Positions 1 to 64,000 of a stretch of DNA of 64,000 bases are shown piece after piece. The position numbers were made by a program, and so were the translations under genes. The notes below the pieces were generated by a model. The model searched no databases and was not told the origin of the DNA. It worked only from the letters and a program-made list of their open reading frames with translations. The stretch covers positions 16,566,267 through 16,630,266 of the forward strand of contig OY540809.1 in the NCBI GenBank assembly GCA_961205875.1, given 5' to 3'. Each line of letters opens with the position of its first letter. The first letter of the stretch is position 1. The DNA is from Sialis fuliginosa. Its lineage: Eukaryota > Arthropoda > Insecta > Megaloptera > Sialidae.

Positions 1-1050
1 AATTTTCGACAAAATTCAATCTCAGCTTTCTAGGTGACAGACATACATAAATGTTGATTCCATAAGTGTACTTATATATTTCTATACTTAATAATTGTGT
101 CCGATCTATACATTTATTTTTTATGTAAAAAATAACAAATTCTGATATATAGATTTTTTTGCGCCCCCTCCTAAGCCGGTTGTTAAAGACTCATAAAAAA
201 AACACAGCCGAGTGTCTATTAAACAGAGGGTGGGAGGGGGGAGTTTGCCACAGAATATATTAAATAAGTCGTTTAAATTAAATTCAGGGATCGTGTACGT
301 TTAACAATTTGATGTTTATGTTCTAGCGAAAATTATGTTAATGTTTCCGGCGTTTCACTTCACTCGGATGACAAAGCGACTAATCAACTTATGCAAATCT
401 AGAATGGGGGGTTAATTAATTCATTTTAAACATTAGGTCGTATTATAATTTCTAAACGCCTCGTATCCTAATTATGTCCTTTGTAATATTTATGTTGTTA
501 ATGTCCATTAAATTTTATTGTAATTTATTTGCATAAAATTGTTATTTCTCTATTTATAGATATCTGATAATTTTATATTTTAGCATCTAATTAATTTTAT
601 TGAGGGGCTAAGTTAAAAAGTATGGTATCAAAATATGCGCTTAGTTGAACCGATTTCAAAAATATATACATATTATACAATACTTTTACTAGCGAAAATA
701 CAATTTTGAAAAAAAAATTTATTATAAAGTACTGGCACCAGTCTTGGCCGCTTTAAAAGCAAGGTATAAAGTTTTTTGGTATTTATTAAATCTATTTAAT
801 TACCAAAGTGATGGACACTTGCTAATGATTACAAAAGTAATAAAATAAGAATGGTAAAATTTGTATCAACGTATTAATGCTATGATAATATAATAATTAA
901 TAAATATATTACACTAATAATTAATTTAAATATCCACCATCTTGACACCCATTGACCGATTGTCATCAAATTAAGCTGTTTTACAGTTGAGTGTCTTTGG
1001 TTTATGTTTCATTAATGGCAGTAATCAAATAGCAAGTGTGGTGCCAGTAT
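1..1050. other. AT-rich intergenic DNA, no gene seen
   Basis: No reading frame of useful length or recognisable protein is present. The part from about 600 to 1040 is a dispersed repeat: a diverged inverted relative, with the same words around 'gacaatcggtcaatgg' and 'ctgttttacagtt', lies near 25,300-25,560. The rest is unremarkable AT-rich sequence. Confidence 0.6.
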
Positions 1051-1872
1051 CTTAAGGTACAGTTAGACGGGCAACAATATTACAATATACAATAATATTA
1101 CTTTCGTACTGTAAGTCTGGAACAATTTTTTAACCCTAGTGAGGTTAAATTTTGAAAACGCGATACACGTAAATGATGTCCAATATACAGTAAAAATAAT
1201 TTATATATCTTTACACGGAAAAAAAATGTAATGAATGTTTTTTAAGAAGTAATCGAAACACATACATAAGTACTAGAATAAACTTTACGTTAAGAAATAA
1301 ACGTATCAAAAATAGTGAGATGTTATTCTGGACGTAAATTATAGTTTCCCGCCCGGGGGGCCGAGTTACATACAGTACTAAACTGTAAATAATCGCCAAT
1401 TTTTTATGAATTTTTCCTAAATTATTTTTCCGTGTAATTAAAAAAATAGGAAGCCTTACTTAAGAACAAGAAAAGGGGCTAAACCTTAAGAACCCTTACA
1501 ATGGTGAGATGATTGTAGAAAATTTCTAATGTCATCTTTGCGTAAATAAACAAAAATAAAATTTCGTATCACAATTTCATGCGTCTGTCACCTTAAATTG
1601 ATGATTTTACACTGTGATTTTCGGCATAATAATAAATAAAAACGCATAACAATACAAATTATTCCAATCGGCAATAAAAGTATTGCTCAGTCAATAAAAA
1701 TTACCATGGCTGGCTACACAGGAAAGTTATTAATATATTTTGAAGCCAGTAATTTTTAACAAATTTGTCAAAAATATCATTGCTGAGTGTGGTTACAAAG
1801 AGCAATATTTGTGTATCCATGGAAATTATAACATTGCTGGAAATATTATTGCTCGTCTAACTATACCTTTAG
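1051..1872. mobile_element. MITE with about 31-bp terminal inverted repeats
   Basis: The left end reads CTTAAGGTACAGTTAGAC and the right end, reversed, CTAAAGGTATAGTTAGAC. About 27 of the first 31 bases match. No transposase is encoded, so this is a non-autonomous DNA element of about 820 bp. A smaller element (1211-1437) is nested inside it. Superfamily not assigned, because I could not define a target-site duplication. Confidence 0.65.
1211..1437. mobile_element. Small nested MITE
   Basis: The ends are TTACACGGAAAAA and, inverted, TTACACGGAAAAATAAT, giving terminal inverted repeats of about 13 bp around roughly 200 bp without coding capacity. It sits inside the 1051-1872 element and is therefore younger than it. 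Confidence 0.5.
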
Positions 1873-2559
1873 TTTAAATTTACATGTTTTGTTTGTGTTT
1901 AATATATCTCACGTAGCATTAAAGTAATTATTTAAATATGACATAATTCATATATGTTTATTTATATGTACACCACACCACTATATAAAATTGAAAAGAC
2001 ATTGAATGCGCCGCGCGTGCTGATGGGTATATTCCTCGAGCAACTGAACGCATTAGCATTTTGTGAAATTAAAAACCCGAGTATCGCTGCGGCTCAACAA
2101 TAATGTATCACCTTACACACCTTCTCAACAGATCCCTTGAAAATAATCAAAGTAAGTGACGGGAAAGTAGATCCAGTCACTTGTTCAGCATGGCTGACTG
2201 CGATGTGACAGCCTTTGTCTATGCACAAAAGCCCAGGCAAGAAAGCAGTGCAGGAAAGCTTCGACAATACGAAAAGAGAATAATAATTATACACAAAATA
2301 TGGCCATGTGTTCTTAACCGGACTATATTTTTCTTACTTACTTTTGGCCATAGGAAAGAAATTTGACTATAGAAATGCCAATAAAACGACCAAAATTAAC
2401 GCAGGTTACACTCAGAAGCCAATATCCATATCTAGATCACCGCGGAAGCCACAAAACTTGAATAGAGATGCTCACTGAAAAAATATAATGTTTAAAAATA
2501 AAAATTAATTTTCAATCTTCTAATAGATCTCCATCAATAAAAAAAACTATGGTTATGAC

Positions 2560-2645
2560 TTTATTATCAGGGTCTCTTTTTACGCGGTAGATACGTTCTA
2601 CAACAAATCGCGTAAAAAAGACATTGCCGAAAATCGCGTGAAAAA
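2560..2645. mobile_element. Partial copy of the GGGTCTC...ACGCGG MITE family
   Basis: The words GGGTCTCTTTTTACGCGG and CGCGTAAAAAAG match one end of the TA-flanked elements at 22,658 and 27,147. Only one end is seen, so this copy is truncated. Confidence 0.5.
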
Positions 2646-2783
2646 AGTTTCATCATTTTGTTGTCTCTACTTGAGTAGGTGATTTTGAAAATTTTTGGCG
2701 TGCTGAAACCGAATCCGTTGCCTGAATTGCTTCATCACGTCAGGTTTTTAAAATAACTTAACTAAAACTTCCAAAATAACTAT

Positions 2784-3120
2784 TTTTTCAATGTTTAAGA
2801 ATTTATTATCAAGAAAGTAATTTTTTTTCTAAAGTTTTCGTTCACGATAAAAAATAGTACTATATCTTTTGTCATTAAAATGAACTTTAACTTTTTACTG
2901 TACGATTTTTTTTGTCGAGATATGCTAGTTTAAAAATATGATATTTTTATTAATAAGTGACGTAACAATATCTTTAAACTAGTATATTTGTTCAATGAAA
3001 AAAATCATACAGTAAAAATTAAAATTTCATTTTAAAGAGGAAAGATAGTACTATTTCCTATCGTAAACGAAAACTTTAGAAAAAAATTATCTACTTGATA
3101 ATAAATTCTTAAACATTGGC
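2784..3120. repeat. Palindromic (fold-back) repeat
   Basis: The left arm starts with 'caatgtttaagaatttatt' and the right arm ends with its reverse complement 'aataaattcttaaacattg'. Inside, the words around AAAACTTTAG, ATAGTACTAT and ATACTAGTTTAAA pair again, so the stretch could fold into one imperfect hairpin of about 160 bp per arm. Confidence 0.7.
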
Positions 3121-3179
3121 AAAATGTTCATTTTTAGCACTTTTAAATAATCAAGCAAAAGAATTTTAAAAATATATTA

Positions 3180-3420
3180 TTTGTTAAATGCGCGTTGTAA
3201 GAAGCCATACTGTAGAGGGTTGGTGGCGTAAGAAAGAGCGCCGGTGTGCTGATCACTTGGCAGTGCGACAATGGATCATCTGTTTACTGCAGAGATGATG
3301 TACGCCAGCATTTAATCTGGGGGAGAGCGCTCTCTAGCTCTCACTGTATTGTACTACCTACACTGGCGCGTACAAATAAATACTATATTTACTGTTACGC
3401 TACATCCTATGGTTATATTC
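3180..3420. other. Unique GC-richer stretch, function unknown
   Basis: This 240-bp stretch is less AT-rich than its surroundings and is not obviously part of a repeat. It carries a 66-codon open frame with no recognisable protein features and no sign of an RNA gene fold that I can identify. It ends in a run of ten C. Left as unexplained sequence. Confidence 0.3.
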
Positions 3421-3679
3421 CCCCCCCCCTCCTAAAAAAATCTTAATCTTTTTTTATAAAACTTGAAAATATACTTAGTTGCTTCATCACGATAGAGGAC
3501 AATAATATTGATTTAAAAAAAATGATTTTACACTTTGAAATCTTTATTTTCCAAGTGCATATTTAAATTTCTTACAGAATCATGTCATGATAAAACCAAT
3601 ATAAAAAATTTAAATCGTCCTCAATGTTTTTTTAAGTGAAGGTTCTTGAACGGTCAAACCTGGATTTATATTTTTGCCT

Positions 3680-4838
3680 CCTATACTACCGTGCTTAGGT
3701 ACAAGGCAATTAACTTCTTTTACTACTTTTTGGTAATTTTGATGCTATTAGGTTTTTCAATAAAATTCTAAACAATCCAAATATTAACATACCCAAAACG
3801 TACACCTCATGTGTTATACCCAACAACCTAATCCTAGACAACCCTGCCGTACTGTATGTTGAACCCTGCCCTGACAGGCACAGAGGCAACCTCCATTCCG
3901 TCTTTGTGTCCCCGTTTCTATATGTTGTACGTGTAGGCGTTTTCTCACATCAAGATGAAGAATGAACATTTAAAGAAAATTAGATGGCGACTTTGTAAAA
4001 AAGAATGCCAAGAAATTTAAAAAAAAAAAAAGGTTTTTCAGACGATTTCTACATATTACTCATAAAATTAATCATTAAGAATGTTATTACAATAGAATAT
4101 TGATTTTTTTAAGTTTATCGAATATATCAAATTAGTTACTTTTCCTTAATATATAAGCAGTGAAATCATTTTTCTACATTAAAAAGCAATAACTATACTG
4201 CTTTCATCCACTGAAAAATATATGTACAATATTCACAATCATTCCAAGTTCTTATAATTTTGAAAAGACAGTTTTCAAAAATTATCTACATCAAATAAAT
4301 AATACAGTAAATTGAGTAAATTGTTTTTTTTTCATTGTAATTATTCTTCAATCCTTTTATAATTATTAAATGTCATAAAAATTTATTTTTCGTTATGTGT
4401 TCAATAAAGATCAATAAATGTTAATTACTATATAAGATTTTGTAATTCGACGATATTCATTAGACAAAGATTATTGTATTACTAACTTTTATTTTAATCT
4501 CAATAAAATACATTGAAATAAAACTGAATTTTTATTCTGCATTACTGCGTTTTACCTCTGACAAAAAAAAACTATTTAAATAAATAATACGGTGGAAAAA
4601 GCAGTAAACCACATCTTACTGCTACAGTAAGTCACTCAATTTAGGTATTTTGATGAATTGTAAACTAAAATTATACTCAAATGACTTATAATGAAGTCAT
4701 GTAACTTATCATTGATCGCTAAATAAATTTATGAAAAAAAAATTATTAATTCAGTTTAAAAAAAATCAAAAACTTCAGTTTTCTTCGTTTTTATTTTTTA
4801 CACCTTGCTGTCCTTATCTAAGCACGGCAGTATAGGCC
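3680..4838. mobile_element. About 1.16-kb non-autonomous DNA element
   Basis: The left end reads CCTATACTACCGTGCTTAGG and the right end, inverted, CCTATACTGCCGTGCTTAGA. The interior is AT-rich and non-coding. A second copy of the interior and right end lies at 13,835-14,460 in an intron of the dipeptidase-like gene, which confirms that it is a mobile family. Confidence 0.7.
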
Positions 4839-5039
4839 CAGTAATATTTCCACTTTCAATAAAAAATGGCATTTGTATATTATTTGCATACTTATCATTT
4901 ATTGAGTAAAAATAGTAGTATGCTACAAAAAGTAAATTATTATTAATATATCGTTGAAAATGTGCCGCTCCAGAAATATGTCGACCTAGACCCAATGTTT
5001 TTGGAAAATCGGATTTAAAATCTAGATTTATTTGAATTT

Positions 5040-5330
5040 AATAACTGCCCTCAAACTATAAATATCTGCCACGTCAATGTTAGCTGCTTTCGCTTGTGCT
5101 TTTATGTTTAAGTTCTGTGTCCCCGGCTGGCGAATATCATGATTGCTTATGGCCTTTGACCCCGCGCCAAGTGGGGGTGTAGCATGCTTGATTAAAACGC
5201 ACTAGACGTCTGTGTGGTCGCACGATTTAACAGCAACCCCCTCATCCCCTGGTGTTATTGTTTTTAATCGAACAAAGCTAAATCAATATTCAATCTTTAG
5301 AAATCCTTGGTACAAAGGGGACATGTGCTC
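5040..5330. promoter_or_regulatory. Unique GC-richer island with a DR1-like site
   Basis: An island of non-repetitive sequence in AT-rich DNA. At 5149-5163 the minus strand reads GGGTCAAAGGCCA, close to a DR1 nuclear-receptor site (AGGTCA, one base, AGGTCA), the type bound by HNF4 or USP/RXR. No gene lies within 5 kb. A distal regulatory role is inference only. Confidence 0.25.
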
Positions 5331-5648
5331 TGCGCTTGTATTCTATTGTATTTGGAATAATAATTTTGTTGTAGTGTAAAGATTAAAAATGAATTGGTTT
5401 AGGTTCGGTCGTACCGCTTTTTATATTTAAAATAGAGGTCTCTTTACTTTGTTTAGGTAGGTGCGTGTATAAAGTATTATAGATTTATGGTTTAAGATGT
5501 TGTCATGCAAAATTAAATTTGATACCAGAAAAACAACACAACTTTTAAAAAAAAACTTCAATTGGAAAAAATATTGTTTTTTTTTTTGGCTGCTTAATAG
5601 ATTTTTTTTATAAATTAGTTTCGAAGTTATCAATGTGAAAATTAATTG

Positions 5649-5853
5649 ATTATAAATTATAAATGCGAAAGTAACTGTCTGTCTGTCTGTTTGTTACCTT
5701 TTCACAGCTAAACCGCTGAGCAAATCTTGATGCAATCTGGTAGAGAGATAGCTTGCATCCTGAAGAAGGGGATAGGTTACTTTATATTCTGAAAATTTTA
5801 TTAGATAAAAAAATATAAATTCCGCATGGACGAAGTCGCGGGTAACAACTAGT
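5649..5853. mobile_element. Short Lepidoptera-type Helitron-like element
   Basis: The element starts with ATTATAAATGCGAAAGTAAC followed by repeated CTGT, and has the internal words CTAAACCGCTGA and ATAGCTTG. It ends with the short hairpin GGACGAAGTCGCGGG and CTAGT. This layout is characteristic of small non-autonomous Helitrons spread through lepidopteran genomes and supports assigning the window to Lepidoptera. Related ends lie near 6405-6436 and 23,460-23,500, and a copy with an insertion at 46,291-46,819. Confidence 0.75.
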
Positions 5854-6404
5854 ATGTATATAATTTGTATTATACAGTAATCCCTTGATTAATGTGGTTA
5901 ATTGGTTCTATGAAAATAGCCTGCATAAACCGTTAAATATTGAACAAAATAATGTAGTATATAATTGTGCAGAATTAAAAGATCTAAAATAAAGTCCGCA
6001 ACACAATATATCTAAGTTTTACATTTAAGCCACAATGACTGCTTTTATGTTACAAAGAAAATTTAAAATGTTTTGGTTCTGTTTACGTGGACTGCAAAAC
6101 ATTAATCCTTATCAAAATAAATGATTTCATTGTCATAAGATATAATTTTCCCTTTACATCATCCAATTTGGTCTTTTAGTTTAGGAAATAACTTTAAATA
6201 ATTTATATACGATAAAATATTAATAACGCGCGTGTGCTCGGCCGGTATCGGACGTTGTTTTTTGATCGCCAATTGTTTATTTTCATTTCAATAATTAACT
6301 TTTAAATTTAAAAAAACAAAAATTCATTGTACTTTTTGTTCTGATTCGTTTTTGTTAGGCAATTAATACAACTATATTTTTCAAAAATCCTAAACAATAA
6401 TTCT

Positions 6405-6436
6405 GTAGCCTACGCGAGCGAAGTCGCGGGCACAAC
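6405..6436 (+). mobile_element. Helitron-like 3' end fragment
   Basis: The words GCGAGCGAAGTCGCGGGC and ACAACTA repeat the 3' hairpin end of the element at 5649-5853. The last bases are ACAACTATG rather than CTAGT, so the end is degenerate. Confidence 0.5.
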
Positions 6437-6559
6437 TATGTTATATATATGTATATATAGGTAGAGTTTAAAGCAAAAGGGCAATTCAAGAATAAAATAT
6501 TCGGCGTAGCTGAGCGCTGTTTAAAACAGCACCGTAGAGGAATATTTGTATTATTAGCG

Positions 6560-6720
6560 AACATATATCCCAATCTAGCTAAAGCATACCGGCGGGCGGG
6601 CTGTTGGTGCGTTATTTAATGTCGCCCTCTCTCTCGCGCGTGACAGATCGCGGCATTCATCTTTGTTTCGCAAACGCGAAGAACGCGCCGCAGAGTTTAT
6701 CCTATTTAATATGCTCAAAG
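6560..6720. other. Unique GC-rich island
   Basis: A stretch with GGCGGGCGGGC, a CT-rich run and several CG-containing words such as TCTCGCGCG and AACGCGCCGC, in strong contrast to the AT-rich flanks. No coding frame was recognised. It could be an old CpG-containing regulatory element; nothing in the sequence decides this. Confidence 0.25.
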
Positions 6721-6869
6721 TAAAAATGTGTGTAATGCCATTAGACATATGTGAATTTATACACGTCGGGAATAAAGTATTGTTGCGTCCGTTGCAGCGA
6801 CACTACAACAAAGGTGCTACAGTTGCCTAACAATGAAAAAAACGATCATTTTAATGAAAAAACTATTTT

Positions 6870-7480
6870 ATTCTTCGACATAATCTCTATCTAGAGGAAC
6901 GCACTTGTTCCAACGGTCTTCTAACATTTCGATACCGGTCTTATAGTGGTTCACGTCAAATCTCTCAAAATAGGCATTTGTTTCCAACTCGATCTCTTTA
7001 TTAGAGTCCGGGAAAAAATTTCAGTTCTGAAGTGATCAAATCAGATCTTGATAGATATGCATTTTGAGACATCATATTTTTTCACTGGTTTTTGATCCGT
7101 GGAGACCTGCAAAGATTTCTAAAGATCGTTGAAGATCGTGATAGAGATTAAAACGTTGAAAGTTCATGAATTTTCAACGTTACAACGATCTTCAGAGATC
7201 TTTGTAAATCGTTGTAGATCTTTATAGATCATTGTAGATCTTTGTAGATCGTTATAGATCTTTGCAGGTCTCCACAGATCAAAAACCAGTGAAAAAATAT
7301 GATGTCTCAAAATGCAGATCTATCACGATCTGATTTAATCACTTCAGATTTGAATTTTTTTCCCGGAAGTAAAATCTTGTGCCAGAGAGCCACATTTTCA
7401 ATTTTAGAAGAAGGTATTAGTCGCTGGGGTTCAGGTCAGGAAAGTACAAAGTTGTTTACGTACCATAGTAAAAAAAAAAG
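6870..7480 (-). pseudogene. Mariner transposase C-terminal fragment split by a MITE
   Basis: On the minus strand, 7368 to about 7450 reads a mariner-type stretch with the DLNPSD motif, which carries part of the catalytic triad, followed in other frames by KMWLSGTRF. After the intervening MITE (7007-7367) the frame resumes toward 6870 with ELETNAYFERF, YKTGIEMLEDRWNKCV and a stop after YVEE, the usual mariner C-terminus. Frameshifts and the insertion make it dead. The N-terminal two thirds are missing. Confidence 0.75.
7007..7367. mobile_element. Palindromic MITE with internal GATC minisatellite
   Basis: The arms begin TCCGGGAAAAAA and end TTTTTTTCCCGGA and pair over about 105 bp, including AAGTGATCAAATCAGATC and TTTTTCACTGGTTTTTGATC. 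The loop (about 7110-7275) is made of short degenerate repeats of the type GATCTTTGTAGATCGTT. It interrupts the mariner fragment above and therefore inserted after it. Confidence 0.8.
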
Positions 7481-8324
7481 AATTACATTTTTCATCATTG
7501 TAATGTCATTAACTTACATCAGAAAAATCATTATTTAAAAACTTAAATAGAGAAAAAAGCATTAAAAAAAATTCATCTTTAAAAATTTTTATCGCATAAA
7601 CGGCTCATTTTACGAAATTATGTCTATAAGAACTTTTGATCAGCATCACATTAAAAATTTAATGATTTTCACCGAAAGCCATTTCTCATAAGAAATGTGC
7701 GGGGTCCTTTTTTGGATATAGGTACGAGTATATGGCAAACTATATATTACTCACTTAACTTTTAGAGGTTAGAAAACACTTATATATCTTGAGTGGGTGG
7801 GGGTATGAATTCATATTGATTATACTATACTTTTTTTCATTTCGTCACTTTTTTCAACACCAAGTTAAAAATATATCAACTATTAATGACAAAGTCATAA
7901 TGGAATATTGTAAAATATTTGGTGCCACTGTTTTATCATCGCATAAACGCTGCGCGCACGAGGCAACAACAAACCATACTTTGTTCCACAAATATGTTAT
8001 CTGATGAAGTAAAAAATAAACGATGTATTTTTTACTAAAATTGTATGTCTCTATTTATGTACGGGCTTTTTAAAAAATGCTCTCCAGAGGTATTTATGAA
8101 TAATTCTGTGTTTGGATTTTCCACGAAGAAATCTCTGAAAAATGTTTATGATATAAATATCAGCAGGCCTGGATACAACCGGTGGGCCGACCAAAATATA
8201 AAATATATTTTTTAAATATCGCAAATTATTACCTAAAACATATTTACGTTCTTTAAAAAAAAGTGCACTATATAATATTTTTTTGCTATAGACTTAACCA
8301 TAAGTACTGACTTCATAATACCCA

Positions 8325-8341
8325 TTTGGGGGGGGGGGGGG
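8325..8341. repeat. Poly-G run
   Basis: A run of about 12 G. Such runs are often length-variable and assembly-prone. Confidence 0.9.
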
Positions 8342-9212
8342 AATCCAGGGTAGAACTGGACACGGGCCGTCTATTAAATAAATATCATGTGATTTAAATG
8401 AAATATTACATGAAAAATAGTTCAAGATATTGCTTATGTTTCTTATTTTCTCATCTTTATGTTGATATTTCTATGAAAATTTGAAATTTTAGCTATGAAA
8501 TTCGAATAAAAAATAAAATTAAATAAAATCTTAAAAGTTGATGAATTCGATACGGAATACTAAAAATAGTAAATGCTTGAATCCAGTGTCCTGAATAGAT
8601 TTAAAAAATACACAGTTACAGCCCTTCAGTAATACATATACGAATATATATAAATATAGGTATAATAAAATATTAAAACCGAAATAATAAACATTTTAAT
8701 CACAAACTCATAAAATTAATACGAAAATAATGACGCAACGAAATTGTAACAAATCACATTGAAAATACAGTGTGTGTGTGTGTATGCGAGTGTATGTGTA
8801 TGTATGTGTATCATATGATACATTTTCCGCTATGATCTTTTATGCTCATATATAATTTCGCAGTCTGTAATAGCTGCGATTATTAAAGCAGTCATATTGA
8901 TTACAGTTTCAATGGAGCGCAATTAAAATTTAAAATACGCAGAACTGCATTCACGAATTAGTAAATAATGGTCGTGTAACGGATATCACAAATCAAAATA
9001 AAACACGCGCCCGTCGAAAGTAATCAATTACTGTTTTAATAAACCTATTGATTTTCTTAGCGCGGGCGGACAATATGTAGGTATATCTCTCGATTCAATT
9101 TCTAAAACTTCAAACGTTCGTATGTAATTGAAGTCGTACTGGGCTTTTGAGTGTAAGCCATGTTGTTTAAGTCGTTGTTTTGTCATACATTATATTGAAA
9201 AATATATGTCAT

Positions 9213-9660
9213 TGGAACCACGGGACTTTCTTATACGTATTACTGATAGTGAACACTACACGTGATTTTTATTTTATTTGAAACATGATAAACATATAAA
9301 AGATAAAACATAAAGTATAGATAATATTATTCTCTATATTATGTATCAAATGAATTTTTTGAATGTTTTAACCGAAAACGATGTTTACTCTTGTCAATTT
9401 TTGAATTAATTTTGAAGTAAAAAAAAATGTTTTAGATAAAAAATGTTAAGAATGTTATTATCTATAATTTATTCCCCATACATTTATGATTTAATCAGTA
9501 ATAATTTTTTTTAAATAATTATTTAGAATCACCCACACTGTTCACTCTCAGTATTACGTATAAACAAGTCCCATGGTATTTAACTTATGGCAAACACGTA
9601 CACTATTCAATTTCTGTAATACGTATAAGAAAGTCTCATGACACTCATGGCAGATATTTC
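9213..9660. repeat. Inverted-repeat (MITE-like) element
   Basis: The word ACTTTCTTATACGTATTAC at the left recurs inverted twice on the right (near 9540-9575 as CAGTATTACGTATAAACAAGTCCC-type sequence and near 9604-9640). Both ends also carry the CACTATC/GATAGTG words. The interior is AT-rich and non-coding. Boundaries are approximate. Confidence 0.55.
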
Positions 9661-10078
9661 TTCTCTGTTATGAACCATTTGAAATATATTTTAAAAAGTC
9701 TTTTTTTTAATGAATAGAACATAAATTATAGATAATAATATTAGCTACAATTTTTAACTTGGACATTTTTCTCTAATTCGCACTAAGTAATTCAAAAATC
9801 GACCTAAGTAAACATCCATATCTGGTTGAATGGTCGTTTTCAAAAATAGGAGGTTTTCTTCCCAGAGACAAATTAATCTTAAATATAAAATTTCACCCTT
9901 CTACAATTTGTCGTATTTGAGTTACAGCGTCTATACAGACAGACACACAGACATCATGGCGAAAATAATCAGAATAGAATCAGGGAAGGTCAAAATCAAA
10001 GTGCATAACTTCATCAAAATCCGAATTTCAAATGATATTTAAATAATAATTACAACATTAAAAAAATCCTTTATTAAT

Positions 10079-10167
10079 ATAATTATTACAACAAAAAATT
10101 TATAAATAAGTACCAACTCTTGCTTTAAGACGATTGAAAATAAAATGCACATTTATAATTTAATTTC
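10079..10167 (-). repeat. Left arm of 89-bp inverted repeat around the H15 gene
   Basis: This segment is the reverse complement of 11,664-11,752, which lies just after the stop codon of the H15/protamine-like gene. I count one mismatch within the first 87 bp. Similarity stops abruptly on both sides. The left arm is therefore an antisense copy of the gene's 3' untranslated region placed about 790 bp upstream of its start codon. Confidence 0.9.
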
Positions 10168-10956
10168 TAAAATATTTCTTGTACTGTTATAAGAAATATA
10201 AATGAAATATTACAAAAAAATTCATTATCTATCAAATAAGTCCTGTTCAGTTTTGCTCTAGCTCACATCGTTTTCGCTGCATCGATGATTTAAACATAAG
10301 CGGCGGTCAAGTTTTTTTGTTTTTATTTTTTTTGTGTATTTCCCGGGGGCCCACATCTTTGCAAATTTAATATTTTATTAAGGAGATCATTAGCCATCGA
10401 TCGGCGCTAAAACTATTCAGCCGAATATTTATTTCATTTGAATGTCTAATTTGATTGGACTACAAGTCTTATCAAAATTAGTGAGATAATACTCGCAACA
10501 TTCACTTTTTAGACGATAAAAGTTACAAAATTTCGAATATTTCCAAAACCCCTATTCCGATTAACACCAAAATCACTAGGTCTGGAGTACTCACTGAGAT
10601 AAACATTCTCCCCAAAAATAATTCAGAGCGGTACATTGTTACAGTAATTATCGTGAACGAAAGAAAAAACACACGCACAGCCGCCATTCAGAAATTAACT
10701 TTTCTTTACGTTTTGAAGTTAGTACAATCAAAATCTGTCATTATCTCGGACACAATTTTTCGACGGCATTACAATACTTCCATTTCCTTCGGAACATGGA
10801 AGTAATATGTAATTTAAAAATATATCAACAGGCTTGTGGTTGCTATCAAGTTATTTATAAAAAAAATTGAACACAATCGTTTTCACAAAAATGTGTTTTA
10901 AATTTTTGTAAGTCATTAAGATGTTTCTAAATCCATTGTGTGTATAAAAAAGAAAA

Positions 10957-11649
10957 ATGTCAAATAAAAGTGGAAAACCTTCACCTCAATTATTGTCGAC
11001 AGTGATTCGAACGTTAGAAAATCTACATGAGGTTAATGGGTCACATGTTCGTGGAATCACTTCATGGATCCGCGATAATACGGATTTAAAGCCTGGCACG
11101 ACCCTTACTACACAAATCAAGAGGGCACTAAGACATGGCGAAATAAACGGGATTATCGAAAAGAACGCTAACCGGTATCGTTTAAAAACTGCTTCTATAC
11201 TTCCACCCAATTCTAATGAACAAAAAAACATAACACCTGAAAACAAAGATTTAATAAAAACTACAAATCCTAAAAATCGGGCTGATGATGATGAACCCGA
11301 AGATCGCAGAAGACGTGGTCGGCGCCGTAGCAGAAGCCGCGGCAGAAGGCGTAGAAGCCGCGGAAGAAGGCGTAGAAGGAGAGGGCGTAGAGGACGCCGT
11401 GGTCGTCGTAACGATGATTCTACTACAGAGGAAGATTGTGATGATAGTAGAAAAAATAGTGAATTGCAGCTTAACGTTCCTAACGATAAACCTTCCGTCA
11501 GAAATAGATCCCCATTTACAGATGATATCGATCAAGATACCGAACATTTCGACCCGTCTAAAGAACCTATGTGCACTTGTCACCGTAATAACCCAGGTTT
11601 CAGTAGCATGTCATCATCGCAAGGGAATCCAGGCCCAAGTTATATATGA
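10957..11649 (+). CDS. H15-domain, arginine-rich protamine-like protein
   Basis: An intronless 230-residue frame with three parts. Residues about 7-77 look like a linker-histone H15 winged helix (PQLLSTVIRTLENL... VRGITSWI... QIKRALRHGEINGII... NRYRLKT). Residues 117-151 are an extreme basic tract with 26 Arg in 35 residues, mixed only with Gly and Ser (RRRSRSRGRRRR type). The tail is acidic and Ser-rich with a CTC pair near residue 208. Linker histone plus Arg tract is the design of protamine-like sperm chromatin proteins, so DNA packaging in spermatids is the likely role; this is inference. The first ATG of the frame is used. It is flanked by an almost identical 89-bp inverted repeat (10,079 and 11,664), which is unusual. 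Lack of introns would fit a retrogene. An ordinary variant H1 is the main alternative. Confidence 0.8.
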   Translation: MSNKSGKPSPQLLSTVIRTLENLHEVNGSHVRGITSWIRDNTDLKPGTTLTTQIKRALRHGEINGIIEKNANRYRLKTASILPPNSNEQKNITPENKDLIKTTNPKNRADDDEPEDRRRRGRRRSRSRGRRRRSRGRRRRRRGRRGRRGRRNDDSTTEEDCDDSRKNSELQLNVPNDKPSVRNRSPFTDDIDQDTEHFDPSKEPMCTCHRNNPGFSSMSSSQGNPGPSYI

Positions 11650-11663
11650 CAAGAATCCTTTAT

Positions 11664-11752
11664 GAAATTAAATTATAAATGTGCATTTTATTTTCAATCG
11701 TCTTAAAGCAAGAGTTGGTACTTATTTATACATTTTTTGTTGTAATAATTAT
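11664..11752 (+). repeat. Right arm of 89-bp inverted repeat (3' flank of H15 gene)
   Basis: It begins 14 bp after the TGA stop and probably forms part of the 3' untranslated region; an ATTAAA lies at its start. It pairs with 10,079-10,167. If one transcript included both arms it would fold into a long perfect stem with a loop of about 1.5 kb containing the whole coding region. Confidence 0.9.
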
Positions 11753-11961
11753 TGTTATATTTATTATTTATTTACCATTTGTTTTCAAAAATGTCAAATT
11801 AAAGAGTGCCTACGTTGAATTATTTTATTTTATTTAGTGTGTAGAAGTGGGGTTCCACCTCTATCATACATGACTTTCATGTTCTTTAATATCTTTTTTA
11901 ATAATTTTTGATATTATGAAAAATTTCAATGGGATTTGTTAGAAATAAAACTCACCTAAAT

Positions 11962-12088
11962 AAATGTTATCGGTTTCCAATATCAACCAATAGTTACATT
12001 GGATAAAAATTGACAGGCCCATTGGGTCCATACAACTCTAGTCTAAATTACTATTGGTTGATACCGGAAACCGATAACACTTATTAAT
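11962..12088. repeat. Short palindromic element
   Basis: The ends ATGTTATCGGTTTCC and GGAAACCGATAACAC, with CAACCAATAGT and ACTATTGGTTG inside, form inverted arms of about 30 bp around a 65-bp centre. Probably a very small MITE; no coding sequence. Confidence 0.6.
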
Positions 12089-12099
12089 ACTAAACCTTG

Positions 12100-13400
12100 T
12101 ATCAAAATTGATAACTGTAGCACTATGGGTTCTCAAGATATTAAATAAAAACTAATTTTAAGTTAAATCTTTCGAGGGCTGCAGTCACCTCATGAAACAT
12201 TTCCGGACATATGTTCATATAATGTTTTTTATTTAAAATATTTTTCTCAATTTACTTTTCAAATTGAATTAGGTCTACCAGGTATTTAATAACGAAATAT
12301 AGAAGTAAATGTAATATTTCACTGGAAAAAAATTGACGAGTATTCATATGAGGTAAGTAACATGATATAATTAATTAATTGAATTGGGTCTACCAGGTAC
12401 TTAATAAGGACGGACACGAGGCAGACAAAATTTTTCTTAAATTATATATCATTTTTGATTATATTACGAAATATCAGCGAGTAGTCATGCAGGGTAAGTA
12501 ACCCCTTTTTGAGAGACTTCAAAAATAAATTAAAAATATTAATTAACGTAACGTAACGTAGACTAAATGTCATAGGAGCTTGGTCTATATATAATTATGT
12601 ATATTTCATATACATAGGTATAAGAAAGTAAAAAAATAAGGAACACCCCACTCCCCTCTCCCAATTACCATTAATTTTGAAATTACTACCTATCGTTTTA
12701 TTTTTTTAGTACATAGATAAAAATTGATGAAAAATCAAATTGTTATCAACAAAATACATTTGAAGGGCAGTTTCAATTTTAAATATATATTTATTTCTCT
12801 ATGAATATAAATATTTCCAAATCAACATGTCCTATAGAAAACTTTTGTAAACGTCAGAGAAATTCTATTCAATCAAGCGATATAATGTTTATGAAAAGAG
12901 CAACTTGAACAAGAGACGCAAACAGTATTTCTTAAGCTACAAAGTGCACACCTCTCTCTCACACATCTCGTGATTACACGCGTTTCCCTAAAGACCAATT
13001 CGAGTAAGAGACAGCGACAGTGAATAACAAACAACACGTGATAAGCCCGTTTCTCTCGTACAATCGCCACTCAACGTGTTTGTGAAATTTTACCAATCTT
13101 CGACGCTTCAGACGTTCAATACCGAAGTTAAATTTAATCTTTATTGAATTGCTTTATATATTTTTGATGTGTAGCATTCATCTGCGCCAGCTCCAATCAT
13201 TTCAGCAAGATTTTCAATCGCTCTTTCTATACAACAAGAACCTGCCAAGGATTATCCAAGATTGCGTCTTTACATTATGGACAAATTAGATTTTTTGTTA
13301 CTGTTTTATTACTTTTATGCTTGCATATATTATACTTTATTTATTAAATATTCAGGGGTCAGCCATTAACTGATACGTATACATAGGAGCTTTTTATCTA
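12100..13400. other. Intergenic, no gene seen
   Basis: AT-rich sequence between the H15 gene and the dipeptidase-like gene. A pair of related words, ATTG(A)ATT(A/G)GGTCTACCAGGTA, occurs near 12,262 and 12,380, a short local duplication. A unique GC-richer piece at 12,890-13,080 has no recognisable product. Confidence 0.5.
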
Positions 13401-13418
13401 TTTGAAGGTATATATAAA

Positions 13419-13447
13419 TATGTATTTATTTATTTATTTATTTATTA
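13419..13447. repeat. (TTTA)n microsatellite
   Basis: About six copies of TTTA/ATTT. On the minus strand this is (AAAT)n, which contains AATAAA words about 70-95 bases downstream of the dipeptidase-like stop codon and could serve as its polyadenylation signal. Confidence 0.75.
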
Positions 13448-13512
13448 TACAATTGAAAATGTTTTTTAATGCATATAAAAATAAAAAATATTGATTTGGA
13501 TTCTGGAATTAA

Positions 13513-16500
13513 TCAACACAAACAATTAGGATCTATTTGCGCTACTTGGTACAACAAAGCGCAAATAACCTTAGTGCCCTCGACGTAGTTCCTCATGGAG
13601 ATGTTCTCGCGCTCGGTGCCTGAGTTGGCCGAACAGTTGACCATTGGCAACACGAGTGTCTTGACGTCTACCACCCGCTGCAGAAGCAGCACCGTCGGCA
13701 AGTCGCCGTCGTCCCTGATCATACTAGGCTCATCCTTGTACACCTATACATCATCGGAATTATTTCAAAAAAGGCATAATAAACTTCTTTTTCTGCCTTT
13801 TAATAATTTAAATAATAATAAGCAATAATGCTATTAAGTTTTTCTACATATTAGCCATAAAATTAATCATTAAAAATGTTATTTCAATAGAATATTATTT
13901 TTTAAGTTTATCGAATATATCAAAATAGTTCCCTTTCTTGAATATAAAAGCAGTAAAATCATTTTTCAATATAAAAAAGCAGTATCGTTTAAACTATACT
14001 GCTTTTATCCACTGAAAAATATATGCGTATGTACAATATTCACAATCATTCCAAGTTTTTATAATTTCGAAAAGACAGTTTTCAAAAATTGTCTACTTCA
14101 AATAAATAATAAAGTAAATTGTATTTTTTTTCACTTTATAAATATTATATTAAGTATCATATATATTTTTTTTTAATTCGTTTTATCTCTGGCAAAAAAC
14201 TATTTAAATAATTAACCACATCTTACTGCTTTTAAATTTCCAGAAATAAAAGACAGTAAGTCACTCAATTTAGTCATTTTGATGAATTGTAAACTAAAAT
14301 TACACTCAAATGACTTAATGAAATCATGTAACTTACCATTGGTCGCTAAATAAATTTTATAAAAAAAATATTAATTCAGTTTTAAAAAAAACTTCGAGTT
14401 CAGTTTTATTTGTTTTTATTTTTTACACCTTACTGCTCTTACCTAAGCATGGCAGTATAGGTACTTTATTTATCTAACCTGAAGTAAAGCGCGTCTAGCT
14501 GCCTCGTAATGCACATCCTTATAGTCCTGCACCCACGGCCTGGAGCTCGCGACCATCTCCACTCTGACGTTGTTTTTGATATCGCGCTCCTTGCACAGAT
14601 GCTTGAAGTATTTGATAACGCGCGGCGCCACGGTCTCGGGTAACTGTTTCGGAACAATCTTGACTGCAAACTCTCGCTGGACGATGTTCGCGTTCTTTAT
14701 ATCCGCCGTTTCATCGTCACAATTGCACGCCTTTATCTCGAACAACTCCATCGTGGGCTCGCGCCAGAACCGCAGAAGCAGTTTTAATTTAGGCCAGTTT
14801 TCCATGTAAGGCGGCAGGCTTAATCTAAACGGTTATTATTAAGTGTTAAATATGAAATTATAATTATAAATGAAATTTCTATGAAAAATCACCGTGCTTA
14901 ATCAGGATGCTAACGACCATTCCCTGTCAATTTTATTATAAAAATCTATGAAATTGATATTTGTTTCAGAATTTTTACTAAACAGTACGGTAAAATCTGC
15001 AGGAAACAATGGTTATGCGGTTCCATATTAGTAGCGTCGATTTATCTGAAAAACGGCTGTTTCGTGAAATTTTTTTGACTAAATCGCTTGATTTTGGGTT
15101 CAAGAATAGGTGTGTAAGTTTTCCGGATTCTCAGTGCTCCGGAACAGGGTCAAAAATGCCTTTGTTTATAACAAATCAAGGTTTTTTGACGATAGTTCGG
15201 CTAATATTTTGAATATTTTTTTTTTTTAATATAAGATGATGCGCTACGAAAATACAAATAAAATGACACTAGGTAAAGGTTAAAAGGTCATTCCGTTCAC
15301 CTGTAAAAAAATAAAAACCGCGGAAAACACGATATTTTTAAAGTTAAGATAAAAAAAATAAATAAAACTTTTAATTTTTTTAAAATATCTTCAAAAGATA
15401 GCTTTTAACGGTATAAACTGATATGCAACATCTCATCTCATTGTTTTTGTTTAAACGGCCACAATAAATAAATTACGAAAATTTTTGAAGGTCAAATTCA
15501 TTGGGTGCTGTAGGGCCAAAAATATATTTTTTTTTAATGAAGGTTTTTAGAGAGTACTATCAAAATTTTAAAAAGTTACGAAGAGTTCTTTGTGTAGTAT
15601 TTTCTATTTTAAAGACATTTTTCTGTGTTATCGTGATTTCGAACTATTATATTTCAATTTATATTCAAAAGTTTTTAGATGGTATTGAAAAAAGTAAAAA
15701 TTTGGTGTTAAATTTATTACAATGTCAATGCACTTATTATTTATTTAATGTGTACTCAATTTTATGTTAACAGCACCGTAAAAATTACTTGGTCGGTAAT
15801 GTACTTTTATTAAGTAGCACACTAATTTTTTTTGTGACGGCAAAAATAATTTTTATTAAAATGATTAATTAATTTTTTTTCTTCCATCCATTAAAAAATG
15901 TGGCTACAACACAGTTGCTGTAGAGCACAGCAATTTTTCGTTAAAAATATCCATAATAATTCATGGGTTTTTTTTCCATGTACATAAGTATGTTACTTAC
16001 GTAACAGTGTTAGTATCAAACTCGACACTAGATAGCAGCTCTTCCTCTTCGGGGGTGACCTGCTCGACGTCCTCGTAGAACTCGTCGATGTTAATGCGGC
16101 CCTGGTCGTCGACCACGTCCTCGGTCAGGGCTACCAGGTCGCTGTGCGCCGAGCTCGCCGATATCCCGCGCTTGCTGACAGTCGCGCGGAACACGCACAC
16201 ACCCGCCGCACCGTACACCAGGCTCGGGATCGTGTCGTGTATCCACTCGCCGTCACACACGACCATCAGATCCACGTCTTTCAGGAATCCGGACCTACAT
16301 GAATAACAATTTTGTTTTCCTCAAGATTCATAAAAAAAAAAAAAATGTTTACCTATGTGGTTTTAAAAATTCCTCCAAACCCAGACTGCCAATTCTATTC
16401 GTCGACTCCAAAATGAATTTAATATTAACGGGCAACTCGAGATCTAGCTCCTGCAACCCTTGTATTGCGTGAAACCAAGTCAAGAGAGGGCCCTTGTTAG

Positions 16501-18082
16501 CTGCGGTGCCTCGACCGTACAAACTATTATTTTCTTCGTACAATTCAAACGATTTTGTATCTGGTTCAGAAATATCCGATACATCTAAATATGAATACAG
16601 ACATATCTGCAAAAAAATGTAAAAGAAACAAGTACTGAGTGACTGACTCATCAACACCCAGCCCAAACCACTGGACATATAAACATGAAATTTTATAATT
16701 GGCTTCCTTAAATGACGCAAGCCACCACTGAGAAGGGGTTTTTAGGGTTCCGAAGAAACCATATTAATCTCACTTGTCGTCCGTCCGTCCGTCCGTCCTT
16801 TTCAGTCAAAGCAAACATCTCGTAAACTATATAAGCTAGAAACTTGAAATTTTTACTGAACATGTAAAATGATGCCTTCTAGTGAAGACATAAAAAAATT
16901 TTTTTTAAATAATTTTTTAGAAGGGGCGCGAAGGGGCTAAAGCAAGACAAAAAAAATATTTTTATACCAAGGCATGTGAATGTGACACGTCAAAATGTAT
17001 AATCAAACCAGTGGAATTTGATCGTTTTTCTTATTTTTTCTAGATCAAAAATGGTGCCTGCAGAGGGATTTAAAGCAAATCTAAAAAAATTGTATACCAA
17101 AACGAGTGGGGTATTAAAATGTAGATCTCAATCAGTAGAATTTGACCTTATTTTTATTTTATTTTTTTGTAACTCAAAAATGGTGCAGCAAGGGGTTAAA
17201 AACAATATTTTATTTTGCCCCCCCTCCCACCTCTAGCTCGGTAACTACTGACACAAAAAATCTAAAAAAAATTTGGAAATAAGGCTTTGGTGAAACTACC
17301 AACCACAAATACTAAAGTTAACAATATCATTTTAAATTTTGGAATAATAGGGAAGGGTGTCAGAATATTTTATTTTTATTTTCATATCTTAGCATGTGGG
17401 GTGTTAAAACGTAGATCTCAATTAGTAGAATATGACCCTATTTTTTTCTAACTCAAAAATGCACTTGTGGCTCTAAACAGTCCACGTAGTACGTACTTCG
17501 AAACCCTTATGGCATACACTATACACCCTTGTATGTATTGACCAAATTATTTGAAATTTAACCTCTAAGTAGGGGAAAATGGTGTTATTTTATTGCGTTT
17601 ATTTGCATAAGTAAATTATTAAAAAATGTGTACCGTATATTTGTTTTTATCTGTACCCAAAGTGCCGAGTATCACCGGTGGGACGTCGACCAGATTCCCT
17701 TCTTCGTTTTTGCACCGTGGAATATTACAGTATTGAAATTTTACACCGAGGTCTCTCAACCATCTACCTACTATCTTTCCTATCAATAACACATCATTTT
17801 TATATTTCGGGTGCGAAGATATTGATTTAACTGATACCATCTCGCTTAGATCTTCTACAAATTTCTTTCTAAAGTCGTATATAATATTATTTATGTATTA
17901 ACTTAAATAGTTTTATCAATAGATTATATATATACAAACTTATTTCTGTCGATCCAAAACATGAGCTGTTTAAGTTCTGCAGATATTGACACTTTATTAT
18001 CTGATTGAATGAATGATCCATAATCTGAAGATGTCGTTATCGTCTCTGTACGTTTTGTTCTGTACGAGAAAGGGTGGCTCAT
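13513..18082 (-). CDS. M20 metallopeptidase-like pseudoenzyme (CNDP2 paralogue)
   Basis: Six exons on the minus strand: 18082-17940, 17868-17634, 16606-16353, 16294-16001, 14824-14479 and 13743-13513. All junctions are GT-AG and keep frame, giving 500 residues (about 475 is usual for cytosolic non-specific dipeptidase). The family backbone is clear: VSVKSISSHP, VPPVILGTLG, LYGRG, NKGP, PVNIKF, RPWVQD and RNYVEGTK. Yet key sites differ. The GHLDV metal-binding His is Tyr132 (YSYLDV), the bridging Asp of the GRGxxDDKG motif is Ala162 (AANKGP), the EE catalytic pair is Asn196-Arg197, and the C-terminal GAHS ligand His is Glu468. Asp225 (VVCDGEW) is kept. A working dipeptidase is thus unlikely. 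An unbroken long frame suggests a selected non-catalytic role, perhaps dimerisation with an active paralogue; that is inference. Introns 2 and 5 contain transposon copies. Confidence 0.85.
13835..14460. mobile_element. Partial copy of the 3680-4838 DNA element in intron 5
   Basis: Long stretches match 4040-4838 (for example TTCACAATCATTCCAAG and AAACCACATCTTACTGC-type words), and it ends with CTAAGCATGGCAGTATAGG, the shared terminal repeat. The left end is missing. Its insertion accounts for most of the intron between exons 5 and 6 of the dipeptidase-like gene. Confidence 0.75.
14825..16000. other. Intron 4 of the dipeptidase-like gene
   Basis: A 1.18-kb AT-rich intron. It contains open frames of 67-89 codons on the plus strand that are low-complexity and resemble nothing; no exon-like or repeat structure was recognised. 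Confidence 0.6.
16731..17515. mobile_element. Repeat element in intron 2, AGGGTTCCGAAG ends
   Basis: The left end TTAGGGTTCCGAAG and the right end, inverted, AAGGGTTTCGAAG look like terminal inverted repeats. Inside are a GTCC microsatellite (about 16,778-16,797), the words CTCGTAAACTATATAAGCTAG and two related blocks ending in AACTCAAAAATG. This resembles a dispersed family common in Lepidoptera. Non-coding. Confidence 0.6.
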
Positions 18083-18401
18083 GTTATTTCTACCACTGAA
18101 ATTATAAAAATTAAATAAATTAATAAAATATGTTTATTTTTATATCGAATATAAATGAACAGATAAAAAAAAAGAAGATAAAATGGAATATTTAGGTACC
18201 CTTTCTAGAATAGAAATAATAAAATGTAAAACATTATATTAATGTTCAAATGTCAAATGTGACAGTCTACTTTAAAAAAAATCAAAGCAAATTTGATTTT
18301 TAGAATATGTATACTTCTTATCTAATTCAGTTGCCAATACGATTAAATACACAATTAATTCAATTTTAGTGTTTTGTATTGTTCTTTATCTATAACTACA
18401 T

Positions 18402-18430
18402 ACAGTAAAACCGCGTTATAACAGACTAAA
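18402..18430 (+). mobile_element. End of a TA-flanked MITE (TACAGTAAAACCGCG)
   Basis: TACAGTAAAACCGCGTTATA has the look of a Tc1/pogo-type terminal repeat after a TA. A related end, TACAGTATAACCTCGTTATA, is at about 28,193. The opposite end was not found with certainty. Confidence 0.4.
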
Positions 18431-18672
18431 TCTCGTTTTCGTGCAGGGTCGTAACTAGAAACTCTGGGGCAACAAGTGATCGGCCCCTTATGAAAAAATG
18501 TTTAAATAATTTTGATATAATATGTGACTATTTTCGAAAAAAAAAAAAGTTTTTCAATAAAAATGTGAATGCTTTCAATTTTTAATTATTAATATTTTTT
18601 GTAAAAAATAAAAAACTACACTACAGTAAATATATTTTTTGAAAAAACAAACAATTTCTCATATCGAGCTAC

Positions 18673-20735
18673 TAGCCCAGTCAAGGAAGCAGTGAAAAGC
18701 TAGAAAAAGGGAAATTTACGGGGCAAGCAATTTTATGATTGATTCTTATAGATTTTGAACCGGAAAATTCGAAAAAAATAACCCGGACAAGCGAAAAATG
18801 GTGCAACACCCTTAAAAATGGGGTTTAAGGGTGAAAACCCCATTTCCAACCGTTTTTTCAATTTATCACAAAATCTAAAGCGACGATGGTATATTTTTAT
18901 CGTTGATATATGTTCAAGACAATCAGACGAATCGATTGTGACCACATATACTAAATTTGACCAAAAATTACCTCTTCCAGAGGGCTTAAAAGACAGAAAA
19001 ATGCAACATTTCGGGAAAATAGTTTAAAAATTAATAACTTTTGTTAAAATCATCCAAATGACTCGTAATTAGCGTCAAATTGTTCCTGAAGTTACAAAGA
19101 ATAATGACCAACCATAATTTAAAAAAATATTAATCGTTAAACTAATAAAAATCGCTAATGTTTAAGGGTAAGTAACGTAATTTTTTGAAAAACTACATTT
19201 TTACTAAAATTTAAATAAAAACACCAGGGTTAAATATTTTTTAGTGGAACGAATTGATTCTTATAGATTTTGAACCGGAGAATTCGAAAAAAATAACCCG
19301 GACTAGCGAAAAGTGGTGCAACACCCTTAAAATGGGGTTTAAAGGTGAAAACCCCATTTCCAACCGTTTTTACAAATTATCACAAAATCTAAAGCAACGA
19401 TGGTATATTTTTACGATTGATATATGTTCAGGACACTCAGACGAATCGATTGTGACCACATATACTAAATTTGGCCAAAAATTACGTATTTCAAAGGGCT
19501 TAAAAGACGTAAAAACGCATCTTTTCGGTGAAAATAGTTTAAAAATTAATAACTTTTGTTAAAATCATCCAAATGTCTCGTAACTAGGCTCAAATTGTTT
19601 CTGAAATTCCAAAGAATAATGACCAACCATAATTTAAAAAAATAATACTAGTTTAACTAATAAAAATCACTAATGTTTAAGGGTAAGTGCATTTTTACGT
19701 CTTTTAAGCCCTTTGGAAGAGGTAATTTTTGACCAAATTTAGTATATTGGTCACAATCAATTCGTCTAAGTATCCTGAACATATATCAATCATAAAAATA
19801 TACCATCGTCGCTTCAGATTTTGTGATAAATTGAAAAAACGGTTGGAAATGGGGTTTTCACCCTTAAACCCCATTTTTAAGGGTGTTGCACCACTTTTTG
19901 CTAGTCCGGGTTATTTTTTTCGAATTCTCCGGTTCAAAATCTATAAAAATCAATCATAAAATTGCTTGCCCTCTTAATTTCCTGTCAAAATGCTTCCTTT
20001 ACTGGACTGAATCTATTATTTTGTTTGGAAAAATGTAATTTTTTTAAATTGTATACAACAAAAATTCAGTGTATTTATAAGCGCACTTGCACCCGTTCTA
20101 ATAATTGAATATTATTTTGGGGGGTCTCATTTTGTTTGTATGTACAAGTAGAAGGTATCTACCTTGGTTTCACTAAAAAATATTCAACCCTGATGTTTTT
20201 ATTTAAATTTTAGTAAAAAGATAGTTTTTCAAAAATTTACGTTACTTACCCTTAAACATTAGCGATTTTTATTGGTTAAACTATTAATATTTTTTTAAAT
20301 TATGGTTCATTATTATTCTTTGGAACTTCAGCAACAATTTGAGTTTAGCTACGAGTCATTTGGATGATTTTAACAAAAGTTATTAATTTTTAAACTATTT
20401 TTCCCGAAAAGATGCATTTTTAAGTCTTTTAAGCCCTTTGGAAGAGGTAATTTTTGGCCAAATTTAGTATATGTGGTCACAATCGATTCGTCTGAGTGTT
20501 CTGAACATATATCAACCATAAAAATATACCATCATCGCTTTAGATTTTGTGATAAATTGAAAAAATTGTTGGAAATGGGGTTTTCACCTTTAAACCCCAT
20601 TTTTAAGGGTGTTGCACCACTTTTTGCTAGTCCGGGTTATTTTTTTCGAATTCTCCGGTTCAAAATCTACAAGAATCAATCATAAAATTGCTTGCCCTCT
20701 TAATTTCCTGTTAAAATGCTTCCTTTACTGGACTA
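18673..20735. mobile_element. Compound fold-back element with four related arms
   Basis: The outer ends match as inverted repeats: TAGCCCAGTCAAGGAAGC at the left and, reversed, TAGTCCAGTAAAGGAAGC at the right. Inside are two direct arms (about 18,733-19,250 and 19,253-19,690) and two inverted arms (about 19,690-19,960 and 20,165-20,690), all starting GATTCTTATAGATTTTGAACC. A second internal copy of the right end lies at 19,960-20,008. The arms give similar look-alike frames (MGFKGENPISN and the inverse) that are not genes. No transposase is present. Confidence 0.8.
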
Positions 20736-20739
20736 TACA

Positions 20740-22640
20740 TAAAACTCGATTTATAGTGAAGTCATATTAGCGAAATTTTTTATAGATACCTTGTTAATAA
20801 AAACAACCATTTTTTTTATTTTTCGTGTACAATTTATTAAATATCTCCAATTTTATTAGTCGGATTGCAAAAATAAAAAAATACATTTTCTTCGTTATGA
20901 ATTTCCCTACAATACTAAATATTTGAAAATCTTATAATTTTATTACATAACCAAAAAAAAAAACATTAGTACTTTTTTACAACGACCAATAGCAAGTAAA
21001 TCGATTTTAATAAAATTTTGGGAAAAGATATTCCTTACGATTATAAATATGTAAGTGTGACAAGTTCCAAATCATAACGGCTAAAAAACACATTTAAAAA
21101 TAAAAATTGACTCGTTAATATCTTGGGGGCAACAAATGGTAGAGGGACATTCTTTTTTTTGTAGATTTTTATGTACTATGCGATGGCGCTAAAGATAATT
21201 CTAAAAATGTTTTTAAAATATTTTTTGGGTTTTTTTTTATTTGTCGTGTTGAATCAAAATGAATTTAACTCAAAACTTTTTTTAATCCGATTTTGTAAAA
21301 AATACCTTCCTTGTTCGAGGGCCCCGGCTGCTCCGGTGGTAGTTACGGTCCTGTTTTCGTGTTGGAAAAATAAATTTTTTATTACATAATTAAAACTATG
21401 CCTGAAAAATTTAGTTTCACACAATTTTTCTTCGTTTTAATCGAAACACATACCAAACAAGCCGGTAATGTTAATAATTTACTGTATGTGTTAATTTTAA
21501 CTCATATGAATGGTTCATTTATTATTATTTTTATAAAAATAAAATTCAACGTTATATAGAAATGTTTTGAACATTTCTAGATTTATCTAAGGTGTGTGTG
21601 TGTGTGTGTGTCTGCGAGTGTGTGACAGAAACTGTGGCTCGTAAATCCAAACGTGGATAATCCTTGTGTCAGGACAGTGGGCGACAAACGGAGATATACG
21701 GCATATAAAACGATACCGAAATGAAGAGGTTTGAAAAAAACAGACTGTTATACTCGCACGTCATACAAAAAAATACTGCGTCTCGTGGAAACAATATCGA
21801 TTTATATACCTACATTGATTATAATTTTGATACTCCGCAAAAAATTTGTAATCCTAGGTTAAAGTCTTGTCTCGTCCCAGATTTATAAATGACTGTCTCA
21901 AAAAAAGAAACTTATAAATAATATTAATATCGTCTCGTCAGAATTTAAGTCGGTCATTTATTTTTATTTTTTAGAAAATGGGTGTGACTGTGTCGGGATG
22001 CACAGTTGAGGGATTGACGTGAATACGTGGAAGTGGGATTAAATAAAACTCAGACTCATGGACTGATACATATTTAAATTTTTTTGTTACACAGAAACGT
22101 TATATTTTTGTAAAATAGACACAAAATATTTCCGTAAACTTTGTCTAAATAAATAACTACATAACAAGTATTGTATACAGTATAATATAATTTTTATGAT
22201 TTGAATGAACATAAAAACAATTAATTAATTAATATTTACAAGCGAAATCGTGGAAATGCAAAATTTACTTTTTATTTTTTTATCGTTTAATCAAAAAAAC
22301 GTTAGGTCGAAGAGAATAGATGCTAATATATTGTTATTTTTTTTTTCAATTCAATTTATTAATATTTACAAGCGCAATCGTGGACATATATACATATTCT
22401 TTTCTTTTTTTTATAATATTAAATTTATCACTCATTAAAACTGGTTAAATGTTTTGATTTTTACTTGTATATCGTAAATTTAATCGAGATCTATAATTTG
22501 AGACCAAGGTAACTGATCTATCGAGATATCCTATTTTTAAATTTATGCTAGCGCGCAAATTTATCTCAGCGCATTACATAAAGTTTCTTTAATGCCTACA
22601 CAGTATCTGGCGTAAAACACTAGATGTTAAAAACTGTGTT
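20740..22640. other. Intergenic, no gene seen
   Basis: AT-rich spacer. It holds a (TG)n tract at about 21,593-21,612 and two tandem copies of about 105 bp that start AATATTTACAAGCG (near 22,233 and 22,350). No protein-coding or RNA gene was recognised. Confidence 0.5.
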
Positions 22641-22657
22641 TTTTTATGATTGATAAA

Positions 22658-23136
22658 CAGTAGAGTTTCTTTTTACGCGGTAAATATGTTCTACAGTAAA
22701 TCGCTTAAAAAAGCATTGTAAAATCAGTGATATGTTCCACAATTTTTTAAAACCGCGTTTAACCAAATCAATCAATAGAACTAATATAACTCGAAAATCA
22801 CGTAAAAAAAGTTTTTGAAAATTCACAATAAGAATGTCTAAAAAAACACAAAGAAAATTAATTCGAAAATCTTAAAGATATTAATGTAAAACTTAATCAA
22901 TTTTTTTTTTATTGATAAGTAACAATATTATTTTATATTTTTTCATCAGAATTATCGTCATTATATGAAAATACAACTCGGTGTGAAATCTTGTTAAACG
23001 AAGATTTTAATAATAACAAAACGATTACATATTTAAATTCGTGAATTATCAGCTTTCATTAGATACCCCACCAGCCGAAACGGGGAATCCCTGACTTTGC
23101 ATGAAAAATCGCACCGCGTAAAAAGAGACCCTACTG
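22658..23136. mobile_element. TA-flanked MITE, CAGTAGAG...GACCCTACTG
   Basis: Ends CAGTAGAGTTTCTTTTTACG and, inverted, CAGTAGGGTCTCTTTTTACG; TA follows the right end. The CAGT start and TA target are typical of Tc1/mariner-derived MITEs. It is 479 bp and non-coding. A second copy is at 27,147-27,914. Confidence 0.8.
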
Positions 23137-23459
23137 TATTTTTAAATAATTGAATGTTTGGTACATTTTGTCGCAGGTGCTACTATAACCATTTTCCCCG
23201 TTGTTGCGATTATTTTCCCTTTAGCGTCCCATTCAGGCATTGTCCGCCCGCGAGATTTATGGAGCACCAAGACTTAAAACTTACACTGTAAATTTCAATC
23301 GAAAGACACCAACTGCGATACATTTCAACTTCTAAACGACAACGCGTTTTGATTTACAGTCGCTACATCGACTCCAAATGATTTACTGGTTAATATAACA
23401 AACGCGAATTGAAATTTATAAATATTCTTCAAACATTCACTGTTTTGATTCTTATATCA

Positions 23460-23500
23460 CAACTAACTGTACCCGCGTCTTCGCTCGCGTGGACTACGTA
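23460..23500 (-). mobile_element. Helitron-like 3' end fragment
   Basis: The plus strand reads ACCCGCGTCTTCGCTCGCG, the reverse complement of the hairpin end GCGAGCGAAG(T/A)CGCGGG seen at 6405-6436 and 5649-5853. Only the end is present. Confidence 0.45.
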
Positions 23501-23591
23501 CGGAATTATTGTTTAGGATTTTTGAAAAATATAGTTGAATTAAGTACAAACACGATTAGGTATTATTGTTATAATAACTAAACAACACTTA

Positions 23592-24046
23592 TGCCCGGTA
23601 TTATAAAGAATTTGATTGAGTGAAAATGCAAATTAGCTCCCAGCTAACGCTATCTGCTAGAATTAAATATAAATCACAACCACTGACAGATGTGGATTTT
23701 GGCTTCTGGGTGTAAGCCGCGTCGGTTTGGTCGTGTTATCGGTCAACGGTTCGTCACACATTGCAGTGGACATCATCAGGGTTCTTCTAAAAACTTGTAT
23801 AACACACTAACAGATACAGCCAATGAAATCGTACATATAATGATTTTGACGTATGCGTATTAAGTAGAAATCAGCGACTTAAAATAAGTGCTGCCAAATG
23901 TACCTCATCAAATCCATAGCATTTACATTATTATACATTTATTACCACTGCTTTAAAATATCGAGCAATTTCATAACAATTTGACTCCTGGTAGATAGCG
24001 TTAGCTGGAAGCAAAGTTGCGTGCAAATTCTTTATAATACCGGGCA
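23592..24046. mobile_element. MITE with TTA target duplication (Harbinger-like)
   Basis: The terminal repeats TGCCCGGTATTATAAAGAAT and its inverse enclose 455 bp; the pairing extends inward through CTAACGCTATCTGC. TTA flanks both ends (23,589-23,591 and 24,047-24,049), the target duplication of PIF/Harbinger elements. Related ends occur at about 37,357 and 63,840. Non-coding. Confidence 0.75.
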
Positions 24047-24589
24047 TTAAATTACCTAAGAAAAACGAAAAAGAACAAAAAGTACAAATAATTTTTGTTC
24101 TGTTTAAATTTAAAAGTTAATTATCGAAAACAAAATAAACAATTGATGATTAAAATACAATGGCCGAGCCGAAAATCATTAATTTCTAATTCTATGTGGA
24201 ATTATACATAACAAACATAATTTTGTGGTTTCTTTGATACAGTGTCTACGTAAAAACGTTTTAGGAATCAGGTCCATTGTTTACGTAACTAACTATTGTC
24301 AATAATTAAATTTTATATAACGGTACGGAACATTCAGAGCGCGAGTTCTACTCGCACTTGTCCGTCTTTTTTGTTATTTTTTTTTTAAATGCTACTATTT
24401 ACATATGATTAAAACTATTATGTAATACTTGTAAAATATGAAATATCGTTTAAATATATAAAATATTTTCCAATACGTTTGCTTGATATTTATATATATT
24501 AAATAAAAGCAGTCGGCGGGTCAGCAATAAAACAAATAAAAACCGACTGTGAACAGTAAGCTTTAACGGCCAACATATTTCGAATAAAA

Positions 24590-24750
24590 GCCAACAGGGG
24601 CGTTGCGATCAGACAGCTACTGATTAATTTATCTGCCACCAGGGACGCGCCACTAACAGCCGACAAGAGCTTCGCTGCAGCGCCGCTAGGTGGCCGCGCG
24701 ACTGCAGCGCCCGCGCTCCGGAATCATTCACAATGAATCACGGCCACACT
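24590..24750. promoter_or_regulatory. GC-rich island with a CTCF-like core
   Basis: A sharply GC-rich island. At 24,683-24,696 it reads CCGCTAGGTGGCCG, very close to the CTCF core recognised in insects and vertebrates (the AGGTGGC word). Repeated CTGCAGCGCC words surround it. An insulator or boundary role in this gene desert is plausible but unproven. Confidence 0.4.
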
Positions 24751-25094
24751 AGATTGCCTAATGGTTATATAATGGTGTATTTATGTAATCATAGCTTTTT
24801 ATATGACGCAGTGGCACACAGCGATGCTGTTTAATGAATAAATAGCTTTTGTACAACGTTTGTTTTACCGCTAATGGTGATATATATTATATTTTATACA
24901 TATTATATAACATTTTATATTAAACTGTCTAATATACTATATATAAATTATTATTCTAATAAATACACTATGATTGATCGTTTATTATAATATGTACTTT
25001 TGAACAGGGGCGCGCCGTGTCCATATTTTGACCTAAACAATCTAAAACAAAATCTAATAAAATATTATTACGCGCATTGAATGAGGAACATATT

Positions 25095-25140
25095 ATATAT
25101 ACCTTTTCGAGGTTCCACCCCCCCCCCCCCTCCCTCACTT
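25095..25140. repeat. Poly-C tract
   Basis: A run of about 14 C followed by CT-rich sequence; likely length-variable. Confidence 0.8.
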
Positions 25141-25289
25141 TTATACAAGTAAGAAAAATTATTAATTCACATTTGGATTATTCGATACAGTTCGTTATTG
25201 AACAATTAAAAATGTGAAGGAAAAATAAATTCAAAATATTTTTAATGTAAGTCTTGGATCATACACTTGTTTAATTAAATGTACTAAAT

Positions 25290-25570
25290 TATAAATATTT
25301 GTTGATATTTGATTACTGCCATTACTGAATCTTAATCTATAGACACTTAACTGTAAAACAGTTTAATTTGATGACAATCGGTCAATGGGTGTTAAAATGG
25401 TGGACATTTAAAATAATTATTAGTGTAATCTATTTATTGTTATATTGTCATAGCATCTGCTTTACATTTTTAGGATTCTTTATTTTATAATTTTTGTGTG
25501 GTAGTACTTATCTTGTTATAATTACCAAGTGTCCATGACTGGTTTTACTTTATCCATTAAACATCCAAAA
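25290..25570 (-). repeat. Dispersed repeat, inverted copy of 790-1030
   Basis: It shares with the left end of the window the words ctgtaaaacagtttaatttg, gacaatcggtcaatgggtg and ggtggaca, in reverse orientation. Boundaries uncertain. Confidence 0.5.
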
Positions 25571-26679
25571 AATTTAACATAAACAAAATAAAAGGCTATA
25601 ATTTAAAAAAAAACTATTTTTGCGGACTTTGGTATTTAAATTCATTTAAGGAGTTGCATATGTCACTCGGAAAATGAAACTTTTTTTAGAATAATAAAAT
25701 AATTAATCAATCAAATGTTTGGAGGGTTTATTGTACATGTCTCAAAACATACAAACAATTTTTTTAAATGAAATATAAAACGAAATGGTGACTTCAGCGT
25801 TGCTACTCTGAGTGCATCTTTTTTGTTATGTACTCCACTTTGGAAAACAGAACTTCCATGGATCAACATCCAGAACAAAAAAAAATGTCCTCGTTATTTA
25901 CATGAGTTTTCCCAAAATATCGGGTTTTTGATGAAAAAAATGACCTTAAATTATTTATAAAAACCGTAATTGTTAACTAATCGTAAATCATGTGTACTTC
26001 GATGTAAAATCTATCTAAGAAGTTACAGTTAAAATTTCAAGTCGATCGGATGGAAAATGGCCAAGATACGTTTTTCACAGTTTTTAAAAACGTGGTTTCG
26101 ATAAAAATGAGTTTAAAGTTTGAAAACTGTTCTATTACATACAAACGTTGACGTTAGTTCCGACTTTTTTCGAGACTATGTCGGTTTAGCAGTTTCTGGT
26201 TACTTATTTTGCTTCTGTTTTGGCTTGAGACCGAATTACTATACCCTTTACATTACCATATACTCATTATCACGCATTTTCACCACTTTCACCATCTAGG
26301 TTGTTTCATTCATTCAGAGACACTTTAGAAAGTGAGCTCTAAAAATTTAAAATATATTTTTTTGCTAATCCTTTTGAATATCATTTTTAAAATATCACAT
26401 TTAAGCCAATAAAAATGGTCAAAAATTTATTAATACATTAGGTGTGACCCCTTAATTGTTTTATTAGTAACATGAGTTCATGAGGATAAAAAAAACCAGT
26501 ATTTATAAGTACCTTGCTCTTAAAGCGACCAATTATTATCTGTGAAAAAATCAAATTTCTCCAAATATACTTGATCTCGATTTCTCAAATATATCTAAAG
26601 GGCATTGCAACGAACAATCAAATACACCATAAAAGAAAATAATAGGTATTTATAGTAAACGAGGCGAAATAAGAAAACG

Positions 26680-26880
26680 GAGAGAAAGAGTCGTAATAAA
26701 AACGCGCAGAGAACAGCTCGGTGGTGGTGGAAAAGCGATACCATTAGTTGTGTTGAATCCCGCCAGGCAGCGACACCGATCGCCCACTAAATGTCAAATA
26801 AAAGACCATCAAGCGACGGTTTATAGAGAACGTAATGGCGCGCTCTATGCAACACAACACCCAATGCCTCAAAGACAATG
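26680..26880. other. Unique GC-richer stretch
   Basis: Non-repetitive sequence with several CG words (AACGCGCAGAG, GATCGCCC, GGCGCGCTC) amid AT-rich repeats. No coding frame or RNA gene was recognised. Candidate conserved non-coding element only. Confidence 0.25.
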
Positions 26881-27009
26881 CAAATAGCTTTTGTTTAAAA
26901 TGTACCTCTACCTCTATCTATCTATATTCTATGTATATACCTGTTAGATGTATTCTTACCGTTTTTATTATATTGTAGGTATAGATATTATTATTTAATT
27001 AAGTATAGG

Positions 27010-27144
27010 CACAAGAATCCGGTCTCTATTTACGCAGTTGAAAAAGTTTGTATAAAAAGGATGGAAAGACTTAAAAAACATAACGTAATGGAACAATTTC
27101 TATTTTCATGGAACCAATTAACCGCGTAAATGGAGGGATTACTG
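27010..27144. mobile_element. Truncated TA-flanked MITE, GGGATTACTG end
   Basis: The right end CGCGTAAATGGAGGGATTACTG matches the right end of the element at 28,888-29,800. The TA at 27,145-27,146 is shared with the next element, so the two MITEs abut on one TA. Confidence 0.6.
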
Positions 27145-27146
27145 TA

Positions 27147-27914
27147 CAGTAGAGTCTCTTTTACTCTTTTTACGCGGTAGATACGTTCCACAGCAAATCG
27201 CGTACCTATAAAAAATCGCTTAAAAAATACATTGCTTACATTAAAAATTTGGTGATACGTTCTATGATTTTTTAAAACCGAGTTAAACTAAATCAATAAA
27301 TTAAAATAGACCGAAAATCGCTTAAAAAAAGTTTCTGACAATTCACGAAAATAAGTATGTTTTAAAAAAACACAAAGATTTCGAAAATCTGAAAGAAATT
27401 GATGTAAAACTTAAAATAAAATAAGTTCGTTTTTGAATTTTATTTGAAAGTAACAATATTTTTTCATCAGAATTATCGTCACTATCTGAAATACAACTCG
27501 GCACCAGTGCCGGATTTAGCCAGCGCGAGGCCTGTAGCAAATGTTATAAAGAGGTCCTTGGCAGTGGCGTCACTAGGAGGGGGGTGGGGTGACACCCGGG
27601 GTGGAAATTGATAGTGTCACCCCCACCCCCCCCGAATTAGAAAGTGTAAGCTTGGATCATGCAAATCTAATAATTTTTCGAGGAGATATAACTGTTTGAA
27701 AATTTAAATTTTTTTTTGCTTTTTTTTATTATCCCTTAATTTTTTTGAGAAGTTTTTTGAACTGGTGCGATAATAACAAAACGTTTAAACATATTATTAA
27801 ATTATTGAATTGTCAGCTTTCAATTGATACCCCACTCGCCGAAACGTGGAATCCCTGAATTTGCATGAAAATCGCACCGCGTAACTTCAAATTCGCATAA
27901 AAAGAGACCCTACT
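27147..27914. mobile_element. TA-flanked MITE with internal insertion
   Basis: Ends CAGTAGAGTCTCTTTT and, inverted, CAGTAGGGTCTCTTTTT, with TA on both sides (27,145-27,146 and 27,915-27,916). It is a second copy of the family at 22,658. Extra GC-rich DNA at about 27,500-27,780 (GGCAGTGGCGTCACTAGG, a run of G, then C) is absent from the other copy and looks like a later insertion. Confidence 0.75.
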
Positions 27915-27967
27915 GTATTGCTACAGTGTATTGAAAATTAATTTTAATTAGCTCTACGTGCCTTAAA

Positions 27968-28010
27968 TTTTACTGGAGTATCTTTAAAGCTTAAAGATAC
28001 TCCAGTAAAA
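27968..28010. repeat. Perfect 20-bp hairpin with 3-nt loop
   Basis: The arm TTTTACTGGAGTATCTTTAA is followed by AGC and then by its exact reverse complement. It is a tight perfect palindrome of 43 nt in unique sequence. It starts with T-rich and ends with A-rich DNA. Function unknown. Confidence 0.9.
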
Positions 28011-28479
28011 GTTAGGACTGCCAAATTTTAAATTATTTTTAGCAAGTATAAAAATGTAATGTAATAATAATAATATGAAGCTTAACTAAGTAAAATACGG
28101 CTGTGAGTGAGACATAGCTACTACAATCAATCAGAAATTGATTCGGGCTGTCAGTACACTTACTATGAGTATCTCTAAAGTGCTCACATTATACAGTATA
28201 ACCTCGTTATATCGGACTTTGGATACATCAAACAAAAATCCCCTGTACATTTTTTTATTCAGAACGAAGTAAATAAAAAGTTGTATCGAAATTAATTTTT
28301 TTAGTATATACAAATGGATTAGTTAACTAAACTACTTTATCTAATATACAAGATATATACATTCGACTAAAACACGTAGCCCTTTAGCCCACAATTATTA
28401 AACTATGTATATTTATACAGGTACACATACATATATAGAACAAAGAAGGTATTGATTGATTTTGTAAACGACATTTTCC

Positions 28480-28830
28480 GCGACAAGTTTTCCATTTTGA
28501 ACGGCGCAAAGCGTGAATTACACGAACAGATATCGCGACGCAGACTGCTACTTGTAACGGAAATCCCGCCTAAATAACACCGGAGTACCCGCGGGACCCA
28601 TTCCGGGCTAAGGAATCGTAATGCATTTTTCTCTTATATAGCGCTCTTTTTATTACATGTATTTGTGTGTGTGTGTGTGTTTGTGTGTGTATGTGTGTGT
28701 GTGTGATGAGAATACATTCGGCCGATCCGGTTTATCGGTCTTGCGGGAGACATCTTTGTTTACCGATTCGGTTCCGAGCGGAAATAATAACACATAAATT
28801 CGCTTACGGTGGGTGGGCGATGTGTGTGTT
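28480..28830. other. GC-richer unique stretch with (TG)n tract
   Basis: 28,480-28,620 is GC-richer unique sequence. It is followed by a TG-repeat (about 28,663-28,704) and a second unique piece (28,720-28,830). No gene was recognised; the open frames across the TG repeat on both strands are low complexity. Confidence 0.35.
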
Positions 28831-28887
28831 GTACGTAATTCAACATGTACAAGGTGTGTCTCAAATAAACACGATACACTAGATATA

Positions 28888-29800
28888 CAGTTATTTCTCC
28901 ATTTACGCGGTTTCAGTTTACGCGGATTCACTTTTACGCGGTTGAAAAAGTTTGAAAAAAAAGAGTAAAAAGACAAAAAACATCTGCCAAGTAAATGCAC
29001 AGTGCTTCCTCGTGCTAAATTCACCAAAGGTAGTTAATTATTGAACAATTTAAATAAAAACCGATAATGTTGAGATAAATTGCCTGGAATTGGTTAACCA
29101 TTTAATTTTTATACAATTTTACTAAAAAATATTAGTTCGAAATTTTTCTCAAGACACACCTGATTATTTTTTCGTATATTTTTAATTTTTTGACATGTCA
29201 ATTCAGAAAAACAAAACACGAATTTTTAAAATAAATTGAGATAAATCTTTGTAAGGGAATATTTTACAACAAACGTTGTAGACCCATATTATAGGAAATT
29301 TAATGCTCTACAAAAAATATTCTATAAAATTTTCATGTAACATGTGTCGTTGTTAAGATATCTTGAAAAAATAAATATTTTGGAATGTCACCCCTCCCCC
29401 TTACACACGTTTTTTATGATTTTAAAATGGGAAATGGGACCGTCCTCAAACCAGACCCAACCATCCGACCGAATTTCAATAATATCGGTTCAGTGGTTCA
29501 TGAGTTATGCGTGTGACAAGGATTCAGGGGACAGACGGACGGACGGACAGACAGACAGACAGACACGGAACGAAAAGTGTTTGTCTTGACGTGAAACGGA
29601 TAAATCAATTTAAAATTTTGAAATCGGAGAACATTTTTTTTGTCTCAATCTGAAACGATCACAATGCTTCTCGTATCTTCGATATTGCGAGGAAGCAAAA
29701 CACAACGTAATTGAAACGATTTCTATTACTCTATTTACACAGTTCTTTTTATGCGCTGTTTTCATGGAACCAATTAACTGCGTAAATAGGGGGATTACTG
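28888..29800. mobile_element. TA-flanked MITE interrupted by another MITE
   Basis: The left end CAGTTATTTCTCCATTTACG and the right end, inverted, CAGTAATCCCCCTATTTACG are flanked by TA (28,886-28,887; 29,801-29,802). Most of the interior (about 28,983-29,697) is an inserted copy of the TGCTTCCTCG family. A related end, TACAGTAATCCCTTGATTAA, lies at 5875. Confidence 0.75.
28983..29697 (+). mobile_element. TGCTTCCTCG repeat family, copy 1
   Basis: About 700 bp with inverted ends GTGCTTCCTCG and CGAGGAAGCA, internal words ACCAGACCCAACCATCCGACC and a GACG/ACAG tract. Four copies lie in this window (also 40,931-41,672 minus, 45,149-45,737 plus, 61,389-61,890 minus), and one is inside a POMT2 intron. 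Non-coding, non-autonomous; class not certain. Confidence 0.8.
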
Positions 29801-29829
29801 TATTAGCAAATTTATCAAGACTTTGAACG

Positions 29830-30600
29830 AAATTTAATTAATTGATATACTAAATAATTAACAAAAATTTTATTCCTCGAAACAAATAAATATTCTATTA
29901 TTTTTTTTTTAGTTTTTTTGTATTTCTAAGTCATTCAATATTTCATAAATTTGACAATAAAGTAATTAATTAAACTGAAAGTAGTTTGTTTATTTGATAC
30001 ATTATTCTACAAGTTCTTACCTTAATTTCATTCGTCGATCTAATGGTTCTCTTAGTTTCATCATTTTCAGCGATTTTAAATCAAGAATCTATAATCATAA
30101 AGATGATTTTTTGAAAATAATGAGAATGACCAATTTACATAATATTTATATTATTAAAGCATACAAACTGAGGGATTTAATAATTGAGATAGTAGTATAT
30201 TTTGGTTTTAGAATCCTGGAAAGTTATATTTAAAATTTAAAACGATTGTTTCAATTAATTTGACATAGTTTGTATCTTTGATAAGAAAAACTATACCGCT
30301 ATCTATACACGATCGTTTGAACTACAAAGTTAATATAGTTTGTATCTTTGATAAAAATTTTTTGCTATCCAATCAATTGAACCAGTTGAACGAGTTGAAC
30401 CAGTTGAACTATAAAGTTAGTATGGTTCGTACCTTTGATAAACCATAAATGCCATAAATGCCATAAATTAAGCAATTGATATATTATTATTTTAAAATAA
30501 TTGTTTTAGTTTTAATCTGTGAATTCAAAATGTCAAATTGACAATTTGATATTAATTTGTAAATAAATCTCATTACATATTATATATTATTTCAATTATA
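29830..30600. other. Intergenic sequence upstream of UROS
   Basis: AT-rich. Short direct repeats occur near 30,255-30,480 (GTTTGTATCTTTGAT twice, GTTGAACCAGTTGAAC, GCCATAAAT three times). No gene was recognised. The UROS promoter should lie at the right end; no TATA box is evident. Confidence 0.5.
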
Positions 30601-30612
30601 TGTTTTATTAAG

Positions 30613-32327
30613 ATGCAAATACTTACAAATCAAGTTCTTCTATTAAAATCTTTGGAAGAAGACACAAACACATGCATTTACACGGATACTTTAAACAAAA
30701 ACGGTTTTTCAGTTTGTAACCTCAAAATATTAGAGTTTAATTTTATAAATCTAGATGCACTATACGAAAAACTAGAAAATCCGGACCGATATCAAGGTAA
30801 AATACGTGTTATTTATTGAAATCAACAAAAATGTATAAACGAAGTTTGATCAATACTTCAGGTTTGATTTTTACAAGTCCTCGATCTGTAACCGCTACAA
30901 AATTATCTTTAAAGGACAAACAATTACCAGATGATTGGAGAACACTTACAAACTACGTTATAGGCCAGAATACGTACAAAACAGCTTTAAATGAATTAAA
31001 TCTGGACTGTTCAGGCAGCGAAACAGGAAATGCTGCAAATTTGGCTTCCGTCATAATCCAAGGTTGTATTTGAAATACGTGGATACAAAAATACCTAATA
31101 CAAATATTGCAGATGCAGAAAAAATCAGAAAACCATTCTTGTTTCCTTGCGGGAACCTCAAACGTGACGTTCTACAAAAATGCTTGAACGAAGCACAAAT
31201 AGCATTAGATACGACGATTGTATATGAAACAATACGCAGCAGAACTCTAGAAGAGGGGTTTCGGAGAGTAACGAGTGATTTTACTACCATTCAAGAGTAT
31301 ATTGTGTTTTTTAGTCCATCTGGAGTTAGATTCGTTTATGAGTTATTGAAAAATTTCGTCGATAATTCAAAAGTACTGATTTTAAAGCTAAAATCCAGGG
31401 GGGGATCCATTTTTTTTGCATTAAATACAGATAACATAATTACCTTCTATGTGAACCTAAACTTCCTTGAAATATATTTTTTTTAAACTTCTATACATTA
31501 ATTCATTAGTACAATGGATCTTAAACTAGGGTCCGCGGACCTCCGGGGGTCTGTGAAATATATTTAGTATAAATTAAAGTACATTTACATTTCCTTTTAC
31601 CAGTAATTAATTAGTATTTAACGACCTTCTTTATTTTTCTATCCGGGGGAGGGAGTCCCTGAAAAATAATTATGCATAATGTACCTAATAAGGAATGTCT
31701 AGATTTATTTATTTTATAACATCACGTTGTGAAATCGTATAAAATCAAAAAAATTAAATATTAAAAAAATTAACTTAATGCATATATTTAATAATCCTAT
31801 ATTGTTATGCTCATATGTGGAGTGATCATTGAGTAGGTGAGCCAGCAAACAACTGCTTCTGTCTCTTTCAACCTATTTGGCACGTTGTGCGCAAGCGTCG
31901 TAACTCTGGTGGGGAAAGCAACAGGAGTATTAAATATATGACTTTATGCATGGGTTAATTGCATGAAAATTTGTATTTTCAAACACGTATCATTTTTACA
32001 ATTTTCACTTTTGTTTAGTTTTTTTTTTTTTGTTCACATAAAGTGTGGGTCTAAATATCTAATACTTGTTGTTTCTGATGTTTCCAATGAATGTAATGGA
32101 TACTAGGTTGTACTCCGTAGAACAACTCAGTTTTTAAACACAAAAAAATCTGCCTAAATGGATCTCCCCCTTAAGAATATATTTGATTGATACGAGGTGT
32201 TTTTTTTTTCTAGCTAATTGCTATTGGTCCAACGACAGCTGAAGAAATAACAAAGGTAGGTTGGCGAGTTCACGGCCAAGCTGAAAAACCCTCGGCTGAT
32301 TATCTATTAACTGTAATATTGAAATAA
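30613..32327 (+). CDS. UROS: Uroporphyrinogen-III synthase
   Basis: Four exons: 30613-30796, 30862-31062, 31113-31372 and 32214-32327, all GT-AG and in frame, giving 252 residues (human about 265). The enzyme closes the linear tetrapyrrole hydroxymethylbilane with inversion of ring D, in cytosolic haem synthesis. Family signatures are GLIFTSPRSV, NYVIGQNTYKTALNELNL, FPCGNLKRDVL, FFSPSGVRFV and IAIGPTTAEE. The last junction was chosen because NSK joined to LIAIGPTTAE restores the usual motif; reading through into the intron would lose it. The first two introns are only 65 and 50 bp, the third is 841 bp and contains repeat debris. The stop TAA is part of an AATAAA (32,323-32,328). It converges with LAMTOR4. 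Confidence 0.93.
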
Positions 32328-32328
32328 A
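32323..32328 (+). terminator. UROS poly(A) signal overlapping its stop codon
   Basis: AATAAA in which the fourth to sixth bases of the reading frame end form the TAA stop (TTG AAA TAA A). If used, the 3' untranslated region is only about 10-30 nt. Confidence 0.6.
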
Positions 32329-32370
32329 TTGTACAACTTTGCAAATATTAAAAATTATTATACATTATTC

Positions 32371-32376
32371 TTTATT
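32371..32376 (-). terminator. LAMTOR4 poly(A) signal
   Basis: The plus strand TTTATT is AATAAA on the minus strand, about 70 nt after the LAMTOR4 stop. Cleavage 10-30 nt further would fall where UROS transcripts also end. Confidence 0.6.
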
Positions 32377-32443
32377 AAGTTTTATTTTCATGTTACAAAA
32401 TATATATTTATAGAAAAACAATGTTCATACACTTTTTAGCAGC

Positions 32444-32813
32444 TTATACAATAACTGGCTCTGCTTGAACTGTTTCCACATCAACAATTTTCGGTAATTT
32501 TGACTTTTTAACGATGTGGATTCTTTTATTTGACAAACATATAATGTAACAGTGGTTTTCATATGTAATTGATAACTTGTGATAAGCACCGCCTGTAAAC
32601 ATTTATATATTAAAATAATGATTCGTATATTATAGTAAATTAAATTCACTAACCGTCTGATGGATCGAGACGATTCGCTATCGTTATTAATGAGTTAATT
32701 ATTTCTGCGACCCTCTCGTCGTTTGATAATTCTCCCCCTGATTCTATGACAGCTCCGTCTGAGGTTAACAATAAGTACCCTGTTTGGTTAGGAATTCTCT
32801 CCATTAATAACAT
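32444..32813 (-). CDS. LAMTOR4: Ragulator subunit LAMTOR4
   Basis: Two exons, 32813-32654 and 32592-32444, joined in frame (SDG split by a 61-bp intron), give 102 residues; the human protein has 99. LAMTOR4 is a small roadblock-type subunit of the Ragulator complex, which tethers Rag GTPases to the lysosome for amino-acid control of mTORC1. Matching features are the start MERIPNQTGYLLLTSDGAV, SGGELSNDE, the strand-turn block HKLSITYENHCYIICLSNKRIHIVKK and a short tail. An upstream in-frame ATG adds MLL before MERIP; either start is possible. It converges with UROS; only 116 bp separate the stops. Confidence 0.9.
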
Positions 32814-33614
32814 TTTATATACAATTTGTAGTAATTATTGATGTGTTTAAAGTTTAGATAATATTATCTTTTACAATAAACACTTTGACAGAATTATAAT
32901 ATAAATTACACTATTGACAGCTGCGTCGTTTGCTTGAACTAAAAATGACGTTCCGGAATTAGCCAATCAGATTGCTTTATTATTTTAGTGAATTTTTCTA
33001 TTATGCGCTTGTGATTTTGCGATATAAAAGTGTCATTTAGTTGGAATTTTTAAATTTACAAAAAAATAGAATACATTTCGCAACCCAAGGATTCAGTGTT
33101 CGAATCCCAAAGTGGTTGTTTTATTTTATTTTTTTATAATACACATTAAAAAGTATTTTAATAATAAATAATCAATGGTACCCCTATTTAGGACCTCCCA
33201 CCCATAAGTTTAGCGCCAGGCATAAATCTGCTTCTGTATGTAGCACTCTTTTTCATTTTTCGTTGACTTGTTTACTTACTTATTCGACACATTATTCTAT
33301 TCGATACTAAATAGTATGGGTCAAGCGAGTTTATAATTTTAAATTTACCGCTGTTCAAATACTTATAAATATCTAAAGGTCGCGACATACGCACATACAT
33401 GGCTATTCGGTATTCGGGCTTTTCAACCACATACTATTTAGTATTCAGTGAATACAGAATACAGAAAGTGTTTTGTTGAATTACAATGATATAATTTAGG
33501 TAACATTCTATCAGGTTTTCACATTCATCCAGATGGAGAAAATGTTATTTATTTTTTGGGAAATAAAGTATCAATTCAACACTAGTGGATTAGTAAAATA
33601 TGCATACTTTGCAA

Positions 33615-35292
33615 TTTCGGGCTTCGAACCGGAACTAAACCGAAACCCGGAAAAACCATTATTTTTTGCCGAAACGAAAACCGGAACCGAACCGAAAAAA
33701 AAAATTTTTTTTTGTTCGGTACATGTTAACGGGACGGACACATTTTTGATACTTTTTTAAACCGTTGTATTTTCGATGAAAATGGGATCTGAAAAAATCG
33801 TGAATAAGCAATGTCAACGTAAAATTTAATGAACTTTTTGAATCCGACTTCAAATTTTCGAAAAAATGAACAGGTCAAAAGTTATGGATAATTTTATCCA
33901 AAAAAACGTGGTTTTGAAAAAAAAATTTTTTTTTCTTTTCGATTTTTCACATGGAAATCGTTCAAGATCTGACGTCTGAGGTGTAAATAAAGCGTCCATG
34001 GACCCTAAACTCAAAGTTATAACAATTAAAATTGGTGAAATAAAATTTTAAGCACTCAAAATGTCGGCTGGAACATGAAAAAATATAAAAAACTTTCCAG
34101 AATTTTTAACTCGAAAACGATGGGCTTTAGGAAAAAATTTTACTTATGAAAAAGTTCTTAGAATTAATCAAAGAATACGCTAGAATTTTTTCAGATTTTT
34201 TGGAATTTTTTTTTCAATTTTTGAAAATTGCAAATTTTGAAAAATTAAAAAAAAATTCAAAAAAAACTGAAAAAATTCTAGCGTATTCTTTGATTAATTC
34301 TAAGAACTTTTTCATCAGTAAATTTTTTTCCTAAAGCCCATCGTTTTCGAGTTAAAAATTCCGGAAGGTTTTTTAATTTTGTTTTTATTTTTTATATTTT
34401 TTCATGTTCCAGCCGCCATTTTGTGTGCTTAAATTACATATATTCATAGATGAAGACAGAGTAAATAACAATTTATTTTCTATCGAAATCTTGTTTGCAA
34501 TTTAATTTTTCAAAATTTGCAATTTTCAAAAATTGAAAAAAAAATTCAAAAAAATCTGAAAAAATTCTAACGTATTCTTTGATCAATTCTAAAAACTTTT
34601 TCATAAGTAAAATTTTTTCCTAAAGCCCATCGTTTTTGAGTTAAAAATTCTGGAAGGTTTTTTATATTTTTTCATGTTCCAGCCGACATTTTGAGTGCTT
34701 AAAATTTTATTTCACCAATTTGAATTGTTATAACTTTGAGTTTAGGGTCCATGGACGCTTTATTTACACCTCAGACGTCAGATCTTGAACGATTTCCATG
34801 TGAAAAATCGAAAAGAAAAATTTTTTTTTTTTTCAAAACCACTTTTTTTGGATAAAATCATCCATAACTTTTGACCTGTTCATTTTTTCGAAAATTTGAC
34901 GTCGGATTCAAAAAGTTCATTAAATTTTACGTTGAGATTGCTTATTCGCGATTTTTTCAGATCCCATTTTCATCGAAAATACAACGGTTTAAAAAAGTAT
35001 CAAAAATGTGTCCGTCCCGGACTTAATGGGTTAAAACATGCGCGTTAACATGATCTTACTCTCCACTTCAGTTGTGCAGGCTATCATACAAGTACCATTA
35101 ATGTTCTAAATTATCGTAGAAAATAAATTTTAATACAAATACATTTTTTTTAATTAATCACTCAGAGCTGAACCGAAAACCGGAAAAACCGTTATTATTT
35201 TCGGAACGATAACCGGAACCAAACCGATATATATTTTTTTACTCTAACTGAAACGAAAACCGAAGCGAAAAAAATAACGGTTCTATGCCCTG
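33615..35292. mobile_element. hAT-like MITE carrying a 1.3-kb palindrome
   Basis: The ends are a degenerate form of the 37,489-38,321 element: TTTCGGGCTTCGAACCGGAA at the left, AACGGTTCTATGCCCTG at the right. The 8-bp flanks CTTTGCAA (33,607-33,614) and CTTTGCAT (35,293-35,300) differ at one base, as expected for an old hAT target duplication. The inner part, 33,722-35,037, is a palindrome that is absent from the related copy. Confidence 0.75.
33722..35037. repeat. Large imperfect palindrome
   Basis: The outer arms, from GGACGGACACATTTTTGATAC to its inverse near 35,020, pair over several hundred bases, with blocks such as CCTAAACTCAAAGTTATAAC. Inner copies around CTTTAGGAAAAAATTTTAC appear three times, so the centre is a nest of smaller palindromes (for example 34,080-34,400). 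Transcription through it would yield a long hairpin RNA. Non-coding. Confidence 0.8.
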
Positions 35293-35494
35293 CTTTGCAT
35301 ACATATATTATGAATGTATGTGCGTGTGTCGCGGCCTTAAACTACAGCGCATGCGCATGTTTCATTTGACAGATATACTACATGACAAGACAACAATATG
35401 TACATAGACATACAGAGCATGGATAGCGCATTCTGTATTAACACAATCAACACGTGTAATATTTGTTCAAAAAGTGAGAGAGAGATGCAATGTA

Positions 35495-35506
35495 GTTTGG
35501 AATATA
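35495..35506 (+). repeat. Left subterminal inverted repeat of the P-like element
   Basis: GTTTGGAATATA, 92 bases from the left tip. The same 12 bases occur inverted 92 bases from the right tip (41,806-41,817). The flanking AGAT (81-84) is also conserved in phase. In P elements such sites help transposase or host factors to assemble the ends. Confidence 0.8.
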
Positions 35507-35648
35507 TCTATCTCTTTTTCTAAGAATCTGATTGGTAGCTTACTACAGGGTCAGGGTAGTATTTTTGTCCGATATATTTTTGTATATCTATGTTGTGCTT
35601 GTGCAATAAGTTTTTTATTAGAAAAGTAAATAATATAAACACACTATA

Positions 35649-37305
35649 ATGGTTCATATTTGTTTTGTGTGTAAGTGGCGGTCGGATAAAGATCCTAAAA
35701 GATCTTTTCACCGGTAAGTAAATAATATTTTCAATAATATTAAATAATACTTATCAGTATTAATCTGTTGTCACAGATTCCCACTTAAAGAAGATGAAAG
35801 ACAAAAATGGTTAAACATTATTGGTGAAAAAGATGCAATTGTAAGAAAATGGACAATGCTGTGTTGTTTACATTTTGATGAAAGTTGTTTCTATTATGGT
35901 CTTGTTAATGGTAGAAAGATGTTAAAGAGTGGCAGTCTTCCCTCTGTACATTTAGCTAATAGTACAGGTAAAACTGGAATTATTTTTATGCTAGCTTTGT
36001 TTCATTACATTGAATGACTGTTTAATAGGCGAGAACAATAGCAACTGTATAACTGTAAATGAATCAAATGGTAGTGAAGAATTGGATGCATGTGTTATAC
36101 CACCTTCCTCAAAAGAAACTATAACATTGAGTGATAATAGTGATACATTCAATGTAGTTCAAACAATAACTTTAGAAGAAGAAAATACTTCAATTGGCGT
36201 AGCAATGAAAAGGTATTTGTTAATCAGACTTTTTTAAATTACAGTTTGAGTAAGGGTGAACAACTTAATTTGCTTAAAAATTTATTTTGAAATTTTTTCT
36301 CATACATGAATACATCGTCCATGATTCTGACCAAAATGCGATTTCATTAATACTTCGTCCAGTTGCCCTCAGAGTCAATAATGACCTGGCACCTCCGAGA
36401 CATACTTTTGACTAGGTTTTCAGCGTACTCACATTGCAGAGACCTTCAAATACAATGAATTTCTCGAGACAGTTGCTTCAAATCAAATACTTTTCTTCCG
36501 CGAAGCTTGTATTGATATACACTCACACATTTTCAATTGGATTCATATCAGGTGATTGCAAGGGCCAATCAAGCGTAATGATACCAGACTGCTCTTTCCA
36601 CCCAGTGCACAGCTTACTGGATCATCGTCCTCCTGAAGGATCCAGTCCTTATTTTTATCAATGTACCAGTGCTTTACAGTATGTAACAAAGCTTTCTTGT
36701 ATATCTCCAGAAATCGAACATTTTTGGTCGCTTTAAATTGCTGAACCCACGTAAAAACAAATGTTTTGGACTTTCTCATCTATTTATAAGAAATTTTTGG
36801 ACCTTGGCGTAAAGCATATACATGAAATTGAGGGAAAAATTTTGTGCCAACTGAATGCATGGCAAAACATAAAAAAGAAAGGCTTTTACTACAACCTAAT
36901 AGAAAAGAATGGGGCAATCTTTTACCAACTGCAAGTTAGGCTGTTCACACTCTTACTTGACAGACTATACCAATAAAAAGTTTAAGTTCAATGTATGTAT
37001 ATATTTATAGATCTGCAGAACAAGTAGATGATGGAATTCCGAAAAAAAAACAGTATTTGATTTCAACTACAAAGACATCAATTGATGATACTTCCATTGA
37101 TTTAACAAAAATAAACTATTTGAAATGCGAGTTAAAGAAGAAAAGTAAAATAATATCTATGTTAAATTCAAAAATACGACGATTAAAAAAAAATAGTTTA
37201 AACCTTCGAAATATTGTTAAATATTTAAAATGTAAGACCAAACAGCTTCAAAAAGAAGTAAACTTTGTAGATGTAATTGTAAGTAGTGATAGCAAAATAT
37301 ATTGA
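35649..37305 (+). CDS. THAP zinc-finger protein, DNA-binding half of P-like transposase
   Basis: Four exons, 35649-35713, 35777-35967, 36029-36212 and 37011-37305, join in frame to 244 residues with no stop. Residues 1-90 are a THAP domain: MVHICFVCKW supplies the first C-x2-C, followed by HRFP, W and CCLHF with the second Cys and the His, and SLPSVHL close to the usual AVPTIF box. After an acidic linker (to about residue 147), exon 4 holds a Lys-rich coiled coil (YLKCELKKKSKIISMLNSKI... KTKQLQKEV). The frame stops 48 bases after a good donor, GAA|GTAAAC at 37,258. Splicing there to CAG|CCA at 38,864 would join it to the transposase, in phase 0. Since that part is broken, only a THAP plus coiled-coil protein can now be made. 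Whether it is expressed is unknown. Confidence 0.75.
36290..36990 (-). pseudogene. Tc1-like transposase fragment in THAP intron 3
   Basis: On the minus strand the words FLEIYKKALLHTVKHWY, DWILQEDDDP (the Tc1 catalytic QQDNDP box) and, after frameshifts, YAENLVKSMSRRCQVIID followed by WTKY give the C-terminal half of a Tc1 transposase. Several frameshifts and stops break it. It lies wholly inside an intron of the THAP gene, so it does not interrupt the exons. Confidence 0.7.
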
Positions 37306-37488
37306 GATATTAAATTTTCAAAAAAATTAACAATTGTATGTATAAAATATTATATGTCCAGTATTATAAAGAACTTGCTCTAGGCCAATGCAAAGCAAAC
37401 GTTTTCTGCAAGGTGTAAAATTGTTATGAATTTTGCTCAGGGTTTTAGAGCATTAATTTATATAATAAAATAATAGTGTTGTTTGTAT

Positions 37489-38321
37489 CAGGGCTTAGAA
37501 CCGGAACTGAACCGAAAACCGGAAAAACCGTTATTTTTTGCCGGAACGAAAACCGGAACCGAACCGGAAAAAAAATACCGGTTTTTTCGGTTCGATACAT
37601 GCTAAAATACGCGCGTTAACACGATCTTACTCCCGACTTGAATTGTCGTTCAGTTGTCATTAACGCAACACGTCTTATACGTTTTGGGTATTCGCTCTTA
37701 TATTCTTGGGTCACTCACTACCATCCATACTAAGTATTAATTTTTTTAATTGTTTTCTTTATTTCATCCATTAATACAGTGGAACCCCGTTTTTGAAGAG
37801 ACTGACGGGAAAAAAACATAATTAGAGAGAAAACGACAAAATGTATAGTTTTAATAAAAGAGATCATGAAATGAAAACAAGCTTCAATAGAATCATTTAA
37901 TAAAATATATTTGCATTAATCACTTATTATAATCAGTTATATTTATATATACAATAATTGTCCCTAAATACATATATTCAAGATTATACAAAATTTTTAA
38001 AAAAATTTATGAGATATCTATATTTATATCAAGTTTAGCAACATATTTCAATTTTATTAAAATTCGTGAAATCAAATTTTTATTTGACTGATCTAACTGC
38101 ATTAGTTTGTAGTTTTGTAGAAAATATATCCGTTAAATATGATATAATACCCTCATGGAAAAATTAGGATGCGGATACAAATTTTAAAAAATTAATTAAT
38201 CACTCGGAGCTGAACCGAAAACCGGAAAACCGTTATTTTTTTCGGAACGAAAACCAAAACTGAACCGATATAAATTTTTTTGCTCGAACCGAAACGAAAA
38301 AAATAACGGTTCTAAGCCCTG
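37489..38321. mobile_element. hAT-like MITE, CAGGGCTTAGAACCG ends
   Basis: Perfect 15-bp terminal inverted repeats CAGGGCTTAGAACCG enclose 833 bp. They are flanked by the 8-bp target duplication GTTTGTAT (37,481-37,488) and GTTTGTGT (38,322-38,329). CAGGG ends plus an 8-bp duplication mark the hAT superfamily. GGAACCGAAAACCGG-type words are repeated near both ends. It sits between the THAP exon 4 and the transposase remnant. Confidence 0.85.
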
Positions 38322-38863
38322 GTTTGTGTGTCTATCCGACCACATTTTATTGTATAAAAAAGGAAATATTAACTAAAGGTTGTTGTGATTTTAATGTAAT
38401 TAATCCAAAATTGTATATTGTAATGTGTATATTGAAAATTACATTAGATCTGTATACAAAAATATTTTAAATTAATATTTTCTAATAAAATTGTACAAAA
38501 ATTAAAATGTTAACCAATTAATCAAAAAATTATGAATGAATAATTAGGTCAAGGGTATATGAAACATTTTGATTTATTATATAGATTTTATCACTTCATA
38601 TTCTATATTCTCAATCACCACTGTTTTAAGATCTCTGATTTCTACTTAACGCACATGCAATAAGTTGCGTTTAGGTCATTCATATATACCGTACAATTGA
38701 TTACAGCGATCATTTATATTTAATACCACAGATAGTGTTTAGCGAAAACACTCTCGTGCAAATACTTTAAAACACCAGACATTATTGTTGTAAAATAAAT
38801 TTTATACAAATATCTTGTTTGAGTTTCAGAAATATTAATTTGTTTATGTATATTTATTTTCAG

Positions 38864-40698
38864 CCAAAATTAGGATCAGTTATAAAAAAAAATACTATTA
38901 CAAACTAAGTTAAAGAAAAAAAAAATTTATAAATATCCTGTAGAGCTTAAAATTTTTGTATCCACAGTTTCTTTTTTATCAGCAAAAGCATATAAATATT
39001 TCAGAGTCATACTTCCTAATCTCCCAAATACTGCAACTATTAGAAGGTGACCTAGTGAATTCAAAATTGAAGCAGGTGTATGTAACATGTCACTAGAAAT
39101 ATTAGAAGGTAAAATAACTGAAGCCAAAAAATTAGGTAAACAGATATCGTGCAATGATAGATGATATGGCAATGAGAAAGCATGTACGATGGAATGGAAA
39201 AAAATATTGTGGTTTTGTTAGCCACGTTAATAGTGCAATTAATAAACTGCCAATAAAAGAACCAAAGTCTAGGTTATTAACAACAGTTATTATGGTTGTT
39301 TGCATCAATGACAGTTGGAAAATCCCAGTTGCTCATTACTTCATTGACGGTTTAAATGGTAAAAATAGAGCTGATCTCGTAGTGCAATGCCTTAAAGATT
39401 TACATTCGACTGGAATTATTATTACATCTTTAACATTTGATGGTGGGGCATTAAACATGACAATGGCTAAACATCTTGGTGTAGATATTCGAGACGTTGA
39501 GGATTTAAAAAAAAATTTCCTCATCCCATTACGAAAGAACCTGTTTATATAATAATTGATGCTTGTCATGCCATCAAGTTAATACGAAGTGCCTTGGCTG
39601 ATAAAGGAATTTTATTTGATGGTAATGGAAATATCGAATGGAAATTTTTGAAATTATTAGTTAAATATCAGTATGGTTTAAATGCCGCAACAAAGATACA
39701 AAAACGTCACATATATTTCGCAGCAGAAAAAATGAAAGTCAATAATTAGAAACTCAAGTTTTAAGTACAAGTGTCAGTCATACATTAAACTTTTTTCGAA
39801 CAAAAATTAATATATTAGAATTTTCTGGATCCTTTGGTACTGAGAAATTTTGTATGATGATGATCGATATGTTTGACTTGTTAAATTCAAGACAACATTT
39901 TATAAAAAATTCAAAGAAAGTCCTCATAGATCAACATAATATTATGGAAATGTATTCTAAAATTACAGAATATGAACAATATATTAAATCTCTTTGTGAT
40001 AATAAGAACCAACCTATTATAACTGGTAATCAAAAATTGGGTTTCATCGGTCTTTTAATTTCAATACGTAGTTCATTAAGCATTTTTTAAAAGTATTCAT
40101 CATTGGATGAAGTATCTTTAAAATATCTATTAACTTATAGGTTATCGCAGGATCATCTAGAACTATTTTTTTCTAGCATTAGATCACGCGGAGGCCGTAA
40201 CAATAATCCTACTGCTGAACAGTTTGAGTCAGCGTTTAAATGGTTGCTAGTTTATGCCCAAGTTGGAGGTTCAGAATATGCAAACTGTATTGCACAAGAT
40301 AACACTTGTTTATTACAAAAGAAAGAAGAGCTGAAGAAAAAAAAAGTTTCCCAAATCAGAAACACAAATTTAAATAAGTCTCGATAATCAACTTTTAATT
40401 CTTTCATATGAACATGAATATAATATTCCAAATATTTATGAAGGCATTAATTATGATTAGGTATATTAATGAAATAATTAGTTATATGTCAGGATTTGTA
40501 GCAAATAAAATACTAAAAAGAAACAAGTGTTTTAAATGTAACGAAATGCTTATTTCGGAGATATCATCATCCTCCTTACTGAACTTAAAAAATCGAGGGA
40601 AATTTTAAAAAACCATCAATTGATCTGATAGAAATTTGCAAAATTGGTGAATGGATATTCCAGGAAAATAACATTTTTGCTATCAAAAATATTAAGTA
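38864..40698 (+). pseudogene. THAP9/P-type transposase core, degenerate
   Basis: Starting at an acceptor (TTTTCAG at 38,857-38,863), fragments in shifting frames follow the THAP9/P transposase order: YPVELKIFVSTVSF and KAYKYF, then MIDDMAMRKHVRWNGKKY, LTTVIMVVCINDSWKIPVAH, YFIDGLNGKNRADLV, SLTFDGGALNMTMAKHLG, DACHAIKLIRSAL, then LKYLLTYRLSQDHLELFFSS with IRSRGGRNNNPTAEQF, and finally MSGFVANKILKR with the C-x2-C pair CFKC. RNase H-like acidic positions are present (DDMAM, FDGG). Stops near 38,909, 39,748 and 40,088 and frameshifts near 38,930, 39,050, 39,150, 39,520 and 40,400 show that no active transposase can be made. The protein order matches the autonomous family end to end. Confidence 0.85.
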
Positions 40699-40930
40699 GG
40701 TATACCTATATTAATAAAAAAATAGTTTTAAATCTATTCCCATGTGGTTGTTACAAAATGATGAGGTGAATTGCACTAAGAATCAGCACAGACAAAATTT
40801 ACTTAACAAAATTTTAAATTTTTTTTTTTGATATTCGGTTACATTATGAAGCTACGAAAAAGGAAGAACAAGATGATAAAATTAGGTGAAAAAATACGAA
40901 ACTTATATTATTTAGAAATCAATAATCGTT

Positions 40931-41672
40931 TTCTTCCTCGCAATATCGAAGGTAGGAGAAGCTTTATGATCGTTTCAGATTGAGACAAAAAAAATGTTCT
41001 CCAATTTCAAAATTTTAAATTGATCTTTCCGTTTCACGTCAAGACAAACGCTTTTCGTTCCGTGTTTGTCTGTCTGTCCGTCCGTCCTTCTGTCCCCTGA
41101 ATCCTTGTCACACGCATAACTCATGAACCACTGAATCGATATTATTGAAACTTGGTGGGATGGTTGGGTCTGGCTTGAGGACGGTCCAATTTCAAAATCG
41201 TGTGTAAGGGGGAGGGGTGACATCCCAAAATATTTATTTTTTCAAGATATCTTAAGAATGACACATGTTACATGAAAATTTTATAGAATATTTTTTGTAG
41301 AGCATTAAATTTCCTATAATATGGATCTACAACGTTTGTTGTAAAATATTCCCTTACAAAGATTTATCTCAATTTATTTTAAAAATTCGTGTTTTGTTTT
41401 TCTAAATTGATATTTATTTGCTTGGACATATTAAATGTCATTTTGACGTTTTAAATGTCATTTTGACATTTGCCAAAAAATTAAAAATATACGAAAAAAT
41501 AATCAGGTGCGTCTTTTAAACATTTTTTAGTAAAATTGTATAAAAATTAAATGGTTAACCAATTCCAGGCAATTTATTTCAACACTATCGGTTTTTATTT
41601 AAATTGTTCAATAATTAACTACTTTTGGTGAATTTAGCACGAGGAAGCACTATGTATTTACTTGGCAGATGT
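40931..41672 (-). mobile_element. TGCTTCCTCG repeat family, copy 2
   Basis: Inverted relative to copy 1 at 28,983-29,697, with which it shares nearly its full length (for example GTCTGGCTTGAGGACGG and GCATTAAATTTCCTATAATATG-type words). It is inserted in the right part of the P-like element. Confidence 0.8.
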
Positions 41673-41805
41673 TTTTTTTAATAAAATTTTCTTATAACGT
41701 TAATTATTTTTTGTTTTTTAACCTCTATATATGTATATCTATGAATATTTTTAATGTTCGGGGCCAAGAATGAAATAGTTACACTCCTGTTTAAAAAAGG
41801 ACAAG

Positions 41806-41817
41806 TATATTCCAAAC
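41806..41817 (-). repeat. Right subterminal inverted repeat of the P-like element
   Basis: TATATTCCAAAC, the reverse complement of 35,495-35,506, at the same distance from the element tip. Confidence 0.8.
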
Positions 41818-42070
41818 CTGTTTCTATCTCTTTCTTTTGACACGACTCTATTTTCGAGTCAGATGCGTGGTCAGCTGTGGTCTATGTTGGTCCATTTTCT
41901 ATGTCTATGATATGTAATATGTATACTAATTTGCACAATTGACACGTCAAAATGTATTTTACCTATTTTATCATATTATTTTGAAGATGTTATGAATAAA
42001 AGAGTTATTGAAATACATCAATATATATTATTTTGACATAACACTATGTAAAACTATTGAATTTTAAACA

Positions 42071-45000
42071 ATGACTGCAATTCCTCAAGAACAATCTTCA
42101 AAAAATTCGAATGAAAAGTGTTCGAGGTGTGTAATAAAATAATTTCATAAAATAAGTACACAATATTTACTCTTTAAACAACGTTCTTATTTGTGATACA
42201 GTCACTATTAAATATCATTTAACCTATATATTTTAATTATATATTGTATTTTTTTTAGAATTTGGTGGCTAGTATTTTCAAGTATTTTAATTTTCACAAT
42301 TATTACAAGATTTCACAAAGTAACAGAGCCTGATCATGTTTGGTAAGACTTATTTTGATTAGAAAAATCGGATAATACAGAGAATATGGGTGTCCCGACG
42401 TCACAACTGACAAAAACACATATGTAGTTATTGAGAATAGAGTTGATGCTTTAATAATGTGCACTTTAACCACTTTAACTGTCCTTGATTAGGACAATCT
42501 ATTGGAATGAAAGGGGATTAATATAGTATAAAAACGGAGATTCAATCTCCACTGAAACGAACTGTTTTTATTAAAATAATTGTGAAATAAAAATTCGTAG
42601 ATGTTACAATAGATACAGCACTTTTTACTCTATTCTAACACATCAACACATAATTTTTGATAGTAGTGACGTCGGAACACTCTCTCTGTATTAACAGAAA
42701 AATCAAATTTACGTTTTTATTTAAAACGATACACAATTTTAATAACTAGAAAATTTGATTTTAGTTGGGACGAGACTCATTTTGGTAAAATGGCAAGTTG
42801 GTACATAAACAGAACATTTTTTTTCGATGTCCATCCACCGCTTGGAAAGGTAGATTATTATTTATAATATATTTATTACAATATATAAAAAAGAAAATTT
42901 ATTTTCAGATGTTAATTGCTTTTTCTGGATATTTGACTGGCTATGATGGAAGATTTGCATTTGAGAAGCCGGGTGATAAATATGAAGATACCAAATATGT
43001 AGGAATGAGAATAGTAAGTAAATTTTGTATATCCTGTAACAATGTTTTCACATTAAATAAATAATTAAGTACAGTGGTATCGTAGTTAATCAATTTTTTA
43101 TATTTTTCAGTTTTGCACAGCTTTAGGAGCAGCAATAGTTCCAATGGCATTTTTAGCTATTTGGGAAATGACACAATCCTTAATGTCAGCTTCTTTTGCA
43201 GCTCTACTAATTCTTTGTGGTAAGTAAATTATGAAACAAATTTACAATATATGTATGCACTTAGGCAGTCTGTTGATTATGTAAGGATTATTGAAAAATC
43301 TGCCTCCCCCTCCCCCTTGTAAGGGTTTATAAAATTTTGGTTGACCCCCTCCCCCCTTTCTTATGTAAAGAAAATCCCCATAGCAGTAGAAAATAATAAC
43401 TCTAAATTTCTTTTCATAATTTACCGCTCTTGATAATCGGAAATTAAATTATTAACATTTATCCGCAAACGCATTTTTGTCCTTATATCTTTATACTCTA
43501 ACAATAAGATTTTATTTATAAAGTTTCCAATGTATTTCTGTTTGTCGGAAAATATATTTTAAACATATTTCTAAGCATATGCTTCATAAAAAAATTATAA
43601 TTTAAAAATTAATATTTTACTGATTTAAATTTTTTTTATTAAACTAATTATATATTATGTTTTTAGACGTGGGTCTTCTGACATTAACCCAGTACATATT
43701 ATTAGATCCCCCATTACTGTTTTTCCTAATGGGATCTGTACTTGGTATGGTGAAAGTGTCTTCAGAAAGGATAATACCATTTACATTGAACTGGTGGGCT
43801 TGGCTATTCTTCACAGGTACTATGATATCGTGTTGTATTTCTGTTAAGTTTGTCGGCCTGTTTGTTGTACTGTTAGTAGGCTTGAAAACAGTCGTTGATT
43901 TATGGAACACTCTCGGTGATTTGAAGAAACCAGTGGTAATTTATTATTTATTTTTATGTTTTTTTAATTTGACATTTAAGAAGGATCGGTAAAATTGATC
44001 AATTTTAATTTCTGCTAACATACAGATCCTAAACAAACCTTATAAAATCTTAAGAGATAGTATTTAAACAATTAAGAAACATTAGAATTTTTTTTAGACT
44101 ACTCGCATGAAAATAAGCAAAAATTAAATGGGAATATATTATCTTTGTAGCTTCATAAAAAATACAACTGTTACAAAATACAAACAACTTTTATAACTTC
44201 ATGTAACAGGTCACAGGATCCTAACGTGAGCAAAATTAACTAATTTTATCGATTCTCATTTTCATTTTCGTATTTATATCAATTAAGTAAACAGAAAATC
44301 GATTTTTATAAATTTATTTTATTTTTGCAAAAAAGTATTATAAACCGTGACCACCAGTAGGTAGGCTAATTTTAGAGGAACCAATTATAGATCAGACTTG
44401 TTCAATGTCTTATATAAGCAGAATAAATTTACTAAAATGATATGAAACTTGGAGAATTGTTTTTTATTTTTGCTACAGTTTTATTAGATTTAAATAAATG
44501 CGTTATATTTTTAATAGATTAAGAAACTCAATCTTTTTGAGATATTTGACCGCTTGCAAACTATTGGGACACACTTGTATTCTTACATTACTATTAAACT
44601 ATTTCTCTGAAGTTAGTCCACCAGCTACCACCTTCATGTATAATAAAATATGTTTATTTAATTATTTTAAAATTGATTTTTTATTTTAGATTTATACTGT
44701 AAAACAATTCATAGCAAAATCAATTTGCTTAATAGTATGGCCGGCAATACTGTATGTTTTATTTTTTTATATTCATTTAAAGGTATTGAGTAAAAGGTAA
44801 ACAACTAAATAATATAATTTATTAATTTTTTTCTAAACATTAGTTTATTATTTTAGTGGGAACGGAGATGGTTTTTATAGTTCTGCATTTCAATCTCAAT
44901 TAGAAGGCAATGGTTTGTATGGAGCAAGTATGCCGAGACATGTTGCTTACGGAGCTGTTATAACACTGAAAAACCAACGTACGGGCGGTGGTTATTTACA

Positions 45001-48000
45001 TTCTCATTTTCATCTTTATCCAGAAGGTCTGGGAGCTCGACAGCAACAAATTACAACGTACACTCACAAAGATGATAATAATAAGTGGCTTGTTAAACCG
45101 TAAGTAATCAAAATTTATATAAAACAAAACATCGGCCAATTTAATTAAGTAAATGCACAGTGCTTCCTCGTGCTAAATTCACCAAAGGTAGTTAATTATT
45201 GAACAATTTAAATAAAAACAGATAGTGTTCAGATAAATTACCTAGCATTGGTTAACCAATTTTTGGTATATTTTTTAATTTTTTACAATTTCTTTAAAAA
45301 AACAAATTACGATTTTTTAAAGCAAATTGAGATAAATCTTGGAAATATTTTACAACAAACGCTGTAGATCTATATTATAGCAATTAAATCCTCTACAAAA
45401 AAGATTCTATAAAATTTTCACATAACATGTGTTGTTTTTGAGATATCTTGAAAAAATAAATATTTTAGGATGTCACCCCTCCTCCTTACACACGATTTTG
45501 AAATGAGACCGTCCTCAAGCCAGACCCAATCATCCAACCAAGTTTCATTAATATCGGTTCAATTGTTCATAAGTTATACATGTGACAAGAATTCAAAGGG
45601 ATAGACAGACAGACAGTGTTTGTCTTGACCTGAAATGGAAAGATCATTTTAATATTTTGAAATCGGTGAACAATTTTTTTGTCTCATTTTAAAACGATCA
45701 CAATACTTCTCGTATCTTCGTTATTGTGAGGAAGTAATATTAAAAATTAATAAAAGAAGTATAAACATAGTATAAAATTAGTCCCTCGCCGCGCCTGTCT
45801 GTCTGTCTGTGCACGATTTTCTCAGTAAATTCTAAACGAATTTGATTCCGTTTTTCACTAATTGGTAGAACGTTTCATGAGAAAGATTTAGGTGTACAAT
45901 TTACGGATATTTTGTATAAATTTCATGAAGTTGAAAATATCTTCACATGCACTGCGTAAATAGTTAGTGATAAGTGTTACACTAGGTCCAATGCACTAGT
46001 ATTTAATAAAAAAATTAAATTGAGTTTTTTCACTAAATTCTTATGCTTATTCTTTATTAAACAAGCATTTAAATAATTATTTGTGCATTATATTTTATAT
46101 TTTGTTAACAGGTATGATCGTGAACTAAATAACGATGATCCTGTAGAATTTGTTCGCCATGGTGAACTTGTGCGTCTTGAACATATTTCAACCCACCGTA
46201 ACTTACATTCTCATAAACAAATTGCTCCGATCACAAAGAAACATCGACAAGTTACTGGTTACGGTGAAGTAAGTACACATCCATACTAATATTATAAATG
46301 TAAAAATGTGTCTTCCTGTCTGTCTGTTTGTTTCTGTCTGATTTTGATGAATTATGACAGGGAGGAAATAGGCTACTTTGTATCCCGAAAAACTTATTAA
46401 TTATACAATTACTATAGATAAAAAAATGAGTGTGTGACTAGGGTGACCAGGTCTCCGGTTTTGACCCGGAGTCTCAGGGTTTGGGTGCAATTTCTCCGGG
46501 TTTTGCAAAAAAATGATGACGACTAAAAAAACAAAAAAAAGGTTGTCAAAAATAGAGCAGGGGACACAAAAGTGCAGATTATGGTAAAAAATTTTATGAA
46601 AATAAAAATAAAAAGAATAAAATAGATAAAATAAAATAAAAAAGGGGTCTTCATTTACATCTCAGGGTTTACCAAAACTAAAATCTGGTCACCTTATGTG
46701 TGACATTTGTATGTTTTAACAACTATCTGTATTACCTAACCTTCTTCTTCATGGGTTTTGTTTGACAGCTCCTACCTAACCTAAATTTCACGCGAACGTA
46801 GTCGTCGATAAGAGCTAGTTTTATATAAAACATAAATAACTTTAATATTATTTACAATATTTATTTTTTTATTTTAAATTTTGTTTTTAGAATGGCACAG
46901 GTGATGCAAATGACGTTTGGAAAGTTATTATAGATGGTGCTACAAGTGCAGTTCCAGTACAAACCGTAACGTCCCGTTTACGTTTTGTTCATTATTTACA
47001 ATCGTGTATATTGACGGCTAGCGGCCGACAGTTACCAAAATGGGGTTACGAACAACAAGAAGTATCGTGTAATCCAAATCTTCGAGATCCTAACGCAGTG
47101 TGGAATGTAGAAGAAAATATGTTTTCTAAATGTAAATATGTGTTCATGATCTGAGAACTCAAAACAATTTTACCTCTTAATTTTAAAAATAGGGGATTTT
47201 TTCTGCAACTGATATCTTTGAACTTTTAGTAATTCCACCGATAAAACTTAAGTTTGACTTTTTCTGCTATTTTTTTTTTCAATTTAATTTTGATTTGATT
47301 TGCTGCTCTTAATTTATAATAAAAATGTTTTTTTTATCTTTAGTGCCAAATGAAAGTTTTGAAGTATATGCTCCAAGCTTTCTAGAGAGATTTTTTGAAT
47401 CTCATGCTGTCATGTTCCAAGGAAATGCAGGTCTTAAACCAAAAGAAGGAGAAGTTACATCAAGACCATGGCAATGGCCAATTAATTACCGAGTAAGTTT
47501 AGATTAATTTTATTTTAAATAATGTCATAACATACATAGTAGTTAAATAGGTAGGTTTTAATGCCATTTATTTATAACATCAAGATAATTTTAAGTTTGA
47601 CTATTTACAAACAGTAGTTTTTGTTTAATATTCAAGCGTGTTCTTTTTTTTTTTTTATTCACGGTATAAATAAATTAACATTTTTCCATAAAAATTGTTT
47701 ATTTACTCAAATATTATTTTTTATACTATATTCTCCAAAAAAAAATTATTTTTGATTAAATATACAATATAAATACTTTTTTAAATCCGACAGTTGGAAT
47801 GTTTTTAATTTCAAATAATATAGTAGAACAACATTTAATAAAAGAATTCTGTTTCTGTTCTAAAGTAAAAACTTAAATTGGTCTGTTAAATGAAGGTTTT
47901 AATTTATTTAAATTCGGATTAAATAGCATGTTTTCACATAAATGTAGATCTCCAATTTGAATTATTTTTTATTTTAGGGGCAATTCTTTTCTGGATCAAA

Positions 48001-48763
48001 TTACCGTATATATCTCTTAGGAAATCCAGTTATATGGTGGGGAAATTTAGTGTTTCTTGTATTGTTTACAATTATATTTACAATAAATGCAATTAAGCAA
48101 CAACGAGGATACTCTAATAACTTATCAGGTAATTAATTTTGATATATAGTAGACATTCCATACTATGAAATGCACCGGCGCAATCAGTTCTATTATAAAT
48201 AACAGCTGTACAAATACTTATATAGGGACTTTGAGAAGTGGGGATTCACACTATAGAACGTACTGTGCTCAATCGGGTTCACAGTATCGAGTGTCTCTGT
48301 ATTTTTACAAAATGTATTACATACAAATAATTATATTTATTTTTTAGAATCTAAACCACAGTTATTGTCGTGCGTTTGGCTTTTTATAGGATGGACTTTA
48401 CATTATCTACCGTTCTGGGCGATGGGTCGAGTTCTTTACTTTCATCATTATTTTCCTGCTTTATTATTTAATTCTATGTTAACAGGTACATTATAATAAA
48501 TAATAATCTGTTTTCTTACTTGTATAAATAATTGTGTTTTTTTAGGTATTATTATCGACTATGTCGTGACTGAAATATGCAAGTTTTTCAATGGAATTAT
48601 ATCGAATACAATTCGCCAGATTATAATAGGTGGTCTTCTGGCTACTATAATTTATAGCTTCATTGTTTTTTCCCCTCTCGCTTACGGTATGAGTGGTCCA
48701 TCAGGTGTAGATAGTAATTCTACGTTGCATAAATTAAGGTGGTTGGAAAGCTGGGAATTTTAA
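42071..48763 (+). CDS. POMT2: Protein O-mannosyltransferase 2
   Basis: Fourteen exons: 42071-42126, 42259-42342, 42765-42849, 42909-43013, 43111-43219, 43667-43935, 44690-44796, 44857-45099, 46112-46268, 46891-47131, 47344-47492, 47978-48128, 48348-48485 and 48546-48763. All junctions are GT-AG and in frame; product 703 residues (human 750). This is the orthologue of Drosophila twisted. With POMT1 it transfers mannose from dolichyl-phosphate-mannose to Ser/Thr in the ER membrane. Seen: a first membrane helix ([15 protein letters not shown]), the catalytic Asp-Glu in CWDETHFGK (residues 49-50), [18 protein letters not shown], three MIR-type repeats ([37 protein letters not shown]), [30 protein letters not shown] and a PLAYG-containing C-terminus. 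The luminal N-terminal part before the first helix is short. AATAAA at 48,784-48,789 follows the stop. Introns 2, 8 and 9 hold transposons. Confidence 0.95.
42378..42688. mobile_element. TA-flanked MITE in POMT2 intron 2
   Basis: The ends CAGAGAATATGGGTGTCCCGA and, inverted, CAGAGAGAGTGTTCCGACGTCAC are flanked by TA. Length 311 bp, no coding sequence. Both ends carry a GACGTCAC word, which is a CREB/ATF-type site by sequence. Confidence 0.7.
45149..45737 (+). mobile_element. TGCTTCCTCG repeat family, copy 3 (POMT2 intron 8)
   Basis: Starts AAATGCACAGTGCTTCCTCG and ends TTGTGAGGAAG; the middle matches copies 1 and 2 (CCAGACCCAATCATCCAACC). Same strand as POMT2. The splice sites of intron 8 are untouched. 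Confidence 0.8.
46291..46819 (+). mobile_element. Helitron-like element in POMT2 intron 9
   Basis: Begins ATTATAAATGTAAAAATGTG with a CTGT repeat and ends with a degenerate hairpin (GCGAACGTAGTCGTCG) and CTAGT, like 5649-5853. It is split by the MITE at 46,439-46,696. Confidence 0.65.
46439..46696. mobile_element. hAT-like MITE nested in the Helitron-like element
   Basis: The ends TAGGGTGACCAGG and, inverted, TAAGGTGACCAG are flanked by a perfect 8-bp duplication TGTGTGAC (46,431-46,438 and 46,697-46,704), which identifies hAT. It is 258 bp and non-coding, with CTCAGGGTTT repeated near both ends. Confidence 0.85.
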
Positions 48764-48783
48764 TACGTTAAGGTTATTTTTTA

Positions 48784-48789
48784 AATAAA
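48784..48789 (+). terminator. POMT2 poly(A) signal
   Basis: AATAAA 21 bases after the TAA stop; the only good signal near the end of the gene. Confidence 0.6.
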
Positions 48790-49124
48790 TGAATGAGGTT
48801 TATATTGTACAGTCGCCCAACCTCTTCGACTTGCGTTGCTTTACTACTAACCCTCGAAGTCAAGGCCAATTGACTTCCAATATAAAAAATAGCATTGCTT
48901 CGACTAGCGAACATTTCAAAGTTATGGTATGTGTCCAGAACCGAAGGTGATGTAACTCTGGGGTATGGCTGTATAATAAGGAACTCATTTTAAATTTATC
49001 AGATGTGATAATGACTGAAATTTTTTTATTTCATTAGGAACTTGTGCCTGAAAATTAAAAAAACAAATTTTAACAGTCAATTTATTGTAAGAATATTTAA
49101 TGTTCATGATTCATGACAAAATAC

Positions 49125-49575
49125 ATATCGTCCCCTACAAGGTAATGTAGCGTGAGCGACATTATTCTAATTTTATAGGAGGCATAAAAAACTGAATAAT
49201 ATGACCGCAGATGATATAATTTTATTAATTTTTTTTAATAATTTGTATTTTGATACTTTTGACTTAACTGTTATAGAGGAATTGAAAAACAATGATTATT
49301 TATCAATAAAATGGCGCTTACGATATTTTATAGCCCCCAATTTCAGTGGTCGCTGGTGTATAAGATACTTTGAATTGGTGGTTTAAGATATTTTACATGT
49401 ACAAAATTGGACTACCAATTGATAGTTGATTTATTAAATAAACAAGCAATAATAGAATTCACAATTAACAGGTACGATATTTTTATGGTTAGTATCAAGC
49501 AGATTATCGTAACCACTATACCTCAATTTCGCAAAAAATGTCACTTATGATATTTTGCCTTGTAGGGGATGATAT
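49125..49575. mobile_element. MITE with ATATCRTCCCCTACAAGG ends
   Basis: The left end ATATCGTCCCCTACAAGG and the inverted right end ATATCATCCCCTACAAGG match at 17 of 18 bases and enclose 451 bp. A 61-codon frame inside has no recognisable protein. Superfamily not assigned. Confidence 0.65.
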
Positions 49576-49599
49576 TTTAATGTATGCATTGATAATAAT

Positions 49600-51000
49600 G
49601 TGATTCTAATAAATCCGTCCAATTTTATTAAGAAAATATGAAGCATCACGTAATATATGATATTTTAGTTAGTAATAGATTTCTATCATCACTGACAATC
49701 AGATTGAATATTTTAATATTTACAAATTTTAATTATATTTAAATAATGTTTTTAAATAGGATTGAATATATTTTTGAATGTATATATATTTGAAAATAAA
49801 ATGTTTTATATAAAGCATTTTTTATTTAACACACTATTATGATAAATATATTTCTGAAACTTTCTTATTGAATATTAATCTGTGTATTGAAGATATTACA
49901 GCTAGTGTCCAACCGGAGGTCAGTTTTTGTCCAAAGCCGAATTTTGTTAGATACTAATTACAGCACATTGTAAATAATTTTGATGAATGAAAGTACATAT
50001 AAGTTGCCTTATTAAAAACAGTCAATATTGCCAAAGTAAACTTCTGAGTATCGGTTTAAAAAATAAACTTGAACTCTGAACTATGGACGATGATAATTTC
50101 ATTCAGCGGTAATTTTTATTTGTATCATTGTAACAATTTTTATCTGACCGTAGTCTAATTATTTTTCAATCTAACTGTAAGTAAGAAATTAGTAGAAATT
50201 TTTTTTTTTTAAATTATAATTATAATTTAAAAAAATGAATTATTCTAAAATATGAAATTTGGGATGTTCTAAAATGAAAATAAAAAATCAATATTCTCGC
50301 ACATGAGCAGATAATCTGAAGTAATCAGCTGATAATATCCGTCCAAAATAATATATGATAAAAGTATCATTTTTTCATAGGAAATTTTATACTTATTTAC
50401 AAATGTATTTCACACTTTTGATAACAATAAATGTACACAATATGTATACCAACAAATTGTTTGAAGATGTTTTAATTTAATAGTTATTACCATGCAAAAG
50501 TAAATATATATTTTCATTTAAGGTAAAGTATCAAAATATTTATATTATTATAGAAATATATATTTTTATTATTAATGGTGGGTTTTTAATTATCATTTTT
50601 TAATACACATTTTTAGTACACATTTTTTTTATAAAAATAAAATTTTTAATATATATATTTTATCTAATCTAAATTTAATATTTGTTTTAAGTGAATATCT
50701 GCAAAAAATGTTTAAAATAACATTAAAACCTAATCTCTTACTTTTTGGAACAAGTGCATGTTTCACATTATTATCTATTCAGATAACAAATTTATAAAGA
50801 AAGAGACAATGAATAAAGTGCCATCAATTTAAGTTTAATTTGTCATTTAAGTGATATGGGTCTGGGCAAATAAAATGGGCAGGAAGCACCACATCCTGTA
50901 CCTAAAAGATTTTAAAATTTAAAATATCTAAGAATGTATTTAAATAATAATCATACATTAAAAAAATAAGTAATTTAATATTAATACATTTTAGAATACA
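49600..51000. other. Intergenic, no gene seen
   Basis: Very AT-rich spacer between POMT2 and PGAP6. No repeat boundaries or genes were recognised. A minus-strand exon-like piece near 50,840-50,910 is discussed among rejected items. Confidence 0.5.
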
Positions 51001-51003
51001 AAA

Positions 51004-53656
51004 ATGGTTAAACTGTGTTTTTTTGCAACGTTAACATTAATTTTAATAAATGGCGTAAAACTAGAGGAACAACCATTTCAGTTAATCGCATGGAGCGAAC
51101 TGCAATATATTTCCAAATACACAGAATATGGAAGTAGTGGAATTATACAATTCATTATACCTGAAGATACAGAGTTTGTTTCTATCATACTACAAGCAAC
51201 TACAAAGAAATTGTCTTATTTAAGTAAGATACCTCTAGATTAGTTACTGATTTTAATTGTATCTATTAATCATATAAACTTAATTGCAGCATTTGACTGT
51301 ACGATATTTGATGTTACTGCACATTTTAAAGAAGGATCTTTACCTGTTATAAGTCCTGAAAGTGCACCATTTCCGCCTACATTTGTGAATATCTCTCGAC
51401 CTTCTGTTATGAGTATAGATTTTAAAGCGAACCAAACAAAGAATTATATTAATATAACAAACCCTTACCCTGGAAATTGGTTTGGAATTGCATTTCAAAC
51501 ATGGACTGATCCAAAAAATGATAAAATTCAACAGCAAGGAATTGCCCCAGTTTGTGAATGTTCACTTACAACTAAAGTAATCGTATTAAAACAAAATATT
51601 TCTATTATTGACTATGAAGAACCAACCGAAATCATAGTATCTAGTAATAAGATATTTTCTAAAAGATATAAGTTTTATGTAGACTGGAATGTGCAGAAAA
51701 TCAATTTTAATATCAAAGTTGAATTGAATTGCAAATATTGTGATCATATACTAATTACAATAAACGTAAGATCATTGCCTAATGAAGAAAACAATATAAG
51801 AGAAATAAAATTCTCGAATCAAGAAAATGAAGAACAAAATTTTAACTTAACACCTGAAGAAAATACCTGGCATTACATAAGTATTGACTATGTGCCTTCT
51901 AACAAATCAACTGAAGAAACTGAAGTAAAAACTAAAATATTTTTAACTGTTACGAAAACTGTTTACAATAATACTGAATATAAAAACTTCATTAAAAGAT
52001 TACAAAATATTGAAAACACTGTTACAATAGTCAGCAATATAACTGTTAATAAAAATAAAACATATGAAATTGAATTTTCGCAAAATAAAACATTGAACAA
52101 AATTACAAATTATGATCAAATAAAAAAGAAAATATTATATTTTAAATCTGGTTCTGATATCAACTGTACACAGTATGATTTAATTAAATTAGCAACTGGA
52201 AATTCTTTTTCTTTTCATTTCATAATGGAGCCAGATATGAATCAACTGATACCGAAAATGATAAACTTAACTAGTCAATTAACCTTACTTAGATTTGATT
52301 TAAATGGTTTAGAAGATATCGGAGGTACACTCTACATGGGGTTTTCACTGAATCCAAAAAGATATTTAAACAAAACATCTTTGAAAAACGTTTCAAATTA
52401 TACACTTTTAATATGTGTTCGAAGACACGCACCTGAGATACCAACATTACCACATTCGTGTCTGTTTAATAATGAGCGGAACAATGCTTCTATTATCCTT
52501 AATAGCACAAGCCCTCCGACAACATATGAAAATGTTCATCTGCCTTTTCCTGAAATGGGTACTTGGTTTGTAAGTATCGGCATATTTCCTTTAGAAAATT
52601 CAACATACGAGAAGAATTGTGATCACACTTGTTATAACTTCTATGAGTTTTGTTTGATGAATTGTCTGAAAGGTGACGTTAATTGTCAAGATGAATGTGT
52701 TACATCAATGAACAATATAACAGAATGTACAAGTTGCAACACAGATACTATTCCTGATAACGTCGTATCAATTTATAACGATTCAACAGTCGAAGAATGG
52801 AATGCAAGTTTAATTTTTTCATTATCGATGGCGCCATGTGTCGATGAGTCATGTGGCAAATTTGGACAGTGTAACATGTACATAGGCTCAGGAGTACTAT
52901 TATCAGCTTGTCGATGTCGTAATCGGTACACAGGTTTGTACACAATATGGTGTTTTCTATATTTTTATGTTTTTTATATGTGTATTTTATTTTTTAGGAT
53001 GGGATTGCAGTTATGATGCATACGTTCACAGTCCCGGTATTGTTCTACTATCTACATTGCTATTAACGCTTAGCAATCTTGTATTCTTTGTTAGTGTTTA
53101 TTTTGCATATAAACGTGGTTATTGGACAGAAGGTGTTGTCTACGCTTTTACAGGCTTTTTTTCAACATTTTATCATGCATGCGATTCAGGTGAAGACTTA
53201 TATACATTTTGTTTGTTTCAACGCAGGGTTCTTGAGTTTTGTGACTTTTACTCTGGACTTTTGTCTATTTGGGTAACGTTAGTAGCAATGGCAAACCTAA
53301 ACGACAGATTCACTTCAATATTACATATGGTTGGTGCAATATTATTAGCTTTTGGCACAGAATATAATAAACAGGGTGTGTTAGTATTTTTGTTACCGAG
53401 TATAGCGGGCGTTGTTATGATTTTGTCTAGTTGGGGTTCGAGATGTTATAAAACTAAAGAATGCTACCCAGCTAAGAAATATTTATATATTCATTTGCCG
53501 TTAGGTGCAATATTAGTAGTAATAGGACTTGTGTGTTTCGCATTCTTAGAAACAAATAATAATTATAAGTACGTTCATAGTGTATGGCACATTATCATGG
53601 CTGTGTCGATATTGAGTCTACTGCCCAATAGACAATTGTATTTTTCTAAAAGCTAG
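51004..53656 (+). CDS. PGAP6: PGAP6/TMEM8-family GPI-specific phospholipase
   Basis: Three exons, 51004-51223, 51290-52933 and 52998-53656, in frame, giving 840 residues. Family knowledge: PGAP6 (TMEM8A) is a cell-surface GPI-specific phospholipase A2 that sheds GPI-anchored proteins; TMEM8B is the close paralogue and cannot be excluded. Seen: a signal peptide (MVKLCFFATLTLILINGVKL), a long Asn-rich luminal region with many N-glycosylation sequons, a Cys-rich stretch (CDHTCYNFYEFCLMNCLKG), an EGF-like domain (CVDESCGKFGQC to GWDC, about 588-625) and a seven-helix CREST domain. The CREST hydrolase motif is FFSTFYHACD (Ser677, His681, Asp684) with a later DFYSG Asp and a HSVWH pair near the C-terminus, so the catalytic residues look intact. 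The product ends on a short cytosolic tail. Confidence 0.93.
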
Positions 53657-53944
53657 TATATAAAAAGACTAGACGAGAATTCGGATTCTACTGAAAATTA
53701 AACAATACATATAAATACCATAAACACATTTACAGAGCTGTAGTGAAAATATTCAACACTTTAGGTAAACTATACCAATTTTTCTAATCTCAAACTGATT
53801 TTTACTAATTTGCTAAAGCTAAGAAATATATAAATTTAATTTATAATAATTTATGTAATATGTATTTACATTATATTAATTATATTCTTTAATTTATTTA
53901 AAGATTTCAGAATTTTATAAAGAAACACAAAAAGAATCTAAAAA

Positions 53945-53950
53945 ATAAAT
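53945..53950 (+). terminator. Possible PGAP6 poly(A) signal
   Basis: AATAAA about 290 bases after the TAG stop, the first clear signal downstream. Confidence 0.45.
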
Positions 53951-53959
53951 GAATCTATT

Positions 53960-55080
53960 CATATTTTACTATGTTCCTTAATATATCTCTTATTATTACT
54001 GTTACGCACACTGAACAGTAAGTTCTGTTTTATTCTAAAGAGCCTGATGTGCAGTCCATTCCTCTATGTCTATATTCAATTTTCTATCACTTACTTCTTA
54101 TTTAATGTGTGTTATTACCAATTTTGATGAAACATTATGATTTATTTTAATTCTAATAGGTAATAGTAATTCTCAAATTCTTTATAGTTAAAACACTTAT
54201 ATAAAATAAAATAAATTCTACCTACACCCTACACCCTTCTAATTTTTTATCGTTATAATTTTACTCATTTAAGATCAAAAAATTTAAGATACTTAAATTT
54301 AGTGCACTAAAATTGTAGTTTGAATATTGTAGATACAATAAAATATTTTGACATTCATTTTGAAAATTACCGATTTATATTAACTAGTACAAATGTCAGC
54401 CTATAGAAATAACTCCTTCAATAATATTTTCAGCTATTGCATCACTACTGCTCTATGCCTATGTGTACACAAATATATAAGTATACCTATAACATATGCA
54501 ACTAATTAATATGTTAAGTATATTGTTAACTAAGAAATAGCATAGTTGTTGTTTTATTACTAAAAAAAATTTATCAACACGTTGGTTACTACCATACCAT
54601 CTAAATACTCTAATGACAGACAAATGCATCTTTTATGTAAGACAAAATAGAAACGTTTATATAAACCACCGTAAATAAAAAACTTCCAATGTATAGACCA
54701 GTGCATCTGTAAAACAATTCAACAATATCTGTCACACGCTTGTGTCGGTGGTTTCTCAGAAAAATTGGACCGTAACAAATATGTGATGTTTGGTCGCCAA
54801 AGTTTTAATTAGATTATTGTTATAATATGTACATTTTTTATTAAAATAATTGTAAACCAGGAATACTTGGATATGTTTTAAAATTGTTTTTAGTATAAGT
54901 TTTTTACAGTAAGGTCGACGGGAGTTTTACTAAAGTAAAAGTTTTACAAAGTATGTTGCTGTTTTTTTGAAATGTTTTTCAAACTAAAGAAAAAATACAA
55001 ACTATTTATTATTGATCTTTAAAAACAATAATTGAACTGATAGAAAACAGTGGAATCCTGTTAATTAGAACAGATCTGGA
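53960..55080. other. Intergenic, no gene seen
   Basis: AT-rich spacer with scattered short frames and no recognised repeat or gene. Confidence 0.5.
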
Positions 55081-56510
55081 ATAGATCACTTTTACTATAT
55101 CAAGGGTCAAAACTGGTCAGTAAAATCAGTAAAAGTCAGTTTTTTGTAACCCAGTCAGTTAAAGTCAGTTTTTTGGTAAAATGGTCAGTTTTGTCAGTTT
55201 TTTGGGTTTGGCACTCAAAGTTTTCACATCGGAGCCCTATTTATCGTGAAAAAAGTCACTATTTGACTTCAAAACGACACAATTACCGTGAAAAATATAT
55301 TCAAATTATAAATAATGTTCTATTTTGTTTACTTCTTTGTATTGTTTATTACCAACTTTTAGAAGATATTTTATGACATAATTGTAACGTATGTATACGT
55401 GAACATATAAACAACATGATCTCACTCTAGCACTAGCTATGCCAAGTTCGGTAAGAAAAATTAACAAAAATTAACTGTTATGTTTTTAACTTTTGTTATG
55501 AACATAATACCTAAAAATATGGTAAGGGTTGGCTATGAGTATGGTGGAGGCCAATATACAGGGTGAGTCATTTTAATCAACGCAGTCAAATATCTCGAAA
55601 AGTAAGCGAAATTGAGAAAAACGTTTCAAACAAAAGTTGCATGGTTTCAAGGGGGACAAACAGTGGTGACCTTGCGGTTGACCTTCAAATCATTTTTAAG
55701 GTCAAATCAAGGTCAAATTTGATTTTTTAAATGGAAACCTATATTTTTTATTGCTTATTCGTATTCTACGTGAAGAAATGAGTATCTTTAGTAGGAAATT
55801 TTTTTTTTAAATTGCTTTCTTCTCTTGGTGGAGGGCGCTGTAAGATTTATCAACGAACTCAAATATCTGAAAAAAAGTTGCACCTAATAGCTCAAACTAC
55901 TTTTAGCATTACCCAGAAACAACGGCGTGGACGTAGTAGTTGTGTTTCTTTTGGGGTGCTTTTTTAAAGTAAGAGGCAAGAGGACTCACATTAAAAAAGC
56001 ATCCCAAAGGAAACATACAACTACTACGTTCACCCCGTTGTTTCTGGGTAATGCTAAAAGTAGTTTGAGCTATTAGGTGCAACTTTTTTTCAGATATTTG
56101 AGTTCGTTGATAAATCTTACAGCGCCCTCCACCAAGAGAAGAAAGCATTTTTAAGAAAAAATTTTCCTACTAAAGATACTCATTTTTTCACGTAGAATAC
56201 GAATATGCAATAAAAAATATAGGTTTCCATTTAAAAAATCAAAGTTGACCTTGAAAATGGTTTGAAGGTCAACCACAAGGTCACAATTGTTTGGCCCCCT
56301 TGAAACCAAGCAACTTTTGTTTGAAACGTTTTTCTCAATTTCGCTTACTTTTCAAGATATTTGACTGCGTTGATTAAAATGACTCACCCTGTATATTTTT
56401 TTAATACATAACACCTAAATTTTTTAAATTGGTTCAGATAGTCAGTAAAAGTTAGTATTTTTAGAATCTGTGTCAGTAAAATCAGTAGTTTTCAACACTG
56501 AACTTGTTTG
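55080..56510. mobile_element. Repeat with GGTCAGTAAAA ends, split by a palindromic element
   Basis: On the left, GTCAAAACTGGTCAGTAAAATC is followed by several GTCAGTTTTTTG repeats; on the right, AGTCAGTAAAAG, GTCAGTAAAATCAG and AGTTTTCAACACTG occur. The two flanks look like parts of one older repeat interrupted by 55,559-56,391. Boundaries uncertain. Confidence 0.4.
55559..56391. mobile_element. Full-length palindromic element, 833 bp
   Basis: Ends CAGGGTGAGTCATTTTAATC and its exact inverse; TATA lies on both sides. The arms pair along almost their whole length of about 400 bp (AAATATCTCGAAAAGTAAGCG, CGCCCTCCACC, GCAACTTTTGTTTGAAACG-type blocks) around a loop of about 24 nt near 55,975. No protein is encoded. 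If transcribed it would be a long hairpin RNA. Confidence 0.9.
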
Positions 56511-56519
56511 ATTCCTGTT

Positions 56520-57480
56520 ATATTAAAAGGCTGCATCAATCAGAGCTAAATTTAAAGCTGTAAAGGTCCTGGGGCAATGAAGAAGTGAAGGCCAGTAATT
56601 ATTTTTAAACCAAAATGAAATAGACATTGTTGCAATATTCAAATAATTTATTGTCAAATAACAATTTTTTCAGCAAGTCGCACCAAATGGTTCCTTATTA
56701 GACTCAGCGTTTTTCAAACTTTGAGAAACATATTTATTTATTTTAATAATTTATAGATATTTCATGTAAAAATTCCTAGGTACCGTAAATATCTCAGCTT
56801 ACTCTGGGGATCATGGGTCCTTAAGCATTACATAACTGTGTTTAATACTGATTATGCTACTGATCTTTAGTTTACTTGTTAATAAGTATTTGATAAAAAG
56901 TATCCTCGGTTTACAGTAATTATCAATTTTTATTAAAATTAAATAAATTTGTTTATTAGATATAATTAATAATTAGTTTCTAATTGCTAAAATATAGAAA
57001 TAACATGATTGGTTGCTATAAAAGATATTAACCACATAGCACATTAGCTATAATTAGTATAAATTATTTCATGAGACTTGGATCTTAATAGCAGCATTTT
57101 TTTACTGTAGAGACATTGGTATCAAAAACTGAAACTTTGCAAGCTTGATATGACATAGTACGATAACATGCGCTAATAATTATTTATGTAGACTATTAGA
57201 GTAGTAAATAATAATTGTCTATTCACGAGCAGCAATAAGTAATGCTAATGTACACGCACTATTCTGTCCGTCTACATAACTAAACTGCATAGCGTATACT
57301 AATGAATATTTGTATAATAATCTGTAAACGTTCGTAAATACGTATTAATGCAAGTGTTAAAGACACATTGAATAGAAATGTTTATTGTTTAAATTAAATT
57401 AATTTTATAATAATTTATAAAGCGTTAACAGTAAATACATATAAAAATAAATATTTATATCAAATTAAACAGTTAAAAAA
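56520..57480. other. Intergenic, no gene seen
   Basis: AT-rich spacer between the palindromic repeat and the 3' end of SAYSD1. No gene or repeat recognised. Confidence 0.5.
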
Positions 57481-57485
57481 CTTAC

Positions 57486-58042
57486 TTATCTTACACTTAT
57501 TGCTCCAAATCTTATTTCCCTTTCAAATTGTTCAGCCTTTAATGTACCATCTATAGATTCACAGTTTTTATTAAATACCGAATAGGCACTTATTTCATCT
57601 CTTCGCTTCTTTCCTGTCCTTGTATTTAAATAAATTCCAACTAATGCAGATACAATTAAATAAACTATTCCAAAACCGAATTTGATGAATATTATATATG
57701 ACGTTAGCCACAATAAGAAATACAAAATGTACAATACAATATCTAAAGTAGTCAGGTGAGATTCTTGTTCTATTAGTACATCATCTTCGGTACTTGATAA
57801 ATTTTCATCAGAATCAGCTGTATCACTTATTTCGATTGCTGATTTATCAATTATCTTTTCCGTCTATAATAATGTAAATGAATAATAACAATAAACCAAT
57901 ACGGTTAATTAATTTAATTAATTATTCTTACTTCTTGTTGCCCATTGTTTCTCATAATAAGATTGTTGAATTTACTTTTGACAGATTCAATTAGATTTTC
58001 TCTTCTTTTTCGTAAACGATATTCAGCTAATTTAGCTTCCAT
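57486..58042 (-). CDS. SAYSD1: SAYSvFN domain-containing protein 1
   Basis: Two exons, 58042-57932 and 57863-57486, joined in phase 0, give 162 residues (human 183). The name-giving motif ISAYSVFNKNCESIDGTL is followed by KAEQFEREIRFG and the C-terminus. A hydrophobic block (LYILYFLLWLTSYIIFIKFGFGIVYLIVSALVGIYL) gives membrane segments in the middle. The N-terminus is basic (EAKLAEYRLRKRRENL) and followed by an acidic linker. SAYSD1 is reported as an ER membrane protein that recognises UFMylated ribosomes at stalled translocons. A DRE-like TTATCGATAA lies just upstream of the ATG, and GNPNAT1 starts 352 bp away in the opposite direction. Confidence 0.93.
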
Positions 58043-58394
58043 TTGTTATCGATAATAACTTTAAAACACAGAATCCGCAGAATATTTAAAAATTTAAAGA
58101 TAAAATTTTCAGATAATGTTTAAGGTTATATATGACGTGGTGAACTTAGCTTAGCGCTGATTACAGGTGAGCTTGACATTTATCAACAATGTCAAATAAC
58201 GCGTGTTGGCATATACGGTAAATGTAAATATCTCTATAAATCGTATTGACGTGTACAAAAACAATTAGAAGTGAAAGGATCGCAACTAAGGACGTCCATA
58301 AGTAACTGAATGGTATTTTAATAGCATCAGACGTCTCAATTCTTCCATATGGTTCATTTCATAAAGTAAAATAAATACAATTAATTATTTCAAC
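58043..58394. promoter_or_regulatory. Bidirectional SAYSD1/GNPNAT1 promoter region
   Basis: The 352 bp between two divergent start codons must contain both core promoters. TTATCGATAA (58,046-58,055) contains the insect DRE core TATCGATA bound by DREF/BEAF-32, typical of housekeeping promoters. It is only 4 bases from the SAYSD1 ATG, so it may lie in or beside the transcription start. No TATA box is obvious. Confidence 0.6.
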
Positions 58395-59622
58395 ATGACG
58401 AGTGATACTCGGGTATGTAATATATCAAATTAATTGTTTTTTATGAATGATAATATACATTAATTTAATTCATAATGATTGTAGATCTGTTATGATTCAA
58501 ATTTATTATTTAACCCTGAGTTACTGAATGGACTCGACTTTAGCGCTTCGGTAGCTAAATTTTCACCACCTATAACAGCAAAAAATCCTGGTGAACCATG
58601 GCTCTTGGTGCGCCCTTTGTCAATGAATGATTATGATAAAGGTTTTCCTAAAATTCTAAATCAATTAACATCTGTAGGAAATGTTACAAAGGAAGATTTT
58701 CTACGTAAGTTTAATAAAAGAATCTAGTACTTATATTTTTATAAAAACTTAGAATTTCATTTACCTGCCATGAATAAATTAAAAAATTAATATTATACAT
58801 CGCATTAAACTATAGGTGATCAAATATTCAAATCACAAGTGTCACAAAATGTGTGAAAAAAGTGTAACAAATTGACTCCTCCCCCCTAAAAAAATTAAAA
58901 ATTGATGTAAAAAATTAATTTAAATCGGTCTTGTTTTGTAATAATTTAAACCAATTTTTTATAAAACCTTATTAATGTTGTTTACAAACGTGGCCAATGA
59001 AGCATTGTCTTTAAAAATGCAGGACATTAAGAAATTAAGTGGACATCAGATCACTATATTTAAACTAAACAGTCGATATATTTATAAAACATAGAAGCTT
59101 GTTTAACTCATTTAATAATAAATAAACACCTATAAATTAAATAATTTTGTGTAGGACGATTTGCAACAATGAAAGCAGCTAATTGTTATTATATAACAGT
59201 GATTGAAGATACTAGAATAGGACAAATAATAGGAGCTGCCACGCTAGCTACAGAATTAAAATTCATTCATGATTGTGGTATAAAAGCTCGCCTAGAAGAT
59301 GTAGTAGTTAATGAAACTTATAGAGGGAAACAATTGGGAAAACTGTATGTATTCATTTATTTTTAAGTCAATAGTGTTTACTTACTCTACATAAAAGCTT
59401 TTTCAGTAACTAATATTATTTAATACTGAGTTTTTGTATTTTAGAATCGTAGTGACAGTCACATTGCTGTCCAAATTACTTGGTTGTTACAAGATGACGT
59501 TAGAATGTAAAGATAAATTAATTCCATTTTACGAATCAATCGGGTACAAATGTGAGCCAGGAAATTCCAACAGCATGTGTTTACGTTACGACACTGTACC
59601 TGCCCCAAAAGCGCCGTCCTGA
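58395..59622 (+). CDS. GNPNAT1: Glucosamine 6-phosphate N-acetyltransferase
   Basis: Four exons, 58395-58412, 58485-58704, 59155-59344 and 59445-59622, in frame, giving 201 residues. The enzyme acetylates glucosamine-6-phosphate with acetyl-CoA, a step of the UDP-GlcNAc pathway that feeds chitin, N-glycans and GPI anchors. GNAT-fold signatures are LVRPLSMNDYDKGF, CYYITVIEDTRIGQIIGAATL, KFIHDCGIKARLEDVVV, the acetyl-CoA loop YRGKQLGK, and the C-terminal TLECKDKLIPFYESIGY block. The tail RYDTVPAPKAPS is longer than in vertebrates. Exon 1 is only 18 bp and encodes MTSDTR. This start was preferred because it is the nearest in-frame ATG with a good donor. No clear AATAAA follows the stop. Confidence 0.93.
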
Positions 59623-60080
59623 CAATTAGCCGCCAGATCTGCCACTAAATCTAAACTGTAATGTAGAAATGATCACGTAATTTTGCACTTGATTCAATGT
59701 AGAATATATTAGTTTCTGATCATTTTCATGTCATCATGTTTTTTTAAATTACTTCAGAAGAATTATATTATGCATTGAATTTATTTTATCATTTTTGCAC
59801 TTCAGTTGGCAGTTCTGGTGTCTCGGAATGTTTTTAAATTTACTATTGTATTTTAGGTTATATTTAGTTAAATATGTTTCTCTTGTCTTCAACTTGATAT
59901 ACAGTCTATTTGATAAGAGGATATCAGGCATAAAACGTTCAAATTGTCTGTGATGGGTCGACAACTGAATTATTCTGTATAACGCATCCCAGAGGAAGGG
60001 TTCCGCTATCAATTTCCCATCTAACTAGTTCCAAGCAAAATTTTTGCCTGATGTGCTCTTATCAAACAAAACAAACTGTA

Positions 60081-60930
60081 TCAGGTATGCAAAAAAGTTC
60101 TGAGCTTTTTATTGCAAAATTTAATATATATAAAAAAAAGATATTAATCAGCAAAATAATTTCCGTTTACATCGATAACCTTTTGCCACCTTTCTGGTAA
60201 CTTGTGGATTACTTGATGATAAAAGCTCACCAGCTTCGAGGCGATGAAATCATCAATGCATTCTCGTATCTCGTCAAATGTCCTAAAATTTTTATCAGCC
60301 AAGTGATGCTGCAGCGACTGGACCAGGTGGTAGTCGGAAGGCACCATGTCTGGATTATATGCCGCATGCAGGAGAAGTTCCCAGCCTAACGCAAAGATAT
60401 GGTTCTGAGTCAATTTCACAATATGTGGACAGAAATTGTCATGAAGTAGTACAACATTTTGACGTCCTTGTCTAGTAAATGGCTTTTTTCTTCCAACGCA
60501 TCGCTCAAATTCATCAATTGTTGTTGATAACGGTCTGTTGTGATTGTTTGATCTGGCTGTCTCGTAATACAGCACACCTTTCCAATCCTAATAGATACAG
60601 AGAAAAATCTTCTTGGCATGGATATGGGTCAACACATAGCATGACTTACAACGTTTTTTCCATATGCAGCACAAATTATTTTGGTAGCTACAGTAGCTTT
60701 TTTTAAATTGAAACACAAAGTGGGCGGAAAAACGAATATGCTCTTTTGTTATTGCCATTTTGTACACTACAAATTTTTGAGATTATGTGCATCAAATGCC
60801 AAACAATGTGGTATTTTGAAAGGCCAATGTCAACGCTATCAAACTCTAAAAGGGTAGGAAGATGAATCAATTTTAAATTGTTGTTTCAATTGTATGAAAT
60901 TTAAAGCTCAGAACTTTTTTGCATACCTAA
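60081..60930 (-). mobile_element. Internally deleted mariner element
   Basis: The terminal inverted repeats TCAGGTATGCAAAAAAGTTC and, reversed, TTAGGTATGCAAAAAAGTTC, with TA on both sides (60,079-60,080; 60,931-60,932), enclose 850 bp; intact mariners are about 1.3 kb. On the minus strand the start (MAITKEHIRF near 60,757) and the C-terminal part survive, the middle is deleted and frames are shifted. Confidence 0.9.
60144..60760 (-). pseudogene. Mariner transposase remnant
   Basis: The longest open piece (60,575-60,144, 143 codons) includes HDNFCPH, from the mariner HDNARPH box, and YNPDMVPSDYHL, from YSPDLAPSDYHL with its catalytic Asp, then LADKNFRTFDEIRECIDDFI and LPERWQKVIDVNGNYF. Upstream pieces with PRRFFSVSIRIGKVCCITRQ lie in another frame. 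Missing middle and frameshifts make it inactive. Confidence 0.85.
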
Positions 60931-60939
60931 TACTTATCA

Positions 60940-61380
60940 AATGTTTTCCTACGTTATCAGATGTTTTTTCTAACATCAGAAACACAATCAGTTGAAGATA
61001 TTAAGTTTAGTTTATTATTTTCGAATCAAATATTGCCATAAATAAATAAATCTTTTGCCAAACAATATTAACATAAGTCTGCATTGAACATATTCAATAT
61101 TTTGTAATGTTCAAAATATCATACTTTTAGTACTTATTTACCTACTTATTTTATAGTATTAATTGCTTCTTTATGCTTATTTTAGTTAAAAGTTTGCTCA
61201 ATAAAAATTGTGACGTATTATAAATATTGTGAAATAATAAATATATTTCCTACTTTACGGTGATGGTTAACTTAAAAAAAAGAAGATATTTTTCAATTTC
61301 AAATGTATTATTTACAGCTTAGAATATAAATAAACAGACGAAAATTATTTTCTATTTGTTTTATTCTATTATTCTTTCTA
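60940..61380. other. Intergenic, no gene seen
   Basis: AT-rich sequence without recognisable genes or repeat ends. Confidence 0.5.
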
Positions 61381-61388
61381 TTTATAGT

Positions 61389-61890
61389 TTCCTCGCGATA
61401 TCTGAATGATACAAGAAGCTTTGTGATTATTTTTCAAAGAGAAAATAATTTTATTCTCCGACTTCAACATTTTTACTAGATCTTTCTATTTCAGGTCAAG
61501 CCAAACACTTTTTTCTGTTGTCTATCTGTGTGTGTGTCTGTCTCATGAACCACTATACCGATATTAATAAAATTTGGTTTGTTGATTGGGTCTGACTAGT
61601 AGATGGTCCCATATAAAAATCATCAAAATCGTGTGTAATGGAGAGGGGTGACATCCCAAAACAGTTATTTTTTTCTAGATATATCAAGAATGGTGTATGT
61701 TACATGAAAATTTATTTTTTGTATCAAAAAATCGTCATTTGTCTTTTTTAATTGCTATTAAAGGTCTCAATCTATACAACACTCAATTTAACATCCAATC
61801 CTACAAATCGGCCCTGCAAATTGGGTGGTGTATAGAGGCTTTTACTTTGGTATATTATGTCATTTTGACATTTGCTAAGTAAAAAAAATT
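61389..61890 (-). mobile_element. TGCTTCCTCG repeat family, copy 4 (degenerate)
   Basis: Begins TTTCCTCGCGATATCTGAATG and keeps the family words GGGTCTGACTAGTAGATGGTCC and GAGAGGGGTGACATCCCAAAA; the far end is lost or diverged. The most decayed of the four copies. Confidence 0.65.
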
Positions 61891-61899
61891 GATTGAAAA

Positions 61900-63230
61900 A
61901 CCATGAAATTTGCGTGACGTAATTTATGGATGGTCCCTTATTACAAAATTATTTTGTGGATGCCATGCAGTTAGCCAATACTGGCAGTGTACATAATATA
62001 TTAAATTATTATAGGAAAAACAATAAGGCTAATATTTGTTTATATTTTTTATTTTATCACATTAAACATAGAAAACATTTCAATTAAAGATAATTATATG
62101 GTTGATTTTAAAGCAATTTCGTGGTCACTGTAGACATGTATATATAAAGATATGTAAGACATGTAACAAACGTAATTGATTTTTATATTTTACAGTGCCA
62201 GTATTTGATAAATACCTTTCAATAACTTATACAGTATTCTCTCTAAGCTGTGCGTTATTTTCAGTTTCTTTAGAAATATTAATTGCTGAAAGAGAATATT
62301 GATAAAACTACATAATTAAAATTAATTGCTGAGTGATCACTTTTTTTCATCTTCTTAACATATATATTTTCTATTTACCGGTAATATATTTTTTTAATGG
62401 CAATTTTTCATGAGCATAGATTCAAACTTGCAATCAATGATAAACTCTTAAAAACATTTTACATCTGCCGCTATTTAATTAAATATAGTAAATGAACATT
62501 TGAAGTGAACAAAATAACTGTTATTTAATGATATACACATGTGCTTATTAAAACCATTATAATATTTATATATGTTGAAAAATTACATATTTATATTTAC
62601 AAATAATCGTTTTAACATAATATGAATTATAAACAAAACAATGCATTATATCTATGAATTCGTTAAAATTAAGTTGTCACAACGATATATCTTTCTTTTC
62701 AAGGAAAAGGGTTAATTTATATAACATACAACTTATATAATTAATTATATCATACGTTAAAGTATTATAAAAAGAAATAGAATGTATTTTTATTAAAATA
62801 ATGTCTTGAATAATATTTTGTTATTTAAATTTACAAATGAGAGACAAAAGCAACTAACTCTACTTTTTGTCATTTATTTTGATACATACAAGTCAGATAA
62901 GTACATTTAAAAAAAATAAAACATTTTTGTCTGATAAATTGTAAAACTATGTTAATTTCCTATAGTTAGTTACTTTCGCAATAATCAATATATTTTAATC
63001 AAACATTAAAAGTTTTTATATACACAATTTTTTTCTTTGGTTTCACAATTTAACTTGTGTAATTAAAATTCGAAATGGGATAATAAAATTTTTTAATAAC
63101 AAAAATATGAATATTTTAAATGTTTACTACATTCCTATCTACAAATTCAAATAAACATAAAATGTATATAATCAGAGAATTATAATCACAGTTATAGAAT
63201 AATATAAAATAGTATTTTCTGGCACTGGTT
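61900..63230. other. Intergenic/3' flank of SCYL1, no gene seen
   Basis: Very AT-rich spacer. Part of it next to 63,234 should be the SCYL1 3' untranslated region. No repeats with clear ends. Confidence 0.5.
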
Positions 63231-63233
63231 TTT

Positions 63234-63364
63234 TTACATTTTCTTTGCACCTAGCTTCATTGGCCCCCCTGTATTTCTGTTAGCTCGTCTTGCCTCAAGT
63301 TCTTTCTGTCGTTGGAGTTTCTTTTCTTCACGTTTTTTTCTAGCTTCCTCCAATTTACTACTGA
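63234..63364 (-). CDS. SCYL1: SCYL1 (N-terminal kinase-like), last exon only
   Basis: A 131-bp terminal exon on the minus strand after an acceptor (GTTAACAG). It reads SSKLEEARKKREEKKLQRQ, then KELEARRANRN and TGGPMKLGAKKM, followed by a stop. The Arg/Lys/Glu-rich helix ending in GPMKLG(A/T)(R/K)K is the conserved C-terminus of SCYL1, a pseudokinase scaffold (Drosophila yata) that binds COPI coats in Golgi-ER traffic through this basic tail. The preceding exons must lie beyond position 64,000 or in the unread remainder; none was found before the window edge. Confidence 0.75.
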
Positions 63365-63606
63365 CTGTTAACATAATTAATTATTGTATAAAGCTTTGTA
63401 GGTAACACTATTGAGTAAAAAATGTATAATTATTTTTTACTCAATGGTAACACATAAATACAATACAAGATCTCTCTTATTTCTGCTCAGATGTATGAAT
63501 TTTTAAAATTATTTTTCTTTATTGTTGAAATCTTAAATCAAAACAGACATAATTTAATTGATTTAAAAACTCATCAGATAAAGATTTATATTGGGTATTA
63601 ATTATA

Positions 63607-63839
63607 CAGGGCCGTAACTACCACCCAGGCAATGTCCTGGGGGCCTCCGCAGCAGCATAAAAATTGGGGTCGGCAAGATTGAGGAACAAAAAAAAAAGGT
63701 AATTAAAATTAGTAACAAGTATAAAATTGTGGATTGAGGTAACAACAAAAAAAAAGTTTTCAGTTTTTATATTTTACGTATAGTGAGGGCCCCTCGGTCA
63801 CTTGCTGCCCCGGGGCCAGAGCATTTAGTTACGGCCCTG
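63607..63839. mobile_element. hAT-like MITE, CAGGGCCGTAACTA ends
   Basis: The perfect 14-bp inverted ends CAGGGCCGTAACTA enclose 233 bp. The flanks TAATTATA and GTATTATA agree at 6 of 8 positions, suggesting an old hAT duplication. Both ends carry CC(T/C)GGGG words. It probably lies in the last intron of SCYL1. Confidence 0.75.
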
Positions 63840-64000
63840 GTATTATAAAGAATTAGCTCTAGTCTAGAGCAGAAGCTAAGTTAATGTTATCTGTGAGGTG
63901 TCAAATCAACATTAACCTACCAGTAGAAGCATGAATAATCCTCACGTCAGTGGAGACATTGAATCAAATTGACCCGTTAGACATTAGGGGCTATTTAAAG
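63840..64000. other. Start of a GGTATTATAAAGAATT repeat, cut by the window edge
   Basis: GGTATTATAAAGAATTAGCTC resembles the terminal repeat of the Harbinger-like MITE at 23,592-24,046, but the CCC of that end belongs here to the neighbouring hAT MITE. The rest is cut by the edge. Confidence 0.4.

Follow-up and report, generated by a model that had tools for sequence, protein, structure and literature searches.

Introduction

The closest counterparts that we found in the literature on hairpins of this kind are from Drosophila. In Drosophila simulans, the autosomal loci Nmy and Tmy silence X-linked targets of the Dox family through siRNAs made by Dcr-2 (excerpts of PMC10292708 and PMC10317233). 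Drosophila hairpin loci are generally thought to derive from duplications of their targets (PMC10292708, in part), and one of them has an inverted repeat that is homologous to its target over about 200 bp (PMC10317233, in part). A survey of sperm nuclear basic protein genes in Drosophila, in the sections available to us, ties amplified members to genetic conflict in the male germ line and reports concerted evolution for tHMG (PMC9917458). Inverted duplications also arise at the breakpoints of staggered-break inversions; in inversion O8, the duplicated fragments are 380 and 128 bp (excerpt of PMC5080602).

Here we analyze W, a gene of the megalopteran Sialis fuliginosa that resembles these systems in part. 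As with Nmy and Tmy and their targets (PMC10292708 and PMC10317233, in part), inverted repeats match a gene for a chromatin-type protein, but the short arms at W flank the gene itself. As with the amplified Drosophila genes in the available sections of PMC9917458, we are dealing with young multicopy genes for basic proteins, clustered on one chromosome and bearing signs of exchange. That survey covers genes with more than five copies, however, whereas the W family has four and encodes another domain. Unlike both groups, W and its arms are known from sequence alone. In contrast to the staggered-break inversions of the PMC5080602 excerpt, an inversion at W would be conjectural.

Results

The window, by which we mean the whole 64-kb stretch of DNA analyzed, spans positions 16566267-16630266 of contig OY540809.1 (C1). 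The genome searched comprises 392 Mb in 20 contigs. At the center of this study is a single gene:

10957..11649, plus strand: W, the window copy of a four-copy gene family, one ORF of 230 codons

The 230-residue protein contains 51 Lys and Arg against 31 Asp and Glu and is laid out as a predicted helical N-terminal part, an Arg-rich block, and an acidic C-terminal part. The block (residues 113-153) has 26 Arg among its 41 residues, with acidic stretches on either side. A 21-bp tandem repeat (11332-11378, 2.2 copies, 96% match) lies within its coding sequence, and its length differs among the four family copies. A single-sequence structure model of low confidence (mean pLDDT, 53.3) places helices at residues 10-27, 30-40, 50-60, and 62-78, contains no strands, and predicts little structure beyond these N-terminal helices.

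The initial annotation described this gene as protamine-like, with an H15 domain. A Pfam search at the default threshold gave no match. At a relaxed threshold, the linker-histone domain PF00538 was recovered with 18.8 bits (E = 0.0019) for the whole protein and 21.7 bits (E = 0.00024) for the N-terminal domain alone, both below the curated cutoff of 22.4 bits. In the genome, the linker-histone profile gave 57 matches at E ≤ 0.01, scoring 81 to 107 bits, and the W family is absent from them; the same profile search was positive in none of 14 control genomes. What stands, then, is a weak N-terminal similarity to the winged-helix domain of linker histone H1. Unlike H1, W stays under the cutoff, and its basic part consists of the 41-residue Arg-rich block between acidic stretches. 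Among other comparisons, the N-terminal part matched a stretch of the histone acetyltransferase KAT6B in a PDB set at E = 0.004, weaker than the default threshold. An N-terminal domain pattern had 23 matches in viral contigs, none of them a relative, and among the papers listed, our literature search on this protein type found none that could be tied to the W family. Judging from composition and weak similarity, the W family proteins may bind DNA or chromatin; as protamines or linker histones H1 they are at most putative. The acidic flanks are compatible with a role in sperm, since insect protamines can arise from longer precursors having less charged parts (PMC12216123, in part).

We then searched the genome with the W protein. 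Counts from the genome searches are lower bounds and refer to one species and one assembly. There are at least four open copies without stops, all on C1, as well as one weak partial match on another contig, C9:

C1:16577223, plus strand: W, the query copy
C1:16841716-16842321, minus strand: G1, 92% identity, query residues 1-200
C1:16845445, plus strand: G2, 92% identity
C1:16847831, plus strand: G3, 95% identity

The matches other than W cover 226, 230, and 200 of the 230 query positions. G1 (minus), G2 (plus), and G3 (plus) form a cluster of three open paralogues at C1:16841680-16848550 (local positions 681-7551), and the 89.9 kb around it held no further copy at E ≤ 0.01. G1 aligns in inverted orientation with G2 over 756 positions at 94% and with G3 over 1,107 positions at 90.5%. 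G1 and G3 share an alternative C-terminal frame that reads past the stop of W (local 681-1322 and 6832-7551) and enters sequence that is 3′ UTR in W and G2. Relative to G2, the frame is reached through a 79-bp deletion in G1 and a 1-bp deletion in G3, and this difference rules out one frame change common to the two. W and its paralogues have more than the coding sequence in common:

10812..11962, plus strand: part of the duplication unit (5′ leader, CDS, 3′ flank), common to W and the paralogues, with gaps

At the downstream end of this unit lies a small foldback repeat (11959-12085), and similar sequence occurs at C1:16858962-16859205.

The copies do not keep to one grouping. At 16 two-against-two sites in 10810-11760, W goes with G3 at 12, with G1 at 3, and with G2 at 1, but in the upstream blocks its partner is G2, and G1 goes with G3. 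Family members therefore seem to exchange sequence, judging from this change of partner between the upstream part and the coding part. Pairwise dN/dS ranges from 0.34 to 0.67 over the six pairs; in the first 80 codons, where each pair has very few changes, five pairs give 0 to 0.4 and G2/G3 gives 1.24. These values would fit coding copies under some constraint, although they are not a strong test.

The inverted repeat at W is made up of these features:

11664..11752, plus strand: right arm, the 3′ flank of W; homologous to the G2 and G3 flanks and, with internal deletions, to the G1 flank
10079..10167, minus strand: left-arm core, 89 bp, 88 of 89 identical to the right arm; a possible conversion tract
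10030..10182, minus strand: full left arm, the family 3′ flank inverted, about 150 bp from just after the stop-codon position

Comparison of the window with itself bears out the near-identical inverted copy of the gene's 3′ flank that was first reported: 10079-10167 is the reverse complement of 11664-11752 with a single mismatch. In register, the pair extends to 10079-10182 and 11649-11752 (104 bp, 6 mismatches), which brings it on the inner side to the final base of the TGA stop (11647-11649). Of the 15 bp added there, 10 are identical (P of about 0.004 for random pairs of places). Among the matches listed for the 64-kb window, the next best for the left arm scores 32.8 bits, against 161 bits. 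The inverted pair is real and not due to chance. Beyond it, the outer flanks do not resemble each other more than shuffled sequence does (51 and 55 of 100 shuffles reach the scores), and viral contigs scanned with a 24-mer from the arm gave no match. The pair is not exceptional in the window: by score it is 24th of 47 self-hits at E ≤ 1e-6, of which 29 are inverted and 18 are direct.

The window has other features as well. Strong foldback or palindromic repeats lie at 55553-56397, 33730-35019, 18710-20708, 34047-34433, 2773-3134, and 7007-7367; they reach 861 aligned positions at 91% and 520 at 97%, and all six outscore the inverted pair. Exons of a dipeptidase-like gene (13516-17897, minus strand) stand tail to tail with W. 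A Peptidase_M20 match marks 16349-16678, and the remaining exons were recognized by eye from open frames. Two open frames occupy 51409-53656, the second with a DUF3522 domain; by eye we take these frames to be TMEM8-like. Transposase-like fragments lie at 39154-39552 and 60147-60587: a TNP-like RNase H domain (Pfam) and a minus-strand piece that is presumably mariner-like, recognized by eye only. Rfam and tRNA scans of the window gave no matches.

To see what the arm is, we looked at where else it occurs. A genome search with the arm found at least four places: both arms and, about 270 kb away, the 3′ flanks of two paralogues (C1:16846134, 93%; C1:16848540, 88%). All these places are at family members; copies of the arm elsewhere, which according to the initial annotation would favor a plain MITE, did not turn up among them. 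Against the G2 3′ flank, the left arm aligns at 10042-10180 (90.6% over 139 positions), and against that of G3 at 10030-10171 (86.8% over 151 positions); against the G1 flank it aligns at 10042-10084 and 10147-10182. We found no coding remnant beside it. In a comparison of the spacer with the reverse complement of the gene, 91 of 100 shuffles reached the observed score, and the minus-strand frames in the spacer are only short ones.

The similarity had been said to end abruptly at both borders. This is true at 11752, where the edge is sharp, but it has a local cause there, and in comparison with the paralogues the left arm continues to about 10030. Relative to G2, W is without 31 bp at the end of the right arm. 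The same sequence is present with small differences in G1, G3, and the left arm, and the alignments around this AT-rich deletion are not unique. The match would end at 11752, then, because W lost about 31 bp at that point; we place the loss in W since G1, G2, G3, and the left arm all retain the sequence. The most plausible cause of the sharp right border is a deletion in W and not the end of an element. As a sign of insertion or template switching, we also considered AATCCTTTAT, which occurs in direct orientation at both 10065 and 11654 (10 bp, P = 0.0065). This repeat was rejected: the left copy is ordinary sequence of the family's 3′ flank, lost by W on the right.

These results bear on an alternative raised at the outset, in which the arms are terminal inverted repeats of a nonautonomous transposon that captured the gene. 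Inverted repeats are indeed abundant in the window: of the self-hits with a span of no more than 3 kb, 18 are inverted and 8 are direct. However, the at least four arm places are all at family members, and among the matches listed there are no dispersed copies that share their ends. Along the paralogues, the left arm continues past the point where the right arm stops, so the natural ends of the two arms differ. The best flanking direct repeat is 7 bp long and offset from the ends; 18 of 300 random pairs do as well, which leaves no target-site duplication beyond chance. Contradicted on all three counts, terminal repeats of a transposon were dropped as an explanation, and we regard them as barely credible.

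Between the left arm and the gene lie two further features:

10217..10462, strand not assigned: high-copy interspersed repeat of about 246 bp, between the left arm and the upstream block
10463..10805, plus strand: upstream block U, common to W and G2 upstream

For the 246-bp repeat we count at least 41 matches, among them the one in the window itself and another of just 53 bp (40 of 418 candidates were scored). Five copies that we compared begin at 10210-10218; four of the five end at 10460-10462 and one ends at 10473. In the 89.9 kb read around the cluster, pieces of block U also follow G1 and G3 on their downstream side and recur at C1:16868779 and 16890566. U may be a repeat or mark a unit boundary.

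We next compared the arms with the paralogues site by site. Over the 89-bp core, the left arm differs from the right arm at 1 position, from G3 at 4, and from G2 at 6; in the compared columns, the right arm differs from G2 at 4 of 82 and from G3 at 5 of 82. When the comparison is limited to sites at which G2 and G3 are identical, changes in the left arm number 1 at 81 sites in the core and 7 at 56 sites outside it (Fisher P = 0.008), and the sole change in the core is also present in the right arm. From this clustering of changes outside the core we infer gene conversion with the right arm, an argument that rests on eight changes. It suggests that the core is part of an old inverted fragment, converted by or with the right arm. 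Selection on the core is possible, although odd for a stretch without known 3′ UTR status.

The closeness of the two arms in the core would also fit a copy of the W flank made in one step, with decayed edges. Such a copy could come from a templated inverted insertion or from a staggered-break inversion that flipped the gene, and a full second copy would never have existed. In agreement with this, the homology stops on its inner side directly at the stop codon, with no coding remnant, and the left and right arms are closest to each other in the core; inversions with staggered breaks duplicate sequence in inverted orientation at each breakpoint (PMC5080602, in part). On the other side, the 7 changes at 56 sites outside the core imply that the left arm is not as young as the core suggests. 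Head-to-head copies are already present in the family, so that no additional mechanism has to be invoked for an old inverted copy. We consider a one-step origin possible but doubtful.

Finally, we considered whether the arms could act through RNA. The initial annotation proposed that a transcript across both arms, or one from the left arm alone, could give double-stranded RNA against the gene; small RNAs cut from it would then silence the gene. Its premise that the arms can pair held up: in the predicted fold of a transcript of 10060-11770, 87 of the 89 arm bases have exact partners, and the arms share 48 perfect 21-mers. Two properties of hairpin loci are seen in the arms, high complementarity and a match to the target gene, which for W is in cis; they match the 3′ flanks of W itself, G2, and G3. 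The description of the left arm as antisense to the 3′ UTR is correct for plus-strand transcription only, whereas transcription of the minus strand, begun upstream of the gene, would yield it in the sense orientation. Against a hairpin, the left arm is already explained by duplication, and its origin needs no silencing function. In addition, a plus-strand transcript from outside meets AATAAA at 10139, in the left arm, before it spans both arms. This objection is weak, since the motif is common here (181 on the plus strand of the window). All in all, we find silencing by a hairpin of the W arms improbable.

The cluster could form longer stems. Its inverted gene copies of 0.75 to 1.1 kb have 470 (G1/G2) and 339 (G1/G3) perfect 21-mers in common, of which 282 and 229 are also present in W, and they would be a better hairpin candidate than the W arms. 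The sense transcripts of head-to-head copies are, however, not mutually complementary, and antisense transcription would be needed. That G1 against G2 and G3, with the W arms as a small relic, form hairpins whose small RNAs control the Arg-rich chromatin gene is in our estimation very unlikely.

Discussion

The inverted pair at W is real but, in our best reading, has an ordinary explanation as debris of an inverted duplication in a small gene family. We put the probability at roughly 85% that the left arm comes from the family's 3′ flank as an inverted fragment displaced by segmental (inverted) duplication, and is not a transposon end. Two parts of this history are seen directly: the gene has four open copies on one chromosome in both orientations, and beside W stands about 150 bp of inverted family 3′ flank that has no coding part. 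Most likely, either a minus-strand copy lost its body and this flank is what survives, or the flank alone was duplicated in the course of copying or an inversion. A full lost copy is deduced rather than seen, since no coding remnant adjoins the left arm. The one-step origin considered above is a sub-case of this step, and its odds overlap those of the main reading. The 246-bp repeat, which is present between the left arm and the upstream block, would have been inserted there at some point in this order of events. W's own flank probably lost about 31 bp, which set the visible right border, and the 89 bp still common to both arms may have been homogenized by gene conversion, as the clustered changes indicate. 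A dedicated regulatory role of the left arm is at most hypothetical. Most likely the arms have no function, except that the right one presumably serves as 3′ UTR.

As the locus illustrates, a flank that has simply been duplicated can take on the look of a precisely bounded inverted element once one copy suffers a deletion. If the gene copies of the cluster did form hairpins, very unlikely as this is, a second animal lineage would have evolved a Dox/Nmy-like arrangement of its own, in which a single chromosome carries both driver-like and silencer-like copies. The W family is mildly interesting as a recently duplicated one. It consists of four copies of an Arg-rich gene whose product possibly binds chromatin, and in Drosophila, amplified genes of this sort have been linked to conflict (PMC9917458, in the sections available).
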